Source of the DNA: Chitinophagales bacterium
Lineage (GTDB): Bacteria; Bacteroidota; Bacteroidia; Chitinophagales; Chitinophagaceae
Direction: 5' to 3'
NCBI GenBank assembly: GCA_015655015.1
Contig: JAATFV010000199.1
Span: forward strand, 1-64,000
DNA length: 64,000 nucleotides
Shown in pieces: positions 1 through 64,000 of the stretch (positions are counted from its first letter, which is position 1; each line of letters starts with the position of its first letter). Both the position numbers and the translations under genes were made by a program. The notes under the pieces were generated by a model that ran no database searches, had not been told where the DNA came from, and saw only the letters and a list, made by a program, of their open reading frames with translations.

Positions 1-681
1 GCCCGTGCGGGCAATCAATTCATGCGACTGATAAGGCCGGCTGCGGGTCAACTGGTCGCTATGTCGGCTTTCCTGGCGGAAGAGTTCAACCGTAACTATA
101 AGATCAGGCCTCTTCATATCGTTCCGAATGGGATCGATACCAGTCTTTTCGGCGCCGGCTACGACCGTCGGGACATCGATGTGCTGGGGGCGGGTAATCT
201 TACGACGCTGAAGCAATATGACCTGTTCGTTTCCGTGGTGAAGGGATTAAGCCTCCACCTGCCTGCTGTCCGGGGAGTCATCTGCGGCAAAGGGCCGGAA
301 CGGGAGCATCTGGAGGCCATGATCGACCTGCTGGATCTGCAGAACAATGTACAGCTGGCCGGGGAGCAGCCGCATAAGGAGGTGCTGCAAATGATGCAAC
401 GGGCAAGGATACTGCTGCATACGTCTTCTTATGAGGGATTCGGCACCGTTTGCATCGAGGCCCTTTATGCCGGCGCGCATGTCATTAGTTTTATCAATAC
501 GGTCGGTACGCCGGTGAAGAATTGGCATGTCGTGGCTAATGAAGAAGAGATGCTGGCCAGGGCCCTGGAGCTGTTACGGTCTTCCGATACGGTGTATGAG
601 CCGGTACAGCCGTTCACCATGGAAGACAGCGTCCGTTCGATGATGGCGTTGTATGGCTACAGCGAAGCGGCAATGGCCTGA
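1..681 (+). CDS. glycosyltransferase family 4, C-terminal part (5' end outside window)
   Basis: This is the C-terminal, nucleotide-sugar-binding Rossmann domain of a GT-B fold family 4 glycosyltransferase. The frame is open to the first base of the window, so the ATG at 22 is probably internal and the acceptor-binding half lies upstream. Visible family marks are the linker motif HIVPNGIDTSLF and the donor-binding EX7E-type stretch EGFGTVCIEALYAG near the C-terminus. It would transfer a sugar from an activated donor during surface or exopolysaccharide assembly, on the cytoplasmic side. Its 3' end overlaps the convergent glycosyltransferase gene by 25 bp. Donor and acceptor cannot be told from the sequence. 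Confidence 0.85.
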   Translation, partial: ARAGNQFMRLIRPAAGQLVAMSAFLAEEFNRNYKIRPLHIVPNGIDTSLFGAGYDRRDIDVLGAGNLTTLKQYDLFVSVVKGLSLHLPAVRGVICGKGPEREHLEAMIDLLDLQNNVQLAGEQPHKEVLQMMQRARILLHTSSYEGFGTVCIEALYAGAHVISFINTVGTPVKNWHVVANEEEMLARALELLRSSDTVYEPVQPFTMEDSVRSMMALYGYSEAAMA

Positions 682-1757
682 ATCCTATCGGCTATTGCCG
701 CGAAAGACAGCTCCTTATGGAATTGCTGCAATACCTTTTGTCTTTCTATGGTACTATTTTCCGCGGTGATCTGTTCCAGCGCAAGGACCAGGGCCCCGGC
801 ATTGCCGGCAGGATAGAGTACGCCGCAGGCGCCGTTACCGGTCATCATTCGAAAAGAAAGAATATCGGTCAGCACGGGGATACAGCCGCAGGACATCGCT
901 TCGCAGACGGCTATTCCGCTGCCTTCGTAATGGGAGCCTGAAATAATATAATCTGCCGCATGATACCAATCCTCCATTTCGGTATGGGCTTTTTCTCCGA
1001 CCAGCACGATTTTCTTTCTGCCGCCGGGCATGGCATCGAGGATATCTTCTATGTCCGGCTGCAGTTCCCGGGTGTGAAAAAGCATATAGAGACGTGCTGT
1101 GGAATGCCGGTCAGCAAAGGACAGGAAAGCTTTTACGACCGTGAGCGGATCTTTGTTGTCATTCAGCCGTCCGACCCAAAGGAATACCGGGCCGCCGGTT
1201 ATTCCCAGCCGGGTCCTCGCGGTCCGGCTGTCGCCGGGTGAAAAAACGGAAGAGGCTTCCATAACCTGCCTGATCTTTTCCGGCCGGCGGATGATATGCT
1301 TACGCACCCAGTCCGCCCCCATTTCTTTTGCCGTGAACAGGTAGGCATCGATGAAAAGGTCCGCTATTGTCTGCAAGAGCCTGTGATGCCGCCTGCCGGG
1401 CCGTTCCGCATGGTTCTGTACGATGATCTTCACTTTTCTGCCGAGCTGCATCCGCAGCAGGATCACCTGCAGGGGAAAGATCATCCCCTGAACCAGCACT
1501 ATATCAGGCGTCATGCGGCGGGCGCGCCGGTTGAGTTTCAGGGCAGCGCTAAGCCTGCCTTCTCCGAAATCAGGGAAATGATGTTGTACCCCGTTCAGGA
1601 AGAGGTCTCCCTGGTAATTGATCCTGTCGATACTAATAACGGAATAGGTGTGGCTCAGCGCCTCCAGTATTCCCATGTATGCCCTGACACGGTGAAGCCA
1701 GGCCAGCGGCTGGTCGAAATCCGATTTTCGGGTATAGGTGATACTGACGAAGTTCAT
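657..1757 (-). CDS. glycosyltransferase family 4
   Basis: A GT-B fold glycosyltransferase of about 366 residues. The N-terminal half is an acceptor domain with several Arg/His-rich helices. The C-terminal half has the GT4 signature: VFLWVGRLNDNKDPLTVV opens the donor domain and EGSGIAVCEAMSCG is the EX7E-type nucleotide-sugar site. The ATG at 1757 (protein MNFVSITYTRKS) is preferred over the longer open frame to 1892, because family members start just before the first beta strand and the extra 45 residues look non-coding. It converges on the preceding glycosyltransferase with a 25-bp overlap and is divergent from the gene at 1920. The sugar specificity is unknown. Confidence 0.85.
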   Translation of the reverse strand: MNFVSITYTRKSDFDQPLAWLHRVRAYMGILEALSHTYSVISIDRINYQGDLFLNGVQHHFPDFGEGRLSAALKLNRRARRMTPDIVLVQGMIFPLQVILLRMQLGRKVKIIVQNHAERPGRRHHRLLQTIADLFIDAYLFTAKEMGADWVRKHIIRRPEKIRQVMEASSVFSPGDSRTARTRLGITGGPVFLWVGRLNDNKDPLTVVKAFLSFADRHSTARLYMLFHTRELQPDIEDILDAMPGGRKKIVLVGEKAHTEMEDWYHAADYIISGSHYEGSGIAVCEAMSCGCIPVLTDILSFRMMTGNGACGVLYPAGNAGALVLALEQITAENSTIERQKVLQQFHKELSFAAIADRIQAIAASL

Positions 1758-1919
1758 GTTCGTTGGGTCTTGTGCATCCAGTAACAAACGCATATTCCGA
1801 TGCCAAAGGTTGCTTGCTTCTTTGCCGTTCGGGAAGTTTTTTGGCAACTTTCTTCGAAGATAAATTGGTAATTTTAGCGGCCTGCACAGCACAGAAATCT
1901 TTTCACCAATAAGCGGAAT

Positions 1920-2888
1920 ATGATAAAAAGTATAATGAGCCGGATGTTCCGGAAAGTAATACTCGGAGAAACCGTGGTCAGAGAATTTTCAACGGTAGGG
2001 ATCAACGATGTCGTTGGGGAGAAGGTCTATCTGCAGGCAGGCGATCTCCTGATCGACGTTACGGAAAATCAATGGATGCTGGGGCTTGAACCGCTTACGT
2101 TTGGCATCTGGGTCGAAAGTAATGAATATAAGGAGGCGCTCGGTCAGAACACGGACTATACCATTTACTTCCGAAGGACGGCCCCTGAGCATCCCCGTCA
2201 TGCCGGCCGGAACGCGCTGGCCCTGGCCCGGCTGAACTTTTTTGACAGGATCGACGATGAGAAAGGAACTCTTTTTTTACTGCAGGTCAAAAGCAGCCGC
2301 ATTTTTCATATCAATAGTCTGAAAGCCCGGCTGATCTACCGGAAATTTTATAAGAAACCGGAAGTCAGCTTTGAAAAGTTAAAGGCGGTGGCGACGGCAT
2401 ATAGTTATCCAAGAAGGGTCAGGGTCATTTCCTTTAAGCAGGGGAATGACTACAACTACATTTTCCCGATGGATCTGCTGGGGGATATCCGGCAATCGGG
2501 CAGGTATTTGCTTGGGATGAGACATTCCAACCAGGTATTGACAAAGATCATGGATGTAAAAAAGATCGTGGTATCGGAAGCTCCGGCAAGCTATAAGCAG
2601 GTCATCTATCAGCTGGGAAGGAACCATAGCGCCGCTCCTCCGTCACTGGACCAGCTGCCTTTCCCTGTTATTACAACCCGGCAATTCGGCTTCCCGGCGC
2701 CGGACTGGGTGGAGAGCTATAAAGAAGTGACCATCCACAAGACGGTCGACCTGGGAAGTCATATGCTTCTTTATGGTGAATGGACGGAAGATGCGGTGCT
2801 GAAGTCTCCCACTCCCAGGTTACATCACATTCATTTTTTACATTTTCTGAATCAGAAGAGCAGGAAGGGGGCCTATCCGATCGTATGA
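1920..2888 (+). CDS. flavin reductase-like split-barrel protein (tentative)
   Basis: A 322-residue soluble protein with no signal peptide. Residues about 140-290 resemble the FMN-binding split-barrel fold of flavin reductases. The stretch around RVRVISFKQGNDYNYIFPMD is reminiscent of their first strands, and DLGSHMLLYGEW resembles the typical GDH-x-L-x-x-G-x-V strand near the C-terminus. The first 130 residues are not recognised. The gene lies between glycosyltransferase and acyltransferase genes, with 10 bp to the next ATG, so it is probably co-transcribed with the acyltransferase. If it is a flavin reductase it may supply reduced flavin or electrons to an island enzyme, but that is inference. 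The family call is by eye only. Confidence 0.45.
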   Translation: MIKSIMSRMFRKVILGETVVREFSTVGINDVVGEKVYLQAGDLLIDVTENQWMLGLEPLTFGIWVESNEYKEALGQNTDYTIYFRRTAPEHPRHAGRNALALARLNFFDRIDDEKGTLFLLQVKSSRIFHINSLKARLIYRKFYKKPEVSFEKLKAVATAYSYPRRVRVISFKQGNDYNYIFPMDLLGDIRQSGRYLLGMRHSNQVLTKIMDVKKIVVSEAPASYKQVIYQLGRNHSAAPPSLDQLPFPVITTRQFGFPAPDWVESYKEVTIHKTVDLGSHMLLYGEWTEDAVLKSPTPRLHHIHFLHFLNQKSRKGAYPIV

Positions 2889-2898
2889 CCATTACCGC

Positions 2899-3943
2899 AT
2901 GCAACCGTACCACATGGAGAGGCTAAAATCCATTTTTCGCGGCGAGCCTGAAAAATATCCGGCATTGACAGGTATAAGGGCCTGTGGGGCTATCGCTGTT
3001 TTCTTCGATCATTTTCCTCTTGGGGAAGGGTTTCATCCCCTTATCAATGTGATGGCTTTTTTCTACGTGCTGAGCGGTTTCCTGATCGTGCGTCTTTACT
3101 ATGATAAGGTCAAACCTGATCCGGGATGGCTTTGGAATTTTTTCGTCAGACGATTTTCCCGTATATATCCTGTTTATTTTCTCCTTCTCACTATAACCAT
3201 ATGGTTAGATCCCGCATTACGTGACCTGCTCCGGCACCCTATGTCCAACCCGGTGCTGCTGATCAGGAATTATACCCTTACCCATGCCTTATTTCATTAT
3301 GTACCGGATATAATCCTTGGGCTAAGCTGGTCGCTCACTGTGGAAGAAACTTTTTATTTTTTATCACCAATCTTTATGCTACTGGCGAAGAGGTTTAATT
3401 TTATAGTCTCTTTCCTGTTTGCTAGCCCTTGCTCTTATAATTATGCGTCTTGAAAAGAAAGGTTTTCCCAAAAAGAAAGGAATTAAGTGGACCCTAACGG
3501 GCAGTATCGGAATTCTCGGGCTGATCATTCATATGATGTATGTTTATGGGCATCGTCCATTGGATCCGGTGGCGATTATCGTGAGCAACAATTTTTTAAT
3601 CCCGATCCCGATAGCCATGTTGTATTACGGACTTATACGGGAGGATACCTGGCCGGCAAGAAGGCTGTCGGGAAAAATAGCTGAAATATTGGGGCGGAGC
3701 TCCTATTCTTTTTACCTGTTGCATACGATCATTATTCAGTATGTCAGCGTACCCTTGCTGTCCTCTTTTTTCGGCGGGCACCGTAAGCTGGACGTTTTCG
3801 TGACGTTGACCGGTACTTATCTTCTTTCCATCCTGCTGTTCATGCTGTATGAGGAACCTCTTAATTTATTGATCAGAAGAATATTCCTTTCTAAGGAGAA
3901 GAAGAACTATCCTGTCGTAGCCGGGAATACAAGCTCCGGATAA
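2899..3943 (+). pseudogene. acyltransferase 3 (OafA/YrhL-type), frameshifted
   Basis: This reads as one integral-membrane acyltransferase split into two frames. The first frame (2899-3453) carries the family marks: GIRACGAIAVFFDHF with the catalytic-type His, FFYVLSGFLIV, RRFSRIYPVYF and SWSLTVEETFYF. The second frame (3419-3943) continues the transmembrane helices and ends with SSYSFYLLHTIIIQY and YEEPLNLLIRR, the usual C-terminal end of the family. The frames join if one T is removed from the TTT at 3418-3420, giving a smooth hydrophobic helix. The intact protein would be near 345 residues, normal for the family, and would O-acylate a glycan at the inner membrane. The shift may be a real inactivating mutation, a phase-variable site or a sequencing error. 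Its 3' end overlaps the convergent amidohydrolase by 37 bp. Confidence 0.8.
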
Positions 3944-5229
3944 TATCGGAGGATCTCCTGCATCAGGCCGGGCAGATCACCCTGTATGTATTTGAAACTG
4001 TTGCCGATCGCTGTTTTATAGAAAGAAGATACCGGCAGACCGCCGGCGGACGGAGTCTCCAGCAGGGAAGCATCGAACAGGCGTATATTTCCTTTGTGCA
4101 GGACCAGCAGCAGGTCTTCCGGACTAATTGCATAAAAGGCGTCCATTCCTTTCAGCCCTTCCCGGGGACGGGCTATGACGAGGTCAGCACGGCTGCCTGT
4201 TGTCAGCTCTCCGCAGCCGGTCAGTCCCCAGATGGCGGCCGGAGTAGTCGTCAGCATATCCAGCAGCTCGGTGTCCGTTACTTTATTTTCCTCTCTGGCT
4301 ATCCTGATCTGGTCCCAGCTGTTCCAGCTGGCTGTCAGGGTGGAGTCGGTGCCGAACAGAAGGGGAACATTTTTTTTCAGGCGGTCTACGGAAGCGGTGC
4401 CGTCCAGCAGGAAATAATTGGAGGCGGGACACCAGACCAGGGCCTTGAAGAAGGATGCCTGCACTTCGTTCATGGCTACTCCGTGAACGCCGACAAGGGG
4501 TCTTTTAAAAAGGTTCCACCGGAGGAGCCGGTCGATCTCCAGCTTTGCCGCCGTGTCGGTACCTTCTCCGACATGCAGGACAAAGGGATACCGGGTCTTC
4601 CAGGGACTGTTGAGCTTCCACTTCCATCTCTTTTCAAAACCTACGGAATGCATGCAATGATAATCCTGGAAGACGGTGATGAGATTATCGTTTGTTTCCA
4701 GCCGGTCACCGTGGTTCACCACTGTCGTAAAACCGTTGAGCAGATTTTTATAGAGCCCCCACCGGGTACGCAGGGGCTGCGGTATTTTCAGGATTGCCGC
4801 GATCTCGTCTTTATTAAGAGTCTGGATATCCGCTCCCCATTCCCGGTAGTTCCTGTAGATCCTCTTGCCGAAGGAGGGAAACAGGTTGAAATCAAGGTGG
4901 TCATGGGAGTTGATCAAACCGGGGAAGACCAGGGCGTTATTGAAGGACAGGGATAGGTCGGACGGAAGACGGTTGTCCGGAGAGGATCTATTGTCCGGAG
5001 AGGTTCTATTGTCCGGAACGGGTCTATTGTCCGGAGCGGGTCTATTGTTCGAAGAGTGGCTATTATTCTGAGAGGATCTATTGTCCGGAGATAGCTTGTT
5101 CTCCGGAGACACGCTGTTAGCGGTTATTCTTTCGGGTAATGATGGACGAATGGATGTTATCTTTCCGTCCAGGATCTCCAGGTTGATCGCCCCTTCTTTA
5201 CCGGGAAAATGCAGGTTATTGAGCTGCAT
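3907..5229 (-). CDS. amidohydrolase superfamily protein with hexapeptide-repeat insert
   Basis: A metal-dependent hydrolase of the amidohydrolase superfamily (TIM barrel), probably a deaminase or related hydrolase of the TRZ/ATZ or cytosine-deaminase type. Metal ligands are visible: the HxH of INSHDHLDF, His in VLHVGEG, His in VGVHGVAM and Asp in LFGTDST. The C-terminus returns to the small composite beta domain (GSRADLVIARP). An odd feature is the low-complexity insert, residues about 40-90, made of eight Asx-Asn-Arg-x-x-Pro-like hexapeptides between the N-terminal composite domain and the first barrel strand, where homologues normally have a short loop. Its start overlaps the 3' end of the upstream methyltransferase by 14 bp, so the two are co-transcribed. 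The substrate is not inferable. Confidence 0.8.
   Translation of the reverse strand: MQLNNLHFPGKEGAINLEILDGKITSIRPSLPERITANSVSPENKLSPDNRSSQNNSHSSNNRPAPDNRPVPDNRTSPDNRSSPDNRLPSDLSLSFNNALVFPGLINSHDHLDFNLFPSFGKRIYRNYREWGADIQTLNKDEIAAILKIPQPLRTRWGLYKNLLNGFTTVVNHGDRLETNDNLITVFQDYHCMHSVGFEKRWKWKLNSPWKTRYPFVLHVGEGTDTAAKLEIDRLLRWNLFKRPLVGVHGVAMNEVQASFFKALVWCPASNYFLLDGTASVDRLKKNVPLLFGTDSTLTASWNSWDQIRIAREENKVTDTELLDMLTTTPAAIWGLTGCGELTTGSRADLVIARPREGLKGMDAFYAISPEDLLLVLHKGNIRLFDASLLETPSAGGLPVSSFYKTAIGNSFKYIQGDLPGLMQEILRYYPELVFPATTG
4973..5116. repeat. 18-bp in-frame minisatellite (8 units) in the amidohydrolase gene
   Basis: The core TTGTCCGG recurs at 4973, 4991, 5009, 5027, 5081 and, with changes, at 5045, 5063 and 5099, giving an exact 18-bp period. 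Each unit encodes six residues of the form Asx-Asn-Arg-x-x-Pro on the minus strand. Because 18 is a multiple of three, gain or loss of units would alter the linker length without breaking the frame. Confidence 0.9.
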
Positions 5230-5962
5230 CCGGTTTTTTTAAGTGAATGCCATAAATGATGCGGACCCCGCGGAAACGTTCGAAGACCGCCACGGCCTGC
5301 TGTTTTTCGTAATAGGGTTTCATCGTTTCATCAATAACTTTTTCCACTACCAGCTGTTCCTGCAGGCCTAAGCGACTGGTGAGGGCACGGATCTGCCGGA
5401 TAGGGTAGACATGATTGCGGACGGCGATCACTTTTTCTCCTTCGCGGAAAGTCCTTTGTCCCCCTTTGGCCAGCGCCTCGGGGTGATAATCGGTGATGAT
5501 CATGTCTCCGCCGGGTCTTAATACCCGATACCACTCGCGCAGAACAGCTTCCAGGTCGGGGATATGGGCGACCGTCAGGGTGGATAGGATGAGGTCACAG
5601 GAAGCGTCGGGCAGTTCGGGGAGGGCGGATCCTGTCAGCAGGTAAGTCTCGCTGGCCGGGTATTTCTGCCGGAGGATCGCCAGCATGCCGGCAGACACGT
5701 CATAACCCATGAGTCTGGCCGGTTCCCGGTCGAAGATCTTTTTCCAATGCCGTCCCGTTCCGCAGCCGATGTCTGCGATCACCTTGCCGGTGACCGTGAC
5801 CGGCCGGAGCAAGTCCGTACAAAGCGCTTCATCCAGGGCTAACATCAGGTTATCAGGCTGGTGATCGTAACTTTCCGCCCAAATGTCATAGGCCGCCGCG
5901 GGCTCGGACTCTTTCCGGCGGGACGGCATTAAGCGCTGTCTGAGTTTATTTAATAGAGGCAT
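5216..5962 (-). CDS. class I SAM-dependent methyltransferase
   Basis: A soluble methyltransferase of the UbiE/Methyltransf_11 type, about 248 residues. Motif I is VIADIGCGTGRHW, motif II is the acidic end of LMGYDVSAGML, motif IV is DLILSTLTVAHIPD and the post-motif region is LRPGGDMIITDYHPE. The ATG at 5962 is preferred; an in-frame TTG at 5974 adds four residues. It probably forms a two-gene minus-strand unit with the amidohydrolase, whose start it overlaps by 14 bp. It is divergent from the B12 radical SAM operon, and the two starts lie in a mirror-image repeat. The methyl acceptor is unknown. Confidence 0.8.
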   Translation of the reverse strand: MPLLNKLRQRLMPSRRKESEPAAAYDIWAESYDHQPDNLMLALDEALCTDLLRPVTVTGKVIADIGCGTGRHWKKIFDREPARLMGYDVSAGMLAILRQKYPASETYLLTGSALPELPDASCDLILSTLTVAHIPDLEAVLREWYRVLRPGGDMIITDYHPEALAKGGQRTFREGEKVIAVRNHVYPIRQIRALTSRLGLQEQLVVEKVIDETMKPYYEKQQAVAVFERFRGVRIIYGIHLKKPDAAQ

Positions 5963-6002
5963 CCTTTCATACAAAACGGACGTTTATTGTGAGAGGATGC
6001 CT
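5957..6002. promoter_or_regulatory. inverted repeat spanning the two divergent start codons
   Basis: AGGCATCCT (5957-5965) and AGGATGCCT (5994-6002) form a perfect 9-bp inverted repeat; one mismatch further in, TCA and TGA pair as well. Each arm contains one of the divergent ATG codons in the same setting, AGG-ATG-CCT. It may be an operator shared by both transcripts, or two copies of the same translation-start context. Confidence 0.5.
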
Positions 6003-7517
6003 AAAGAGACTATAAATATGCATAAGATTTTATTATTCAATCCCCGAAGCTCTATAAATAAGTACAGAGTACCCAATTCCATCTTACAGATCGCAGCTTC
6101 TGTGGAAGGAAAGTTCGAATGGGTGATCGTGGATGGTAACTGCGAACAGGACCCTTATAAGAAGATCCAATCCTGGCTGAAGACCGGGGAATTTAAATAT
6201 GTAGGTTTCACCACCATGCCTGGCCCGCAGCTCAAACAGGCCATTCCGTATGCGAAACGGATAAGAGAGGAATTCCCCGGAATGGTCATGATCTGGGGAG
6301 GATATTTCGCTTCCAACCAGCACAAGGTGGTGCTCAACTCGGGGTATGTGGATTTTGTCATCAATGGCCCCGGGGACTATGCTTTTCCGGCCCTGATCGA
6401 TGCCCTGGAGAACGACAGGCCTTATGAGCTGATCAAGGGCCTGATCTACCGCCGGGACGGGAAGATCATAAAAACGCAGAAAGAGGATATTTTTGACCAG
6501 GCAGTGCTTCCCCCCCTGCCCTATGACAGGCTGGACAGGTTCTATCCCATGCAGAAATACCTTGGGAAGACCTATCTGGGCAACCGGACGCTGGCTTATC
6601 ATTCGAGCATGGGCTGCCCTTTCACTTGCAGCTTCTGTGCGGTAGTGCCTATTTTCGAGGCGAGATGGAAAGCCAGGACTGCTTTGCAGGTCTACCAGGA
6701 CGTAAAATATATCCAAAAAAAGTGGGGAGCGGATGCCATTGAATTCCATGATAATAATTTTTTCGTGTCGGAAAAAAGGGTGATCGAATTTTCCAACCTG
6801 ATCAAGGATGACAAGATCGTATGGTGGGGGGAGGGACGGATCGACACGATCAATAAATACAAGGACGAGACCCTGGCCCTGATGCGGGCATCGGGGTGTA
6901 AGATGATCTTCTTCGGGGCCGAGACCGGCAATGATGAAATCCTGAAACAGATGGACAAGGGGGGCACCCAGACCGGTGAGCAGATCAGGAGTTTTGCCGC
7001 CAGGATGGCCAGGTTCGATATCATTCCTGAATACTCATTCGTCCTGGGCCTGCCTTCGAAGACGCCGGAGAAAGTGATGGAATATATCGACCAGGATATC
7101 GCCTTTATCAAGGAGATTAAGGCGATCAATCCCGCAACGGAAGTTGTTATTTATATCTATAGCCCGGTGCCGACCGAAGGGTCCGAACTGTATAAATCGA
7201 TCCAGGAGGCGGGATTTAAGTTCCCGGAGAAGCTGGAAGACTGGATCGGGCCGCAATGGGAGAGTTTTGATTTGCGGAAGAATCCGCTGACTCCCTGGCT
7301 GACCTCGGAGATGGTGGATAAGATCAGGGATTTCGAGACGGTGCTGAACGGGTATTATCCAACGGTGTCGGATATTCGCCTCAACGGGCTGAAAAGGAAG
7401 CTGATCCATTTCGTGGCCGGCCTGCGTTATAAAACGAGCCTGTATAAATATCCATACGAGATCAAGCTGCTTCATAAAATATGGAAATACCGGCAGCCGG
7501 AGATACAGGGATTTTAA
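5997..7517 (+). CDS. B12-binding domain radical SAM protein (1)
   Basis: A cobalamin-dependent-type radical SAM enzyme of 506 residues. Residues 1-150 form the Rossmann-like B12-binding domain (start HKILLFNPR; WGGYFASNQHK), without a DxHxxG motif, as is usual in class B radical SAM methylases. The radical SAM domain has the 4Fe-4S cysteines in GCPFTCSFCAV (C207, C211, C214) and a barrel strand MIFFGAETGNDEILKQMDKG. It could carry out methylation of an unreactive carbon, or a ring or rearrangement reaction, on a glycan or lipid precursor. An alternative ATG at 6018 (MHKILLFNP) matches the family start better. It is the first gene of a tightly packed operon running to 15511, with 17 bp to the next start. 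Confidence 0.88.
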   Translation: MPKETINMHKILLFNPRSSINKYRVPNSILQIAASVEGKFEWVIVDGNCEQDPYKKIQSWLKTGEFKYVGFTTMPGPQLKQAIPYAKRIREEFPGMVMIWGGYFASNQHKVVLNSGYVDFVINGPGDYAFPALIDALENDRPYELIKGLIYRRDGKIIKTQKEDIFDQAVLPPLPYDRLDRFYPMQKYLGKTYLGNRTLAYHSSMGCPFTCSFCAVVPIFEARWKARTALQVYQDVKYIQKKWGADAIEFHDNNFFVSEKRVIEFSNLIKDDKIVWWGEGRIDTINKYKDETLALMRASGCKMIFFGAETGNDEILKQMDKGGTQTGEQIRSFAARMARFDIIPEYSFVLGLPSKTPEKVMEYIDQDIAFIKEIKAINPATEVVIYIYSPVPTEGSELYKSIQEAGFKFPEKLEDWIGPQWESFDLRKNPLTPWLTSEMVDKIRDFETVLNGYYPTVSDIRLNGLKRKLIHFVAGLRYKTSLYKYPYEIKLLHKIWKYRQPEIQGF

Positions 7518-7534
7518 TATCAATCAAATTCAGC

Positions 7535-8308
7535 ATGAACTTTTCGGCTCCTTCTATATTGACGAATATCCAGTTCCAGGAATATCCCGGGGAGAGAGAT
7601 CTCCTTTTTGAAAAGAAATATATTCTTATCCTGACCCTGGAGAATCGCCTCATCACCGATGCGGAGCTGATGTTATTACCGGAGATCGCCGGCGACCACC
7701 GGTATTATGGAGAATGGCAGATGCGGAAAAGTTCCGCCCGACGGTTGATCCGCCACCTGTCAGCGCCCGGAAAACCCCTGGAGATTTTGGAGGTAGGTTG
7801 TGGAAACGGTTGGCTGTCCCACCGGCTGGCGGAGATACCGGGTTCGACCGTGACCGGTCTCGACATCAATGTAACCGAGCTGCAACAGGCGGCGCGGGTG
7901 TTCAGGAATGTTCCCAACCTCCGGTGGGTCCAGGGAGATATCCGTTCGGGTATGCTCGGGGACCATCGATATGACCGGATCATCTTTGCAGCGTCCGTTC
8001 AATATTTCCCTTTTCTTAAGGAGATCCTTTATACGGCATTGGCCAACCTGTCGCCGGACGGGGAGATCCATATACTGGATACGCCTCTTTACAAAACAGG
8101 AGAGCTGGAAAAGGCCAGGGACCGTACCCTCACCTATTATACTTCTTTCGGTTATCCCGAGATGGCCGATTTTTATTATCATCATACGATCGATGATCTG
8201 TTTTCTTTTCGTTCCGCCTTCCTGTATAACCCGCAATCCATCCGGAACAGGTGGCAAAGAGTAAAAAACCCTTTTCCCTGGGTCCGGATAAAGAACATTA
8301 AATGCTGA
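7535..8308 (+). CDS. class I SAM methyltransferase, paralogue A
   Basis: About 257 residues. An N-terminal extension of roughly 80 residues (SILTNI, LFEKKYI, LENRL, EWQMRKSSARRL) precedes a Rossmann methyltransferase domain with motif I EVGCGNGWLSHRLAEIPG, motif II TGLDINVTELQQAA and WVQGDIRSG. The ATG at 7535 is chosen because its product MNFSAPSILTNI aligns with the paralogue at 11005; a longer open frame overlaps the preceding gene. It starts 17 bp after the radical SAM gene and ends 4 bp before the next. The shared extension with paralogue B suggests a common acceptor type. The substrate is unknown. Confidence 0.82.
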   Translation: MNFSAPSILTNIQFQEYPGERDLLFEKKYILILTLENRLITDAELMLLPEIAGDHRYYGEWQMRKSSARRLIRHLSAPGKPLEILEVGCGNGWLSHRLAEIPGSTVTGLDINVTELQQAARVFRNVPNLRWVQGDIRSGMLGDHRYDRIIFAASVQYFPFLKEILYTALANLSPDGEIHILDTPLYKTGELEKARDRTLTYYTSFGYPEMADFYYHHTIDDLFSFRSAFLYNPQSIRNRWQRVKNPFPWVRIKNIKC

Positions 8309-8312
8309 CCTT

Positions 8313-9365
8313 ATGAGCGCTCCCTCTCTCTACCATACTTTTCAGCGTTACCGTACTTTACAGACGGACAAAATTACGGCGTTGCCGATCGTGATCCTCA
8401 TGCCGCACAGCGCCTGTAACTGCAAATGCGTGATGTGTGATATCTGGAAAGGCAATCACAATCTGAAACAGCTGACAGAGCGGGATATAGAGGGACTGCT
8501 GGACAGTTTGCGTCGGCTGGGCACGCGATACGTGGCGATGTCGGGAGGGGAAGCGCTGCTGAATCCTAATTTTTTCCGGTTTTGCGCCATCCTGAAAAAA
8601 GAGGATATTAAGATCTCTCTTCTTTCTACGGGGCTCTCGCTTGCCCGGCATGCCGATAACCTGTTATTATGGGTGAATGATATTATTGTTTCGCTGGATG
8701 GGGATGAAAAATTACACGATACTATCCGGAACATTCCAGGCGCCTACCGTAAGCTGAAGGAAGGGGTGCAGCTGCTGCACTCGAAGAACCCGGACTTCCG
8801 GATCACGGGCAGGACGGTCATTCATCGTCTTAATTTCAGGCACTGGCCTGCCATCATCGATGCGGCTGCTGACATGGGGCTGGACCAGATCAGCTTCCTT
8901 CCGGCCGATGTAAGCAGCGAGGCCTTTAATCGCGCCAATCCCTGGGATGAACCCCGTCAGCACGAGATCCTTCCGTCAAAAGAGGAATTACCCGAAGTAC
9001 TGGAGATGATCCGGTCCCTTATCCGGGATTATCAACCTTTCTTCGGGAGCCGGTTTATTGCCGAGTCCCCGGCCAAGCTGAGCAAGATAGGGGAGTATTA
9101 TACCGCCTCCTATGGAATGAATGCATTCCCTTATAAAAAGTGCAATGCTCCCTGGGTGTCGACTGTGGTCGAAGCGGATGGGACTGTCCGGCCCTGCTTC
9201 TTTCTGCCCCCGCTGGGCAATATTCATGAAAATACGCTCACCGATATCCTCAACAGTCCGGCAGCCATTGAATTCAGGAAGAACCTGGATATGGATACGA
9301 ATAGCGCCTGTGTAAAATGTGTCTGTTACCTGCATCTTTCACCCGGGACAAAACTGAACGTCTGA
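8313..9365 (+). CDS. radical SAM protein with SPASM-like C-terminus
   Basis: A 350-residue radical SAM enzyme. The cluster motif is SACNCKCVMCDIWKG (C35, C39, C42), followed by the SAM-binding GGE in YVAMSGGEALLNPN. The C-terminal 70 residues hold additional cysteines (KKCNAPWVSTVVEADGTVRP, then CFF and CVKCVC) in the arrangement of a SPASM or twitch auxiliary-cluster domain. Unlike its radical SAM neighbours it has no B12-binding domain. SPASM enzymes commonly modify peptides but also act on sugars and cofactors. No precursor peptide gene is visible nearby, and a glycan or lipid substrate fits the context better. Its stop overlaps the ATG of the next gene. Confidence 0.85.
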   Translation: MSAPSLYHTFQRYRTLQTDKITALPIVILMPHSACNCKCVMCDIWKGNHNLKQLTERDIEGLLDSLRRLGTRYVAMSGGEALLNPNFFRFCAILKKEDIKISLLSTGLSLARHADNLLLWVNDIIVSLDGDEKLHDTIRNIPGAYRKLKEGVQLLHSKNPDFRITGRTVIHRLNFRHWPAIIDAAADMGLDQISFLPADVSSEAFNRANPWDEPRQHEILPSKEELPEVLEMIRSLIRDYQPFFGSRFIAESPAKLSKIGEYYTASYGMNAFPYKKCNAPWVSTVVEADGTVRPCFFLPPLGNIHENTLTDILNSPAAIEFRKNLDMDTNSACVKCVCYLHLSPGTKLNV

Positions 9366-10921
9366 TGAATGAAATAAAAGCGGTCCTTACTTACCGGCAG
9401 GTCCTTCCGGTATTGGCTTTATATGTCGTTATCAGCGCTGTGGGTTTGCACTATCATGAATTGGGATTGGAAGAAGGGCAGCAATTTTTATTCGGAAGGG
9501 ACAGTGACTCCGTATTCTCTCTTTATCATAATATGCGTTATGAAGGACATCCGCGGCTGTGGTGCCTGCTGTTGTATATGATCACCCATTATATTACGGC
9601 AAGTTATATCGGCCTCCAGGTATTTCATTTACTGATCACGTCCGCCATCGTGTTCGTCTTCATGCGTTACGCGCCCCTGGGGCGGGTGATCAAGACAGGG
9701 ATTGTTTTCAGCTACTATTTCATCTTCGAATACGATATTCAGAGCAGAAGTTATTCATTAGGGATATTATTCCTTTTTTTAACCTGCCTGCTCCTGAGTC
9801 ATCCCGGAAAATACCTTCCCCTTATCGGCTGCCTGCTGGTGCTCCTGTGTAATACCGATCTCTTTTATACATTTGCGGCGATCGGGTTTTTCTTTTACCT
9901 GGTCATGGAATATGCCGGACAAAAGCGGTTATTTACCCGGCCTTTTGGTCTGCTTACCGTATTATTTCTGGCGGGTATCGCCTGTTCCCTTATTCAGGCG
10001 CAGATTCCCCGGGAGGATTATATCCTTCATACCCATCCGTCGGAGTGGCTGTCAGGTAAAAATATGCACGCGGGCCTTCTTGCCCTGATTGGAGGATGGT
10101 TTCCTGTTCCGCAGGACCGGATGCATTTTTGGAATACCTTCCGGATAGATGGACCGGGCATAGGAAACTTCGTCAAAGTGGTGCTGTTCCTGCTCCTTTT
10201 ACTTTTTCCCGGCGCCGTGTTGAAGGACCACCGGAAAGCGCTGATCTTTTACTATAGCAGCCTCTTTTTATTGCTGGCTTTCCTGGTCGTCACCGGGATC
10301 GGGGCTGCGAGATATTTTGGGATGGTGTTTATCTATTTTCTGTCGGCCTGCTGGATAGCCGGGAACGGCGCAAACCCTTTTTTTTCATTCGGCAGCGCAG
10401 GGAAAGCATCTTTCCTCCGGATTTTTTCCCGGAGTATATTCTGCTTTATCCTGGTGGTGCAGTTCGGGGTAGGCCTGTACGCCCTGGAGCAGGATATCAG
10501 GCGTCCTTTTTCTCAGTCAAAAAATGCCATTGCTTATGTGAAGGAGCAGCAGCTGGCCGGACAGGCAGTGGTAGTCGACGGTTATATCGCAGGCCCAGCC
10601 CTATGCGTCTACCTGGAGAAAAAAGTGTGGTATCTCAATACCGGCGGGGAAGGCAGCTTCTGCTATTGGCGAAGACCTTATTTTCCAATACCGCCGAAGA
10701 CGATCACGGAGGAGATGGGCCAATCGCCCTTTTTGCAGAAATTCGACAAATTCCTTCTGTTGTCCAACAGGGAAATAGATGGGAAATTGGTGCAGGAGGG
10801 AACCGCGGATTTCCGTTTCAATCCCTCACGGAGTTTCCAGGGCGGCATTCTTCCTGCGGAGGACTGTTATATCTACCAGGTAACCAGGAGAACAAATCGT
10901 CCGGGACTACTTAATTTATGA
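9365..10921 (+). CDS. polytopic membrane protein, GT-C/GT39-like
   Basis: About 518 residues with some ten or more hydrophobic segments and a C-terminal soluble part of roughly 130 residues. The layout resembles GT-C fold, polyprenyl-phosphate-sugar-dependent transferases (ArnT/PMT/GT39): a first helix, then a periplasmic loop with acidic residues (LGLEEGQQFLFGRDSD) and the motif NMRYEGHPRLW, followed by many helices. The ATG at 9365 overlaps the stop of the preceding gene (TGATG), so translation is probably coupled. It may transfer a sugar from a lipid carrier to the operon product on the periplasmic side. The family assignment rests on topology and weak motifs only. Confidence 0.6.
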   Translation: MNEIKAVLTYRQVLPVLALYVVISAVGLHYHELGLEEGQQFLFGRDSDSVFSLYHNMRYEGHPRLWCLLLYMITHYITASYIGLQVFHLLITSAIVFVFMRYAPLGRVIKTGIVFSYYFIFEYDIQSRSYSLGILFLFLTCLLLSHPGKYLPLIGCLLVLLCNTDLFYTFAAIGFFFYLVMEYAGQKRLFTRPFGLLTVLFLAGIACSLIQAQIPREDYILHTHPSEWLSGKNMHAGLLALIGGWFPVPQDRMHFWNTFRIDGPGIGNFVKVVLFLLLLLFPGAVLKDHRKALIFYYSSLFLLLAFLVVTGIGAARYFGMVFIYFLSACWIAGNGANPFFSFGSAGKASFLRIFSRSIFCFILVVQFGVGLYALEQDIRRPFSQSKNAIAYVKEQQLAGQAVVVDGYIAGPALCVYLEKKVWYLNTGGEGSFCYWRRPYFPIPPKTITEEMGQSPFLQKFDKFLLLSNREIDGKLVQEGTADFRFNPSRSFQGGILPAEDCYIYQVTRRTNRPGLLNL

Positions 10922-11004
10922 CAGGGGCATCCTTTATTGCAAAAGAAGCGTTTATTCTAATCGGATGCCAGAATCTAATGTATCCTGTTAAACGTTCAAC
11001 GAAA

Positions 11005-11769
11005 ATGCATTTACCGGACTCTTCCATATTGACGAATATACGTGTTCACGGGCATGCGAGGCTCGGCGATATGCTGTTCGAAAAGAAGTATATCACCATC
11101 CGCAGTCTGGAGAACAGGCTTTGTACCGATGATGACCTGCTGAAATTACCCGATCTGCCCACGGATCATCCCCATTACAGGGAATGGCAGATCCGTAAGC
11201 GGTCTGCCCGGCGCCTGGTGCGTTATCTGACGGCTGTGAGAAAGCCCCTGGATATCCTGGAGATCGGCTGCGGCAATGGCTGGCTGTCTCATCAGCTGGC
11301 GGAAATACCCGGTACGAGAGTGACGGGGCTCGATATCAATTTCACCGAGCTTCAGCAGGCGGCCAGGGTGTTCAATGACGACCCCAACCTGACTTTCATA
11401 CAGGGAGATATACGGTCGGGGATATTAGCCGACCAGGTATACGATTTCATCATCTTCGCCGATTCGATCCAGTATTTCCCTTCTCTTAAAAAAATAATAC
11501 ATCTTACTCTTTCTTACCTTAAACCTGGGGGAGAGATACATATAACCGATACCCGGTTGTACAAGACAGGGGAAGGTGAAACAGCCAAAAGACACACCCT
11601 TGCCTATTATACGTCCCTGGGATACCCGGAGATGGCCGATTTTCTTTTTCATCATAACAGTCATGATCTGCGGTCTTTCCATTACCGGTTGCTGTATAAT
11701 CCAAAGGCTTTTGGCAACAGGCTGTTGAGGAAGAGGGATGGGCTCGACTGGGTGCGTATCAGTAATTAG
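11005..11769 (+). CDS. class I SAM methyltransferase, paralogue B
   Basis: A close relative of the methyltransferase at 7535, with the same 80-residue N-terminal extension (SILTNI, MLFEKKYI, SLENRL, EWQIRKRSARRL), motif I EIGCGNGWLSHQLAEIPG, TGLDINFTELQQAARVF and IQGDIRSG. The ATG at 11005 (MHLPDSSILTNI) is chosen by alignment with the paralogue; upstream in-frame ATGs at 10918 and 10978 would add unconserved residues. It is followed after 22 bp by a B12 radical SAM gene, as its paralogue is preceded by one. The duplication suggests two methylations on similar positions, or two related acceptors. Confidence 0.82.
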   Translation: MHLPDSSILTNIRVHGHARLGDMLFEKKYITIRSLENRLCTDDDLLKLPDLPTDHPHYREWQIRKRSARRLVRYLTAVRKPLDILEIGCGNGWLSHQLAEIPGTRVTGLDINFTELQQAARVFNDDPNLTFIQGDIRSGILADQVYDFIIFADSIQYFPSLKKIIHLTLSYLKPGGEIHITDTRLYKTGEGETAKRHTLAYYTSLGYPEMADFLFHHNSHDLRSFHYRLLYNPKAFGNRLLRKRDGLDWVRISN

Positions 11770-11791
11770 TTACCTTATTTTCGTTGCAGAC

Positions 11792-13306
11792 ATGAATACT
11801 ATCCTTTTTTCTCATTCTTATTTTCTGCGGTTCGATCCCAAACAATGGGCGACGGCGCAGCCTTATCCGCCATTGGCTACCATTGGCGCTGCGGCCCTGA
11901 TGAGAGAGAACGGGTGGCGGGTATCCCTGTTCGATACGATGTTCGTTGGAGACCCGAATGAGGTGACGCCTGTGCTGAAAACGGAGCGGCCGGATTTTTT
12001 CGTGGTCTATGATGATGGGTTCAATTATCTCACGAAGATGTGCCTGACCAATATGCGGGACGCGGCCTACCGGATGATCCGGCTGGCGAAGGACCGGGGC
12101 TGCACGGTGATCCTGTCCAGCTCGGACTCTACGGATCATTATGAAGAGTATCTCCGGCAGGGAGCCGACTTCGTCCTGCTGGGGGAAGGGGAGCAGACCC
12201 TGCTTGAGCTGGTCACTGCGCTCCGGGATAATAATCAGCGGGATCCCGTTTCTTCCGGAAGTCCCACCGACTTTTCGGCGATCCGGGGATTGGCCTATCT
12301 GCAGAACCAGCTGCCGTTGAAGACGGCTGCACGACCGGTAATGAGAGACCTGGATGCCCTTCCCCTGCCGGCCTGGGACCTGGTGAAAATGGAGGATTAC
12401 CGGAACATCTGGATGAAGCAGCATGGCTATTTTTCCCTGAATATCAGCACAACGCGGGGATGTCCCTTTAAGTGCAACTGGTGCGCCAAGCCTATTTATG
12501 GCAACCGGTATCATGCCCGGTCTCCGCTGCATGTGATAAAGGAGCTTAAAGAATTGAAAGAGAAATACGCTTTTGATCATATCTGGTTCTGTGACGATAT
12601 TTTCGGGCTCAAGCCGGGATGGGTGTCGGCATTTGCCGACCTGGTGGAATCGGAAGATCTCCGGTTCCGGTTCAAGATACAGTCCAGGGCCGACCTGCTC
12701 CTGCAGCAAAACTATGTTGAGGCGCTGGCCCGTGCAGGCTGTGAGAATAGCTGGATGGGGGCGGAGAGCGGATCGCAAAAGATATTGGATGCCATGGACA
12801 AAGGCACCACGATCGAACAGATCACCGGCGCCACCCGCCTGTTGCGGGAACATGGCATCCGGCCTTCCTTCTTTATCCAGTTCGGCTATCCGGGCGAGGT
12901 AAAAGAAGATATCGAAATGACCATCCGGATGATCAGGAAGTTGTTGCCCCATGAAATAGGCATATCTGTTTCTTACCCCTTGCCGGGCACGCTGTTCTAC
13001 GAAAAGGTAAAAGCGGAATTAAAGGAAAAAGCCAATTGGACGGACTCGGACGAATTGCAACTAATGTTCAAAAGTACATACCCTCCTGTATTCTATAAAA
13101 AATTGCACCGGTACGTGCACCGTGAATTCCGGAACCGGCAAGGATGGATGACGCTGAGGAAGGCGTTAAAAGCACCGTTTTCCCTGGGCTTCAAGGAATA
13201 CAAAAGAGTAATGGCCGCCTGTTGGTATTTTCCCGGCCTTATTGTCGAGAAGATCCGGTTGGGTCAATATATGAGAGTGAACCTGAACCGACCTGTAAAT
13301 GACTAA
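11792..13306 (+). CDS. B12-binding domain radical SAM protein (2)
   Basis: About 504 residues. The N-terminal B12-binding-like domain spans about 1-150 (LATIGAAALMRENGWRVSLF; VLLGEGEQTLLELV). The radical SAM core has TTRGCPFKCNWCAKPIYG with C224, C228 and C231, followed by barrel strands HIWFCDDIFGLKPGW, WMGAESGSQKILDAMDKG and FFIQFGYPGEVKEDI. The form matches the BchE/hopanoid-methylase-like class (Elp3/MiaB-type HMM). The start is the ATG at 11792 in the normal family position; the frame is open further upstream. It overlaps the next methyltransferase gene by 8 bp. It is similar in plan to radical SAM protein 3 at 14105. Confidence 0.88.
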   Translation: MNTILFSHSYFLRFDPKQWATAQPYPPLATIGAAALMRENGWRVSLFDTMFVGDPNEVTPVLKTERPDFFVVYDDGFNYLTKMCLTNMRDAAYRMIRLAKDRGCTVILSSSDSTDHYEEYLRQGADFVLLGEGEQTLLELVTALRDNNQRDPVSSGSPTDFSAIRGLAYLQNQLPLKTAARPVMRDLDALPLPAWDLVKMEDYRNIWMKQHGYFSLNISTTRGCPFKCNWCAKPIYGNRYHARSPLHVIKELKELKEKYAFDHIWFCDDIFGLKPGWVSAFADLVESEDLRFRFKIQSRADLLLQQNYVEALARAGCENSWMGAESGSQKILDAMDKGTTIEQITGATRLLREHGIRPSFFIQFGYPGEVKEDIEMTIRMIRKLLPHEIGISVSYPLPGTLFYEKVKAELKEKANWTDSDELQLMFKSTYPPVFYKKLHRYVHREFRNRQGWMTLRKALKAPFSLGFKEYKRVMAACWYFPGLIVEKIRLGQYMRVNLNRPVND

Positions 13307-14108
13307 AGAAGCAGCCTTTGACGCCCTTGCGGCCGAATATGATGCCGTGTTCAGCCAAAGCCTGATTGGGGTGCAACAACGCGGGATAAGCAGAAAATGG
13401 CTGGAGGCCTTTCTGGCAGGCAAGGGCAGCTTGCGGATACTGGAGATTAACTGCGGCACCGGCGAGGATGCCTGGTGGCTTGCCTCCCGGGGACACGAGG
13501 TAACAGCCACTGACCAGTCGGCGGGTATGATCCGCAGCGCGCAGCAGAAAGCCGCTGCATTCCATGATGGGAGGGAAGTAAACTTCAAAGTATGTGCCTT
13601 TGAAGAATTGAGCACTGTGTTTGGCCATGGATCATTCGATCTCATATTTTCCAATTTTTCCGGACTTAATTGCGTGTCTCCGGCCGATCTTTCCGAACTA
13701 GGCGGGCAATTGCGGGATCTGGTGGCGGATAACGGGCATCTCGCAGCCGTGCTCTTCGGAAAATACAGTTGGTGGGAGACGGCGTACTTTTTAGAAAAGG
13801 CCGATTGCCGCGAGGCTTTCAGAAGGTGGGGCCATAAGGAAGTGAGGGTGCGGCTCAGGGAAGGTGTTTATCAACCCGTTTATTATTATTCTGCGAGACA
13901 GTTTGCCCGGATATTACACCCGTTCCGGCTGCTGGCAAAACGACCCGTAGGGTTATTTATTCCTCCCTCGTATATGGAAGGGTTGATGCGAAGAAGCCCG
14001 CGGTTATTCCGTTTGCTGATCAGGCTGGAAAAAATGTCGGGCCGTCTTTCACGGTTCAGCCAGCTGGCGGATCATATCTATATTCTTTTCAAAAAAAAAG
14101 CGACATGA
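13299..14108 (+). CDS. class I SAM methyltransferase (third in operon)
   Basis: A 269-residue methyltransferase beginning directly with the catalytic domain: FDALAAEYDAVFSQS, motif I ILEINCGTGEDAWWLA, motif II VTATDQSAGMI and FDLIFSNFSGLNCV. It lacks the N-terminal extension of paralogues A and B. The C-terminal third (VYQPVYYYSARQFARIL and the aromatic-rich end) is typical of small-molecule methyltransferases of the Methyltransf_11/25 type. Its start overlaps the preceding gene by 8 bp and its stop overlaps the next ATG (ATGA), indicating translational coupling. The acceptor is unknown. Confidence 0.82.
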   Translation: MTKEAAFDALAAEYDAVFSQSLIGVQQRGISRKWLEAFLAGKGSLRILEINCGTGEDAWWLASRGHEVTATDQSAGMIRSAQQKAAAFHDGREVNFKVCAFEELSTVFGHGSFDLIFSNFSGLNCVSPADLSELGGQLRDLVADNGHLAAVLFGKYSWWETAYFLEKADCREAFRRWGHKEVRVRLREGVYQPVYYYSARQFARILHPFRLLAKRPVGLFIPPSYMEGLMRRSPRLFRLLIRLEKMSGRLSRFSQLADHIYILFKKKAT

Positions 14109-15511
14109 AAATACTGCTTACGCATGGATATTTTCTCGAAGAGGATGAGAAAGAAAAAACCATTATGCGTCCATACGTTCCATTGGGCATCCTGTATATT
14201 TCAGCCTACCTCGAACAACAGGGTTATGACAATGATGTTTTTGACAGCACCTTCTCTTCTTTTGAGCGGCTTTGCGCTTTTCTTTTAGAGAACCGGCCGG
14301 ATGTGGTGGGCATTTATACCAATTTAATGACGAAACTTAATGTATTGCGAATCATACGTTTTGTGAAGAGCCAGGAGTCATTAAAGGCTACCAGGATAGT
14401 GTTGGGTGGCCCGGAGACCAGGAATCATATAGTAAAATTTCTGGAGCATCGTGCCGATTTCATCGTGCTGGGAGAAGGGGAGCAAACGATGCTGGAATTG
14501 GTGCAGTGGCTGGATGGAAGACGTGAAGGCAGCCTGTCCGCCATAGATGGGATCGCCTACCTGGACAGCGAGGGAGGTATGCGCCAGAATCGTGAACGGG
14601 CCAAATTAAAGAACTATGACGAATTGCCGATGCCCAACCGTCAGAAGGTCGACCTGCAGTTGTACCTGGACGCCTGGAAGAAACATCATGGCACCAATAC
14701 GATATCCGTAAGCACCATGCGAGGGTGCCCCTATAGCTGTAAATGGTGCAGCAGGGCCGTTTATGGACAAAGCTACCGAAGAAGGAGCGCCGTAAGCGTC
14801 GTAGACGAAATAGCCTGGATAAAAGAGCATTATGACGTGGACAGTCTGTGGTTTGTAGACGATGTATTCACCGTCAGTCATAAATGGATGGAGGAATTCA
14901 CCGACGAAATTAAAAGGCGCCGCCTGATGATCCCTTATGAATGCATCACCAGGGCCGATCGCATGAATGAAACGGTGATCCGCCAGTTACAGGAAAGCGG
15001 GTGCTTCCGCGTATGGATCGGAGCGGAGAGCGGTTCGCAAAAAGTAATCGACCTGATGGATCGGAGAGTAGAGATACAACAGGTGCAGGATATGATCCGG
15101 TTGGCGAAACGATTCGGCATCCAGGCCGGCACATTCATTATGGTTGGTTATCCCGGTGAAACAAAAGAAGACATCTATGCCACGGTGCATCATCTGAAAG
15201 CATCGGATCCTGATCTGTTCACTATAACGGTCGCTTATCCCATTAAAGGCACCCCCCTGTATGCGGAAGTGGAAGATCGCTTTCTTACGAATCTTCCCTG
15301 GGAAAGCAGTACGGACCGGGATATTGATTTTGGGCGAACCTATAACCGGAAATATTATGATCTTGCCATCAGTATGATCAATCATGAAATGCGTTACCAT
15401 AAAGCGCTCAAAAAGCCCGTATCCAACCTGCTGCGGCTGCCGGGGCTTAAGCTGAGATCGGTGTTGGCACAAAGCGCTATGTTGCTGGAAGAAAGAAAAA
15501 AAGTCGATTAG
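14105..15511 (+). CDS. B12-binding domain radical SAM protein (3)
   Basis: A 468-residue enzyme with an N-terminal B12-binding-like domain (RPYVPLGILYISAYLEQQGY; FIVLGEGEQTMLELV) and a radical SAM domain with STMRGCPYSCKWCSR (C208, C212, C215), then LWFVDDVFTVSHKWM, WIGAESGSQKVIDLMDRR and FIMVGYPGETKEDIY. It is the last gene of the operon. It overlaps the preceding gene by 4 bp, and its 3' end overlaps the convergent nucleotidyltransferase-like gene by 4 bp. It shares the family plan of the protein at 11792, so the two may act on successive intermediates. Confidence 0.88.
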   Translation: MKILLTHGYFLEEDEKEKTIMRPYVPLGILYISAYLEQQGYDNDVFDSTFSSFERLCAFLLENRPDVVGIYTNLMTKLNVLRIIRFVKSQESLKATRIVLGGPETRNHIVKFLEHRADFIVLGEGEQTMLELVQWLDGRREGSLSAIDGIAYLDSEGGMRQNRERAKLKNYDELPMPNRQKVDLQLYLDAWKKHHGTNTISVSTMRGCPYSCKWCSRAVYGQSYRRRSAVSVVDEIAWIKEHYDVDSLWFVDDVFTVSHKWMEEFTDEIKRRRLMIPYECITRADRMNETVIRQLQESGCFRVWIGAESGSQKVIDLMDRRVEIQQVQDMIRLAKRFGIQAGTFIMVGYPGETKEDIYATVHHLKASDPDLFTITVAYPIKGTPLYAEVEDRFLTNLPWESSTDRDIDFGRTYNRKYYDLAISMINHEMRYHKALKKPVSNLLRLPGLKLRSVLAQSAMLLEERKKVD

Positions 15512-16422
15512 TCTTTCAACTTCCATTTCGTTTCGAATTCTTTTAACTTGTCGTTATAGACCGACAGGATTTTCTTTTGAAAATTCTCCGGGTTGGGCCG
15601 GGAAAAATGTTTGCCTGTCTTTAAGGACATCCTGTTCCCTTTTTCATTGAGGAGACCTCTTTCCTCCTTATCCTTCCAGCGCCGGGAGGTCAGACGGCGG
15701 AGAAAATCGTCCAGCCGGTCACCGGCCCTGTTGTCGAAGACCTTTTCCAGGGTCCGTTTAAGAAAGGAAGGGGGGGGATAGACGGATGCTGCCCGTTGCC
15801 GTTGCCGGTATTGGGGGAAATATTCGGTCGCCCAGTCGTTGGCATCGAAGAATTTTACCAGGCCTCCGTTGCCGCAGGCAGGCAACAGGGTGATCAGTTC
15901 GGTGGCCGTAAAAATATTTTTCTCTTCTATTTCCAGGGCCTCTTCGTCCACATAATAGTTCATGCAGTACCAGTGCTGCTTCCCTGTGAGAAAGCTCCAT
16001 TTTTTGAACAGGTGCATGAAGGTCCTTGCGATCCAGAGCCTGTTTGACCGGGTGATGATAAAATAATCGATGTCGGCGTCTTCGTCTGCATAGTGCTTGG
16101 ACAAGGAGCCGGAGATGCCTATTCCCCGGACATAGGGAAATTGGTAGAGGAAACGGGATACCCTATCCGCTATCACCAGTAATTCGGCTGCATGCTTATT
16201 CCCCCTGATCCTTCGCTCTGCTGCCCCGGGGTCGTCCCGGAGAGAATAAAAAGGGCCCAGCCTGAACAGGCGTTGTTCTGTGATGAGAGTTTCCAGCGTC
16301 CGATCCAATTCGGGCGCCTGCACATCCTGGTCAAGAAAGAACAGGATGTCTTCCGCAGAGACGGGATAATTAAAAAGGTCGAAGTAGGCTAATACTTTCA
16401 ATATACCTGATCGTAAGGGCAT
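15508..16422 (-). CDS. nucleotidyltransferase-fold protein
   Basis: About 304 residues. A winged-helix-like N-terminus (ILKVLAYFDLFNYPVSAEDI) precedes a minimal nucleotidyltransferase (MNT/NTP_transf_2) motif, GSLSKHYADEDADIDYFI, where the GS and the Asp-x-Asp pair are the usual nucleotide and metal ligands. The C-terminus is basic and partly helical. Such proteins transfer a nucleotide to a small molecule or protein, but no specific family was recognised. The ATG at 16422 (MPLRSGILKV) is chosen over a longer open frame to 16575, which would run over the divergent gene start at 16454. It overlaps the convergent radical SAM gene by 4 bp. Confidence 0.65.
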   Translation of the reverse strand: MPLRSGILKVLAYFDLFNYPVSAEDILFFLDQDVQAPELDRTLETLITEQRLFRLGPFYSLRDDPGAAERRIRGNKHAAELLVIADRVSRFLYQFPYVRGIGISGSLSKHYADEDADIDYFIITRSNRLWIARTFMHLFKKWSFLTGKQHWYCMNYYVDEEALEIEEKNIFTATELITLLPACGNGGLVKFFDANDWATEYFPQYRQRQRAASVYPPPSFLKRTLEKVFDNRAGDRLDDFLRRLTSRRWKDKEERGLLNEKGNRMSLKTGKHFSRPNPENFQKKILSVYNDKLKEFETKWKLKD

Positions 16423-16453
16423 AGATAGTAAAACGTGCTTTCCCGATAAGGGG

Positions 16454-16888
16454 TTGCTTATGTTGCAGGCAACTGTTTGTTTTCCTGCTGCGTTTGAACT
16501 GGTAATGACTGTTAAAGCTGACAATATTCCAGGTTTGATACGGAAGATCCGGAACTCCCCGAAAAGTACGTCCAAAAGGATTGTTCCGGACTTGAGAAAA
16601 AGCTATTTCTTCTTCAAGAGATCTTTTGATATAATACTGCCTTCCGACAGTCATCGGTTTGCTGCCATGATACCCGGGCATGACTACCGGAATTTCGTAA
16701 AGCCGGGAATAACAGGGCTGGCGCAGATAAAAGGCCTTCATAGGCCTAAAACGGATTTGAAGACTATTTTCTGGCGTTATCAATGGGATGCTTTTTATGT
16801 TCGCAATGCAGGCTTCCTGCTGGACCTTCGTATTCTCCGCCAGACCTTCCTGTTTTTTTTCACCCAACAGATGCCTATATGCGGGTAG
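16454..16888 (+). pseudogene. truncated bacterial sugar transferase (WcaJ/WbaP-type) remnant
   Basis: The predicted product of about 144 residues keeps the two ends of a polyprenyl-phosphate sugar-1-phosphate transferase domain. The membrane-entry start FFFKRSFDIIL is followed almost directly by the C-terminal block FVKPGITGLAQIKGLHRP and DAFYVRNAGFLLDLRILRQT. The middle of the domain (about 100 residues, including the catalytic Asp-Glu and the RPE/RPH motif) is missing, so it should be inactive as initiating phosphoglycosyltransferase. An internal deletion is the simplest cause. It overlaps the next glycosyltransferase start by 10 bp, as expected for an operon. It may be a dead gene kept for transcriptional continuity. 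Confidence 0.65.
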
Positions 16889-17961
16889 TATTCATTACAA
16901 GGGCGACCCTTTATTCCGTAAAGGGAGGGGATACTTTACAGGTGCGTGAGACAGCAAGGCACCTGGAGGAATTGGGTATCCGGGTGGATATCAGGCTGAC
17001 CAATGAAAAGATCACCTATGAACAGTACGATCTGCTCCACTTTTTTAATATCATACGACCGGCAGACATCCTTTTCCATATCCGTCAATCTGCGACTCCC
17101 TTTGTCGTCTCCACGCTGCTGGTCGATTACAGCGGGTATGACCGGTTATACAGAAAGGGTATTGCCGGTTTGATCTTTAAATGGCTATCCTCCGATGCGA
17201 TCGAGTACCTGAAAACCATGGCCCGGTATCTGTTAGGGAAGGATGAATTGATGAGCAAGGCGTATCTGTGGAAGGGCCAGCAGCGATCCGTCCGGGAAAT
17301 ACTGGGCCGGGCCTCCCTGCTGTTTTCCAATTCTGTCATGGAATATAAAAAACTGGTAGAGCAATATCAATGTTCCACAGGATGCGTCCCTGTTCCGAAT
17401 GGACTGGATGCGACATTGTTTGCCTTCGATGAGGGATTGGAAAAGGACAATCAGCTGGTCTTGTGTGTGGCGAGGATCGAAGGGATAAAGAACCAGGTCA
17501 ACCTGATCCGTGCGCTGAATAATACCTCTTACCAATTACTGATCATTGGATCCCCTGCGCCCAATCAGGCTGCGTATTACCGGGAATGCCGAAAAATAGC
17601 CGCTTCCAACGTTCATTTTATCGGGCATATTCCTCAGCGGGAGTTAGTACAATATTATCAAAAAGCGAAAGTGCATATTCTGCCAAGCTGGTTTGAGACC
17701 TGTGGGTTATCCTCCCTGGAGGCAGGTGCGATGGGATGCAACATCGTGATCACGGATAAAGGGTATACACGGGAATACTATGAAGATCATGCTTTCTATT
17801 GTGATCCCGGCAGTCCCGATAGTATTTTCAGGGCGGTGGATCATGCCGCCAATACCGGGTCCCGTCCTGCGCTGAGAAAGAAGATCTTAACGAACTATAC
17901 CTGGGATCTGGCTGCTGCCTGTATCGCCCGGTCCTATCATCAAATATTGGATCCATTATGA
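16879..17961 (+). CDS. glycosyltransferase family 4
   Basis: A GT-B glycosyltransferase of about 360 residues. It starts with MRVVFITRATLYSVKGGDTLQV (an N-terminal glycine-rich loop), has the linker PVPNGLDATLF, a donor domain opening at LVLCVARIEGIKNQVNLI and the EX7E-like stretch SWFETCGLSSLEAGAMG. The ATG at 16879 lies inside the end of the truncated sugar transferase gene and matches the family start. The downstream DUF1972-type glycosyltransferase overlaps it by 4 bp, so both probably build the same oligosaccharide. Substrate specificity is unknown. Confidence 0.85.
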   Translation: MRVVFITRATLYSVKGGDTLQVRETARHLEELGIRVDIRLTNEKITYEQYDLLHFFNIIRPADILFHIRQSATPFVVSTLLVDYSGYDRLYRKGIAGLIFKWLSSDAIEYLKTMARYLLGKDELMSKAYLWKGQQRSVREILGRASLLFSNSVMEYKKLVEQYQCSTGCVPVPNGLDATLFAFDEGLEKDNQLVLCVARIEGIKNQVNLIRALNNTSYQLLIIGSPAPNQAAYYRECRKIAASNVHFIGHIPQRELVQYYQKAKVHILPSWFETCGLSSLEAGAMGCNIVITDKGYTREYYEDHAFYCDPGSPDSIFRAVDHAANTGSRPALRKKILTNYTWDLAAACIARSYHQILDPL

Positions 17962-19223
17962 GTTTTCGCATAGCCATATTAGGTACGAGAGGCATTCCCA
18001 ACTACTATGGGGGCTTCGAGCAGCTGGCCGAACACCTGGCTCCGGGCCTGGTAAGGGCAGGGCATGAAGTGACGGTCTATAATTCCCATAACCATCCTTA
18101 CCAGGGGAAGAGCTGGGATGGGGTAGATATCATACATTGTTATGACCCCGAATATCTCCTGGGGAGTGCGGGACAATTTATTTATGACCTCAACTGCCTT
18201 ATCGATGCGCGTAAAAGGGATTTCGATGTGATCCTGCAATTGGGTTATACCAGCAGCTCGATCTGGGGGCGTCTCTTTCCCGCATCCAGCATGATCGTCT
18301 ATAACCTGGACGGCCTGGAATGGAAGCGTACCAAATATTCGAAGCTCACGCGCCGGTTTCTTCTTTATGCAGAAAAGCTGGCGGTAAAGTTCAGTGATTT
18401 CTATATCGCGGACTCGCCGGTGATCCAGTCCTATTTTCGGGATAAATACGGGATAGAAAGTGAATATATTGCTTATGGTGCTGAGCAGTTCGAGCAGGCT
18501 GATGAAGACAAGTGCATGGAACATGGGGTCAGCGCCGGAAATTATTTTCTGCTGATGGCCCGTATGGAACCGGAGAATAATATCGAGACCATTTTGGATG
18601 GCTTCACGAAGAGCGGCACGGATAGGAAGATGCTGGTAGTCGGGAATGCCGCCAATAAGTTCGGTAAATACCTGCAGGATAAATTCAGCCAGGATAAAAG
18701 GATCATTTTTGGAGGAGTGATCTATGACCAGCAGAGGATCCATTGCCTGAAATTTTTCTCCCGCCTGTATTTTCATGGACATAGTACGGGTGGAACCAAT
18801 CCCTCTTTGCTGGAGGCTATGGCCAGCAAAGCGCTGATCGCGGCGCATGATAATGCTTTCAACAGGCAGGTGCTGGGGAATGACGCGCTTTATTTTTCCG
18901 ATTCAAAGGACATCACCGCTCTTATTGACGCCATGCGCCCTCTGAAGGGGGAGGATACCCCTCATCACCGGAAGGGAGAGGATAGCGCTCATCGCCTGAA
19001 GGGAGAGGATAGCGCTCATCGCCTGAAAGGAGAGGATAGCGCTCATCGCCTAAAGGGGGTGGATATCTGCGAGCAGTGCATGATCCGGCGTAACCAGGAA
19101 AAGATCAGGGATGTATTCAACTGGCCGGGGATCATTGCGCATTACGAACGTTTTATTTTGAACAGCTTGTATATCCACAGGAATGAAAGAAGTATTCTAT
19201 ATAGACGATACTCCCGCGAATAA
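17958..19223 (+). CDS. DUF1972-type (rhamnosyltransferase-like) glycosyltransferase with nonapeptide repeat
   Basis: A GT4 glycosyltransferase with the DUF1972 N-terminal domain typical of rhamnosyltransferases. It begins AILGTRGIPNYYGGFEQLAE and continues GHEVTVYNSHNHP, with MIVYNLDGLEWKRTKYSK further on. The C-terminal donor domain has LLMARMEPENNIETILDGF and GGTNPSLLEAMASKALI. Residues about 329-369 hold an unusual charged tandem repeat, four units of nine residues (RLKGEDSAH type), placed in the donor domain where homologues have a short loop. It overlaps the previous gene by 4 bp and the next by 41 bp. Whether the enlarged loop affects activity is unknown. Confidence 0.85.
   Translation: MSFRIAILGTRGIPNYYGGFEQLAEHLAPGLVRAGHEVTVYNSHNHPYQGKSWDGVDIIHCYDPEYLLGSAGQFIYDLNCLIDARKRDFDVILQLGYTSSSIWGRLFPASSMIVYNLDGLEWKRTKYSKLTRRFLLYAEKLAVKFSDFYIADSPVIQSYFRDKYGIESEYIAYGAEQFEQADEDKCMEHGVSAGNYFLLMARMEPENNIETILDGFTKSGTDRKMLVVGNAANKFGKYLQDKFSQDKRIIFGGVIYDQQRIHCLKFFSRLYFHGHSTGGTNPSLLEAMASKALIAAHDNAFNRQVLGNDALYFSDSKDITALIDAMRPLKGEDTPHHRKGEDSAHRLKGEDSAHRLKGEDSAHRLKGVDICEQCMIRRNQEKIRDVFNWPGIIAHYERFILNSLYIHRNERSILYRRYSRE
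18942..19064. repeat. 27-bp in-frame minisatellite in the DUF1972 glycosyltransferase gene
   Basis: Units starting CTGAAG or a close variant lie at 18942, 18969, 18996, 19023 and, partially, 19050, an exact 27-bp period. They encode nine-residue units of the type Leu-Lys-Gly-Glu-Asp-Ser-Ala-His-Arg. Units three and four are almost identical, which points to recent expansion by slippage. Copy-number change keeps the reading frame. Confidence 0.92.
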
Positions 19224-20490
19224 GATCAGCTATTATTTCATGCTGGTATTCCTGGTGACCCTGCCTTTCGACCGTCTTTACAGCGAACTGGCGCTGATCG
19301 GTCTTTCATTGCATACGCTGATCCATTGGCGGAAGGGGCAGCGGGGGCAGCGGTCCTTTCAATGGTCCGGGTGGCCGACCGCCGTTCTTTACCTGGTCAC
19401 GATAATCGCTACCGGCTGGTCTCACCGGCAAGGGATGGCTTTTAAAGAGTGGGAGAAACAGCTGGCCCTTCTGTTATTCCCGCTGATCTTCTATTTCACG
19501 CAGCTCGATTGGAAGACATATCAACGGCAGCTCCTGAAAGGCCTGGCGTTCAGCTGTCTTTTTACTATCCTGTATCTATATGGAGCAGCCCTGTTTACGA
19601 TCCGAAGCCAGGGGCTGCCTCTTTCGGCTCTTTTTGGTCCTTTGTTCATGAACCATCAGTTCTCCATGCCAATTGATCTGCATGCCACTTATTTCTCCAT
19701 GTATATAGCGCTCTCCCTGGTAACTTTTACCTGGCTGATGATTCATTCCCGCCGGTCCCTGGGCCGGTGGTGTTATGCGTTGGCTTGCCTGGTCCTGCTG
19801 GCGGCTATATTACAGCTTGCGGCCCGTGCGGTAGGTATTTCCTTGCTGATCATTGTAAATGGCATCCTTCCATACTGGCTGATGAAGGGCAGGAGACGCA
19901 GGAATTTTTTATTTGTTTCATTATCTCTTACGGCGCTCTCTTTCATAGCGGTGTTCACTAATGAAAACCTGCACAGCCGCTACCTGGTGCAGCTGAGAGC
20001 GGATCTGAAAGGGAATGCCGGAAAAAAAGAAGATCCGGAGCCCCGGATGGCCCGCTGGTATTGTGCCTGGGAGCTCATACGGGCCTCTCCCTGGATCGGT
20101 TATGGCACGGGAATGGAGGTGGATCTGCTGAAAGAGAAATATGCGGCCCACCAGCTCTATGATTCGTATTCACATGAGCTGAACGCTCACAATGAGCTCC
20201 TCAGCTTTTTGCTGAAGGCGGGTTTCCCCGGCGGAGTATTGTACCTGGGGGTATTAGTGATAGGGTTTCTGTGGGTGTTCCGGCTGAAAGATCCTTTTTC
20301 AGGCAGCTTCCTGGTGCTGGTGACCTGTGTTTCTTTTTCAGAAAATATACTGGACGTTAATAAAGGGATATTTTTCTTCAGCTTCTTTTTTTCTTTTTTC
20401 TTTTGCAGGATGGCGGCGGGAAACCAAACAGGACGGAGTCCTGTTCAAAGACATTATTTGTTATTCCGGGAAAAATTATTTTTCAATTGA
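19183..20490 (+). CDS. O-antigen ligase/polymerase family membrane protein
   Basis: A 435-residue polytopic inner-membrane protein with about ten to twelve hydrophobic segments and a periplasmic loop between residues about 260 and 330. The loop contains ARWYCAWELIRASPWIGYGTG and ends with HELNAHNELLSFLLKAGFPG, the pattern of the Wzy_C/O-antigen ligase superfamily. It would polymerise or ligate lipid-linked glycan repeat units in the periplasm. The ATG at 19183 lies 41 bp inside the preceding glycosyltransferase gene, so the two are translationally linked. Ligase versus polymerase cannot be decided from sequence. It is the last gene of the glycan island. Confidence 0.78.
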   Translation: MKEVFYIDDTPANKISYYFMLVFLVTLPFDRLYSELALIGLSLHTLIHWRKGQRGQRSFQWSGWPTAVLYLVTIIATGWSHRQGMAFKEWEKQLALLLFPLIFYFTQLDWKTYQRQLLKGLAFSCLFTILYLYGAALFTIRSQGLPLSALFGPLFMNHQFSMPIDLHATYFSMYIALSLVTFTWLMIHSRRSLGRWCYALACLVLLAAILQLAARAVGISLLIIVNGILPYWLMKGRRRRNFLFVSLSLTALSFIAVFTNENLHSRYLVQLRADLKGNAGKKEDPEPRMARWYCAWELIRASPWIGYGTGMEVDLLKEKYAAHQLYDSYSHELNAHNELLSFLLKAGFPGGVLYLGVLVIGFLWVFRLKDPFSGSFLVLVTCVSFSENILDVNKGIFFFSFFFSFFFCRMAAGNQTGRSPVQRHYLLFREKLFFN

Positions 20491-20515
20491 TTTTTTCACG
20501 GAATAACTATTTTTG
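20487..20515 (+). promoter_or_regulatory. Bacteroidota-type promoter upstream of the TIM-barrel gene
   Basis: TATTTTTG (20508-20515) matches the TAnnTTTG -7 consensus of Bacteroidota, and TTG at 20487-20489 is a -33 element with an 18-bp spacer. The start codon follows at 20525, so the predicted leader is very short. An 8-bp inverted repeat, TTATTCCG (20461-20468) and CGGAATAA (20499-20506), brackets the region. Confidence 0.5.
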
Positions 20516-20524
20516 TTCCGCAAT

Positions 20525-21355
20525 ATGGAAATAAAAATACTTTGCCCCTTGTGGGGGCATGAACATCTCGATATTACCGATTTCTGCAGGAAGATCCGGG
20601 AGGCCGGGTACGATGGGATCGATACCTGGATACCGGAAGACCCGGATGCGAAGCGCCGTCTGTTCGATGCCCTTCAAAAATTTGAACTATTGCTGGTTGC
20701 TCAGCAGCATCAGGCTTATGGAGATAATTTTGGGGCATTTAAGGATTCTTTCCGGGAATATCTTGAACTAAGCGCCGAGGGCAATCCGCTGCTGATCAAT
20801 TCTCATACGGGCAAGGATTATTTTTCCTTTGAGCAGAACCTGGAGCTGATCGATATTGCGGCCGGCTTCAGCGAAAAAAGGGGCATCCTCATTACTCATG
20901 AAACCCACCGGGGCCGTGTAGGGTTCAGCCCGGCCGTATTGAAGGACTACTTTCCTGTCCGCCCTGAGCTAGTCCTCACCACCGATCTTTCCCATTGGGT
21001 ATGCGTTACCGAGAGCTTCCTGGAGAATTTTTCTGACGCCTTGCAGGAGGCGATCGACCGTACCCGGCACATCCATGCCCGCGTGGGTTTTGAAGAAGGA
21101 CCGCAGGTGCCTGATCCGCGGGCGCCGGAATGGAAAGTTGCTGTCGATCATTTTCTCGGATGGTGGGACCGCATGGTGGAGAGCCGGTATAAGGCCGGTG
21201 CGTCCCTTCTTACTTTTACCACGGAATTCGGGCCTCCTCCTTATTTACCTACCATACCGTTCACTAATCAGCCGGTGGCAGACCAGTTCGGGATCAACAA
21301 TTATATGAAGGATCTGCTGAGATCAAGGTATGGGGAAAAATATCCTCAACGTTAG
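20525..21355 (+). CDS. sugar phosphate isomerase/epimerase-like TIM barrel
   Basis: A 276-residue soluble protein of the xylose isomerase-like TIM barrel (AP endonuclease 2) superfamily. Metal-site type segments are visible: EAGYDGIDTWIPED, LLVAQQHQAYG, PLLINSHTGKDYF, ILITHETHRGR, VLTTDLSHWVC, HIHARVGFEEGPQ and LTFTTEFGPPPYLP. These supply the expected Glu, Asp and His ligands at strand ends. Members isomerise or epimerise sugars, or act on inositols. The ATG at 20525 follows a good -7 box; a TTG at 20513 is unlikely. It stands 374 bp upstream of the SusC gene, so it may serve the same carbohydrate pathway but probably has its own promoter. Confidence 0.75.
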   Translation: MEIKILCPLWGHEHLDITDFCRKIREAGYDGIDTWIPEDPDAKRRLFDALQKFELLLVAQQHQAYGDNFGAFKDSFREYLELSAEGNPLLINSHTGKDYFSFEQNLELIDIAAGFSEKRGILITHETHRGRVGFSPAVLKDYFPVRPELVLTTDLSHWVCVTESFLENFSDALQEAIDRTRHIHARVGFEEGPQVPDPRAPEWKVAVDHFLGWWDRMVESRYKAGASLLTFTTEFGPPPYLPTIPFTNQPVADQFGINNYMKDLLRSRYGEKYPQR

Positions 21356-21729
21356 ACTCCGGTGAATTATATCCTGGAATAGGGGTTTTCCCCCAAATTA
21401 TTTCCATACATTATTATTTATTCATAGTGTTATATTATAGTGAGATATTATAATAGATAACACGTGGATTTCCCCGAAAGGATAATAATCAACTATTTTC
21501 ATGAGGGTTTAATTTCGGACGTCCATTCCGGAAAACACATGGCAAGGTATTTGTAAAAGTTATCTTATCCCCAACAGCCCGGTATCACCCGTTTAAATTA
21601 AAAAAACATTAAAATGTATGCTGGCAGCGCCTTGCATACACTTGCGGTAACGTAATCAGGGATACCTATGGCCATGGTGAAAGTGTAATTGAAAGATCGT
21701 ATCACTCACAAAAACAAACCCGACTGTTT
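21356..21729. other. 374-bp intergenic leader of the pectin-type locus
   Basis: No open frame of note was found. The region is AT-rich and presumably holds the promoter of the SusC gene. A perfect 7-bp inverted repeat lies at 21615-21640. I see no clear TAnnTTTG box that I would call with confidence. Confidence 0.5.
21615..21640. promoter_or_regulatory. inverted repeat upstream of SusC, possible operator
   Basis: TGTATGC (21615-21621) and GCATACA (21634-21640) form a perfect inverted repeat with a 12-bp spacer, 90 bp before the SusC start. The spacing would suit a dimeric regulator bound on one DNA face; a hairpin in a long 5' leader is the alternative. Confidence 0.4.
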
Positions 21730-24700
21730 ATGAAAATCAGTCTATCAGCCGGCACCGGACCAACAAGGTTATGCGCTGTCATTCTATTTTTTTGTTTTTC
21801 CATTCTATTTCAGCTGAGTTCTTTTTCGCAGGATACTACCCGACCTTTACCGGTCCGGGACACGGTGAAACCTGTATCTAAGGATAGCCTGCCCGTGAAA
21901 CCTGCTGTTCCCGGGGACACTACTCCGAGACCTATTGCTCCGAAAGATACTACGCCTATGAAGCCTGTTATTCCCGGAGACAGCACTCCTGTAAAGCCAT
22001 CAACTACACCGGTAAGGCCTTCCCCTTTGGGAGATACCGCACCGGGGAAGCCTATCGCATCTGCTGACACTACGGCTCCAAAAAAGGATTCTACCGGGAA
22101 CTCGTTGAAGGTAACGGGAACGGTGTTATTAGGGGGAGGCTCTGCGGACTTGTCGGGCACCAGTGTATCTATCAAGGGAACGCAACGGGTAATTCCTACA
22201 GATAGCGCCGGGCATTTTATAATGGCAGCTACACAGGGAGCGATCCTTGTCTTCAGCCATATCGGTTATACGCCTGTTGAAGCTACGGTGAATGACACGT
22301 CAGCTATCGATATTACCCTGCAGCGGGAGGCGGGCACGCTCGAACAGGTGACGGTCAGTTACGGCAAACAGCTCAAGCGCGATATCACCGGCTCTGTCAG
22401 CAAGGTCGATGCAAGCGCTGTACAGGATGTAACCGCCACGGAGTTCGGTCAGAAATTGCAGGGAAAGGTGGCCGGGGTGCAAATACAGCAGAGCAGCGGG
22501 ATACCCGGGCAGGCAATCGTCTTCCAGATCCGCGGCGCGGCCTCATTAAACTCGGGAAACCAGCCTCTGATCGTGGTGGATGGACAGCCGGTCAACAGCG
22601 ATGCCGCCGGGGGGACAGGGGACGTTAACCTGATCGATCCGAACCAGATTGAATCCTATAGCGTGCTGAAAGATGCTGCTGCAACATCTCTCTACGGCAG
22701 CCGTGCCGCGAACGGGGTGATCCTCATTACCACGAAGACTGCGAAGATCGATCGGACCAGTGTCACCGCCAATGTGTATTATGGTCTTCAGACCATACCC
22801 AAGCGGGGGAGGCCGGACCTGATGAATGCGCGGGAATTCGCTACGTTCATGAATGGATTTTACCAGGACAAGATCAACAATGAGGGCTGGGTCGATCCTG
22901 TGACGGGCACCCCTACCATACCTGCTGATTATGCCAATCCCAGCCAATATGGGAAGGGAACGGACTGGTATAGTGCGATCATCCATACGGCGCCTATTGA
23001 GAATTATTCGGTCAACCTGTCCTATGGCACTGAAAAGGTATCCTCCAGCACCACTATGACTTATTTCAACCAGGAAGGGACCTTGTATAATACGGGAATG
23101 AAACGGTTTGCCTTCCGTTCCAATAACGAATACCGGCCGATAAGCCGGATCAAGATCGGACTCAATCTCGCGCCGTCTTACCAGGTCGACCATAATACCC
23201 GGCAGGGGAATCTGGCCTTAAACGGGAACAGACAGGTGGTCAGCGGCGCCGGTCTTAGCTCCCCGCTGATCTCCCCTTATAAAGCAGATGGCACCTATAC
23301 CCTGGCTACGGGGTCTTATGGAATGTATAAGCTGCCCAATTACCTGCAGCAGGAAAAGATGATGGATGACGATCAGACCAATTTCTCTTTCCTGGGGAAT
23401 GCCTACCTGGATATTGAAATACTCAGGGGACTGCATGCCAGGAGCACCATCAATGGCGACATCCTCAACCAGGATTATAATGCCTATTATGGTACCTGGT
23501 TTGGGGTGTTCGGCTCCGTGCCTCCCCGTACACCCGGCTCTTCCCAGGCGTTGAACAATTCGAATAACTCGTATTCCTGGCTGAATGAAAATACGCTGAG
23601 CTATGATACCAAGCTGGGGAATCATTCCCTGGAAGCGCTGGCGGGTTATTCCACGCAGAAATATTACGAGAGCCTTCGCGGCATCACGGGTACCGGGTTT
23701 GCTACGGATGCAACTCCGTGGGTGTCCGCCGCCAGCTCGACGGTGGGTACTTCGAACAGCACGTCCTGGACGCTGGCTTCGGCCTTTGCAAGGGTGAACT
23801 ATGATTTTAAGAAGAAATATTATGTATCCGGTACGATCCGGAGTGATGGAAGCTCGCGGTTCGGCGTAAATAAAAAATACGGTACTTTCCCCTCCGTCTC
23901 CGCTGCATGGGTAGCCAGCGAGGAGAAGTTCTTTCCCAAGTCGAACTTCCTGTCTTTTCTGAAGTTCAGAGGCAGTTATGGATTAACGGGGAATAACAAT
24001 ATCGGAAACTATACACAGACATCCCTGCTAAGTCCCACCAATTATGTGTTAAGCGGCGCCACCCAGCTGGGCGAAGCGATCACGGTGCTGGGGAATTCGG
24101 ACCTTACCTGGGAGACATCCAAGCAATTCGACGTGGGGGCGGATATCACCCTGCTGCACGGCAGGATCAACCTCAGCTATGATTATTATCACAAACGGAC
24201 GGAAGGTATGTTGTATCCGCTGCCTATCCCTTATGCGTCCGGTTATGGATCCATTCAATATAATTCTGGCGTGTTAGGGATATGGGGACATGAGTTCCAG
24301 GTAAGCTCCGATAATATCAAGTCAAATAATTTTACCTGGACGACGGACTTCAATATATCGTTCAGTGATAACCGGGTATTATCCCTGGTGAATAATACGC
24401 CGATCGGCGGCGTCAATACGTATAGCGACTACAACAGAACGGCCGTTGGCCACCGGATCGGCGAGCTCTATGGATATGTTTTTGAAGGGGTGTATATGAA
24501 CCAGGCGGATTTCGATAAATATCCCAAAGAGGCTTCTTCCGCTCCCGGGTCAGCACGTATGCTGGATGTCAACGGGGACGACACGATCGATATCAAGGAC
24601 CGGACCTTTATTGGAAGGACGAACCCTAAGTTCATTTATGGGATGAGCAACAACTTCACTTTTTTCAATTTCGATCTGGGGATCATCATAGCAGGGCAGG

Positions 24701-25125
24701 TGGGCAACAAGATCCTGAATACCAATATGCAGAACACGCATAACCTGGATGGCATCATGAATGTCACCAAAGACATGCAATACCGGTGGCGCAGCGAGTC
24801 AGATCCCGGTAACGGGAAGGTGCCCAGCACCCGGTCAAATACGACGGAATTGTATCGTCTTGTTAACTCTACCTGGGTATTCAGCGGGGACTACCTGGCT
24901 GTCAAGAATATTTCCCTCGGGTACACTTTCGGCAAGAAGATGCTGCATTATATCAAAGGAATAAGGGTATATGGCAGTGTTCAGAATGCCTTTATGTTCA
25001 CGAAGTATCCCGGGCAGAATCCGGAGGTCAACGATACGAAAGACAACCAGACTCAGGCCGGCCTGGATAATGGCAGCTACCCGATACCGAGAGTAGTCAT
25101 GTTCGGTGCAAATGTTAACTTCTGA
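21730..25125 (+). CDS. SusC/RagA family TonB-dependent outer membrane receptor (pectin-type locus)
   Basis: A 1131-residue outer-membrane transporter for oligosaccharides. It has a signal peptide (about 1-33, ending FQLSSFSQ), then an unusual 90-residue Pro/Thr/Asp-rich linker with repeated PGDTTP-like units, a carboxypeptidase-D-like domain (about 125-200), a plug domain with GKVAGVQIQQSSGIPG, IRGAASLNSG and SLYGSRAANGVILITT, and a C-terminal barrel ending in VVMFGANVNF. There is no STN domain, so sigma/anti-sigma signalling is not expected. The paired SusD follows after 19 bp. With the GH106 and GH28 genes it should import pectic oligosaccharides. Confidence 0.95.
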   Translation: MKISLSAGTGPTRLCAVILFFCFSILFQLSSFSQDTTRPLPVRDTVKPVSKDSLPVKPAVPGDTTPRPIAPKDTTPMKPVIPGDSTPVKPSTTPVRPSPLGDTAPGKPIASADTTAPKKDSTGNSLKVTGTVLLGGGSADLSGTSVSIKGTQRVIPTDSAGHFIMAATQGAILVFSHIGYTPVEATVNDTSAIDITLQREAGTLEQVTVSYGKQLKRDITGSVSKVDASAVQDVTATEFGQKLQGKVAGVQIQQSSGIPGQAIVFQIRGAASLNSGNQPLIVVDGQPVNSDAAGGTGDVNLIDPNQIESYSVLKDAAATSLYGSRAANGVILITTKTAKIDRTSVTANVYYGLQTIPKRGRPDLMNAREFATFMNGFYQDKINNEGWVDPVTGTPTIPADYANPSQYGKGTDWYSAIIHTAPIENYSVNLSYGTEKVSSSTTMTYFNQEGTLYNTGMKRFAFRSNNEYRPISRIKIGLNLAPSYQVDHNTRQGNLALNGNRQVVSGAGLSSPLISPYKADGTYTLATGSYGMYKLPNYLQQEKMMDDDQTNFSFLGNAYLDIEILRGLHARSTINGDILNQDYNAYYGTWFGVFGSVPPRTPGSSQALNNSNNSYSWLNENTLSYDTKLGNHSLEALAGYSTQKYYESLRGITGTGFATDATPWVSAASSTVGTSNSTSWTLASAFARVNYDFKKKYYVSGTIRSDGSSRFGVNKKYGTFPSVSAAWVASEEKFFPKSNFLSFLKFRGSYGLTGNNNIGNYTQTSLLSPTNYVLSGATQLGEAITVLGNSDLTWETSKQFDVGADITLLHGRINLSYDYYHKRTEGMLYPLPIPYASGYGSIQYNSGVLGIWGHEFQVSSDNIKSNNFTWTTDFNISFSDNRVLSLVNNTPIGGVNTYSDYNRTAVGHRIGELYGYVFEGVYMNQADFDKYPKEASSAPGSARMLDVNGDDTIDIKDRTFIGRTNPKFIYGMSNNFTFFNFDLGIIIAGQVGNKILNTNMQNTHNLDGIMNVTKDMQYRWRSESDPGNGKVPSTRSNTTELYRLVNSTWVFSGDYLAVKNISLGYTFGKKMLHYIKGIRVYGSVQNAFMFTKYPGQNPEVNDTKDNQTQAGLDNGSYPIPRVVMFGANVNF

Positions 25126-25144
25126 TCTATTATTAATAAAGCGA

Positions 25145-26707
25145 ATGGCTATGAACTATATTAACCGTCTAATGATCTTTGCAGGCTTTGCATTGGTTGT
25201 CAGTTCCTGTAAAAAAGATTTTGTCACCCTTTATCCGGAAGGGCAGGTGAACGAGGGTAATTTTTATAAAACTACTTCCGACTTCCAGGAAGCCCTGGTA
25301 GGGGCATATGCTCCTATGCGGGATGCGGCCAACGTCGCTTTTTACCTGGAAGAGATGCGGGCAGACAACACCTTCTTCGATTATAATTCCAAGGACAGGG
25401 GCGGCTTTGAGTCCGAAAAGCTGTCGGAATTCCTGGATGATGCCAGCAATCCCACGATCCTCACGGTCTGGACAGCCGATTTTCAAGGCATTCAGCGCGT
25501 CAATGTCATCCTGGATAAGATACAGACCAAACCGGCTGATATGACAGACTCTGTAAAAAATCAGATCATCGGTGAGGCCGAAGCCTTGCGGGCGCACTAT
25601 TATTTTGAGCTGGTGCGGCTTTTTGGAAAGCTGCCTTTATATCTGCATGAAACGACGAATGCACAAAATGCGCTTATCGATCATCGGTCGGATGTGGATT
25701 CTGTTTATGCGCAGATCACTGCCGATCTTACCGATGCCATGGCGAAATTAGCTCCGCCGGCCGGCTTCCCTCAATCGGGAAATGCTACGAAAGGCATGGC
25801 GGCTACGGAACTTGGGCTGGTATATCTGACCCTCAAACAGTATGATAAGGCAATTCCGTTATTCCAGTCGGTGACGCAGATGGGTTATGTGCTGTTACCT
25901 AACTATGCGGATATATTCGATCCCGGCAAAAAGAACAACCAGGAATCCATTTTCGAGGTGCAGTATAAATCGGGAACAGACAACCAGCAAAGCTCCTTTA
26001 TTTATAATTTTATTCCCAATACTCCCTCCACCAGGAATATTCTGGGGGTGGACTTCAGCAATACCGACGGGGGATGGAATGTGCCTACCCAGGACCTTAT
26101 CAATGCATATGAGCCGGGCGACAACAGGCTGGATGCCAGCATAGCTGTGGTGAAAGGGAAGCTGGATGCCGATGTGGACTTTATCCCTGACAGTGTAGTG
26201 AGCATCGTGAATAATAGGGACAGTACTGCCGGGCAGGCGACCGGAGAAGTGTCCAAGCGTTTCATCAAAAAGCAATATCATCTGCCGTATACGCTGCAGA
26301 GCAATACGGATGACAACTGGCCGGTCTATCGTTATGCCGACGTGCTGCTGATGCTGGCGGAATCACTGAATGAGCAGGGGCAATCCGGCGATGCGCTGCC
26401 ATTCCTGAACCAGGTTCGCCAGCGGGCCGGATTAGCTCCTTCTACTGCGACGGATCAGGCGAAACTGCGTGACACCATCGCCCATGAGAGAAGGGTGGAG
26501 CTGGCATTCGAGAACAAACGCTGGTTCGATCTTGTTCGTACCGGGCAGGCTATCCCGGTGATGACCGCCTATGGGATAAAGCAAAAGCAGACCTATGGCT
26601 TCCTTTTACCGAATACATATAATGTGACGGATACCAGGATGATCTATGGAGTGCCTTTCCGGGAGACGCAGGTCAATCCGGGGCTGGGCCAGAACCCGGG
26701 TTATTAG
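25145..26707 (+). CDS. SusD/RagB family glycan-binding lipoprotein (pectin-type locus)
   Basis: A surface lipoprotein of about 520 residues that caps the SusC channel and binds glycan. The start MAMNYINRLMIFAGFALVVSSC gives a type II signal peptide with lipobox VSSC, followed by KKDFVTLYPEGQVNEGNFYKT, the usual SusD N-terminus. Helical TPR-like segments include EAEALRAHYYFELVRLFG, and the C-terminal RagB/SusD domain has the block DVLLMLAESLNEQG, FLNQVRQRAGL and HERRVELAFENKRWFDLVR. The ATG at 25145 is preferred, 19 bp after the SusC stop. A strong hairpin follows the stop, which may partly separate this pair from the downstream enzymes. Confidence 0.95.
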   Translation: MAMNYINRLMIFAGFALVVSSCKKDFVTLYPEGQVNEGNFYKTTSDFQEALVGAYAPMRDAANVAFYLEEMRADNTFFDYNSKDRGGFESEKLSEFLDDASNPTILTVWTADFQGIQRVNVILDKIQTKPADMTDSVKNQIIGEAEALRAHYYFELVRLFGKLPLYLHETTNAQNALIDHRSDVDSVYAQITADLTDAMAKLAPPAGFPQSGNATKGMAATELGLVYLTLKQYDKAIPLFQSVTQMGYVLLPNYADIFDPGKKNNQESIFEVQYKSGTDNQQSSFIYNFIPNTPSTRNILGVDFSNTDGGWNVPTQDLINAYEPGDNRLDASIAVVKGKLDADVDFIPDSVVSIVNNRDSTAGQATGEVSKRFIKKQYHLPYTLQSNTDDNWPVYRYADVLLMLAESLNEQGQSGDALPFLNQVRQRAGLAPSTATDQAKLRDTIAHERRVELAFENKRWFDLVRTGQAIPVMTAYGIKQKQTYGFLLPNTYNVTDTRMIYGVPFRETQVNPGLGQNPGY

Positions 26708-26733
26708 GGACATTCCAAGGTGAATATAAAACG

Positions 26734-26772
26734 CAATACGCCGGACAGATCATATTTCTATCCGGCGTATTG
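26734..26772. terminator. hairpin after SusD
   Basis: A perfect 12-bp stem pairs CAATACGCCGGA (26734-26745) with TCCGGCGTATTG (26761-26772) around a 15-nt loop, in which three more pairs are possible. There is no T run, so it may act as a partial terminator or as an mRNA 3'-end stabiliser that raises SusCD over the enzymes. Confidence 0.55.
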
Positions 26773-26856
26773 ACATGCCCGATCGAGTGTATATTTTACG
26801 TATCTTTTGTTTTGTAACGACACCCAAACCCCGTTGATCTATCACAAATTGTCATC

Positions 26857-29787
26857 ATGAAGAGAAGAGATTTTCTAGTCCGCGGCTCCTTGCTGACCAC
26901 CGGTTATTCCCTTATGAAAACCATGCCGGCCTGGGCAGGTCGTCTTTCCCCGGAGGGGGCATATGCCGGTTTGCCGGCCGAGGAGCTATACCGGCTTTTT
27001 AAAGATCCGGATATGATTTACCGGCCTTTTGTACGCTGGTGGTGGAATGGTGATAAAGTAGAAAAAGAAGAGCTGGCAAGAGAGCTGCGGCTGCTGAAAG
27101 AAGCGGGTATCGGGGGCGTAGAGATCAATCCTATCAAGTTCCCTCCCAGAACAGACGATATGGGAAAGCGGGCCATACAATGGCTGAGCCCGGAATGGAT
27201 CGATCTGTTGCAGTTTACGCTGAAAGAGGCGGAGTCGATCGGGCTGACCTGTGACCTGATCGTAGGATCGGGCTGGCCTTTCGGGGCGGAATATCTGCGG
27301 GGGGAAGAGCGTTCGCAGGTAGTGCTGATCGGAACGCACAAGCTGGAAGGGCCGCTGGATTATGAGGTGTCCCTGTTCGATCTCTTTAAGGAAGCCGATC
27401 CTGCCGTCACTTCTCCTTTTGCGGGACGCAGGATGGAGATGTTGTCCGTACAGCTGGCGCCGGCCAAATTCAACGCTATGGAGCAGGTCCAGGACCTTTC
27501 CTCCCAGATCAGGGAAGGCGGCGTCACCGTGAGCATTCCCCCGGGGAAATATGTTTTGTACGGGCTGGTGAAAGTGACGGGGTCCATGGAAGTGATCAAC
27601 GGAGCCCCGGGCGCCAATGGTCCTGTCCTCAATCATTACAATGAGGCGGCTGTCAATAAATATCTCTATCACATGTCCGATACTATTCAGAAGCAGATCG
27701 GTCCGCTGGCGGGGCGTGTGCGGGCGTTCTTTTCGGACAGCATGGAGCTGGAAGGCTCCAACTGGAGCGCGGATATGGAAGCGGAGTTTAAGAAAAGAAG
27801 AGGATACGATCTGTTGCCCTGGCTCCCTTTCACGATGTTCAAGACAGGAGGAATGGGCAATATCTATGATTTTAACTATGGCGCTGAGCTGGGAGAGGAG
27901 CTAAGGGACAAGATCGAAAGGGTCCGTTATGATTTCGAGCTGACAAAGTCCCAGCTGATCCGTGAACGTTTCATCAAACCGTTTACGGAATGGTGCAGGG
28001 ATAATAAAATACAATCCCGTGTCCAGGCTTACGGGAGAGGATATTTCCCCCTGGAAGGCAGCTTCGATGTCGACCTTCCTGAATGCGAGACCTGGATCAA
28101 ATATGGTCTGGGAAAGGAAATGAGCGAGACGGACTACCGTATAGGGAGGGCCTACACGATGATCAACAAGTATGTCTCTTCGGCTGCGCACCTGAATGGA
28201 AGAAGGCATGTCAGCTGCGAAGAGCTGACGAATACGGATATGGTATTCAATGATACACTGGAGATACTGAAAGTAGCCGGTGATCAGAGCGCTATTTCCG
28301 GGGTGACGCATCCCATATTCCATGGGTTCAATTATTCCCCGCCCACGGCGCCGTTCCCTGGCTGGGTACGATATGGCACCTTCTTCAACGAAAGAAATAC
28401 CTGGTGGCCCTATGTCCGGCGCTTCACTGATTACAAGGCCCGCTTGTCCGCCCTGTTGCAACAGGGGGATATGTTCGCTGACATCGCCGTTCTCCCGCCT
28501 ATCTCGGATATGTGGAGCATCTATGGCGCCCAGAATGAGCCTTTCCCTTCGCTGATCTATCCTACCTGGCAGACATTCATCTGGGAGTCCATTCACCAGA
28601 GTGGGAATGCCTGTGACTATATTTCCGAAGAAGTGTTGCGTCAGTCAGACACGAAAGAGGGAAAATTACTATTCGGCACGAGGAAATATCATACGCTCTT
28701 CCTGATCAAGGTAGAATGGATGGAGCCTGCCACTGCTGAAAAGCTCTTTAATTTCGTGGCGGCAGGAGGACGGATATTCTGTATCGACGGTTTACCCAAT
28801 AAATCGGTGGGCCTGAATGACCATGATCAAAGGGATCTGGAGGTAAAGGGGTGGGTAGACAAGATGAAAGCTTTTCCGGACCTGTTCATCCCCCTGAAAA
28901 AACCGGAAGCGAATTTTTTGCAATGGTACAGGGATGTTCAGCGGAAATATAAGATAACGCCTTATGTCAATATCGACAATCCCAATCCATTTGTAACACA
29001 GGTGCGGTACCAGGCGGAGAGCCTTGAATGGCTCCTGTTCATTAATTCGCATCTGGAAGAATCCCATACGCTGCAGCTCTCTTTCAGCAAGGAGATGATC
29101 AACGGGCGGCAGGCCTGGATCTGGGATGCGGAGACAGGTGAACGTTACCGGATCGAGACGGGGCCGGGGAAGATTACGCTTGATCTGGGGCCGGCTGATG
29201 CTAAATTGCTGGTATTTGATAAGGAAAAGAAAGGGCCGGCCTGGAAGCCTGTTCCTATATCTGCCCGGCATCTGGAATTGCGGGAGACGGACCCGGAGAG
29301 TCCGGCTGGCGCCGGTGACCCGGCCAGCCAGCAGGTGGCAGGCAACTGGTCGGCGGCAGGCAGCTGGTCGGTGGATTTCCGGCATATCGACGGATCGGTG
29401 AAAACGGTGATCCTGGATACTCTAAAGGATTTGAAGGATATTCCGGAGCTGGTTAGCTTCTGCGGAACGGCGATCTATCGGGCCGACCGGGAGGTGGGCG
29501 CTAAAAGTAAAGGACAGTGGCTCAACCTGGGAAAAGTGGCCGGCGTCTCGGAGCTGATCGTCAATGGGCAAAGCGCAGGCGTGCAATGGTATGGCCGGAG
29601 GATCTTACCGGTGGGCCATCTGCTGCAGGAGGGGAATAATACCCTGGAAGTCAGGATCACCACGGTGATGGGTAATTATTTAAAGACTCTGAAGGACAAT
29701 GCCATCGCTCAATACTGGACGAATGAGAACCGAAAAAATCAGCCGCTGCAGTCGATGGGCCTGATCGGACCTGTTACGATTTATTAG
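26857..29787 (+). CDS. GH106-like alpha-L-rhamnosidase
   Basis: A 976-residue exported glycoside hydrolase resembling GH106 alpha-L-rhamnosidases. The N-terminus MKRRDFLVRGSLLTTGYSLM is a twin-arginine-type signal. The first domain opens with PFVRWWWNGDKVEKEELARE and GIGGVEINPIKFPPR, characteristic of the family. Later blocks include FFSDSMELEGSNW, ITRSVQ-like DNKIQSRVQAYG and SAAHLNGRRHVSCEELT, whose Glu residues are candidates for catalysis. The C-terminal part (EVRITTVMGNYLKTLKDN) is a carbohydrate-binding-like beta sandwich, usual in this family. With the GH28 enzyme it would debranch or depolymerise rhamnogalacturonan-type pectin. The 3' end is part of a 28-bp imperfect repeat. Confidence 0.85.
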   Translation: MKRRDFLVRGSLLTTGYSLMKTMPAWAGRLSPEGAYAGLPAEELYRLFKDPDMIYRPFVRWWWNGDKVEKEELARELRLLKEAGIGGVEINPIKFPPRTDDMGKRAIQWLSPEWIDLLQFTLKEAESIGLTCDLIVGSGWPFGAEYLRGEERSQVVLIGTHKLEGPLDYEVSLFDLFKEADPAVTSPFAGRRMEMLSVQLAPAKFNAMEQVQDLSSQIREGGVTVSIPPGKYVLYGLVKVTGSMEVINGAPGANGPVLNHYNEAAVNKYLYHMSDTIQKQIGPLAGRVRAFFSDSMELEGSNWSADMEAEFKKRRGYDLLPWLPFTMFKTGGMGNIYDFNYGAELGEELRDKIERVRYDFELTKSQLIRERFIKPFTEWCRDNKIQSRVQAYGRGYFPLEGSFDVDLPECETWIKYGLGKEMSETDYRIGRAYTMINKYVSSAAHLNGRRHVSCEELTNTDMVFNDTLEILKVAGDQSAISGVTHPIFHGFNYSPPTAPFPGWVRYGTFFNERNTWWPYVRRFTDYKARLSALLQQGDMFADIAVLPPISDMWSIYGAQNEPFPSLIYPTWQTFIWESIHQSGNACDYISEEVLRQSDTKEGKLLFGTRKYHTLFLIKVEWMEPATAEKLFNFVAAGGRIFCIDGLPNKSVGLNDHDQRDLEVKGWVDKMKAFPDLFIPLKKPEANFLQWYRDVQRKYKITPYVNIDNPNPFVTQVRYQAESLEWLLFINSHLEESHTLQLSFSKEMINGRQAWIWDAETGERYRIETGPGKITLDLGPADAKLLVFDKEKKGPAWKPVPISARHLELRETDPESPAGAGDPASQQVAGNWSAAGSWSVDFRHIDGSVKTVILDTLKDLKDIPELVSFCGTAIYRADREVGAKSKGQWLNLGKVAGVSELIVNGQSAGVQWYGRRILPVGHLLQEGNNTLEVRITTVMGNYLKTLKDNAIAQYWTNENRKNQPLQSMGLIGPVTIY

Positions 29788-29845
29788 AACTGACCGCACC
29801 AGTTGCGATTATTTGGACTGACCACACTATTTGCATTCTACCCGT
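29761..29845. repeat. 28-bp imperfect tandem repeat over the GH106 stop codon
   Basis: Three diverged copies start with CTGATCGG (29761), CTGACCGC (29790) and CTGACCAC (29818). The first encodes the last residues and the stop of the GH106 gene; the other two are non-coding and fill the gap to the GH28 start. This looks like an old tandem duplication of the gene's 3' end. Confidence 0.55.
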
Positions 29846-29870
29846 TTTTTTCACTGAATAAATAACGTTT

Positions 29871-31379
29871 ATGGGTATGAAAAAATATGCTGCCGTCGCT
29901 GCTTTTTGTTTGCAGTCGATGATCCTGCTGGCCGGCCGGCCGTCCGGCTATCTTATGGATAGGGCTGTCCCTCCTGCCAGGGATTATCCGGCCTCTTTTT
30001 TCGGGATACGTTCCGATGGGGGCACTCTATATACCCGTTCCATCCAGTTTGCCATCGATTATATCAATCAGAATGGGGGAGGAAGACTGGTGTTCGATGT
30101 AGGCAGATACCTGACGGGGTCTATCCACCTTAAGTCGGATGTCACCCTGGAATTGAAGGAGGGCGCTGTATTGGTGGGATCGCTCAACCCTTTTGATTAT
30201 GACAGGAAGCTGATGACCGCACTTATTTTCGCATACGATCAGCATGATGTCGCCATCACGGGGAAAGGGGTGATCGACGGGCAGGGGAGAGCGCTGGCCG
30301 CGAATGTAACGGAGCTGGTGCATAAAGGGATCATCAAGGACCTTTTTCGGAGTGATCGTCCCGAGGTGGAGATTCGGGCGATGATCATGAATTTCCGCAA
30401 CTGTAGGAATGTACTGATCAGGGGCGTGACGATCCGCAATGCAGCCAGCTGGGTGCAGACCTATGATCAATGCACCAACCTGCGGCTGGACAGTATTTAT
30501 GTGGATAGTAAGGCATTCTGGAACAATGATGGGATCGATATCGTAGACTGCGACAGCGTGGCGGTGACGAATTCTTATATCGACGCGGCGGATGATGGTG
30601 TCTGCCTGAAATCGCAGGACGGATCAAAATTTTGCAACAATATCCTGATCAGTCATTGTACCATCCGTTCCAGCGCCAATGCTATTAAGTTCGGCACCAC
30701 TTCTTTCGGGGGCTTCCGGAAAATTCATATCCTTAATAATAAAGTATTCGATACCTATCGTTCTGCCATTGCCCTGGAGGCTGTGGACGGAGGATTTGTG
30801 GAGGATGTGCTCGTGGACGGCTTAGAGGCTTTCAACACGGGCAATGCCGTCTACCTCCGTGTGGGGGAAAGGCAGGCTGGCAGGAAGGGCCGGCTGGACA
30901 ATGTCCGGATCAGGAACCTGGTGGTGGAAATACCTGCCGGCAAACCGGATGCGGGTTATGAATATGAAGGCCCTATAGAAGATATGCCGCGGAATATATC
31001 TCCGATGGTGATCACCGGCCTGCCCGAAACGCCGGTGACGAATGTCTCCCTCGAAAATGTGGTCATAAAATATCCCGGCGGGGGAAATCCTTTATTTGCG
31101 AAGATCGGGCTGGATGAACTGGATAAGGTGCCGGAACGGCCTGCCGCCTATCCTGATTTTTCCATGTTTAAAGAATTGCCGGCATGGGGAGCTTATATCC
31201 GTCATGCACGGCATATCGAATTCAAAAATGTCACGCTTACCTGTGAGAAGAAGGATTACCGGACGGCCATCGTCCTGGATGATGTGCATCAATCCCAATT
31301 TATCTCTTCGGTTATAAAGGAGCCCGGGCAGAAGAAGGCGTTTTATCAGTATAGGTCTTCGGAGATCACAATTAATTGA
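29871..31379 (+). CDS. GH28 family polygalacturonase/pectinase
   Basis: A 502-residue exported right-handed beta-helix enzyme of family GH28. A signal peptide covers about residues 1-22. Catalytic-type blocks are FWNNDGIDIVDC (N218, D220, D223), AADDGVCLKS (D241, D242), ISHCTIRS (H262) and ANAIKFGT (K273), corresponding to the NTD, DD, GHG and RIK motifs of the family, with some replacements. It cleaves galacturonosyl linkages in homogalacturonan or rhamnogalacturonan. It lies 83 bp after the GH106 gene in the same direction and ends just before a bidirectional terminator. Endo versus exo action is not determined here. Confidence 0.88.
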   Translation: MGMKKYAAVAAFCLQSMILLAGRPSGYLMDRAVPPARDYPASFFGIRSDGGTLYTRSIQFAIDYINQNGGGRLVFDVGRYLTGSIHLKSDVTLELKEGAVLVGSLNPFDYDRKLMTALIFAYDQHDVAITGKGVIDGQGRALAANVTELVHKGIIKDLFRSDRPEVEIRAMIMNFRNCRNVLIRGVTIRNAASWVQTYDQCTNLRLDSIYVDSKAFWNNDGIDIVDCDSVAVTNSYIDAADDGVCLKSQDGSKFCNNILISHCTIRSSANAIKFGTTSFGGFRKIHILNNKVFDTYRSAIALEAVDGGFVEDVLVDGLEAFNTGNAVYLRVGERQAGRKGRLDNVRIRNLVVEIPAGKPDAGYEYEGPIEDMPRNISPMVITGLPETPVTNVSLENVVIKYPGGGNPLFAKIGLDELDKVPERPAAYPDFSMFKELPAWGAYIRHARHIEFKNVTLTCEKKDYRTAIVLDDVHQSQFISSVIKEPGQKKAFYQYRSSEITIN

Positions 31380-31383
31380 GGGC

Positions 31384-31413
31384 ATAAAAAAAGGCCTTAT
31401 GGCCTTTTTTTAT
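31384..31413. terminator. bidirectional rho-independent-type terminator
   Basis: AAAAAAAGGCC (31386-31396) and GGCCTTTTTTT (31401-31411) form a stem with loop TTAT and the flanking A and T runs of an intrinsic terminator in both directions. It ends the GH28 transcript and the convergent coiled-coil gene transcript. Confidence 0.9.
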
Positions 31414-31428
31414 GATAATTTATATTGA

Positions 31429-32406
31429 CTAGCTGAATAAGCCGCCTTTCTTCAATTGACGGACGCCTTCGCCTATTTTAAATCCATTCTGATAAATTTC
31501 AATGGTATAGTTGCCCTGTTGGAAATTATTGCCCGGGGTGAATGCAAACTGGACATTCTTAGTCCTGGCAGTTTCAAGCTCGACGGACAGCTTGGTTGTA
31601 AAGGATTTGTCTCCATCATTACGAGTGGTGAAAGTTCCGGATCCTAATGCATCTGCGGTCATATTTTTGCCATCGGGACCTGTTATACATACGTACAAAT
31701 CCGTAGTGCCGGACTGTGCGATACGGTTGTTCACATCAAAAGTGATCAACAATTTGTTGACACGTTTGGAGGTGGTGGTTACTTTTTCTTTACCGTTGCT
31801 CTTAACGCTGACCGGTGTGATAGCGATATTAGAGGCATTCAGGGTGGATGCGATGTCTACTTTCTTTTCGAGGTCAACTTTATCGGCTGTTGTAGTGGTA
31901 AGATCTTCGGTCAGCTTTTCTTTGTCTGCTGTTAAGACTACTTTATCCTGGTTAAGGGATTGGTTGTCCTGTGTCAGCCGGGCCACTTCCTGTTCCATAT
32001 TGCCGATCTTGTCATTTAGCTGACCGATCAGATCTTTTGCCTTTGCCAATTCTTCAGAAGTGGCGTTATTCTTGTTAAGGATAGTTCGGATCTCTGCTTT
32101 CCTTTTCGCTATTTCCTTATTGTTGTCGGATAATTTGTTTTTCAAAACCGCGGATATTCCTACCATGGAGTCCAGACGGGTCAATGATTCGTCAAAGCTT
32201 TTCCGGATGGCGGCCTTTTCATCGCTGACCTGTGCAATTTGTGCCTGATTTTGTTCGATAGCATGCCCTGTCTTATTGTTGTTGATCAACAGATAACCCC
32301 AGGTGCCTAAAAGGGCAATCGCTAAAACAATAATAGTAGCTTTTTTAGTGTTTTTACGGGGTGTCTGTTCATCAGATGGTGTCGTTGGATAATTTGAAGT
32401 ATTCAT
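31429..32406 (-). CDS. membrane-anchored coiled-coil protein of unknown function
   Basis: A 325-residue protein. Residues 1-22 are polar and probably cytoplasmic, then comes one transmembrane helix (ATIIVLAIALLGTWGYLLI, about 23-41). A long coiled coil with heptad-like Lys/Glu/Leu pattern follows (about 50-195; for example EQEVARLTQDNQSLNQDKVV). The C-terminal 110 residues form a beta-rich domain (LLITFDVNNRIAQSGTTDLY, then NYTIEIYQNGFKIGEG). The topology suggests an inner-membrane anchor with a periplasmic rod and a terminal beta domain. No named family was recognised. It is a single gene ending at the bidirectional terminator, with 413 bp of non-coding sequence upstream. Confidence 0.75.
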   Translation of the reverse strand: MNTSNYPTTPSDEQTPRKNTKKATIIVLAIALLGTWGYLLINNNKTGHAIEQNQAQIAQVSDEKAAIRKSFDESLTRLDSMVGISAVLKNKLSDNNKEIAKRKAEIRTILNKNNATSEELAKAKDLIGQLNDKIGNMEQEVARLTQDNQSLNQDKVVLTADKEKLTEDLTTTTADKVDLEKKVDIASTLNASNIAITPVSVKSNGKEKVTTTSKRVNKLLITFDVNNRIAQSGTTDLYVCITGPDGKNMTADALGSGTFTTRNDGDKSFTTKLSVELETARTKNVQFAFTPGNNFQQGNYTIEIYQNGFKIGEGVRQLKKGGLFS

Positions 32407-32804
32407 AATAGTAATTTTGTGTTTAGATAAAATGATTCACGCATTAATACATTGTAGTATTATGCTGTTATGAAATTTCAGCTTTTCTATAGGGTGGACT
32501 GGTTAGTAAGATCCTATTACCGTGCCACAATTATGGTCTTAGCCCGGCGAGGCCGCTTTCGGAGATTCTTTTAATTGTCTATCCTATTGAGGGGCAAGGA
32601 GTAAGTAAGCTGCCGTTCCGGAGAAGTTAAAATTTAAAACCGGGTAAATTCCGGGCAGCTATTCGTCTATTATGCTGCATTTATGGTGCAGACAAGACAC
32701 GAAATCCCCAGTATCCTGCTACAGGTTAACAAGGCTTTAGTAAACATTCAAACTGTTTGCCCGTTACCATCATCATCGTTAGGTTAATAAGAAGAGTCTG
32801 GCCT
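32407..32804. other. intergenic region upstream of the coiled-coil gene
   Basis: About 400 bp without a gene between two minus-strand units. Its proximal part should contain the coiled-coil gene promoter, but I see no convincing -33/-7 pair. The distal end runs into the terminator hairpin of the response regulator gene. Confidence 0.5.
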
Positions 32805-32828
32805 GCGTAAACGTGCTGTTTACGCGGG
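32802..32828 (-). terminator. terminator hairpin of the response regulator gene
   Basis: GCGTAAAC (32805-32812) and GTTTACGC (32818-32825) pair around a 5-nt loop, extended by three more pairs including one G-T. The stem includes the minus-strand stop codon of the regulator gene at 32820-32822. A T-rich stretch follows in the minus direction, so termination immediately after the gene is likely. Confidence 0.6.
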
Positions 32829-33437
32829 TTCTTTTTGCAACTTTCCTGCATGCTCCAGCGCCCATTTGAGCAGGGCGTTGTTCTCATCTTTCAGTTTCAG
32901 CTTACGGCAGATCTTATGCCGTTGATTTTTTATCGTGTAAGGGCTCAGGTTAAGGGCAACTGCTATTTCACGGGTGGATTTTTGAAGTCGGATCATCTGG
33001 ACGATCCGGCGTTCGGTGCTATTGAGGACGTCGGCAGGAGAAGGCTGTTGATCTTCCGCGCTCGTAAAGGCTTCGATCTTATCCATGGCGAGTCGTACTC
33101 CGGCAAACAATTGCATTTCATCCACCGGCTTGATGATATAGTTCGCCGGGCTAGCGGCGGCGGCCTGCTCGATGATACTCTTGGTCTGATAGGAAGTGAT
33201 GAAAATAATTTCGAAGGGATATTGGAGCTGAAGTTCTTTAACCAGATCGATCCCTGTACTGGCGGCCTGCAGGTTGATGTCGCATAACAGCAGGTGAGGC
33301 AGTGCCTGAGGCATTGCCGCCCTGGCCTCCGCCGCGGAAATGGCGATATGGATCTCGCAGGCGAAGTGTGCTTGCAATTGCTGTTCAATGAACCGGGCGA
33401 TGATGATCTCATCTTCTATTATGAGTATGCGGGTCAT
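32820..33437 (-). CDS. response regulator, REC plus LuxR-type helix-turn-helix
   Basis: A 205-residue regulator. The receiver domain (1-120) has the acidic pocket E8/D9, phosphoacceptor D53 in LLLCDINLQ and K103 in YIIKPVD. The C-terminal DNA-binding domain (about 138-195) has the LuxR/GerE pattern: STERRIVQMIRLQKSTREIA, then LNLSPYTIKNQRHKI. It is encoded just downstream of its histidine kinase with a 4-bp overlap, so phosphotransfer from that kinase is very likely. Targets are not visible; the flanking pectin locus and T9SS genes are candidates by position only. Confidence 0.9.
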   Translation of the reverse strand: MTRILIIEDEIIIARFIEQQLQAHFACEIHIAISAAEARAAMPQALPHLLLCDINLQAASTGIDLVKELQLQYPFEIIFITSYQTKSIIEQAAAASPANYIIKPVDEMQLFAGVRLAMDKIEAFTSAEDQQPSPADVLNSTERRIVQMIRLQKSTREIAVALNLSPYTIKNQRHKICRKLKLKDENNALLKWALEHAGKLQKEPA

Positions 33438-35440
33438 GCTATTTCAGATGGGTTTTTGGGCGGTACGGGAAGAAAGAGTTCATAGGACAGGCCGGCCTCA
33501 TCGTGTATCGTCATGTGTCCGTTCATCTGGCGGACAAGATCCCGGACGAGGGATATGCCCATTGACGATTTATCGGTTTTTTTACCTTTTAAGCCTGTGC
33601 CATTGTCGGCATATCCACAACGGATGTTATCGGAACCTGCGGGGCATATTGTAATAGAGATCATGGCGCCGGCGATGGAGGTGAAAGCATATTTAAATGA
33701 GTTGGTCAGCAATTCGGAAAGGATCAGTCCGAAGGATAAAGTGTGCCGGGCGTTGAGTCGGATGCCGGCAGGAATGTCCAATGTGATATGTACTTTCCGG
33801 GATGTATCATAAATCTGCTGGAGATAGGCGGCAAGCTCTTCTACGAATTCGCCGAGCAGGATCGTGTCACTGTTCCCGAAGCGGTGAAGCTTTTGGTTTA
33901 CCAGCATCATGGCCCTGATACGGGCGATATTGCCTTTCAGGATGTCGCGGGAGGTTTGGTCTTTGACGCCGGGCAGCTGCAGGCTGATAAGGCTATAGAG
34001 TAACTGAAGGTTGTTCTTGACGCGATGGCTGAGTTCGTTGATGAGGGTTTCGATCCGGGCATTTCTATCGGCCAGCAGGTCTTTCTGCAGTGTAAGATGA
34101 TGGTTGGATATTTTCAATTCCAGCGTCCGCTCTTCCACATTTTTTTCCAGGATGGCATTCTGATTCATCTGGAGGAGAGTCAGCTCACGCAGGGCTGCCT
34201 GTTTGGCGACTTCATGCTGATGCAGCGCTTCCTTGAGACCGGTCGAGAAAAGAATGAAGACACCTACCGTTGTCAGGTTCGTGATATAAGGCGCTATACT
34301 GAGGGATCGTTCATGCAGGATAGCGGAACCGAGCGTAATCAGCATGCCTCCTGTAATGGACAGGAAGACGCCATAAGCGAGGTAACGCTGGGAGCTGTCG
34401 AGACGGCGCCAGCAAACGGATAAGACGATGGAGGAAAAACTCAGAGGGAGGAAAGAAGCCCAGAGATTGATCGTATTCATCAGGTTGAAGTTGCCGGTGA
34501 AATAATCGATGCAGAAGCTGACGAGGGAAAGAAGGACTAATGCGGTGAGCGCTGCCTTACACAGGCGATAGAGCTGCGGATTGTATTTGGGCACCTGCCA
34601 GAAATCAATGATCAGCATATACAAACCGAAAATGCCCAGGTGGAAGAAATGAATGTTGAACAGCCAGCCGGTGGCGGGATGTTCCGGGAAGAACCATTCT
34701 ATGAAATAACCGTGGGTGCTGATCGTATACAGGGCAATCCCGGTAATGAAGAGCAACAGCCATGCATAAGGCCTGAACCGGCTGACCAGCCAGGATACGA
34801 GGGTATAGAGTAAAAAGATCCATACGGCGCCCTGGGATCGCAGCTCTACCGATTCCCGGTCATGCTGATGCTGCAGGAAGGTCTCTCTGTCCCACAGGGT
34901 GAAATCGAATACGGGCCGGTAATGCTTGGTATGCCGGACTTTCAGCAATAGGGTATAGGTGCGCCGGTCGCCGGGTGGCAGGGACAGCCAAAGCCGTCCG
35001 TCTCCGGGAGACAGGGCGCTGCGTTCACGGAAGGCCCCGGCTTTTGCATGCCGGATGCAGCTGTCATCCTGGAACAGGTAAAGATCGACATACGTGAGAT
35101 GGCTGAAAGAAATGACCCTGGGAGTATGACCGGCTGTCATGCTCCCGGCGGAGTGTATCGGGGATGCGTTCGTCAGGGTGGCGGCCAGCCAGTAGACGTC
35201 TGTCGGATCGCCCTGGCGAAGGGAGTCCAGCGGAACGAAAGAATGCATATGGGAGAGTACGGTGGTCGCATCGGCCGACTGGCCGGTGTCTTCCCAGGCG
35301 AAAAGATAAGGGGCGAGTTTCAGTCCGCCCGGCGGAACTGTATCGGGTATTGTAATAATATTTGCCCGGCAGGTGATGGAAAGCAGGCAGAACAGGAAGG
35401 GGAGATAAGCTTTTTTTATAATAAGAAAGTGCACAAACAT
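33434..35440 (-). CDS. 7TMR-DISM sensor histidine kinase (HisKA_2 type)
   Basis: A 668-residue membrane sensor. A signal-like N-terminus (1-26) precedes an extracytoplasmic beta-sandwich domain (about 35-190, 7TMR-DISMED2-like, with ending WDRETFLQHQHD), seven transmembrane helices (about 205-400, 7TMR-DISM_7TM), a coiled coil (405-465) and a HisKA_2-type dimerisation domain with phosphoacceptor H472 in LINELSHRVKNNLQLLYSL. The HATPase domain follows, with LSELLTNSFKYAF and the G boxes CGYADNGTGLKG and SMGISLVRDLV. DISM sensors often bind carbohydrates or related ligands. It overlaps the response regulator gene by 4 bp. Confidence 0.92.
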   Translation of the reverse strand: MFVHFLIIKKAYLPFLFCLLSITCRANIITIPDTVPPGGLKLAPYLFAWEDTGQSADATTVLSHMHSFVPLDSLRQGDPTDVYWLAATLTNASPIHSAGSMTAGHTPRVISFSHLTYVDLYLFQDDSCIRHAKAGAFRERSALSPGDGRLWLSLPPGDRRTYTLLLKVRHTKHYRPVFDFTLWDRETFLQHQHDRESVELRSQGAVWIFLLYTLVSWLVSRFRPYAWLLLFITGIALYTISTHGYFIEWFFPEHPATGWLFNIHFFHLGIFGLYMLIIDFWQVPKYNPQLYRLCKAALTALVLLSLVSFCIDYFTGNFNLMNTINLWASFLPLSFSSIVLSVCWRRLDSSQRYLAYGVFLSITGGMLITLGSAILHERSLSIAPYITNLTTVGVFILFSTGLKEALHQHEVAKQAALRELTLLQMNQNAILEKNVEERTLELKISNHHLTLQKDLLADRNARIETLINELSHRVKNNLQLLYSLISLQLPGVKDQTSRDILKGNIARIRAMMLVNQKLHRFGNSDTILLGEFVEELAAYLQQIYDTSRKVHITLDIPAGIRLNARHTLSFGLILSELLTNSFKYAFTSIAGAMISITICPAGSDNIRCGYADNGTGLKGKKTDKSSMGISLVRDLVRQMNGHMTIHDEAGLSYELFLPVPPKNPSEIA

Positions 35441-35474
35441 CTCCGCAAATTTGCGTCTTTTTCCTACGAAGATG

Positions 35475-35494
35475 ACTAAGTATAATCACTTAGT
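35475..35494. promoter_or_regulatory. palindrome upstream of the histidine kinase gene
   Basis: ACTAAGT (35475-35481) and ACTTAGT (35488-35494) are a perfect 7-bp inverted repeat with a 6-bp spacer, 35 bp before the kinase start. The size and position suit an autoregulatory operator. Confidence 0.45.
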
Positions 35495-35762
35495 TTTGCT
35501 AAATGCAACCCCGGGGTCTATTTTTTGAAAAGCTGATAAAAAATACATTTGCCACCATTTAGTTTTTCAAGATAGAAACGCTAACCGTAAATCCATATCA
35601 TGCAAAAGCAACCTGCAGTATTCTTCATTGCATATAGCCCCTCTTTTTCTTTTCCGCGATCGGCGCCGCCTGTCGCCGAACTATCCAATTTAGCTATTTT
35701 TCCGGCAGCCCGCCCTCCCGGTGGCATGCGATGATTTAATAGTTCGCTGAAGCCATCCCTTT

Positions 35763-35849
35763 CTGCCGCCTTCGCTGCGGCAGTGGTTTCCCTTACTCGG
35801 AACTTTCAAAGAAACCTTTTTCCCAATTAGCGACGCCGGCTTTCCGGCG
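35763..35849. other. two GC-rich hairpins before the TonB-C-like gene
   Basis: CTGCCGC (35763-35769) pairs with GCGGCAG (35777-35783), and CGCCGG (35834-35839) pairs with CCGGCG (35844-35849). Both have short loops and lack T runs. The second lies about 40 bp before the chosen start at 35888, so these may be leader-RNA structures. Confidence 0.45.
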
Positions 35850-35887
35850 CCAAAGGCCATCCCATGTCAAATAAAATCAACAATTAT

Positions 35888-36352
35888 ATGAAAAAGAACA
35901 ACCTCTTCAGCCGATTACTGATCCTTTCCCTTTTTCTCCATGGCTGGAACGCCTCCTGGGCTCAGCCTCCTGCAACGGCAAAATACCGATGGCCGAAAAA
36001 TGCCGCCGTGAAATTCTCTGCTGATCTTATGCAGGCCTATCAGCAATTGCCCGAAGCCGATTATACGCCTCCGAATGACATAGGGCAATGGTCTGCCGCC
36101 GAGCGGATCCGGTCATTCGCGGGTTCGTATAACGGAAACTTTCAACTGCAATGTATTTTAGTCGTTGACGAGAAGGGAACTATCCGGAATGTTAAGATAA
36201 TAAAGTCAAGTGATGCCAAAGGATCGGGCGTTTTAAAAGCCATACTGACAGACAGTAAAGCAGCGGGCCCCTCATTTGACCATAACAAAGCAGTATCCTG
36301 TTATGTTCCCTGTTCCATCACAATCATCAGTCACCAGCTAAGTATTTCCTAA
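35888..36352 (+). CDS. secreted protein with TonB-C-like domain
   Basis: About 154 residues. A signal peptide, MKKNNLFSRLLILSLF to the cleavage site SWAQ, gives a periplasmic or outer-membrane location; the ATG at 35888 is chosen because it starts this signal, while an ATG at 35864 only adds a polar extension. The C-terminal half (LQCILVVDEKGTIRNVKIIK, then SSDAKGSGVLKAIL) has the strand-helix pattern of the TonB C-terminal domain, but there is no transmembrane anchor or proline-rich spacer, so it is not a classical energy transducer. It lies 33 bp before the T9SS cargo gene and may be co-transcribed with it. Confidence 0.65.
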   Translation: MKKNNLFSRLLILSLFLHGWNASWAQPPATAKYRWPKNAAVKFSADLMQAYQQLPEADYTPPNDIGQWSAAERIRSFAGSYNGNFQLQCILVVDEKGTIRNVKIIKSSDAKGSGVLKAILTDSKAAGPSFDHNKAVSCYVPCSITIISHQLSIS

Positions 36353-36385
36353 TCACCCGATTCCTGAAAGAAAAATGTGTATCCA

Positions 36386-39300
36386 ATGCAAAATTTTTAT
36401 AGATCTTTTATCATAGCCATAGTTGTACTGCTATCGGTCCATTCCCTTCGTGCCCAGATTGTGAGCGGGAACGGCTTTCTGAAAGAACAATATATCGAGG
36501 CAGGTCTGCAGCCGAGTGGGGCTTTTGGCAGCAAAGTGGCCTGTCCGGCGGATTATTTTTATCACAACAATGCCAACTTCGGCGGCAAGCTGGGTTTCAT
36601 ATCCGATGTGGGTAAGGATGGCTGGACGGTCGGTTCTCCTGCATATATCGGAGACTATTTTCTTCCTGGCACCCCTTATGAGGGGTTTTCGGTGCAGATC
36701 GACGGCACCAGATATCTTAACTCGGGCTCCGCTATGACCCAGGATATCACCGGCTCTATCACCGGGTTCAGCACGACCGATACCAGCCAGTCTGTCGAAT
36801 GGATTGGAACGATCAATGGTCTCAGGGTCCGGCAGGTAGCTACCGTGGAGACGGGCAAAAGTTTTATCCTTGTCAGGATATATCTTAACAATACCACTTC
36901 GTCGGCGATCAATAACATCTATTATAGCCGGGAAGTGGACCCCGATAATGAAGTGACGGAAGGCGGCCAATATGATACGAAAAATATCATCGAACAGCAA
37001 AATCCGAATGTCACCAGCACGGCGTTGATATCCGCGAACGGACTGGACTTTGGCTCTTACCTGGGGCTTGGCTCCAGGGACTGTCGTGCAAGAGTAGCGA
37101 TACCGAACAGCTGGCCCAACGCCAATGGTGCGGATATATGGAACGGCAGCGGTATGATGAAGACTACTGTAGGAAATGTTACGGGGGACAATGCCATGTC
37201 CCTTGCCTTCAATGTAGGCTCGCTGGCGGCAGGTGACTCCACCTCCCTTGCTTATGCTTATGTGCTGAATGCGGCGGATCTTCCTCCTGCCATGGATGAA
37301 ACGGATCCTCTTTTCAATGTAAAAGCCAATACCTATGGGTCCGGGTCCAGTGTCAATGTGTGTGCGGGACAGGCAGACCAGATCTCCATCGCCAATGGCG
37401 GGGGATTTACCTGGACCTGGAGCCCTTCTACCGGTCTTGACAGGACGACGGGACCGACGGTGAATGCCGTCCTTACCGGTCCGATGACTTATACAGCTGC
37501 CGGAACCAACTCCTGTGGTACGAACAGGAGCATTACCGTCACGCTGAATCCGACCATCACGACCGCACCGGATGCCGCCGGAACTATTTCGGGACCGGCC
37601 AGTGTTGTTCCCGGTCTGAATGCCAGCTTCAGCGTTGCCGCGATCAACGGGGCCAGTACCTACCAGTGGGCCCTTCCGGCCGGCGCTACTTTCGTATCCG
37701 GGTATAATACGAATTCCATAGTGGTCAATTTCGGTCCCTCGGTAGCCGATGGATCTGTTTCTGTCTTTGGCCAGAATGGCTGCGGGATGGGAGATCCATC
37801 TTCCCTTAGTGTAGCGCTCAGCGGTCTGACTGCTCCGGTTCCCGCCTCCGGTATCGGTAATCCCACCAGTAATAAGAATCCGGAAATAACAGGAACAGCT
37901 ATTCCCGGTGCAACAGTGACTTTATATGATGGATCGACCCCGATCGGATCGGCAACGGCCGATGCCAGCGGGAATTATTCTATCACGCCAACTTCTGCCT
38001 TGTCCGTGGGTACACATACGCTCACCGTCAAGGCCACGGATGGCTCCGGCAATACCAGTGCCGCCAGCGCTGCCCTGAGCCTTAGGATCGTCGCGGCGCC
38101 TCCGCAGCCTCCGGCTCCTGTCCTGGCGTCAGGCGCCAACCCTGTCAATAACAACGAACCACCCCTTACAGGTACTGCTACGGCGGGGACTACCGTAACG
38201 ATCTATGTCGATGGAGTGGTCGCAGGCACGACCACGGCAGACGGGTCGGGCAACTGGTCCTATACACCTGCCAGCCCGATAGCCGATGGACCGCATGATA
38301 TTACCATAACTGCAACGGACGGGTCCGGCAATGCCAGCGCTGCCAGCCCTGCCCTGAGCCTGACTGTGGATACGACACCGCCGTCACAGGCATCTGTACC
38401 GGCCCTGGTATCGGGTACAAGCCCTCTTAATATTAATGAGCCGCCATTTAGCGGAACAGCCGATCCGGGCAGTACGGTCACCGTCTATGTAGATGGCATC
38501 GTTATCGGCACGACAATGGCAGACGGGTCCGGCAACTGGACCTATACGCCTTCCGGCCCGATAGCCGATGGTATCCATACCGTTACCGTGACGGCAACGG
38601 ATGCTGCGGGTAATGTGGGATCTGTCAGTCCGTCTATGTCCCTGACTGTCGACACGACACCGCCAGCTCAGGCTTCCATCCCGGCATTGGCTGCAGGTGC
38701 GAGTCCGGTCAATAATAATGAACCTCCGCTGAAAGGAACGGCCGAAGCGGGCAGTACGGTTACCATTTATATTGACGGCGTTGCAGCCGGCACGACGACG
38801 GCGGATGGCTCCGGCAACTGGGCCTATACTCCTTCCGATCCGATGACCGATGGGGGCCATGCCATTACCGTGACGGCGACGGACGCTGCCGGCAATGCGG
38901 GCGCTGCCAGCCCGGCTCTGTCACTGACCGTCGATACTGCGTCACCTGCACAGGCATCTGTCCCGGTATTGGCTGCCGGTACAAGTCCTGTTAATATTAA
39001 CGAGCCACCGCTGAAAGGAACAGCGGAAGCGGGCAGTACGGTAACTGTTGCTGTCGATGGGGTCGTTATAGGTACGACGACGGCAGACGGGTCCGGCAAC
39101 TGGACTTACACGCCTGCTGACCCGATAACCGACGGTGAACATACCGTTACTGTAACGGCAACGGATGCTGCGGGTAATGCAGGTCCTGCCAGCACCGGCC
39201 TGGATTTCAATGTGGATACCCGGGCCCCGTCAACACCTTCGTCTCCCAGCCTGGAGGATGGCAACAATGGTAATACGAACAACCCCGCACCAACCATCAG

Positions 39301-40330
39301 CGGAACGGCCGAAGCCGGATCTACCGTAACGGTCTACCAGGACGGTGTCGCGGTGGGTACGACGACAGCGGATGGGGCCGGTAACTGGACCTACACCTTC
39401 AGTCCGGCCCTTGCGGACAACAACTATGCTATCAGCATAACGGCTACGGATGCCGCTGGAAATACCAGCGGAACCAGCGGTGTGCAGAGACTGAACATCG
39501 ATACGCAGACTCCGTCATCGCCATCCGCCCCTGTGTTATCCGGCGACCGTAACGGAAAGACGAACAATAACACGCCGGCGTTGAGTGGAACAGCCGAGCC
39601 GGGGTCGACCGTAACGGTTTATGATAATGGCGTTGCTGCCGGAACGGCCGTGGCTGGTCCGGACGGCAACTGGACCTATACTTTCCAGCCTGCCCTTCCC
39701 GATGGTATGAATGGCATTACGACCACAGCGACTGATTCTGCCGGCAATGTCAGCCCTTCCAGCGCCGGCCTGGATTTTGTCATCGATACGCAGCAGCCGA
39801 CGGCAACGATAACATCTGCCAATACTTCGGTAAATGGTGCGTTCCAGGTAACGATCACGTTCAGCGAAGCTGTCCCTGGGTTTACTTCATCCGGGATAAC
39901 GCTGACGGACGGCAGCATTTTGAAATTCGTCGCGGTGAGCGCTTCCGAGTATACAGCTACGATCATGCCGCTCTCGGAAAACACGGTGACAGTGGCTGTT
40001 GGTGCGGATGTCGTTACGGATTCGGCGGGAAATGGCAATAAGGTATCGAATACGTTCAGCGTCCAGGCTGAATTCAATGCAGTTGTTCAGGAGGTATATC
40101 CCAATCCGGCGAGAGGATCGATCAATATCCAGTTCAGCGGCGTGGTGCCTGCTAATGGAAAAGTAATGCTGGTCAACCTGCTGGGACAGACGGTCCTTAC
40201 GGAGCAGCTGAACTTCCAGGGAAACACCACGCTGACGATGAATACGTCGGGAATTGCCGAAGGAATGTATGTTCTCGTGGTAAGCGCTAAAAACTATACC
40301 TATAAAACCAAGGTCCGGATCATCCGGTAA
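36386..40330 (+). CDS. large T9SS-secreted adhesin-like protein with Ig-like repeats
   Basis: A 1314-residue surface or secreted protein. It has a signal peptide (1-24, ending SLRAQ), an unrecognised beta-rich head (about 25-315), PKD-like domains (about 318-480, WTWSPSTG and YQWALPAGATF), seven bacterial Ig-like repeats (about 485-1135, each with GSTVTVYVDG, ADGSGNWTYTP and VTATDAAGN), a further Big-type domain (VTITFSEAVPGFTSSGITLT) and a type A T9SS sorting domain opening with EVYPNPARGSINIQFSG and ending in YKTKVRIIR. The sorting domain directs outer-membrane export and attachment. The ATG at 36386 is chosen; a GTG at 36377 is less likely. A PorV homologue follows directly. The ligand of the head is unknown. 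Confidence 0.85.
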   Translation: MQNFYRSFIIAIVVLLSVHSLRAQIVSGNGFLKEQYIEAGLQPSGAFGSKVACPADYFYHNNANFGGKLGFISDVGKDGWTVGSPAYIGDYFLPGTPYEGFSVQIDGTRYLNSGSAMTQDITGSITGFSTTDTSQSVEWIGTINGLRVRQVATVETGKSFILVRIYLNNTTSSAINNIYYSREVDPDNEVTEGGQYDTKNIIEQQNPNVTSTALISANGLDFGSYLGLGSRDCRARVAIPNSWPNANGADIWNGSGMMKTTVGNVTGDNAMSLAFNVGSLAAGDSTSLAYAYVLNAADLPPAMDETDPLFNVKANTYGSGSSVNVCAGQADQISIANGGGFTWTWSPSTGLDRTTGPTVNAVLTGPMTYTAAGTNSCGTNRSITVTLNPTITTAPDAAGTISGPASVVPGLNASFSVAAINGASTYQWALPAGATFVSGYNTNSIVVNFGPSVADGSVSVFGQNGCGMGDPSSLSVALSGLTAPVPASGIGNPTSNKNPEITGTAIPGATVTLYDGSTPIGSATADASGNYSITPTSALSVGTHTLTVKATDGSGNTSAASAALSLRIVAAPPQPPAPVLASGANPVNNNEPPLTGTATAGTTVTIYVDGVVAGTTTADGSGNWSYTPASPIADGPHDITITATDGSGNASAASPALSLTVDTTPPSQASVPALVSGTSPLNINEPPFSGTADPGSTVTVYVDGIVIGTTMADGSGNWTYTPSGPIADGIHTVTVTATDAAGNVGSVSPSMSLTVDTTPPAQASIPALAAGASPVNNNEPPLKGTAEAGSTVTIYIDGVAAGTTTADGSGNWAYTPSDPMTDGGHAITVTATDAAGNAGAASPALSLTVDTASPAQASVPVLAAGTSPVNINEPPLKGTAEAGSTVTVAVDGVVIGTTTADGSGNWTYTPADPITDGEHTVTVTATDAAGNAGPASTGLDFNVDTRAPSTPSSPSLEDGNNGNTNNPAPTISGTAEAGSTVTVYQDGVAVGTTTADGAGNWTYTFSPALADNNYAISITATDAAGNTSGTSGVQRLNIDTQTPSSPSAPVLSGDRNGKTNNNTPALSGTAEPGSTVTVYDNGVAAGTAVAGPDGNWTYTFQPALPDGMNGITTTATDSAGNVSPSSAGLDFVIDTQQPTATITSANTSVNGAFQVTITFSEAVPGFTSSGITLTDGSILKFVAVSASEYTATIMPLSENTVTVAVGADVVTDSAGNGNKVSNTFSVQAEFNAVVQEVYPNPARGSINIQFSGVVPANGKVMLVNLLGQTVLTEQLNFQGNTTLTMNTSGIAEGMYVLVVSAKNYTYKTKVRIIR
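38110..39238. repeat. 282-bp tandem repeats encoding Ig-like domains
   Basis: The NEPP-encoding site recurs at 38156, 38438, 38720 and 39002, an exact 282-bp (94-residue) period over four highly similar units. Two further diverged units follow downstream and one precedes. Strong similarity between units allows recombination to change the stalk length in frame. Confidence 0.9.
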
Positions 40331-40337
40331 ATTCAAA

Positions 40338-40364
40338 GGCCCCGGAGAAAGATAATCCGGGGCC
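40338..40364. terminator. hairpin between the T9SS cargo gene and the PorV gene
   Basis: GGCCCCGG (40338-40345) and CCGGGGCC (40357-40364) pair perfectly around an 11-nt loop. A T run is lacking, so it could attenuate read-through or be an RNA-processing site between the two genes rather than a full terminator. Confidence 0.6.
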
Positions 40365-40390
40365 ATTACCCAATTTTCAAAATCACTGAA

Positions 40391-41527
40391 ATGAAGAACT
40401 TTTTCCATATTAAATTAGCAGCTGCCTTGTTAGTGCTGGGCTGCTCGATAAGGGCCGGCGCCCAATCGGCAAAGCCGATCAACGTTGTCACGACCTCTGT
40501 TCCCTTTTTACGCATTTCTCCGGATGCCCGTGCAGGAGGCATGGGTGAACTGGGCATCGCCACTTCACCGGATCCCAGCTCATCTTTTTATAATGTCGCC
40601 AAGACTCCTTTTGCCACTGATACCAATGGGATCGCATTTACCTATACGCCCTGGCTACGGGATCTCGGGCTGAATGATGTATACCTGCTTACGGCCGCCG
40701 GTTACCATAAATTAGATGATAACCAGGCACTCTCTGCATCGATCCGGTATTTCAGTCTTGGGGATATCCATTTCACCGATAACAGCGGCGCTCGTCTGGG
40801 GCAGGGTTCTCCCCGGGAAATGGCTGTAGATCTGGCGTATTCACGGAAGCTTTCGGATAAATTATCCATGGGCCTGGCCTTCCGGTATATCTATTCCAAT
40901 CTCGCGTCCGGGGCCGTATCGGACGGGACTACCTATAAAGCAGGTAACTCCGTGGCGGCCGATGTCTCGCTGTTCTATAACGGCAGGAATCAAAATGGGC
41001 AGGGATGGAATTTCGGAGCGGTATTGAGCAATCTGGGGTCCAGGATAGGGTATACCAATGATGCGACGGAAAAAGAATATATTCCGGCTAATCTCGGGGT
41101 GGGCGCTGCGTATACCAGGGTGTTCAACGAGCAGAATAAGCTCAGTATTGGCCTCGATATCAATAAATTGCTGGTACCCGCTGTGCCGCAGCCGGTGAGT
41201 CCTTCCAATCCGGTGCAGGATTCCATCAATATGGCCAATTATCATAATAAGAGCCTGACCAGCAGCTGGTTCAAATCTTTCAATAATAAGGCCTATACGG
41301 CATCGCTGGGCGCCGAATATGTTTTCGATGACCAGTTTTTCCTGCGTGCGGGGTACTTTTATGAAGGTAAAAGCGAAGGGGACCGGCAATATTTTACGCT
41401 CGGGGTTGGCATTAAATATAGTGTGGCGACCCTGAACTTCGCCTATATTGTCCCTTCCGGAAGCGGATTGTCGCGGGATCCTCTTTCCAATACGCTGCGG
41501 TTTGGGTTGGTGATGGGGCTTAATTAA
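40391..41527 (+). CDS. porV: T9SS outer membrane protein PorV homologue
   Basis: A 378-residue outer-membrane beta-barrel of the PorV (LptO) family. The signal peptide ends IRAGAQ. The family block VPFLRISPDARAGGMGELGI, followed by SPDPSSSFYNVAKTPF, is characteristic, and the C-terminus LRFGLVMGLN ends in barrel strands. PorV shuttles sorting-domain cargo from the translocon to the attachment complex in known T9SS systems. Its position 60 bp after a large sorting-domain cargo suggests it serves this cargo, although it could be the general PorV of the cell. The related PorQ is an alternative, but length and motifs favour PorV. Confidence 0.85.
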   Translation: MKNFFHIKLAAALLVLGCSIRAGAQSAKPINVVTTSVPFLRISPDARAGGMGELGIATSPDPSSSFYNVAKTPFATDTNGIAFTYTPWLRDLGLNDVYLLTAAGYHKLDDNQALSASIRYFSLGDIHFTDNSGARLGQGSPREMAVDLAYSRKLSDKLSMGLAFRYIYSNLASGAVSDGTTYKAGNSVAADVSLFYNGRNQNGQGWNFGAVLSNLGSRIGYTNDATEKEYIPANLGVGAAYTRVFNEQNKLSIGLDINKLLVPAVPQPVSPSNPVQDSINMANYHNKSLTSSWFKSFNNKAYTASLGAEYVFDDQFFLRAGYFYEGKSEGDRQYFTLGVGIKYSVATLNFAYIVPSGSGLSRDPLSNTLRFGLVMGLN

Positions 41528-41645
41528 TTAACTAACCAGCCAACTAGTTTGAAGGAAAAAAAAACCATGGGGTGGGATCGTTCCTGATCTCACCCCCCCT
41601 GGTATCGAGTATAGGCAAAGGTAGTGGTAGAATAGGTTTTCCTAT

Positions 41646-41653
41646 TATCTTTG
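41646..41653 (+). promoter_or_regulatory. -7 box before the PliI-like gene
   Basis: TATCTTTG matches TAnnTTTG and ends 5 bp before the ATG at 41659, so a transcript from it would be almost leaderless. No good -33 TTG is seen at the expected distance. Confidence 0.4.
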
Positions 41654-41658
41654 TGTAG

Positions 41659-42243
41659 ATGAAAAAGCTACTTACCCTCACTTTATTTTCGAACGTATTA
41701 TTTTTTGGCGCGGCCAATGCCCAATTGTCATTTAGCAAGATCGACACTACCCTTAAAACAGGTAAGGTAGGTTATCGCGTAGATTGTAAGAACAAGAGCG
41801 TCGATCAAAATCAATTGACGATCAGGCCCGTCGGGTTTGCGAGCGATGCCAGGGAAATGAGCTTTGGCATACGAGGACGCGTATCAAAAGCGGAAATAGA
41901 CGACCTTAACAACGATGGGTTTCCCGACCTTATCCTGTATATCTATAGTGACTCCAACGCGGTATTTGGGACGGTGTATGCGTTCTTATCGGAAGCGAAT
42001 AAATCCATCACTCCCTGTGTGTTGCCCGACGTCATGCTGGATGGGAAAATAAATACCGGGTATAAGGGCCATGACCAATTCTCCTTAATGGAAAGCTACC
42101 TGCTTCAGAAATTTCCCATCTATAAACCAGGAGATGATAAAGATAAGCCTACTGGGGGGACCCGGTCGCTATTGTATCAGCTGGTGCGGGGCGAGGAGGG
42201 CAAGTTTAAATTCAGCATAGTCCGGTCTTACGATACAAAATAG
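41659..42243 (+). CDS. PliI-family lysozyme inhibitor-like secreted protein
   Basis: A 194-residue secreted protein with signal peptide ending GAANAQ. The middle has an acidic loop, EIDDLNNDGFPDLILYIYS, typical of the start of this family, and the C-terminus has the strong block GYKGHDQFSLMESYLLQKFP, followed by YKPGDDKDKPTGGTRSLLYQ. This pattern matches proteins annotated as periplasmic inhibitors of I-type (invertebrate) lysozyme. It may protect the cell wall from lysozyme of animals. The identification rests on remembered family blocks; function is inferred. It is a single gene with its own -7 box. Confidence 0.6.
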   Translation: MKKLLTLTLFSNVLFFGAANAQLSFSKIDTTLKTGKVGYRVDCKNKSVDQNQLTIRPVGFASDAREMSFGIRGRVSKAEIDDLNNDGFPDLILYIYSDSNAVFGTVYAFLSEANKSITPCVLPDVMLDGKINTGYKGHDQFSLMESYLLQKFPIYKPGDDKDKPTGGTRSLLYQLVRGEEGKFKFSIVRSYDTK

Positions 42244-42372
42244 GCCGGGTCGAAAAACGGGCGCATTGCCCGGAATATAAGGTCAGTCCCCTTTAAGAAA
42301 TGTTTACTTAGAACCTCTTTATCGGAAAAGGGACTTATGAGCAGGAACTGTTTATAACGTAACAGATCGTTT

Positions 42373-42798
42373 TTAATCGTTGTTGCTAACCGTTAATTTT
42401 ACTTCCATATTTCCCCTGGTTGCGTTAGAATACGGACAAATCTGATGAGCCTGGCCTATCAAAGATTGTGCTTCTTCTATACTTACTTTCGGGATGTTGG
42501 CGTGTAACGCGGCGGCCAGTCCAAAACCGCCATTTTCGATCTGGCCGATGCTTACATGAGCCGTTACCGTTGTAGCGCCTGCCTGGACTTTATTTTTTTT
42601 GATAACTGCATTCAGGGCGCTATCAAAACAAGCTGCATATCCGGCAGCAAATAACATTTCGGGATTGGCATAATCATCATTGGCTCCGCCTAAGGCTTTT
42701 GGCATTCTTACCTCTAAATCCAGAACGCCATTTTCACTTTTTACATGTCCGTTTCTTCCGTCTGTAGCTGTAGCAGCTATCGAATACAATATTTTCAT
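42373..42798 (-). CDS. organic hydroperoxide resistance protein (Ohr/OsmC family)
   Basis: A 141-residue cytoplasmic peroxidase of the Ohr subfamily. It reduces organic hydroperoxides with a reactive cysteine. The two conserved cysteines are C57 in AAGYAACFDSAL and C121 in QICPYSNATRGN, and the N-terminal half carries the ATATDGRNGHVKSENG and LGGANDDYANPEMLFA segments of Ohr. The length is normal for the family. It is a single minus-strand gene; no MarR-type OhrR regulator is adjacent. Confidence 0.92.
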   Translation of the reverse strand: MKILYSIAATATDGRNGHVKSENGVLDLEVRMPKALGGANDDYANPEMLFAAGYAACFDSALNAVIKKNKVQAGATTVTAHVSIGQIENGGFGLAAALHANIPKVSIEEAQSLIGQAHQICPYSNATRGNMEVKLTVSNND

Positions 42799-42908
42799 AT
42801 TAATTTATTTTTTTAAATGATATAATATTAGGGGAATTTCTTAGACAAAATGAGGAATTCGGTTTGCGGAACGGATTCCCGTAGCGCAATAATCAGGCCC
42901 GGAATAAA

Positions 42909-42931
42909 AAAGAGCCTGTAAAAGGCTCTTT
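42909..42931 (-). terminator. intrinsic terminator of the small secreted protein gene
   Basis: AAAGAGCCT (42909-42917) and AGGCTCTTT (42923-42931) form a 9-bp stem with a 5-nt loop. In the minus direction it is followed by a T run (the A run at 42906-42911 on the plus strand). It lies just downstream of the gene ending at 42953. Confidence 0.8.
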
Positions 42932-42952
42932 AATTAATAATTATGTAACTAT

Positions 42953-43225
42953 CTAGTGTCTGTTCTTCCTGGAATGTTCGCGATCGAAACGATCGTGATC
43001 AAAATTCCGGCCATGAAAGTAAGACTTATGTTCCCTTTCAAATCTGGCGTGGTAGTGCTCGTAATATACCTTGTCCTGGTAATGTCCATGCCATTTTGGA
43101 TACGTATAGTAGGCATAGCCGGGGTAATCATGTTCAAAGTTAATTTGTACATGAACCTGGGCTGAAGCGGAAGTTGCGACAAAGCTTCCGGCAATGATCA
43201 TGGTCAGAAAGAGTAGTTTTTTCAT
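42953..43225 (-). CDS. small secreted protein rich in His, Tyr and charged residues
   Basis: About 90 residues. A signal peptide, MKKLLFLTMIIAGSFVATSA to the SAQ cleavage site, is followed by about 67 residues rich in His, Tyr, Arg and Asp (HVQINFEHDYPGYAYYTYP, RFEREHKSYFHGRNFDHDRF). No family was recognised; the composition recalls small periplasmic metal- or polyanion-interacting proteins, but that is speculation. The ATG at 43225 is chosen because it starts the signal peptide. The gene has its own terminator. Confidence 0.7.
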   Translation of the reverse strand: MKKLLFLTMIIAGSFVATSASAQVHVQINFEHDYPGYAYYTYPKWHGHYQDKVYYEHYHARFEREHKSYFHGRNFDHDRFDREHSRKNRH

Positions 43226-43510
43226 ATTTGTTTGATTTTTTTTAGATAAATAATTGTTCAAACCTTATTCAGGAAAATCGTGCCAAAGGACTGATAGAAA
43301 GTATTGAATTTTACCTGGATAGGTAAAAAATGTCCTATTGTATATTATATGCCTGCTATTTCTGTTCAGAAAGGAAAAGGTTGGCTTCTGGTGATCCGAT
43401 AATAAAATATGGATTATATTGCTATCATGAACCGAAGCTTCGTTCGGCCGGTAAGAAAAAAAATTAACAGATAAACCGTCAGCTCAACCTGACCTTTAAA
43501 TATTTAACAG

Positions 43511-44362
43511 ATGAAACTATATAGGACCCGGCAAGGAAATATACTGGAGGCTGATGGGAAATTTTACCAGCTTGACAGACCCTGGGATGACCTGATCAAC
43601 AGGGAAGATCTCTATAGTTTTTTGGCAACGGCTGTTTCCCCTGGTAATGAGCTGCCAGCCAAACATGCCGCCGGCTGGTGCGAAAGAGAATTACTGGCGC
43701 CGATCGGGTCTCAGGAGGTTTGGGCTGCCGGCGTAACTTATCTTCGGAGCCGTAATGCCAGGATGGAGGAATCGAAAGATTCGGGCGGAGCGGACTTCTA
43801 TGATAAGGTCTATGTGGCTGATCGTCCTGAATTATTCTTTAAATCCCTTGCCCATCGGGTGGCAGGTCATGGAGAGGACGTATATATTCGCCGGGATTCG
43901 ACCTGGAACGTCCCGGAGCCGGAATTAACGCTGTTTTCCAATTCAAAAGGCTCTATACAGGCCTATACGATAGGGAACGATATGAGTTCCCGGAGTATCG
44001 AAGGAGAAAATCCCCTCTATCTTCCGCAGGCAAAAGTATATCAAAGGAGTGCGGCTCTGGGCCCCTGTCTTTATGTGCCGGAGCATCCGATCTCTGTTAC
44101 TACGGGTATCCATATGACGATCAGCAGGGATGGGAAGAGCGTTTATACCGGTGAGGTGGAGATCAGCCAGATAAAAAGATCCCTGACGGAATTGGTAAGC
44201 TGGCTTTACCAGGAGACTGATTTTATGTATGGAAGCTTTCTGATGACAGGTACCTGCCTGGTCCCCCCGAATGACTTCACCTTACAGGAAGATGATAAAG
44301 TGGATATCAGTATCGATGGTATCGGCCTGCTGACCAATTATATCCGTTATAAACCTTCCTAA
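43511..44362 (+). CDS. fumarylacetoacetate hydrolase family protein
   Basis: A 283-residue FAH-fold enzyme. Motifs include VWAAGVTYLRSRNARMEES, the metal-binding segment VPEPELTLF, YTIGNDMSSRSIEGENPLYL and GTCLVPPNDFTLQEDDKVDI, which resemble the sugar-acid dehydratases (2-keto-3-deoxy-D-arabinonate dehydratase type) more than the 4-oxalocrotonate hydratases. It probably acts on a 2-keto-3-deoxy sugar acid or a related beta-diketo acid in the cytoplasm. It lies 45 bp before the dGTPase gene, which has its own -7 box. The substrate is not proven. Confidence 0.8.
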   Translation: MKLYRTRQGNILEADGKFYQLDRPWDDLINREDLYSFLATAVSPGNELPAKHAAGWCERELLAPIGSQEVWAAGVTYLRSRNARMEESKDSGGADFYDKVYVADRPELFFKSLAHRVAGHGEDVYIRRDSTWNVPEPELTLFSNSKGSIQAYTIGNDMSSRSIEGENPLYLPQAKVYQRSAALGPCLYVPEHPISVTTGIHMTISRDGKSVYTGEVEISQIKRSLTELVSWLYQETDFMYGSFLMTGTCLVPPNDFTLQEDDKVDISIDGIGLLTNYIRYKPS

Positions 44363-44374
44363 CCTTCTACCGCT

Positions 44375-44382
44375 TATCTTTG
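44375..44382 (+). promoter_or_regulatory. -7 box before the dGTPase gene
   Basis: TATCTTTG matches TAnnTTTG, 25 bp before the ATG at 44408. A clear -33 element is not seen. Confidence 0.4.
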
Positions 44383-44407
44383 CGGCCAACCATTATTTTG
44401 GGGGCTT

Positions 44408-45832
44408 ATGCAAAAAATGAATTGGCAGCGATTATATAGTTCTGTGCGGACCGGGTCGACCAGAAAGGGTGATGAAGTGACAGCCAATACGGCCGAACAG
44501 CGGCCCTTTGCCTCTCATCTCCGTACCTCTTTTCTACGGGATTATGACCGCATCATTTTTTCTTCCGCCTTTCGTCGTCTGCAGAATAAAACCCAGGTAT
44601 TTCCCCTGCCTGGCCCTGTATTCGTACACAACCGGCTGACGCATAGCCTGGAAGTAGGTTCAGTAGGCCGCTCCCTGGGCAAGGCGGTAGGGGATGCCCT
44701 GGTCGAAAGACATGTCCATCCGGACGAAGACTTCCGGGAATTCTATAAATATGAGCTGCCTTCCGTCGTTGCCGCCGGCTGCCTGGCCCATGATATCGGT
44801 AATCCACCCTTTGGTCATTCCGGAGAGGATGCTATCCGGAGTTTTTTCCGGGGACTGGAAGGAGAGGCGGGACGGAGGTTTAAAGAGGAGCTAAGCCCTA
44901 ACCAGCAGCGGGATTTCCTCTATTTTGAAGGGAATGCCAATGCTTTCCGCACGCTGACGCACCATTTCAACGAAAAGACCCCGGGCGGATTCCGCCTGAC
45001 ATATGCAACGCTGGCTTCTATCGTAAAATACCCGGCTGATTCGCTGAATGGGTTTAACAAGCAGCAGCTGGCGACAAAAAAATCCGGTTTTTTTGATTCC
45101 GAGATCGGGACTTATAAAGAGATAGCGGCTGAATTGGGCATTCCTCAACCGGATCCTGCAAAAAATGTTTTTGCACGGCATCCTTATGTCTACCTGGTGG
45201 AGGCGGCCGACGATATTTGCTACCGGGTCATCGATTTCGAAGATGCGCACCGGCTGAATATCATCTCCATCGATACGATCAAGGATCTTTTTCTCGCTTT
45301 TTTCGATAAAGAGGAGGGATATAATGCAAGGGAGAAGGTAGAGAAGCGGTTTCATGAGATCAATGACGACAACCAGAAGGTGCAATATCTGCGCGCCATG
45401 CTGATCAGTCATCTGATCGACCGGGTAAAGGATATTTTCATGGACAAGGAAGCTGAGCTATTGGAAGGCAGGCTGGAAAAATCCCTGATCGATTATCTGC
45501 CGGAAAGGGAAGGGGCCCTGATAAAAAAGATCGACGATTATTCCGTACAGCATATTTATAATCACCGTGCGGTAGTAGAGATCGAGATCGCCGGTTATAA
45601 TGTGATTGGGGGGATGCTGAAAGAATTTTTTGCTGCGGTGCTGGATCCCCACGTTTCTAAATCAGAGAAGCTCCTCCAGCTTATTTCCAAACAATTTGTT
45701 ATTTCGGGTGAGCCTGGCCAGCTGTACCATGATATTCAGGCTATCGTGGATTTTATTACCGGCATGACCGACCTCTATGCGGTGGATCTTTACCGGAAGA
45801 TCACCGGCATGGCATTGGGCCAGATCCGTTAA
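44408..45832 (+). CDS. dgt: deoxyguanosinetriphosphate triphosphohydrolase
   Basis: A 474-residue HD-domain enzyme that hydrolyses dGTP to deoxyguanosine and triphosphate. The N-terminal block DYDRIIFSSAFRRLQNKTQV is characteristic, the metal-binding His is H79 in NRLTHSLEVG, and the HD pair is H128-D129 in AAGCLAHDIGNPPFGHSGED. The C-terminal part is the usual helical regulatory region. The length fits the long dGTPase type. It takes part in dNTP pool balance and possibly phage resistance. It overlaps the convergent sigma factor gene by 4 bp. Confidence 0.93.
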   Translation: MQKMNWQRLYSSVRTGSTRKGDEVTANTAEQRPFASHLRTSFLRDYDRIIFSSAFRRLQNKTQVFPLPGPVFVHNRLTHSLEVGSVGRSLGKAVGDALVERHVHPDEDFREFYKYELPSVVAAGCLAHDIGNPPFGHSGEDAIRSFFRGLEGEAGRRFKEELSPNQQRDFLYFEGNANAFRTLTHHFNEKTPGGFRLTYATLASIVKYPADSLNGFNKQQLATKKSGFFDSEIGTYKEIAAELGIPQPDPAKNVFARHPYVYLVEAADDICYRVIDFEDAHRLNIISIDTIKDLFLAFFDKEEGYNAREKVEKRFHEINDDNQKVQYLRAMLISHLIDRVKDIFMDKEAELLEGRLEKSLIDYLPEREGALIKKIDDYSVQHIYNHRAVVEIEIAGYNVIGGMLKEFFAAVLDPHVSKSEKLLQLISKQFVISGEPGQLYHDIQAIVDFITGMTDLYAVDLYRKITGMALGQIR

Positions 45833-46380
45833 ATGCTGACGGGTCTTTTGAGGCTTGCGGCGATCTTTTTCAGCGCAATGGACAGCTGGGCTTCTATTGT
45901 TTTAACCGATAACCCCAGCAATGCTGCGACATCCTTATATTTCAGGCCGTCTTCCTTGACGAGCTTGAAGATCAGCTTACATCGGGGAGGTAATTGATCG
46001 ATGGCGGCCAGGACGGCATTTACCGTTTCCGTGCTGACTAGCAAAGCTTCCGGATCTGCATGGAATTGAATGTAATTGTTACAGTGCTGCTCAATATCAA
46101 CGGTATGAGATGAATTGTCGCGCAGGTAATTGAGGGAAAGATTTTTTACGGCTACATACAAATATACATCGAGGTCGCCTATTTCGGAAAGGGAAGCTCT
46201 TTTTTTCCAGAGGTTCATGAATACATCATGAATGATCTCTTCGGCAGGTTCTTTTACATGCACAATGGAGAAGCAGAACCGGTAGAGACGTACAAAGTAA
46301 TGCCTGTACAGGTCTTCGAAGGCATGCTCATCGGTTAATGCTATTAATCTTCCTAAGAGATTTTTTGTACTGGTTTCCAT
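45829..46380 (-). CDS. ECF sigma factor (FecI-like) of the second utilisation locus
   Basis: A 183-residue sigma-70 family factor of the Bacteroidota ECF group. Region 2 has HAFEDLYRHYFVRLYRFCFS and AEEIIHDVFMNLWKKRASL; region 4 has AAIDQLPPRCKLIFKLVKED, GLKYKDVAALLGLSVKTIEA and LSIALKKIA. It should direct RNA polymerase to the downstream SusCD locus when released by the FecR protein encoded divergently at 46513. The divergent layout differs from the usual sigma-FecR tandem order. It overlaps the convergent dGTPase gene end by 4 bp. Confidence 0.92.
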   Translation of the reverse strand: METSTKNLLGRLIALTDEHAFEDLYRHYFVRLYRFCFSIVHVKEPAEEIIHDVFMNLWKKRASLSEIGDLDVYLYVAVKNLSLNYLRDNSSHTVDIEQHCNNYIQFHADPEALLVSTETVNAVLAAIDQLPPRCKLIFKLVKEDGLKYKDVAALLGLSVKTIEAQLSIALKKIAASLKRPVSI

Positions 46381-46512
46381 CCTTATAACGCATACTGCGC
46401 CTTATATGGCAATAATACAGCAACGCGATAAAGGTAAATTTTTTTATTTTCTTTTAAGGGTTTTTAAAAATTCCTGTGTCCTTACTTATATCATTTAGTC
46501 ATTTCTATCATT

Positions 46513-47727
46513 ATGGAGCAGGAAAGAATAGGAAGATTGATGTTTAAGCTACTGGTAGGCGAGGCCTCCCTCCCGGAGCAGAAAGAGCTGGAGTCTGCCT
46601 TTCGGGAAGATCCTTCGTTACGGGAGACGTGGAATATTATAAAGGCCCTGAAAGAAGCTCCTCCCGGCGGCCTGTCCATTGAGGAGGAACAAAAGATGCT
46701 GGAGAGAGGCCTGAAACGCCTGGATCTCAGCCGCAAGGAAGAGATCGGACTTTCTGCCGTGCGCCGTTATGATGAAGGGCCTGTTATTGCTGCCGGCGGG
46801 CATGGCACGGGTGAAGTTACCGATGTACGCCTGGTTGAAGAAGCTCCCGATACACATTTGGCTGAAGACCTGCCTGTCCTTCGCCGCTGGTCACCCTGGC
46901 GGAAACTTGCAGCGGCTTCTGTTTTCGTCCTGGTGATAGCCGGATTTCTCCTGTACTCCGGAAATAAGACCGGGAATAAGACAATTCCAATTTCATCCGT
47001 ACCGGTGGTGGCGAAAGAGCTGGTGTCAAAATATGGCTCCCGTTCTTTCATAGAGCTGCCCGATGGCTCCAAACTATGGCTGAATGCCGGCAGTAATGTA
47101 CATTATCCCTCTGTTTTCGCTGATGGTAAGCGGGAGCTGACCCTTTCCGGGGAAGCTTTTTTTGATATTAAGCACGACCCTGCCCATCCCTTTATCATTC
47201 ATACCGGGACACTTGATGTCAGGGTATTGGGTACGATCCTTAATGTAAAAGCTTATCCCGGGGATTCATTGACGGAGACCACCCTGATCAAGGGAAAGGT
47301 GGAAGTTGATTTAGCCGACAACGCTCATTCCGCCATTGTTTTAAAGCCCAGTCAAAAATTAATCGTCAGCACGGGGGGAACCAGTGAGCTTGTTCCATCG
47401 CACAATACTGTTGTAAGACCTGATAAAGAGCCGCCGTCACCGAAATTCGTCACGGCGCCTCTTATTCCCGATCCGAACGATGGAACGATTGCGGAGACGT
47501 CATGGGTGGAAAACAAGCTGGTTTTCCGTAGTGAGCCTTTTGCTCAGCTGGCCCTGAAGCTGGAGCGATGGTATAATGTGAAGATCCTCTTTGATAATGA
47601 AAAGTACAGGATGGATGAGCTCACCGGAACCTTTAAAGATCAGCGGATCGATGAAGTAATGCATGCCCTGCAGCTTACTTCTGATTTTCACTATAAGATC
47701 GCCGGGGACACGATCCATATCTGGTGA
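46513..47727 (+). CDS. FecR-type anti-sigma factor
   Basis: A 404-residue inner-membrane anti-sigma factor. The cytoplasmic N-terminal part (1-130) begins LMFKLLVGEASLPEQKELES, the single transmembrane helix is at about 131-149 (LAAASVFVLVIAGFLLY), and the periplasmic FecR domain has FIELPDGSKLWLNAGS, LSGEAFFDIKHDPAHPF and VLGTILNVKAYPGD. The C-terminal domain (LALKLERWYNVKILFDNEKY) is STN-like (DUF4974). It senses the substrate-loaded STN-type SusC at 47903 and frees the sigma factor. The cytoplasmic linker of some 60 residues before the helix is longer than usual. Confidence 0.93.
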   Translation: MEQERIGRLMFKLLVGEASLPEQKELESAFREDPSLRETWNIIKALKEAPPGGLSIEEEQKMLERGLKRLDLSRKEEIGLSAVRRYDEGPVIAAGGHGTGEVTDVRLVEEAPDTHLAEDLPVLRRWSPWRKLAAASVFVLVIAGFLLYSGNKTGNKTIPISSVPVVAKELVSKYGSRSFIELPDGSKLWLNAGSNVHYPSVFADGKRELTLSGEAFFDIKHDPAHPFIIHTGTLDVRVLGTILNVKAYPGDSLTETTLIKGKVEVDLADNAHSAIVLKPSQKLIVSTGGTSELVPSHNTVVRPDKEPPSPKFVTAPLIPDPNDGTIAETSWVENKLVFRSEPFAQLALKLERWYNVKILFDNEKYRMDELTGTFKDQRIDEVMHALQLTSDFHYKIAGDTIHIW

Positions 47728-47902
47728 CACAGGAAGGAAAACGAAAACTAATGAAACAACGAATGATGACGATATAGCTTGCCCAAATAAAACAGGAAGT
47801 GCTGACACACTCCCTGCGCGTTGGGTATAATCATTTTTTGCTGACACCTAATCTCCGCCAGGATTTCAGGTATTGATTATTTAACCACAACATTTCAAAT
47901 GT

Positions 47903-50900
47903 ATGAAAAAATTCTGTAGTTCTTATTTTGCCAGCCATCCGGATTGGCGGAAAATCCTTCTGCGTATGAAACTCACCTTTTCTCTGCTGTTGCTTGCGTT
48001 TCTGCACGTTTCTGCAACCGTTCACTCGCAAGACAAATTAACACTGACTGAGAAGAGCATTAGCTGGGAAAAATTATTCGATCTGCTGGAAAAGAAAAGC
48101 ACCTATACCTTTTTATACAAGGATAATGTGTTGCCCCGTAGAACGAGGGTAGATGTCGAGGTTGCTGATCTGACTGTTCCGCAGATCCTGGACAACGTTT
48201 TTCGGAATACAAAGCTCACCTATCATGTACTTTCCAGTCACCTGGTAGTGGTCACTTCCCGTTCTGAACCTGTCGTTGAGATCCGGGTCAGCGGGAAAGT
48301 CGTCTCTGCTTCCGGTGATCCTCTGTCCGGAGCCACTGTAAAGGTGAAGGGCAGTACGTTGGGGACGAGTACCGACAGTGCCGGTAATTTCACGCTCAGC
48401 GTGCCGGAGGAAGCTGTATTGGTGGCGTCCTTTGTGGGTTATCAGTCGCAGGAGCTGCCTGTTGCAGGCGGCTCGAGGCTGACCTTTACCCTGCAAGCCC
48501 TGCCCGGCAGCCTGAATGAAGTGGTGGTGATCGGGTATGGGACAGCCCGTAAAAAGGACCTTACCGGTTCTGTATCTACTATCAGTACGAAAGATATACA
48601 AAGTATTCCTGTAGGTGGGGTAGACCAGATCATGCAGGGTAAGGCTGCCGGGGTGGTCATCACCCAATCCACCGGTGCTCCGGGTGATCCCATTTCTGTA
48701 AGAATAAGAGGACTGGGCACTATCAATAACAATGATCCCCTCTATATAGTGGACGGCATTCCTACTACTGCTGCCGGTATCAACGAGATCTCTCCCAACG
48801 ATATCGACAATATCAGTATCCTGAAGGATGCTGCCTCCGCATCCATTTATGGGGCGAGGGCGGCTAATGGTGTGGTAGTGATCACTACCCGGAAAGGCAA
48901 GTCCGGCAAGCCAAAGCTGAGCCTGAATGCCTATACGGGCTGGCAGTCTCCTGAACGTTATATTAAAATGGCTAACAAGGCACAATATGTCAGTGCCTAC
49001 AACACGGCTGCCATTAATGACAGTCTCACGAATCCCGGAAGTCCGAGACACCAGCTTCTTCCCCAAATGGTGGATACGTTGCCTGATGTGGATTGGCAGA
49101 GGGCCACTTTGAAGACGGCGCCTATGACTAACCTGCAATTTTCCGTAAGTGGCGGTAGTGAGAATACGCAGTATATCGTGTCTGCGGCTTATCTCACCCA
49201 AAAAGGAATGATCCAGAATTCTTCTTTCGACAGGTTTAACATCCGTACGGCGATCAATAGTAAAGTTTCCTCACTGTTCAGCCTTGGCACCAATATCAAC
49301 CTGGCTTACAATAAGACGCGCCAGGTAGGCAGCTCCGGGGACGGGTTTGGTAACGGCAACCCGGGCCCCAGCGTTGTTCGTTATGCTCTGTTCCGCACTC
49401 CGCTTATACCGGTAGTTGACAAGAACGGCCAATACAGCGATATTCCTCAAAATTCCTTCTACCAGCCAAATGACGGAGCCGCTTATTTAGGCGATGGGCT
49501 CAATCCAGTGGGTTTGGCCGCCAATACGGACCGGAATTTTTATAATTATTCCGTTTTGGGGGATGTTTATGCCGAATTAAGACCCCTGAAAAATCTCACC
49601 ATCCGTTCGGATATCGGTACCAACCTTATCCTCACGGATTACAAACAATTCTTCCCTACCTGGGGCAGTCCCAGCCGGCTGCAGAACTCTCCGAATTCAC
49701 TGGCCCAGTCTTCTACCAATAATTTTAATTATAACTGGACTAATACGGCAACTTATAAATTGGAAATGGGCCAGCATTCCCTGAATGTCCTGGTGGGCAG
49801 TGAGGCGGTGTATTCTGATTCCAGGGCCTTGTCAGCTTCCGGTAAGAATTTCGTTGATCAGTCCGCGCCTTTCCAATACCTGGATAATGCTACCGGCCTG
49901 CCTTCGCCCTCCGGCAGTAATGAATCACACTGGAGTCTTTTCTCTCTTTTCGGGAGACTGAACTATCAATACAATGATAAATACCTGGCTTCCTTCAACT
50001 TCAGGAGAGATGGCTCTTCCCGACTGGCTCAGAACGACCGTTATGGCAACTTCTTCTCCGGTTCCCTTGGCTGGAGAATCGACAAGGAAGCTTTTATGCA
50101 ACAGATCAAGCCTATCTCCCTATTTAAACTCCGGGCCAGTCTCGGGCAGCTGGGTAACCAGGAGATAGGCAACTATGCTTATACTTCTACCATCGGATCG
50201 GGTGGTTATTACAATTTCGGAGGGGTAGCGACTCCTACCTATACTATTATATCGAAAGGCAATCCGAATGTAAAATGGGAGACGAGTACCCAGGCCGATG
50301 CAGGATTGGACATGGGATTCTTTGATAATGCCTTACTGGTCACTGTCGATTATTATAATAAGAAGACTTCGAACATGTTATTAAGCATTCCGCAGCCCAG
50401 CAGCGCCGGTAGCGCCGGCAGCCCTACGGAGAATGCCGGGAATGTGGTGAACAGGGGATTTGAGTTCGAGGCTTCCTATCGAAAGAGCATCAATAAGGAT
50501 TGGCGTTTTGAGATTGGGGGTAACCTGGCTACGGTACATAATCGAGTTACTTCTCTGGCCGGGGGCAAACCGATCTCTGCGGGGCGCATCGATAATAATT
50601 TAAATGCAACGATCACAACGGTGGGGCAGCCGATTGGCGAATTTTACTTGCTGAAGCAGGATGGTATCTTCCAGAATTCCCTGGACGTATTTACCCACGC
50701 CAGCCAGGGTGCAGGTATCCAGCCAGGTGATGTAAAATTCAGAGACACCAATCATGATGGGGTCATCGATCAGAATGACAGAGTTTATGCCGGCAGTCCT
50801 ATTCCTAAATTCACTTACGGTTTCACCGGGACCCTGGCCTACAAAAGTTTGGACCTCAGCCTGTTCTTTCAGGGAGTGTCAGGCAATAAGATCTACAACC

Positions 50901-51325
50901 AGGTATTGACGGATATTGAAGGGTTCTATCGTCCGTTCAATATCACAGAGAGGATCGCTACGCAAAGCTGGCATGGGGAAGGTACAGGTAACAATTTTCC
51001 ACGCCTGTCCTGGTCGGGGGCTCAGAATAATAAACAGGCTTCCACCCGTTTCCTGGAAGATGGGTCCTATCTGCGGTTAAAGAACCTGCAGCTGGGTTAC
51101 ACGGTGGGTAGCCAGACCTTATCCCGTATGCGGATCGCGTCCATACGTATCTATGGAAGTATCCAGAATGTATTTACGGTGACAAAATATACCGGGCTGG
51201 ATCCTGAAATGGCTACCAGCGCCAATGCATCGGTATCCGGGGATGGCGTAAAGGCCGTGGGTATCGACTGGGGTACTTATCCCTCTGCGAGGACGGTCAC
51301 CATCGGCGCTAACCTGAACTTCTAA
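47903..51325 (+). CDS. SusC/RagA family TonB-dependent receptor with STN domain
   Basis: A 1140-residue outer-membrane transporter. An N-terminal basic stretch and signal (ending ATVHSQ) are followed by an STN domain (about 45-115, ISWEKLFDLLEKKSTYTFLY) that contacts the FecR protein, a carboxypeptidase-D-like domain (about 130-200), the plug (DQIMQGKAAGVVITQS, IRGLGTINNNDPLYIVDG, SIYGARAANGVVVITT) and a barrel ending in TVTIGANLNF. An internal ATG at 47966 would shorten the n-region, but the longer form is common in this group. SusD follows after 18 bp. It should import the oligosaccharide that induces this locus. Confidence 0.95.
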   Translation: MKKFCSSYFASHPDWRKILLRMKLTFSLLLLAFLHVSATVHSQDKLTLTEKSISWEKLFDLLEKKSTYTFLYKDNVLPRRTRVDVEVADLTVPQILDNVFRNTKLTYHVLSSHLVVVTSRSEPVVEIRVSGKVVSASGDPLSGATVKVKGSTLGTSTDSAGNFTLSVPEEAVLVASFVGYQSQELPVAGGSRLTFTLQALPGSLNEVVVIGYGTARKKDLTGSVSTISTKDIQSIPVGGVDQIMQGKAAGVVITQSTGAPGDPISVRIRGLGTINNNDPLYIVDGIPTTAAGINEISPNDIDNISILKDAASASIYGARAANGVVVITTRKGKSGKPKLSLNAYTGWQSPERYIKMANKAQYVSAYNTAAINDSLTNPGSPRHQLLPQMVDTLPDVDWQRATLKTAPMTNLQFSVSGGSENTQYIVSAAYLTQKGMIQNSSFDRFNIRTAINSKVSSLFSLGTNINLAYNKTRQVGSSGDGFGNGNPGPSVVRYALFRTPLIPVVDKNGQYSDIPQNSFYQPNDGAAYLGDGLNPVGLAANTDRNFYNYSVLGDVYAELRPLKNLTIRSDIGTNLILTDYKQFFPTWGSPSRLQNSPNSLAQSSTNNFNYNWTNTATYKLEMGQHSLNVLVGSEAVYSDSRALSASGKNFVDQSAPFQYLDNATGLPSPSGSNESHWSLFSLFGRLNYQYNDKYLASFNFRRDGSSRLAQNDRYGNFFSGSLGWRIDKEAFMQQIKPISLFKLRASLGQLGNQEIGNYAYTSTIGSGGYYNFGGVATPTYTIISKGNPNVKWETSTQADAGLDMGFFDNALLVTVDYYNKKTSNMLLSIPQPSSAGSAGSPTENAGNVVNRGFEFEASYRKSINKDWRFEIGGNLATVHNRVTSLAGGKPISAGRIDNNLNATITTVGQPIGEFYLLKQDGIFQNSLDVFTHASQGAGIQPGDVKFRDTNHDGVIDQNDRVYAGSPIPKFTYGFTGTLAYKSLDLSLFFQGVSGNKIYNQVLTDIEGFYRPFNITERIATQSWHGEGTGNNFPRLSWSGAQNNKQASTRFLEDGSYLRLKNLQLGYTVGSQTLSRMRIASIRIYGSIQNVFTVTKYTGLDPEMATSANASVSGDGVKAVGIDWGTYPSARTVTIGANLNF

Positions 51326-51343
51326 TCTTCAAATCATTTATAT

Positions 51344-52867
51344 ATGCGACTTAAAAATATTTTTATCTTTTTAACTATTCCCGCGCTCTTTGCGACGGGG
51401 TGTAAAAAATTCCTGGATCAGTCGGTGTTGAGCAACTATGTCCCGGCTAACTATTTTACGTCCGATGCCAATGCGCTGTTGGCTGTTAATGCTGCTTATG
51501 TCCCATTGACCTTTACGTCCGGGGCCAGCAATGCCATCTGGGTATTGGGGGATGTGGCTTCCGATGATGCGATCAAAGGGGGCAATCCCGGAGATCAGGC
51601 GGATTTCGATGCCATTCACAATTTCAATATTCTGCCGACCAATTCTGCGGTGGAAGCCGTATGGCAACGATATTACGATGGCGTATTCAAATGTAATGTG
51701 ATTCTGGATGGATTGCCCGCCTCTAATACGGCTGTGTCTGATGCTGCCAAAAAATCGGCGATCGCGCAGGCGAAGTTCCTGAGGGCTTATTATTATTTTA
51801 TTCTTACGATCAGCTATGGCGATATCCCTTTGCATTTGAAGGTGGAGACGCCGGATGAGCTGCAAAGTCCTGCTTTGCCGCAGGATACTATTTTCGCGCA
51901 GATCGAAAAGGATTGCCTGGATGCGATCCCTGATCTGCCCTTGCCTTCTTCTTTGGCGGCAGCCGATTTTGGCAGGGTTACGCGGGGATCTGCGCTGGCT
52001 TTACTGGCAAAGACCTATCTCTTCCATTCCGATCTGCCGAATCATTACCAGTTGGCAGCGCAGAATGCCCAGGCTGTTGAAGCCCTGAGCTATTATACAT
52101 TGACTTCTTTATTTACGGATAATTTCAATGCGGCTACGAAGAATAACAAGGAGGTCATTTTTACCGTCAATCATATCTCGGGGGCCAGCCCTTCCCAGGG
52201 AAATGAGCTGAATGCCTGGTTTGCTCCCCGGGCCCTTAATGGCTATGGCTTTTTTTATCCTACCCAGGACCTGGTGAATAATTTCGAGAAGGCTACGAAT
52301 GGGGAGCCCGATCCTCGTCTGAATTATACGGTGGCTCAGCAGGGGCAGCCCTATTTCGATAGTCCTTTCGATCCGACCTGGACTACGACCGGATATGTCA
52401 GTAAGAAGCATACACAACCGTTGTCGGTCATACCTGCTGCTATTAGGAATGATGGAAGCCTGAATTATGAGGCGATCCGTCTGTCGGATATCCTGCTGGT
52501 AGAGGCAGAGGCCTTGAATGAGAGCGGCAGCAGCAGCCTGGCGCTGGTTCCGCTGGAAAAAGTTCGTAAGAGGGCCAGGGAGTCCTACCTCTATGATACT
52601 TCTCTCCCGGGGTTCGGTACTGTGCCGGCCGGCTTGTTGCCCGAAATTACGACTACCGACCAGGGACAGTTGCGAACGATCATCCGCAACGAAAGGAGAT
52701 CTGAGCTAGCCCTGGAATTCCATCGTTTTTTCGATATTATCCGGTATGGCAGCGCCTATGCTAACAGCGTACTCGCCGCGAATTCGCCCAATTTCAGTTA
52801 CGACAAGAATAAATGGTTTCCCATTCCGCAAAGCGAACGGGATGCGAATAAAAAACTGGGTAAATAA
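51344..52867 (+). CDS. SusD/RagB family lipoprotein (second locus)
   Basis: A 507-residue surface glycan-binding lipoprotein. The signal peptide MRLKNIFIFLTIPALFATGC has the lipobox ATGC. SusD features are KKFLDQSVLSNYVPANYFT, FLRAYYYFILTISYGDIPL, the block SDILLVEAEALNESG and IIRNERRSELALEFHRFFDI. It pairs with the SusC at 47903. A LamG lipoprotein gene follows after 23 bp, so the operon continues. Confidence 0.95.
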   Translation: MRLKNIFIFLTIPALFATGCKKFLDQSVLSNYVPANYFTSDANALLAVNAAYVPLTFTSGASNAIWVLGDVASDDAIKGGNPGDQADFDAIHNFNILPTNSAVEAVWQRYYDGVFKCNVILDGLPASNTAVSDAAKKSAIAQAKFLRAYYYFILTISYGDIPLHLKVETPDELQSPALPQDTIFAQIEKDCLDAIPDLPLPSSLAAADFGRVTRGSALALLAKTYLFHSDLPNHYQLAAQNAQAVEALSYYTLTSLFTDNFNAATKNNKEVIFTVNHISGASPSQGNELNAWFAPRALNGYGFFYPTQDLVNNFEKATNGEPDPRLNYTVAQQGQPYFDSPFDPTWTTTGYVSKKHTQPLSVIPAAIRNDGSLNYEAIRLSDILLVEAEALNESGSSSLALVPLEKVRKRARESYLYDTSLPGFGTVPAGLLPEITTTDQGQLRTIIRNERRSELALEFHRFFDIIRYGSAYANSVLAANSPNFSYDKNKWFPIPQSERDANKKLGK

Positions 52868-52890
52868 TTATTCTTTTAAAATTTATCAAT

Positions 52891-53952
52891 ATGCGCAGCA
52901 ATAAATATATCTTGGTTTTTATCCTGGCGGCAGGTCTCGTTATGGCGCTCTTCACTGCCTGCAGTAAAAAGGGTAGTGCACCTGATTATAATGCCAATAA
53001 AACAACGTTAAGCCACCTGATCGATTCACTTACGCAAGTCTATAATGCGGCGGTGGAAGGCAACAAGCCCGGAAATTACGCTACAGGCGCCAAGGCACAA
53101 TTGGATACTGCGATCTTGCTGGCCACTAAAGTCAGCACGGGGAGCACTTTTACACAGGAGCAGGTCAACAACACGGCCAATAACCTGCTGCTGGCGGCCC
53201 AGCAATTCAATACCAAGCTGATCGGGGAAGTCTCCAGTGAATTCCTGGTGGCCCAGTGGAAATTTGACGGCGACGCGAAGGATGCCACCGGTCACGGGCA
53301 TGACGGAAACTTAAAAACAGGGTGGGTCGGCAGCAGTGTAGCCACTATCGCAGACGGGGGGACACTTCCGCAGCTGACCACGGATCGTTTTGGAAGGCCG
53401 AACATGGCTTATTCGTTTAACAATGGATCTTTAATACAGGTGCCTTATGCCTCGGCCCTCAATCCCGGCAGCCTTACGATCAGCATGTGGGTGCAAATGA
53501 CGGCCAATACCAACGGAAGTTATATGATATCCCTGCGTCGCTGGCTTGGCTATAAATTCAACCTGAATGGCACGGGAGTTCCTTTTTTTACGGTAAGCGT
53601 GTCTCCGACCACCATTTATGACAGGGATGCCGGTGCGGTGAATGTTGGTTCTCCATGGACGCATCTGGCCGTCTCTTTTACGTCGGGAACGGAAAAATTC
53701 TATGTAAATGGAGAGCTGAAAAAGACTTATAACGACGTTCCGGGAGCGGCGCTTACTTTAACCTCACCGGTCGATCTTTCCATTGGCAATGAGATGCCGA
53801 AAGAATTCTACAACCTGACGAATAGCGCTGATGCCAACTATTTTTACGGGGCCAGCTATTTCATAGGCGCGATGGATGATATCCGTTTTTATAATACCGT
53901 ATTGACAGATAATGATATATCGACTATTTACAGCATTGAAAAAAGCTTATAG
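52891..53952 (+). CDS. LamG/concanavalin-like glycan-binding lipoprotein (SusE/F position)
   Basis: A 353-residue lipoprotein with lipobox FTAC. Residues about 30-115 form a helical FIVAR-like segment (TLSHLIDSLTQVYNAAVEG and QVNNTANNLLLAAQQFNTKL). A LamG/concanavalin A-like beta sandwich follows (LVAQWKFDGDAKDATGHGHD; TISMWVQMTANTNGSYMISL; WTHLAVSFTSGTEKFYVNGE; IGAMDDIRFYNTVLTDNDI). It occupies the place of accessory surface glycan-binding proteins and probably helps capture the polysaccharide. No catalytic motif is evident. Confidence 0.82.
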   Translation: MRSNKYILVFILAAGLVMALFTACSKKGSAPDYNANKTTLSHLIDSLTQVYNAAVEGNKPGNYATGAKAQLDTAILLATKVSTGSTFTQEQVNNTANNLLLAAQQFNTKLIGEVSSEFLVAQWKFDGDAKDATGHGHDGNLKTGWVGSSVATIADGGTLPQLTTDRFGRPNMAYSFNNGSLIQVPYASALNPGSLTISMWVQMTANTNGSYMISLRRWLGYKFNLNGTGVPFFTVSVSPTTIYDRDAGAVNVGSPWTHLAVSFTSGTEKFYVNGELKKTYNDVPGAALTLTSPVDLSIGNEMPKEFYNLTNSADANYFYGASYFIGAMDDIRFYNTVLTDNDISTIYSIEKSL

Positions 53953-53957
53953 CTACT

Positions 53958-55217
53958 ATGGAAACAAATAATATGAAAGTAAGCTCCTGGCGGGGCGTTG
54001 CATTGGCAGGTGGTATCGTTCTGTCCGTTCTTTCCTGCAATGGACCTGGCAAGGGCCCCGCCGGTGCAGGAGACTCTACGGCTTCCGTTGGATCCGGAGT
54101 GAATGTCGGCTCCGACACTTCAGCGACGTCTCTGTCTTCTACCGGAGCGGACTGGGCCATCCTTCCGTTTATCAAAGCGGACAGTGTGAATCCTGTTCTG
54201 ATACCCGGCACCGGAAGTTTCACCGATCCGATCCGGAAGGAAAAGGTAGCCTGGGAAGAGAAAGATGTTTTTAACCCGGCCATTGTAGTCAGGGACGGGA
54301 AGGTATATATGCTCTACCGGGCGCAGGATAAGACAGGTAAGCCGGATGGCACTTCCCGGATTGGGCTGGCTGAGAGTACGGACGGGTTTCATTTTTCACG
54401 TAATCCGACGCCGGTGCTTTTCCCTGCCGAAGATGCCCAGAAAAAATATGAATGGCAGGGGGGCTGCGAAGATCCCCGGGTAGTGGAAGATGAGAAGGGC
54501 GTATATTATATGACCTATACGGCTTTTGACGGAAAGATCGCGCGGTTGCTGATCGCCACCTCGAAGGACCTGGTGCATTGGACCAAGGAGGGGCCGGCGT
54601 TCGCGAAGGCGTATAATGGAAAATACCGGGAGCTCTGGTCGAAATCCGGGGCTATCGTATCGAAATATGAGAATGGGAAGATCATAGCGACACGGGTGAA
54701 TGGGAAATACTGGATGTATTGGGGAGATCAGTTCATCTGGGCGGCGGTATCCGATGACCTGGTGAACTGGACTCCGGTGGAGAAGAGCGCCGGGGAAGCT
54801 GACCCGGTGGCTTTAAAAGGACAGGCGCTGAATATGCCCGACCTGAAGATCGTCATTCCCACCCGGGCGAAGAAATTCGACAGCGACCTGGTGGAATCCG
54901 GGCCGCCGGCGATGCTCACCGATAAAGGGATTTTGCTGATCTTTAACGGCAGGAACATTCCGGCCATTGGGGATAGCAGCCTGCCGGAGGGAACCTATGC
55001 CGGGTCCCAGGTGCTGCTGGACAAAAACGATCCGCTGAAGATACTGCATCGTCTCGATCATTATTTCATAAAGCCGGAGAAGCCTTATGAGATCACCGGG
55101 CAGGTGGGTGAGGTATGCTTCCTGGAGGGGCTGGCCCAGTTTCAGGGGAAATGGCTGCTGTATTATGGAACGGCGGATTCGAAGATCGCGGTGGCGGTGA
55201 GTCCGGTTCGGAAATAG
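53958..55217 (+). CDS. GH130-like lipoprotein glycosidase
   Basis: A 419-residue five-bladed-propeller enzyme of GH130 type. The N-terminus has a lipobox (VLSVLSC) and a low-complexity Gly/Ser linker (about 26-55). Catalytic-domain blocks are DVFNPAIVVRDGKVYMLYRA, SRIGLAESTDGFHFSRNP, GGCEDPRVVEDEKGVYYMTY and WSKSGAIV, with the conserved Asp in CEDPRV. GH130 comprises mannoside phosphorylases and, among exported members, beta-mannosidases. Export as a lipoprotein argues for a hydrolase. The start at 53958 or the in-frame ATG at 53973 gives the same mature protein. It is the last gene of the locus. Confidence 0.82.
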   Translation: METNNMKVSSWRGVALAGGIVLSVLSCNGPGKGPAGAGDSTASVGSGVNVGSDTSATSLSSTGADWAILPFIKADSVNPVLIPGTGSFTDPIRKEKVAWEEKDVFNPAIVVRDGKVYMLYRAQDKTGKPDGTSRIGLAESTDGFHFSRNPTPVLFPAEDAQKKYEWQGGCEDPRVVEDEKGVYYMTYTAFDGKIARLLIATSKDLVHWTKEGPAFAKAYNGKYRELWSKSGAIVSKYENGKIIATRVNGKYWMYWGDQFIWAAVSDDLVNWTPVEKSAGEADPVALKGQALNMPDLKIVIPTRAKKFDSDLVESGPPAMLTDKGILLIFNGRNIPAIGDSSLPEGTYAGSQVLLDKNDPLKILHRLDHYFIKPEKPYEITGQVGEVCFLEGLAQFQGKWLLYYGTADSKIAVAVSPVRK

Positions 55218-55237
55218 CCGAATTATCTTTCATATCT

Positions 55238-55286
55238 GGATGCTTCTTTGATCAATACCGAAACGGTCGTGGTCATGGAAGCATCC
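55238..55286. terminator. long stem-loop between convergent genes
   Basis: GGATGCTTC (55238-55246) and GAAGCATCC (55278-55286) are perfect arms; the inner sequence continues pairing with few mismatches down to CCG/CGG around AAA. It lies between the GH130 gene and the convergent ATPase gene and probably serves as a bidirectional terminator, although T runs are absent. Confidence 0.6.
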
Positions 55287-55290
55287 TAAT

Positions 55291-56592
55291 TCAGGGAATA
55301 ACGGCAGCTAATTCATGAATAGCATATAATGGTAAATTCGTCAGCCAATCTTCTTTTCTGAAATCAGACATGGAACATCTGACAGCAGTGAACGGCTTGA
55401 ATTGTTGGTTAAAGATCCTTAGACTTTTAGCTTTCAGATTTTCTTCGGCTTTTACTTCTATGGGTAGGATCTCTCCTTTTAGCTGGACTAAAAAATCTAT
55501 TTCAGCTTTGCCGTTGTCTGCAGACCAGTAGTAGGTGGCCCAATCTTTTTGTGTGATTAATTGTTGTAAGACATATTGTTCGGTGAGAGCGCCTTTGAAT
55601 TCCTGGAAAATGGTATTTCCTTCCAGGAGAGTTCTTACGTCGATGTCTCCCATCGCCGCCAGGAGACCAATATCTGAAAGATATAATTTGAAAGCGCTGA
55701 AATCTTCATAAGCTTTTAATGGAATAGCTGGTTTGGCAGCCCGGTTGATTTTATGAATGAGACCGCAATCAATCAGCCAGGACATTGCCAGTTCATAGTC
55801 TCTTGCCCTTGCTCCTTGTTTGATATGACTGAAAATGAATTTCCTGTTTTCCTTAGCGAGCTGCGATGGAATGGAATTCCAGAGCATTCTGATTCTGGGA
55901 ACTATCTCATTCGGAGCGTGTTTGGAAAAATCCTGTTCATAGGCTGCCAATATTCGTTTTTGTATATCTCTTACTTCCCTGAAATCTGACCTGGTAATAA
56001 AGGCCAGTACCGCTTCGGGCATGCCGCCGACATAATAATATTGTTTTAAAAATCCGATGTATTTTTCCCTGAAGGTCTTGATCATTACCCAGTCCCTGCT
56101 GTTTAAAAGATCTGCCAGCTGTTGTTGCCCCATCGCGATCAGAAACTCCGGAAAACTAAAAGGATGAAGATCAAGAAAATCGACTTTCCCTACCGGGAAG
56201 GAAGTATGGTTATGTAGTGCTACGCCTAAAAGGGAGCCTGCTGCGACTATATTGTATTGGGGGGCATTCTCATAAAAATATTTAAGGCTGGTCAGGGCTC
56301 CCGGAGCTTCCTGGATCTCATCAAAAATCAGCAAGGTAGCAGCCGGCGAAATTGATGTCCCTGTCTCTATATTTAATGACTTTATAATTCTTTCTATGTC
56401 AAAATCCCCGGTAAAAATGGTCTTTAACCGGGGATTACTTTCAAAATTGAGATAGACCATTGACGCATATTCCCCGGCAAATGTCTTCATAAGCCAGGTT
56501 TTGCCCACCTGCCTGGCGCCCCTGATAATCAACGGTTTTCTCTGCGGAGAATGCTTCCACTCTATTAATCCTTGTAATTCAGTACGTTTCAT
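55291..56592 (-). CDS. AAA ATPase with DUF4143 domain
   Basis: A 433-residue protein of the AAA_14 plus DUF4143 family. Walker A is IIRGARQVGKTWLMK, Walker B is TLLIFDEIQEAPGAL, and the sensor-1-like part is YNIVAAGSLLG. The C-terminal DUF4143 domain (about 200-400) ends with a restriction-endonuclease-like pattern, WSADNGKAEIDFLVQ then ILPIEVKAEE, that is a D-x-n-E-x-K arrangement. The family is widespread, often mobile, and its function is unclear; a nucleic-acid role is suspected. It is an isolated minus-strand gene with a 32-bp tandem repeat directly upstream. Confidence 0.85.
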   Translation of the reverse strand: MKRTELQGLIEWKHSPQRKPLIIRGARQVGKTWLMKTFAGEYASMVYLNFESNPRLKTIFTGDFDIERIIKSLNIETGTSISPAATLLIFDEIQEAPGALTSLKYFYENAPQYNIVAAGSLLGVALHNHTSFPVGKVDFLDLHPFSFPEFLIAMGQQQLADLLNSRDWVMIKTFREKYIGFLKQYYYVGGMPEAVLAFITRSDFREVRDIQKRILAAYEQDFSKHAPNEIVPRIRMLWNSIPSQLAKENRKFIFSHIKQGARARDYELAMSWLIDCGLIHKINRAAKPAIPLKAYEDFSAFKLYLSDIGLLAAMGDIDVRTLLEGNTIFQEFKGALTEQYVLQQLITQKDWATYYWSADNGKAEIDFLVQLKGEILPIEVKAEENLKAKSLRIFNQQFKPFTAVRCSMSDFRKEDWLTNLPLYAIHELAAVIP

Positions 56593-56607
56593 GAAGCAAA
56601 GTTACAC

Positions 56608-56702
56608 AAATACGTACGAAAAACTGCTATCTTTGGCAGATATTCGTACGAAAAAGTGTGTTTAATGGCAAAAATACGTACGAAAAAGTGTTATATTGGG
56701 CA
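56608..56702. repeat. 32-bp tandem repeat upstream of the ATPase gene
   Basis: The palindromic core CGTACG recurs at 56613, 56645 and 56677, exactly 32 bp apart. Each is followed by GAAAAA and C or G, then TG, and about 9 bp later by GGCA. A degenerate fourth unit (AAATATGGATGAAAG) begins near 56704. The first unit also contains TATCTTTG (56629-56636), a -7-like box on the plus strand. The array begins 16 bp before the minus-strand start codon. Confidence 0.75.
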
Positions 56703-56724
56703 AAAATATGGATGAAAGATCGTT

Positions 56725-58080
56725 TTAAAAATCCCCGTTCAGCGCAAAATCGTTCTTCCGGAACATCCATTGGCCTTCTGTAAAGTCAGGGAACTCCACC
56801 CGTTCATTCCCCGCTTCGATAGAAGTTTCACTGAGGGGGGTGATCGCGCTCCAGGCGGCGGCATCATATACATCCATGGGAGTGGGGAGGTTGCGTTTAG
56901 CGGCTTCTATAAACCCATGTAATACGAAGAAATCCATTCCTCCATGACCGGCGCCTTCAGCTTCCTTGCTCCATTTCTGCCAGAGGGGGTGATCGTATTT
57001 GTCATACCATTGCTGGGCGGCATCCCATTCCTCGTCCTTGCTGGTCCCTTCCACGTAAATGCCTTTGTTCACATCCATCCAGAGGCCGTTGGTGCCTTGT
57101 ACGCGGAAACCTAAGGAATAGGGGCGGGGCAGGGAAGTGTCATGCTGTAACAGGATGGTCTCCCCGTTGGCGCATTTTATATTGGTGGTCACCACATCAC
57201 CCAGGTTGAACTTTACTTTGGCGTTAGGGTGATCCGGTCCTCCTTTCTTAACGATGTAATTGTGCAGGCCTCTTGCCTTGCTGGAGAAAGAGCATAACGA
57301 CAGGAACCGGTTACCCCTGTTGATATCGATCATCATGGCTACCGGGCCTACTCCGTGGGTAGGGTAGAGGTCCCCGTTCCGGTGAACGGAATGGTTGGTG
57401 CGCCAGCGGGCTTCTGAAAAGGCCTTCTCGCCGAACTCTGCGCCGGCGCCATGCCCGGTGCCGTCATTGAGCTTTACTCCCCGCAGGTCGTGCTGGTATC
57501 CTCCCTGCAAGTGGATGATCTCTCCGAAAACGCCCTGGCGGACCATATTGAGGACTGCCAGCACATCGCGGCGATAACATACATTTTCCAGCATCATGAC
57601 ATGCGCCTTGTTCTGTTCGGCTGCTTTTACTATGTCCCAGTGTTCCTGCAGGGTGAGGCCCAGGATAACTTCCGTTCCTACGTATTTGATGCCGGCAGCC
57701 AGTGCGTCCAATATCATGGGCGCGTGCCATTCCCAGGGAGTGGCGATGACGATGGCATCCAGGTCTTTTAATTCCAATAGTTTCCGATAGGCGTAATTAT
57801 CGCCGGTGAATACCTTTGGCATGGGTTTCCCGGATTTTTTGATGAGATCCGAGGTCCGCTGCAGCATTTTGTCATCCACATCGCAGATAGCCACTAACTC
57901 CGTGTCAGGCCGCCTTAGTGCGAGGGACAGGTGGTTTTGGCCGCGTAGTCCGGTACCGATAATCCCTAATCGTACCTTGCGGTCTGCGGAACCTGCGAAC
58001 AGGCTGTCCGGGTTGACCATGGCGAATCCTGCCGTAGCTAGGGCAATGTCTTTTACGAATTTTCTCCTGGAAGAATACAT
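56725..58080 (-). CDS. GH109-like Gfo/Idh/MocA family glycosidase (alpha-N-acetylgalactosaminidase type)
   Basis: A 451-residue exported protein with a twin-arginine-type start, SSRRKFVKDIALATAGFAM. A Rossmann NAD domain follows (RLGIIGTGLRGQNHLSLAL; ELVAICDVDD; LDAIVIATPWEWHAPM). The C-terminal part has the GH109 mark RNGDLYPTHGVGPVAMMIDI as well as GGYQHDLRGVKL and WRTNHSVHR. GH109 enzymes use bound NAD for a redox-assisted cleavage of alpha-GalNAc. Other sugar oxidoreductases of the superfamily are possible, but TAT export and these motifs favour GH109. The kinase gene at 59595 could act on released N-acetylhexosamine. Confidence 0.82.
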   Translation of the reverse strand: MYSSRRKFVKDIALATAGFAMVNPDSLFAGSADRKVRLGIIGTGLRGQNHLSLALRRPDTELVAICDVDDKMLQRTSDLIKKSGKPMPKVFTGDNYAYRKLLELKDLDAIVIATPWEWHAPMILDALAAGIKYVGTEVILGLTLQEHWDIVKAAEQNKAHVMMLENVCYRRDVLAVLNMVRQGVFGEIIHLQGGYQHDLRGVKLNDGTGHGAGAEFGEKAFSEARWRTNHSVHRNGDLYPTHGVGPVAMMIDINRGNRFLSLCSFSSKARGLHNYIVKKGGPDHPNAKVKFNLGDVVTTNIKCANGETILLQHDTSLPRPYSLGFRVQGTNGLWMDVNKGIYVEGTSKDEEWDAAQQWYDKYDHPLWQKWSKEAEGAGHGGMDFFVLHGFIEAAKRNLPTPMDVYDAAAWSAITPLSETSIEAGNERVEFPDFTEGQWMFRKNDFALNGDF

Positions 58081-58201
58081 GGTTGTCTGAATTTGAAATG
58101 AATTTCACATTCTTTTGCCAGATTACGCTGGTCAAACGGTTGCATAACTTTATGGGAAGGTGGTAAATACCTATATTTAGTGAAATAATTTTCGACCGGA
58201 T

Positions 58202-59593
58202 ATGGCAACAAAAAGGAGGGTAGTCCGACGGCTGGCAGCAGTTATTCTTGTATCGATGGTGGTTTATGGCGTTCATTATTGCTGGGTATCTTTTCCCATT
58301 ATCAGCGGTTATGGCGCTAAAGTGCTGTGTTCCTCCGTATTTGTATCGGGGCGTAATGAGCAGGGTGTGCGACAGGAGGAGCTGGCTGCTTTTCCTCTTA
58401 GCCTGGGACATTTTACCGTGGACTACGGAGATTCGTCGGTGACAGGCAGCGTATGGGGGCTGGCCAGGACGAAAGCTATTTACCGAAAGGGCCTGGGAGC
58501 GACGCTGGTCAGCGAATGGCCGGAGCAGCGGGTCCGGGACGAGCATTGGCTGCTGGCGGGGCCATTGCCGGTATTAAGGGACACTATATCCTGGCCGATG
58601 GGCGACCGGCTGGCGGATACTATTCCTGCCGGACTTGATGCGGCCGCTTTACGAAAGGCGATTAATGGGATCTTTATAGAAAAGGATACAGCCCACCCCA
58701 TCCGGACCCGTGCCGTGATCGTGGTATACAAGGGGCAGCTGGTAGGGGAGCAATATGCCCCGGGATTTGCCCGGGATACCAGGCTGTTGGGGTGGAGTAT
58801 GGCGAAAAGCATCACGGGCGCTATGATCGGCATGCTGGTCGGAGATGGGCGGCTCCGGGTGGATGCTCCTGCCCCGGTGCCGGAGTGGAATAAGCCGGAA
58901 GACCCCCGGCATGCCATTACGCTGGCCAACTTATTGCAGCAGTCCAGCGGACTGCAATTTGAAGAAAACTACACCCATTCCAGCGACGCTACTAAAATGC
59001 TGTTCCAGCGGGCGGATATGGGAGGTTATACGGCTTCCCATCCTTTGAAGGATCGTCCGGGAACGGTCTGGTATTATTCCAGCGGCAACAGCAATATTTT
59101 GTCGCGTATAATCCGCCAGACCGTAGGGGAAGAAAAGTATCATGCCTTTCCATATGAGCGATTGTTCTATAAGACCGGCATGAATAGCGCTGTACTGGAG
59201 CCGGATGCTTCGGGCACTTTTGTCGGCTCTTCGTATATGTATGCTACGGCCCGGGATTGGGCCAGGTTTGGCCTTTTGTACCTGGGAGATGGTGTTTATA
59301 ACGGTGAGCGGCTGCTGCCGGAGGGGTGGGTCCGGAGCAGCGCTACTCCTGCGCCGGCGGCCCTCAGGGGGCAATATGGCTATCAGTTCTGGCTGAATGC
59401 CGGAGCGAAAGGAAATGTTGACGACCGGATGTATCCCCATGCACCGGCGGACCTGTTCTGTGCGGATGGATTTGAGGGGCAGAGTGTGTTTATCATTCCT
59501 TCCAGGCAGCTGGTGGTGGTGAGGCTGGGATTGACGCACGGGAAGTTCGATGCGGATGGGTTCCTGGCGGAGCTATTAAGTGCTATTGATTAG
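58202..59593 (+). CDS. serine hydrolase (beta-lactamase/class C-like)
   Basis: A 463-residue serine hydrolase with one N-terminal transmembrane helix or uncleaved signal (about 10-27), so it is probably anchored facing the periplasm. The nucleophile motif SxxK is S199-K202 in LLGWSMAKSITGAM, and the second motif is the Tyr-containing YYSSGNSNILSR at about 291-302. Other blocks are YVYATARDWARFG-like MYATARDWARFGLLYLGDG and PEGWVRSSATPAP. Relatives include esterases, D-aminopeptidases and penicillin-recognising enzymes. True beta-lactamase activity is not implied. It ends 1 bp before the convergent kinase gene end. Confidence 0.85.
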   Translation: MATKRRVVRRLAAVILVSMVVYGVHYCWVSFPIISGYGAKVLCSSVFVSGRNEQGVRQEELAAFPLSLGHFTVDYGDSSVTGSVWGLARTKAIYRKGLGATLVSEWPEQRVRDEHWLLAGPLPVLRDTISWPMGDRLADTIPAGLDAAALRKAINGIFIEKDTAHPIRTRAVIVVYKGQLVGEQYAPGFARDTRLLGWSMAKSITGAMIGMLVGDGRLRVDAPAPVPEWNKPEDPRHAITLANLLQQSSGLQFEENYTHSSDATKMLFQRADMGGYTASHPLKDRPGTVWYYSSGNSNILSRIIRQTVGEEKYHAFPYERLFYKTGMNSAVLEPDASGTFVGSSYMYATARDWARFGLLYLGDGVYNGERLLPEGWVRSSATPAPAALRGQYGYQFWLNAGAKGNVDDRMYPHAPADLFCADGFEGQSVFIIPSRQLVVVRLGLTHGKFDADGFLAELLSAID

Positions 59594-59594
59594 A

Positions 59595-60662
59595 TTAAGA
59601 CTCCGATACAGAATCCCGGACCACCAGTTCATTTAACAGCCCTTCCTTCTCCGTCAACCGTTGCAGCAGGGTGAGCTGGTTATTCGCCCTTACCAGGTTG
59701 TGTCCTTCGTATCTGGCGCCATAATAGCTATCATTATTGAGATGATCCGTCAGGAAACGGAGGGCCTGCATATAGATCATGAACTTCCCTGCGTATACGA
59801 CATGCCGGAGCTCGACCTCACTCAGCTCATCTTTCATTTCGCCCAGGTACCCTCTTACAATCGCCTTGAAATAATCTTCCCGGATGGTGATCCTGCTGAA
59901 ATCTTTTTCTTCCTCGCTCACCGGGGAAAGGTAGGTACGCATCATATCTCCCAGATCGCTGATAAAATAGCCGGGCATGACGGTATCGAGGTCGATAACG
60001 CAAAGTCCCTTATTGTTGTTATCGAAGAGCACGTTGCTGATCTTGGTGTCATGATGGGTCACCCGGGTCTTAAAGCCCGGATCCTGCCTGATCTGTTCGA
60101 AAAGCTCCAGTATATGCCTGAATTTCCGGATCGTGGCGATGCTCCCGGTAGCTGCTGCCATGCGGCCGGTATTGCCCCGGATCAGCGCCGTTTCAAACTG
60201 GTGGTAACGCAGGGAGAGATTGTGAAAATCCGGCAGCGTGATATGCAGGCTGTCTGCGGGAAATCCTGCCAGCAGTTTGGTAAACTTGCCGAACTGCCTG
60301 GCTGCTTCATAAGCGAGCTGACTGGCTTCTGCTACATCATAGCTATGTGAGCCGGCAACGAAAGGGCTCAGCCGGAAATATCCCTGTTCTTCGTCATGAA
60401 CGAGGCTTTTGCCATCGAGGGCAGGCAGCGACCGCACGAAGAGGTATTCCGGAAAATGATCGTTTAGCCAGGCAGCCAATGCATCGGAGTTCTCTGCGAT
60501 AAAGGCAGGCTGTCCGAATACCTCCTGATTGATCTGCTGAAGAATATATTCTTTTCCGGCACAACCGATCTTAAAGGTTCGATTGATGAGACCGGTGCCA
60601 AAAGCGCGGATCGTGCATTCTTCTTCTTTCAGGCCATAGGCTGCTAAGACATTCAGGAACAT
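59595..60662 (-). CDS. aminoglycoside phosphotransferase-fold kinase, N-acetylhexosamine kinase-like
   Basis: A 355-residue kinase of the APH superfamily. The N-terminal lobe has FGTGLINRTFKIGCAGKEYI then LQQIN. The catalytic loop is VTHHDTKISNVLFD (H-x-D-x4-N) and the metal motif is CVIDLDTVMPGYFISDLGDM. This pattern resembles N-acetylhexosamine 1-kinases (NahK type) better than antibiotic kinases or homoserine kinase. A sugar-kinase role fits the GH109-like gene 1.5 kb away. The sequence does not prove the substrate. Confidence 0.72.
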   Translation of the reverse strand: MFLNVLAAYGLKEEECTIRAFGTGLINRTFKIGCAGKEYILQQINQEVFGQPAFIAENSDALAAWLNDHFPEYLFVRSLPALDGKSLVHDEEQGYFRLSPFVAGSHSYDVAEASQLAYEAARQFGKFTKLLAGFPADSLHITLPDFHNLSLRYHQFETALIRGNTGRMAAATGSIATIRKFRHILELFEQIRQDPGFKTRVTHHDTKISNVLFDNNNKGLCVIDLDTVMPGYFISDLGDMMRTYLSPVSEEEKDFSRITIREDYFKAIVRGYLGEMKDELSEVELRHVVYAGKFMIYMQALRFLTDHLNNDSYYGARYEGHNLVRANNQLTLLQRLTEKEGLLNELVVRDSVSES

Positions 60663-60848
60663 GGTGTTTTCTCGTTACATGTGGTATAATAGGCGTAAAC
60701 TTAGGGAAGAACAAGGGTATACGAGCAGGCAAACGATTGCGTTGTTTTGTTTTTACCTGTTCGGGACCTATTTTTTGATGCGGCCTTTTTGAGCCACAAA
60801 AATTTTGAAAAAATCTTCCATCTTGGGCCTTCCTTAGAAAAAAACGTA

Positions 60849-61082
60849 ATGATAACACCCGGAGATAAAAAAGCATTGAAAGAATTTGGTGAAAACCTGC
60901 GAAAACTGCGAAAAGAGAAAGGTCTCAGTTTACGCGAAATGTCGTATGCTTGCAGTATCGATAACAGTAAGATTGCAAAAATCGAAAAGGGAATGATCAA
61001 TATTACCCTGACGACGCTGTTGCAGCTGGCTGTTGCGTTGGAAGTGCATCCTTCATCTTTATTGGACTATGAGTTGAAATAG
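60849..61082 (+). CDS. small XRE-family helix-turn-helix regulator (1)
   Basis: A 77-residue DNA-binding protein consisting of little more than one Cro/CI-type HTH: ENLRKLRKEKGLSLREMSYA, then DNSKIAKIEKGMINITLTTL and LAVALEVHPSSLL. The ATG at 60849 is chosen; a longer frame begins at 60747 but its extra residues are unlike the family. It is divergent from the kinase gene. A similar small XRE gene follows 225 bp downstream. No restriction-modification, toxin or phage partner is adjacent. Confidence 0.8.
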   Translation: MITPGDKKALKEFGENLRKLRKEKGLSLREMSYACSIDNSKIAKIEKGMINITLTTLLQLAVALEVHPSSLLDYELK

Positions 61083-61154
61083 TGAATATTTTTATCCTAT
61101 TCAGTTTTTCGTTTTTCTTATTGTAGATTCTGAACCTTTAATAGCTTTACGAAC

Positions 61155-61191
61155 CTATCGATGTAATAATATATTCCAATTTATTCGATAG
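61155..61191. promoter_or_regulatory. inverted repeat between the two XRE genes
   Basis: CTATCGA (61155-61161) and TCGATAG (61185-61191) are a perfect 7-bp inverted repeat with centres 30 bp apart, about three helical turns. It may be an operator for one of the two XRE proteins. Confidence 0.4.
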
Positions 61192-61255
61192 TGTTTCTTC
61201 TTTTGTTATTCAACCGAATTCAACCTTGTTGTCCTTGCCGGTCTTACCTACATGC

Positions 61256-61271
61256 GTGTCTTAAGCGACAC
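61256..61271. promoter_or_regulatory. short palindrome before XRE gene 2
   Basis: GTGTC (61256-61260) and GACAC (61267-61271) form an inverted repeat with a 6-bp spacer, 36 bp before the start at 61308. It is a second candidate operator; the short arms make chance possible. Confidence 0.3.
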
Positions 61272-61307
61272 TAATCATTTTATCATTAACCTATAACCTA
61301 GTTCTGC

Positions 61308-61535
61308 ATGGACCGGAAAGAAAAGCTATTGCGTAAATTCGGCAAACGCCTGACCGCGTTAAAAAAAGAAAAAGGCATGACCACCCGTGAACTGGCTGCC
61401 GCCGCCGGCCTGGAATACAGGCAGGTCCTTCAAATTGAGGCGGGGAAAACGAACCTGCTCTTTACAACGATCGTAGCCCTGGCCAAAGGATTGGAGATGT
61501 CTCCGCACAAGCTATTCGAGACGCAGGATTGGTAA
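61308..61535 (+). CDS. small XRE-family helix-turn-helix regulator (2)
   Basis: A 75-residue Cro/CI-type HTH protein: LRKFGKRLTALKKEKGMTTR, then ELAAAAGLEYRQVLQIEAGK and FTTIVALAKGLEMSPHKLF. It resembles the XRE protein at 60849 in length and plan, but the two are clearly diverged. There is no other domain. Both could act as dimers on the palindromes between them. The regulated genes are unknown; the adjacent TetR unit is the nearest candidate. Confidence 0.8.
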   Translation: MDRKEKLLRKFGKRLTALKKEKGMTTRELAAAAGLEYRQVLQIEAGKTNLLFTTIVALAKGLEMSPHKLFETQDW

Positions 61536-61726
61536 TTTTGGTTATTCCGTGGAGCACCCGTCTGTTGCCTTGCCGGTAAAGATGGGCAGCACCCTATTTT
61601 TCAGGAGGTTGCCGTGGTCCGGGAGATTGGAGAGACCGTATTGCCGGTCGAGCGCCGGTCGAGGCCTGCGGGGAGGAATACGACCCGCCCTGGCCAACCC
61701 TGCCCGGCGACCTTTTTTGTAATCTT

Positions 61727-61753
61727 TTCGACTTTTTTTGTCTAATTGTCGAA
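61727..61753. promoter_or_regulatory. candidate TetR operator 1 (autoregulatory)
   Basis: TTCGAC (61727-61732) and GTCGAA (61748-61753) are perfect inverted arms separated by 15 bp, 27 bp in all. The site covers the -33 element of the TetR gene promoter, which suits repression of its own transcription. The same arm spacing recurs at 62421-62447. Confidence 0.6.
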
Positions 61754-61768
61754 TTTTCTATATTTTTG
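61737..61768 (+). promoter_or_regulatory. Bacteroidota-type promoter of the TetR gene
   Basis: TTTG (61737-61740) as -33 element and TATTTTTG (61761-61768) as -7 element, separated by exactly 20 bp, match the TTTG/TAnnTTTG consensus fully. The start codon lies at 61789. Confidence 0.7.
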
Positions 61769-61788
61769 TTGTATTACATTCAGGCGTT

Positions 61789-62403
61789 ATGGCTGTAAGC
61801 AATATAAAAGAAGATGATATTCAAGGGCAGATCCTGCAGGCGGCTAAACAGCTATTCCAGGCTCATGGTTTTCGTAAAGTAACTATAGATGATGTAGCCA
61901 GGGCGATTGGCAAAGCGAGGAGCTCACTCTATTATTATTATAAAACGAAAGAGGAAATTTTAGACGCTGTAATGGCTGTTGAGATCAGGGAGCTGCTGGC
62001 TGCAATTACCAGGGCAGTAAACGATGTGCAAAGTACCGAACAGAAAATATCGGCTTTCTTCGCGACCAGGCTACGGATATTACGGGAGAGAAGAGCGTTT
62101 TATAATACACTGGACACAGGGATGGATGCAGAAGAAATGTCCACCTACAAAAAGGCCCAGTATGTTATCCATAAGAAGATCATGGAGCAGGAAGGTGATT
62201 TACTTCAGCAAGTGATAACGGATGGCATCAGAAAAGGAGAATTGAGAAAGATGAATAAAGAGGATCAGCAAATACTGATTTTTGTGCTGCTGAGCAGCGT
62301 ACGCGGTTTAAAACGCGAAATGGTTATCGAAAACGATTTTAGCGGGGCAGAGCCGGCTATTCGTGTTTTGACCCAAGCCCTTATTCACGGCCTGAAGAAA
62401 TAA
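61789..62403 (+). CDS. TetR/AcrR family transcriptional regulator
   Basis: A 204-residue TetR-type repressor. The N-terminal HTH (about 10-60) has ILQAAKQLFQAHGFRKVTID, DVARAIGKARSSLYYYYKTK and EEILDAV. The C-terminal ligand-binding helices (about 65-200) show no recognisable ligand motif. The ATG at 61789 is chosen because it lies just after a full consensus promoter; a longer frame from 61738 would overlap that promoter. Two matching operator-like sites suggest that it controls itself and the next gene. Confidence 0.9.
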   Translation: MAVSNIKEDDIQGQILQAAKQLFQAHGFRKVTIDDVARAIGKARSSLYYYYKTKEEILDAVMAVEIRELLAAITRAVNDVQSTEQKISAFFATRLRILRERRAFYNTLDTGMDAEEMSTYKKAQYVIHKKIMEQEGDLLQQVITDGIRKGELRKMNKEDQQILIFVLLSSVRGLKREMVIENDFSGAEPAIRVLTQALIHGLKK

Positions 62404-62420
62404 AAAAATTTTGCCTTTGG

Positions 62421-62447
62421 TTCGACAAATAATCAAATAGTGTCTAA
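62421..62447. promoter_or_regulatory. candidate TetR operator 2
   Basis: TTCGAC (62421-62426) and GTCTAA (62442-62447) have the same 15-bp spacing as operator 1; one base differs from a perfect palindrome. The site is 48 bp before the start of the membrane protein gene at 62496, so both units are probably under the same repressor. Confidence 0.55.
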
Positions 62448-62495
62448 AGGTCTATTCATTTTATAAATCATTTCATCATCCAAAACCTCTTAATC

Positions 62496-62804
62496 ATGTT
62501 ATGGTATCACTATGCAAGCGGTTTTTTCGCCGGTATGTTCTTTGCCAACTTTGTGCCCCATTATATTAAAGGCGCTGCCGGCGATTCCTTTCCAACCCCA
62601 TTTGCAAAGCCTCCCGGTAAAGGCTTGTCTTCTCCAACGACCAATGTATTATGGGCTCTCCTGAACCTGGTAGTGGGTTACCTGCTTTTCAGATTCAGCA
62701 GGATTTCCCTGGGCGACGATTTATCGCTTATTCCATTTTTTATAGGTATAACCTGTATCAGTATTATGGGGGCCAGGAATTTTTCACATAAGGATAAGGT
62801 ATAG
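62496..62804 (+). CDS. small membrane protein, probable TetR target
   Basis: A 102-residue protein with three hydrophobic segments: WYHYASGFFAGMFFANFVPH at the start, then VLWALLNLVVGYLLF and LSLIPFFIGITCISIMG. The segments are separated by a Pro/Gly-rich loop (TPFAKPPGKGLSSPTT). No family was recognised with certainty. The candidate TetR operator upstream suggests control by the neighbouring repressor. The last codons and stop lie in an 18-bp tandem duplication. Confidence 0.75.
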   Translation: MLWYHYASGFFAGMFFANFVPHYIKGAAGDSFPTPFAKPPGKGLSSPTTNVLWALLNLVVGYLLFRFSRISLGDDLSLIPFFIGITCISIMGARNFSHKDKV

Positions 62805-62824
62805 TCTAAGGATAAGTTATAGTC
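62789..62824. repeat. 18-bp tandem duplication over the stop codon
   Basis: TAAGGATAAGGTATAGTC (62789-62806) is followed directly by a copy with one change (62807-62824). The first copy contains the stop codon of the membrane protein gene. Confidence 0.85.
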
Positions 62825-63007
62825 GAAAAATTTATGTACTGACAGCAGAGAAGCGGGCCGTTAGTATTTTTCACATCCGTTGGAAAAAATACCAGGCTAT
62901 TTTCCTATTGTTAATATAGACTTTCCTTTGTATATTGGGATCAGTACTGAATGCAGCATTAAGATCAGTGCTTACTATTTAACCCGGACTATGAAAAACG
63001 CTACACT

Positions 63008-63250
63008 ATGACAACTTTCGTGGGCCTGTTCTTTTCTATCATCTCGATCTTTGGCCTCTTCAAATGCAAATCCAAAAGGGCTATAAAGAAGATCCTTTTA
63101 GTCGCCTTCTCTATTTTCCTGATCGGGGCGCAGATACTTTTCATGAATGATATACTGGAAGTGAGCGGCCAGGAGTTCATTGCACTCTCCGGTCTGTTGA
63201 GCGGCATTATCCTGATATTAGTCTTTCAAAAGAACGATCCGGATGAGTGA
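63008..63250 (+). CDS. small hydrophobic membrane protein of unknown function
   Basis: An 80-residue protein with three hydrophobic segments: TTFVGLFFSIISIFGLF, KKILLVAFSIFLIGAQILF and FIALSGLLSGIILILVF. Basic residues (KCKSKRAIKK) lie between the first two. It is not recognised. The start ATG overlaps the stop of a six-codon mini-frame beginning at 62991 (MKNATL, in ATGA overlap), which could couple translation but may be chance. Confidence 0.6.
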   Translation: MTTFVGLFFSIISIFGLFKCKSKRAIKKILLVAFSIFLIGAQILFMNDILEVSGQEFIALSGLLSGIILILVFQKNDPDE

Positions 63251-63270
63251 GCGCTGATAATCCTTTTGGG

Positions 63271-64000
63271 CTATCGGATAAAGATCTTCACTCCTCCGGG
63301 GACAGCCGGTCCATCACCGGTGATCTTCAGCCAATATATCCCGGGGAATAGTCCTCCGGCAGGCTGGCTGACCCAGCCTTCTTTATGGATGATATGGAAA
63401 GCGGATTTTTGCGCCACTCCGCCAAGGCTGTAGAATGTGGCGGTATAATATCCATCTGGTATTTCCCGCAGCCGGAGCTGTTGCGACCGTTCGGCTATCG
63501 TCGGATAGACTTTCCAATCTGTGTCAGTCCCTTCCCCGCGCAAAACCAGCGTCTTGCTGTATTGGTCAGCTCCTGCTGCTGTCGTTATTTTCAAACGGTA
63601 ATAATATGTTCCGTTACCCGTAGCGGTCCTATCGGTATATTCACCTGGCAGCGAAGGTGCAGAATCGTTGATCCAATTTGAATAAACAGAAGAAAAAATA
63701 ATGGCGTCAACTGACCTTTCCAGTGATACGTGCTCATCGCCGTTCACATTTTCCAGGTCCCACTGCAATTTTCCCTGGCCATTCTCCATACTGCCGGAGA
63801 AAGACGTGATTTGCAAGGGTAAGACAACATAGGAGCCGGTGACGAATACCGTATTGATGGCTACCAGGTCCAATCCCCCCTGTGCTTCACTGGTGGTCGT
63901 TGGGTATACGGCTGCATCATTTATATTCAGCAGCCGGGCGGAACCAGGGGCGGCCAGTCCATCGGCGCCCAGGAGGGCGTATCCGTAGAGAGGCTGCCCG
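63271..64000 (-). CDS. C-terminal part of a T9SS-sorted secreted protein (runs off the window)
   Basis: The frame is open from the window end to the stop at 63271, so about 243 C-terminal residues are seen and the start lies outside. Following a stretch with LLGADGLAAPGSARLLNIND, there is a fibronectin-like beta domain (VLPLQITSFSGSMENGQGKL; YRLKITTAAGADQYSKTLVL). The last 75 residues look like a T9SS type A sorting domain (WKVYPTIAERSQQLRLRE; YYTATFYSLGG; GIYWLKITGDG; VKIFIR). It is thus probably secreted or surface-attached. The function of the missing part is unknown. Confidence 0.75.
   Translation of the reverse strand, partial: GQPLYGYALLGADGLAAPGSARLLNINDAAVYPTTTSEAQGGLDLVAINTVFVTGSYVVLPLQITSFSGSMENGQGKLQWDLENVNGDEHVSLERSVDAIIFSSVYSNWINDSAPSLPGEYTDRTATGNGTYYYRLKITTAAGADQYSKTLVLRGEGTDTDWKVYPTIAERSQQLRLREIPDGYYTATFYSLGGVAQKSAFHIIHKEGWVSQPAGGLFPGIYWLKITGDGPAVPGGVKIFIR

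Follow-up and report, generated by a model that had tools for sequence, protein, structure and literature searches.

Gene content and organisation of the locus

The window (the whole stretch analysed, 64,000 nt of contig JAATFV010000199.1 from a Chitinophagales bacterium) contains, from nt 5997 to nt 15511, eight plus-strand open frames, designated A to H. In the ORF listing of the window their joints overlap by 4–49 bases, with the sole exception of a 4-base gap between B and C, thus bearing out the tightly joined, same-strand arrangement of the original prediction. A (nt 5997–7517) and H (nt 14105–15511) code for B12-type radical SAM enzymes. Of the two other radical SAM enzymes, that of F (nt 11738–13306) has a B12-like domain which is degenerate and that of C (nt 8313–9365) a SPASM/twitch-type auxiliary cluster domain. 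B (nt 7481–8308; Methyltransf_25 among other Pfam families), E (nt 10918–11769) and G (nt 13299–14108) are the three methyltransferases originally proposed, all of class I by Pfam, and D (nt 9317–10921) is a predicted GT-C fold membrane glycosyltransferase. Some of the called starts are probably too early; that of F is probably to be placed near nt 11792, as most aligned F relatives begin 54 bases further in. Four of the 19 Radical_SAM matches in this genome fall inside the operon.

On the minus strand, an ATZ/TRZ deaminase-type aminohydrolase (amH, nt 3907–5229; PF01979) overlaps a class I methyltransferase identified by Pfam (m1, nt 5216–5974), both (nt 3907–5974) being divergent from A. At the other end, a putative nucleotidyltransferase with a winged helix and a Pol-beta-like domain (NT, nt 15508–16575, minus strand) is convergent with the operon and overlaps H by 4 bases. 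It is followed, on the plus strand, by two glycosyltransferases (nt 16783–19223), assigned by profile match and by their recurrence beside the island, and by a Wzy_C ligase/polymerase-like protein (nt 19183–20490; PF04932, E 2.9e-16). The second glycosyltransferase is most like the rhamnosyltransferase Cps2T (NF046071, E 1.7e-57; its 195 bits fall short of the cut-off, which is 500). A riboswitch was discarded, no Rfam family having reached its gathering score in nt 1–22000, and a promoter scan of nt 5200–16600 gave 13 sites, with no excess over the 12.9 found in shuffles.

Radical SAM enzymes and partner proteins

The four predicted radical SAM enzymes were confirmed by profile search, the Radical_SAM family (PF04055) being above the Pfam cut-off in A, C, F and H, with the CxxxCxxC motif intact in every copy measured (A 97/97, F 99/99, H 9/9, C 79/79). 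The assignment of three of them to the B12 type is supported for A and H, whose B12-binding domains (PF02310) score 33.7 and 55.8 bits, above the Pfam cut-off of 32.1, whereas F remains below it (22.1 bits). F is an uncertain member of this type because the GG loop, which has a role in such B12 domains, is missing in all of its 99 copies, while it is found in 95 of the 97 copies of A; in H the strict pattern occurs in 5/9 copies and two of the remaining four read GGPD. Judging from these residues, F may be without a normal cobalamin site.

A is the best conserved member of the island (61–81% identity in the alignment to 13 relatives, which come from the same genus or family). H, present in 9 of the 110 loci, forms its own clade apart from F at 100% SH-aLRT and is 74% identical to a Longitalea copy. 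None of A, F and H reaches the curated cut-off of an NCBIfam equivalog (HpnJ, BchE, AprD4, PhpK and others), the best scores being 121 bits for A (cut-off 578), 133 for F (cut-off 481) and 160 for H (cut-off 600), and their assignment to a known enzyme was discarded. A search of PDB sequences placed AprD4, from apramycin biosynthesis, at the head of the matches of A (3e-10) and H (1e-15). A plasmid origin was likewise discarded, as F had no match at 1e-20 among 72,556 plasmids.

The SPASM domain attributed to C is indeed present (PF13186, E 2.5e-13). C35, C39, C42, C277, C295, C333, C336 and C338 are invariant in 11 aligned copies, including the five C-terminal cysteines, and a C.[AG]PW pattern occurs in 74/79 copies; its PDB sequence matches are headed by SkfB and cytosylglucuronate decarboxylase. 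For D no Pfam or NCBIfam family was matched. With its AlphaFold model (mean pLDDT 81), the first 15 Foldseek rows were all GT-C enzymes (ALG12, AftA, ArnT, DPY19, PglB, OST, ALG3, EmbC, AftB), two of them at E ≤0.001 (best row 2.5e-4, TM 0.46–0.50). The model thus agrees with the GT-C-like protein first proposed: D has a GT-C membrane fold, and a glycosyltransferase role is predicted.

B and E are paralogues sharing 61% identity, B being a diverged duplicate of E, the regular member of this type, which is up to 69% identical to the copies of relatives. G belongs to a different family, MT3, in whose tree it is of the H-associated type and groups with the Longitalea copy at 99% SH-aLRT.

No Pfam family was matched by NT. 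Its AF2 model (pLDDT 83) gave no Foldseek row at E ≤0.001; rows 1 and 2 are a winged-helix-type protein and a regulator, and the nucleotidyltransferase rows (MntA, HI0073, ANT-4 and kanamycin nucleotidyltransferase) are all weak and mixed with winged-helix regulators, the best having E 0.023 and a TM of about 0.2 by query length. The probabilities of the fold rows go up to 0.96, but at E values of 0.023 and more. A GSLSK..DxD motif is found in 73 of 84 copies. In amH, HxH, HxxE and GTD patterns occur in 73/73 copies and the columns of metal and acid residues are invariant in 18 copies; by its sequence, amH has the residues required of ATZ/TRZ aminohydrolases (HxH, HxxE, H, D). No PDB sequence was found for it at 1e-6.

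Conservation of the island in Bacteroidota

The presence of each gene elsewhere was tabulated by six-frame search in 110 loci; 77 of them have A and are complete on both flanks. The named loci, 80 in number, were picked for having A and are the best among 549. Over the 77 complete A loci the counts are 75 for F or H, 74 for MT3, 64 for C, 63 for NT, 61 for amH, 60 for m1, 49 for a B/E-type methyltransferase, 49 for a PglK-like ABC transporter and 41 for a Wzy_C protein. Named strains are among the carriers. Two of the loci counted as A loci, L197 and L198, are very distant (28–29% identical, on long branches), the former being without F and NT, and in L189 A and NT are present, F being encoded elsewhere in that genome, on a different contig.

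A phylum sample of 395 Bacteroidota genomes was also searched, scoring per genome up to three candidates for A, five for C and NT and four for F. F/H was found in 27 genomes, NT in 31, C in 11 and A in at least 18, this last count being a lower bound because at most three A candidates were scored per genome. Every genome with A (18/18) or with C (11/11) falls inside the 27 with F/H, for which the hypergeometric probability in the case of A is about 8e-25 (uncorrected for kinship). NT lies within 4.4 kb of F in 27/27 of these genomes and within 300 bases in 20/27, making F and NT the most widespread pair of the island. We fetched 13 F–NT regions without A (L199–L211), one of which, L206, has an A fragment. 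MT3 accompanies the pair in 11 of them, fused with F into one protein in L202; glycan genes were recognised by eye in 6/13 and not in the other seven (L202, L204, L205, L207, L208, L210 and L211), so that F–NT may have a wider role than the glycan island.

Part of the set is exchangeable. The amH–m1 pair is swapped for a methyltransferase, MT20, in nine changes on the A tree, at least five of them forced by supported branches, and m1 and MT20 are never found in the same complete locus (0/77); L206, with both amH and MT20 in one region, is an exception to a clean swap. Two unrelated deaminase folds occur as well, a dCMP-deaminase type being found in 4/110 loci, none of the four with amH.

The genes that recur together are A, C, F, NT, amH and m1, along with one methyltransferase of the B/E type and one of the G family, as counted above. 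D is optional, with GT-C-like proteins of several other types near the same place in other loci, and G–H is an accessory pair. The original prediction of an operon of eight genes acting as a unit is thus upheld in that a conserved set is real and its genes recur together in other loci, the reverse of what would have refuted it; the recurring unit differs from the eight genes in membership, and nt 5997–15511 does not bound it, since the divergent amH and m1 and the convergent NT belong to it too. The eight genes of the window are one local and enlarged form of an island that many Bacteroidota share.

Glycan-assembly surroundings

In a neighbour count over 96 loci, 15 of these being only 4.5 kb long, the most frequent neighbours were two glycosyltransferase clusters (62 and 61 loci), the PglK-like ABC transporter (53), a Cps2T-like glycosyltransferase (41), the Wzy_C protein (38) and a sugar transferase (22). 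These are genes of lipid-linked glycan assembly, and the proposed setting in a glycan island with a ligase-like gene agrees with their recurrence around the set. Flippase, ligase and glycosyltransferases stand beside the island in Chitinophagaceae and Mucilaginibacter, and the same genes except the flippase in Dyadobacter. No ABC transporter gene was found in the window, as the contig begins there. The sugar transferase of the window is a remnant.

Proposed role and alternative explanations

We consider it somewhat more probable than its opposite that the island serves to produce a tailored unit for a lipid-linked surface glycan and to put it in place, a C- or O-methylated or ring-modified sugar being a possible product. 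From the observed gene set, its conservation, the swaps and the glycan-assembly neighbours, we infer the following enzyme steps. NT would put a nucleotide on the substrate, as a tag or for activation; F would then subject the tagged substrate to a radical step, to be finished by the MT3-type methyltransferase, and H with its own methyltransferase G, where present, could perform a second step of like kind. An additional radical C–C or C-methyl step is suggested for A and an oxidation or rearrangement for C, while amH may take an amino group off a C=N carbon in tandem with a methylation by m1, a part for which some lineages would use MT20 instead. Glycosyltransferases would assemble the unit on a polyprenyl carrier, with a GT-C enzyme such as D possibly adding a sugar from a polyprenyl-phosphate donor; the PglK-like transporter would flip it and the Wzy_C enzyme polymerise or ligate it. 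A methylation by F is hard to square with its missing GG loop. Neither an NDP-sugar dehydratase nor an epimerase could be recognised in the proteins covered by a general scan, and for this reason the sugar is left unspecified.

The enzyme types themselves could also suit a small and diffusible product, be it an aminocyclitol, a nucleoside or a phosphonate-like compound, with the glycan genes as neighbours or only glycosylating it: the PDB sequence matches of A and H (AprD4) and of C lead to antibiotic clusters, deaminase and nucleotidyltransferase types are in the set, and seven of the A-less F–NT regions are without recognised glycan genes. We regard this as unlikely in view of the flippase, ligase and glycosyltransferases that keep recurring beside the set in Chitinophagaceae and Mucilaginibacter (in Dyadobacter without the flippase); moreover, the general scan brought out neither a synthetase nor a carrier protein. 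Still less probable is a lipid target (the polyprenyl carrier, a hopanoid-like or another membrane lipid) in place of a sugar. HpnJ ranks with the best NCBIfam matches for both A and F, and the lipid-biosynthesis model TIGR04072 is matched by H, F and A, all far under cut-off; GT-C and GT87 enzymes, which use polyprenyl-phosphate donors, are present in the islands. The likeness to HpnJ and BchE is, however, at superfamily level, and the general scan revealed no recognisable terpene cyclase, desaturase or fatty-acid gene among the recurrent members.

A role of NT and F in modifying some nucleic acid or cofactor of general metabolism, the rest having joined later, seems very unlikely. This reading draws on the winged helix of NT and on F–NT being the most widespread unit, its only recognised companion being a methyltransferase or deaminase in L204, L205, L210 and L211. 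The distribution is nevertheless patchy (27/395 genomes), unlike that of a housekeeping modification, MT3 stands alongside in most of the A-less regions, and F–NT occurs with glycosyltransferases in several classes. As for a chance pile of unrelated enzymes in a single genome, the B/E duplication, D and G–H are indeed absent from most loci, but the core set is retained across families and classes, with the hypergeometric value for A and F/H given above, and we give it practically no weight: the recurrence of gene set and neighbours in other loci refutes it.

Returning to the glycan reading, a more specific form of it is tentatively put forward and is rather doubtful: an undescribed, phylum-wide glycan building block would be made by a nucleotide-tagged radical cascade. 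After tagging by NT, one radical step would follow another, performed by F (a B12-domain enzyme, its cobalamin lost), H and A; a separate class I methyltransferase would partner F and another H, and deaminase modules that can stand in for each other would complete the product. If true, the cascade would be a radical-chemistry counterpart of the nonulosonic acid or bacillosamine pathways. Most of what is known of radical SAM tailoring comes from antibiotics and cofactors; with a conserved island of such enzymes in surface-glycan loci of Bacteroidota such as Mucilaginibacter and Puia, radical sugar chemistry would become ordinary cell-surface biology. The island would predict new sugars, possibly overlooked by standard glycan analysis, and the repeated exchange of two genes for one offers natural experiments for ordering the steps.

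Comparison with known systems

The original prediction knew of no described pathway with this composition; our literature search, mostly outside subscription journals, likewise showed none among the papers listed, and we could not match the island route to any pathway described there. MoeK5 acts on a uronamide of a lipid-linked glycan. The C-methylases MoeK5 and GenK/GenD1 share with the island enzymes the B12 radical SAM type and a place in pathways whose molecules are glycosylated; the island differs in having two or three such enzymes together with a nucleotidyltransferase-like NT, a SPASM enzyme and a deaminase, in a surface-glycan setting in Bacteroidota. One source names GenK, GenD1 and MoeK5 as methylases of gentamicin and moenomycin biosynthesis (PMC8992657). 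In fosfomycin biosynthesis (Fom1–Fom3), a nucleotidyl tag followed by radical methylation would equal the logic proposed for NT and F. Fom1 presumably has a nucleotidyltransferase fold different from that of NT; moreover, the F of the island is without the GG loop and no phosphonate genes were recognised on incidental view. Fom3 methylates a CMP-tagged substrate (PMC8158854).

AprD4, the radical diol-dehydratase of apramycin, is the top PDB sequence match of A and H. Its B12-like domain is not known to bind cobalamin, and F may be alike in this, but the island enzymes are far under the AprD4 family cut-off and no AprD3-like reductase was recognised on incidental view. Hopanoid HpnJ and BchE are the two top-scoring family models for A and F and rank two and four for H, yet the island scores (116–151 bits) compare with cut-offs of 481 and 578. 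The futalosine pathway combines the radical SAM enzyme MqnE with an aminofutalosine deaminase, and thus resembles the island in pairing a radical SAM enzyme with an ATZ/TRZ-type deaminase; the best NCBIfam match of amH is indeed the aminofutalosine deaminase family, at 35.5 bits against 320. It differs in that C of the island is a SPASM enzyme and that other Mqn genes were not recognised on incidental view.

Finally, the Bacteroidota O-glycosylation locus LFG, as presented in PMC12871550, has a flippase, glycosyltransferases and methylated glycans, and is laid out from metG–wzx to two terminal glycosyltransferases, with the O-glycan on a D-S/T motif; its core flippase, OTase and ligase are given there as still unknown. 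The island is alike in flippase, glycosyltransferases and the predicted methylation. As described there, the two differ in their export genes, LFG having metG and a wzx flippase and the island, frequently, a PglK-like ABC transporter and a Wzy_C protein.

Gene content of the run and of its flanks

The original prediction described an operon of eight genes at 5997-15511, and the open-frame listing indeed retrieved eight genes on the plus strand with short overlaps. Domain matches confirmed the four radical SAM enzymes (A, C, F and H), C having a SPASM domain, and the three methyltransferases (B, E and G), all of class I; B and E are paralogues that share 61% identity. Four of the 19 Radical_SAM matches found genome-wide, in an assembly of 259 contigs, fall within the run. 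D, proposed as a GT-C-like protein, matched no family; its structure model has a predicted GT-C fold, as Foldseek rows 1-15 were all GT-C enzymes (E up to 0.001 in two of them), in accordance with that proposal.

The eight genes are present within the proposed operon bounds, but the conserved unit extends beyond them, adding three minus-strand genes that recur with A in other genomes: the class I methyltransferase m1 (5216-5974) and the aminohydrolase amH (3907-5229), both divergent from A, and the nucleotidyltransferase-like NT (15508-16575), convergent with H. All 73 copies of amH keep the HxH, HxxE and GTD patterns, a family motif of ATZ/TRZ deaminases. An in-frame tandem repeat (18 bases x 6.6) lies inside amH at 4973-5091, as an insert absent from all 17 aligned relatives.

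No Pfam family matched NT. In the AlphaFold model, which has a mean pLDDT of 83 (below 50 for residues 1-50), the N-terminal domain is helical and includes a small hairpin, and an alpha/beta domain comes after it; the two are read as a putative winged helix plus nucleotidyltransferase. Foldseek returned no row with E up to 0.001 for this model; winged-helix regulators were the majority of the first rows, and weak rows included MntA from row 3 (E 0.023), then HI0073, ANT-4 and kanamycin nucleotidyltransferase (E 0.08-0.2). A GSLSK...DxD motif was found in 73/84 NT copies. Known NCBIfam enzyme identities were also considered for the island members, and no equivalog cut-off was reached among the matches listed.

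Conservation in Bacteroidota

A profile built from 14 A proteins and run on species genomes retrieved at least 549 relatives, the best 80 of which (68-81% identity) come from Puia, Mucilaginibacter, Dyadobacter, Ferruginibacter, Pinibacter and many MAGs. Six-frame examination covered 110 loci, namely the window, these 80 and 29 other Bacteroidota loci found through A or through F and NT; near relatives are over-represented, since the 80 were picked for having A. A was present in 98 loci (as a fragment alone in L206, very distant in L197 and L198), 77 of which were complete, meaning that A has 3.5 kb or more of sequence on its upstream side and 7 kb or more on its downstream side.

Members co-occur: F or H accompanies A in 75 of the 77 complete loci (F in 73, H in 5), together with MT3, the methyltransferase family of G (74), C (64), NT (63), amH (61), m1 (60), a B/E-type methyltransferase (49), a PglK-like ABC transporter (49), Wzy_C (41) and the alternative methyltransferase MT20 (13). 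The set of eight as a unit held only in part: most members recur with A, but the exact eight of the window were observed at none of the other loci among the 110.

Across 395 phylum genomes, with just 3-5 candidates scored per genome, A was detected in 18 at E up to 1e-60, F/H in 27 at up to 1e-80, NT in 31 at up to 1e-10 and C in 11 at up to 1e-50. The 27 F/H genomes include all the A and all the C genomes, and each carries NT at most 4.4 kb from F (at most 300 bases in 20); in the four NT genomes without F the matches are weak and partial (E 1e-11 to 1e-18). One of the 18, G393, has as its sole A the distant copy of L197. In Dyadobacter frigoris, A groups among Mucilaginibacter copies and has most of the island around it, which suggests transfer between families.

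In the trees of A, F/H and MT3, all quick searches, F and H form separate clades (SH-aLRT 100%), and the eight MT3 proteins of H loci all fall inside one supported ten-row set, with long branches among them. H occurs in 9/110 loci. Since the window's G and H both pair with Longitalea copies (51% and 74% identical, respectively) and the MT3 proteins of H loci group together, G-H looks, from these sequences, like an accessory pair. F and MT3 are fused in one 727-aa protein in L202, and L195 has an MT3 protein of 567 aa whose C-terminal part weakly matches GT29 (sialyltransferase family), below the Pfam cut-off.

Exchange of amH-m1 with MT20

Of the complete loci, 60 carry both amH and m1 and one carries amH without m1; MT20 is never found with either; three loci have neither amH nor MT20. 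Ignoring kinship of the loci, the exclusion gives Fisher p values of 3e-12 (amH) and 1e-11 (m1). On the A tree (89/97 proteins labelled) the MT20/m1 label switches nine times, at least five of them forced by supported branches. The exception is L206 (genome G430), where amH stands alongside MT20 and NT, F and MT3 are present; the 112-residue stretch of A beside MT20 is perhaps a decayed A.

A dCMP-deaminase-type protein, assigned by a Pfam scan covering two of the four loci, adjoins module members in 4/110 loci (L197, L199, L203 and L205), all lacking amH; it is thus plausible, on this small number of loci, that two unrelated folds serve the deamination step. The protein is small, lies beside F-NT in three loci and beside A and C in L197, and shows an apparent N-terminal membrane helix in both copies inspected.

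Glycan context

Genes that often lie nearby encode a PglK-like transporter (for the L139 copy, NF050066 gives E 1.2e-59 and 202 bits, where the cut-off is 1000), a Cps2T-like rhamnosyltransferase (E 1.7e-57, under its cut-off) and further glycosyltransferases, as well as Wzy_C proteins and a bacterial sugar transferase. The window is without a transporter gene because the contig starts at its first base. In more distant Bacteroidota the module contains GT87 and GT9 enzymes. Glycan genes accompany six of the 13 F-NT regions without A (L199, L200, L201, L203, L206 and L209) and were not recognised by eye in the other seven (L202, L204, L205, L207, L208, L210 and L211); in three of these seven genomes (G393, G408 and G441) A is located elsewhere.

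A plus-strand gene at 1920-2888, with no Pfam or NCBIfam match, recurs in 28/77 complete loci. An acyltransferase-like gene (2899-3943, plus strand) seems split into two overlapping frames, a first of 184 aa without a PF01757 match and a second of 174 aa that matches this family below its cut-off. At 16499-16885 (plus strand) lies a remnant of the bacterial sugar transferase (PF02397), which is longer in relatives; the matches to its two ends follow each other directly in a single frame, some 100 middle residues being absent, either through a genuine deletion or through an error in the assembly. A rhamnosyltransferase-like gene contains an in-frame tandem repeat at 18942-19065 (27 bases x 4.6).

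Proposed role and comparison with known systems

The analysis shows genes, motifs, folds and co-occurrence; the likeliest reading is that the island tailors a lipid-linked glycan unit, and we infer each of the chemical steps. NT would tag the substrate, F, H and A would perform radical steps with partner methyltransferases, C would oxidise or rearrange and amH would deaminate, before the glycan unit is assembled, flipped and ligated. Precedents are Fom3, whose substrate is a CMP-tagged phosphonate (PMC8158854), and GenK, GenD1 and MoeK5 of the gentamicin and moenomycin pathways (PMC8992657). Methylation is frequent in the protein O-glycans of Bacteroidota, for which the core flippase, the OTase and the ligase are described as yet to be identified (PMC12871550); the island may be linked to these glycans.

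Three B12-type radical SAM enzymes had been predicted; A and H exceed the Pfam B12-binding cut-off, but F falls below it. The GG loop of B12 domains holds the cofactor's tail. It is present in A in 95/97 copies (L197 and L198 excepted) and, by strict pattern, in 5/9 copies of H, two of the remaining four reading GGPD, while it is found in 0/99 copies of F, 89 of which have an SSDS/SSDA-type pattern instead. Lacking this loop, F may carry a B12-like domain without cobalamin. AprD4 has a B12-like domain without cobalamin, a feature that F possibly shares with it.
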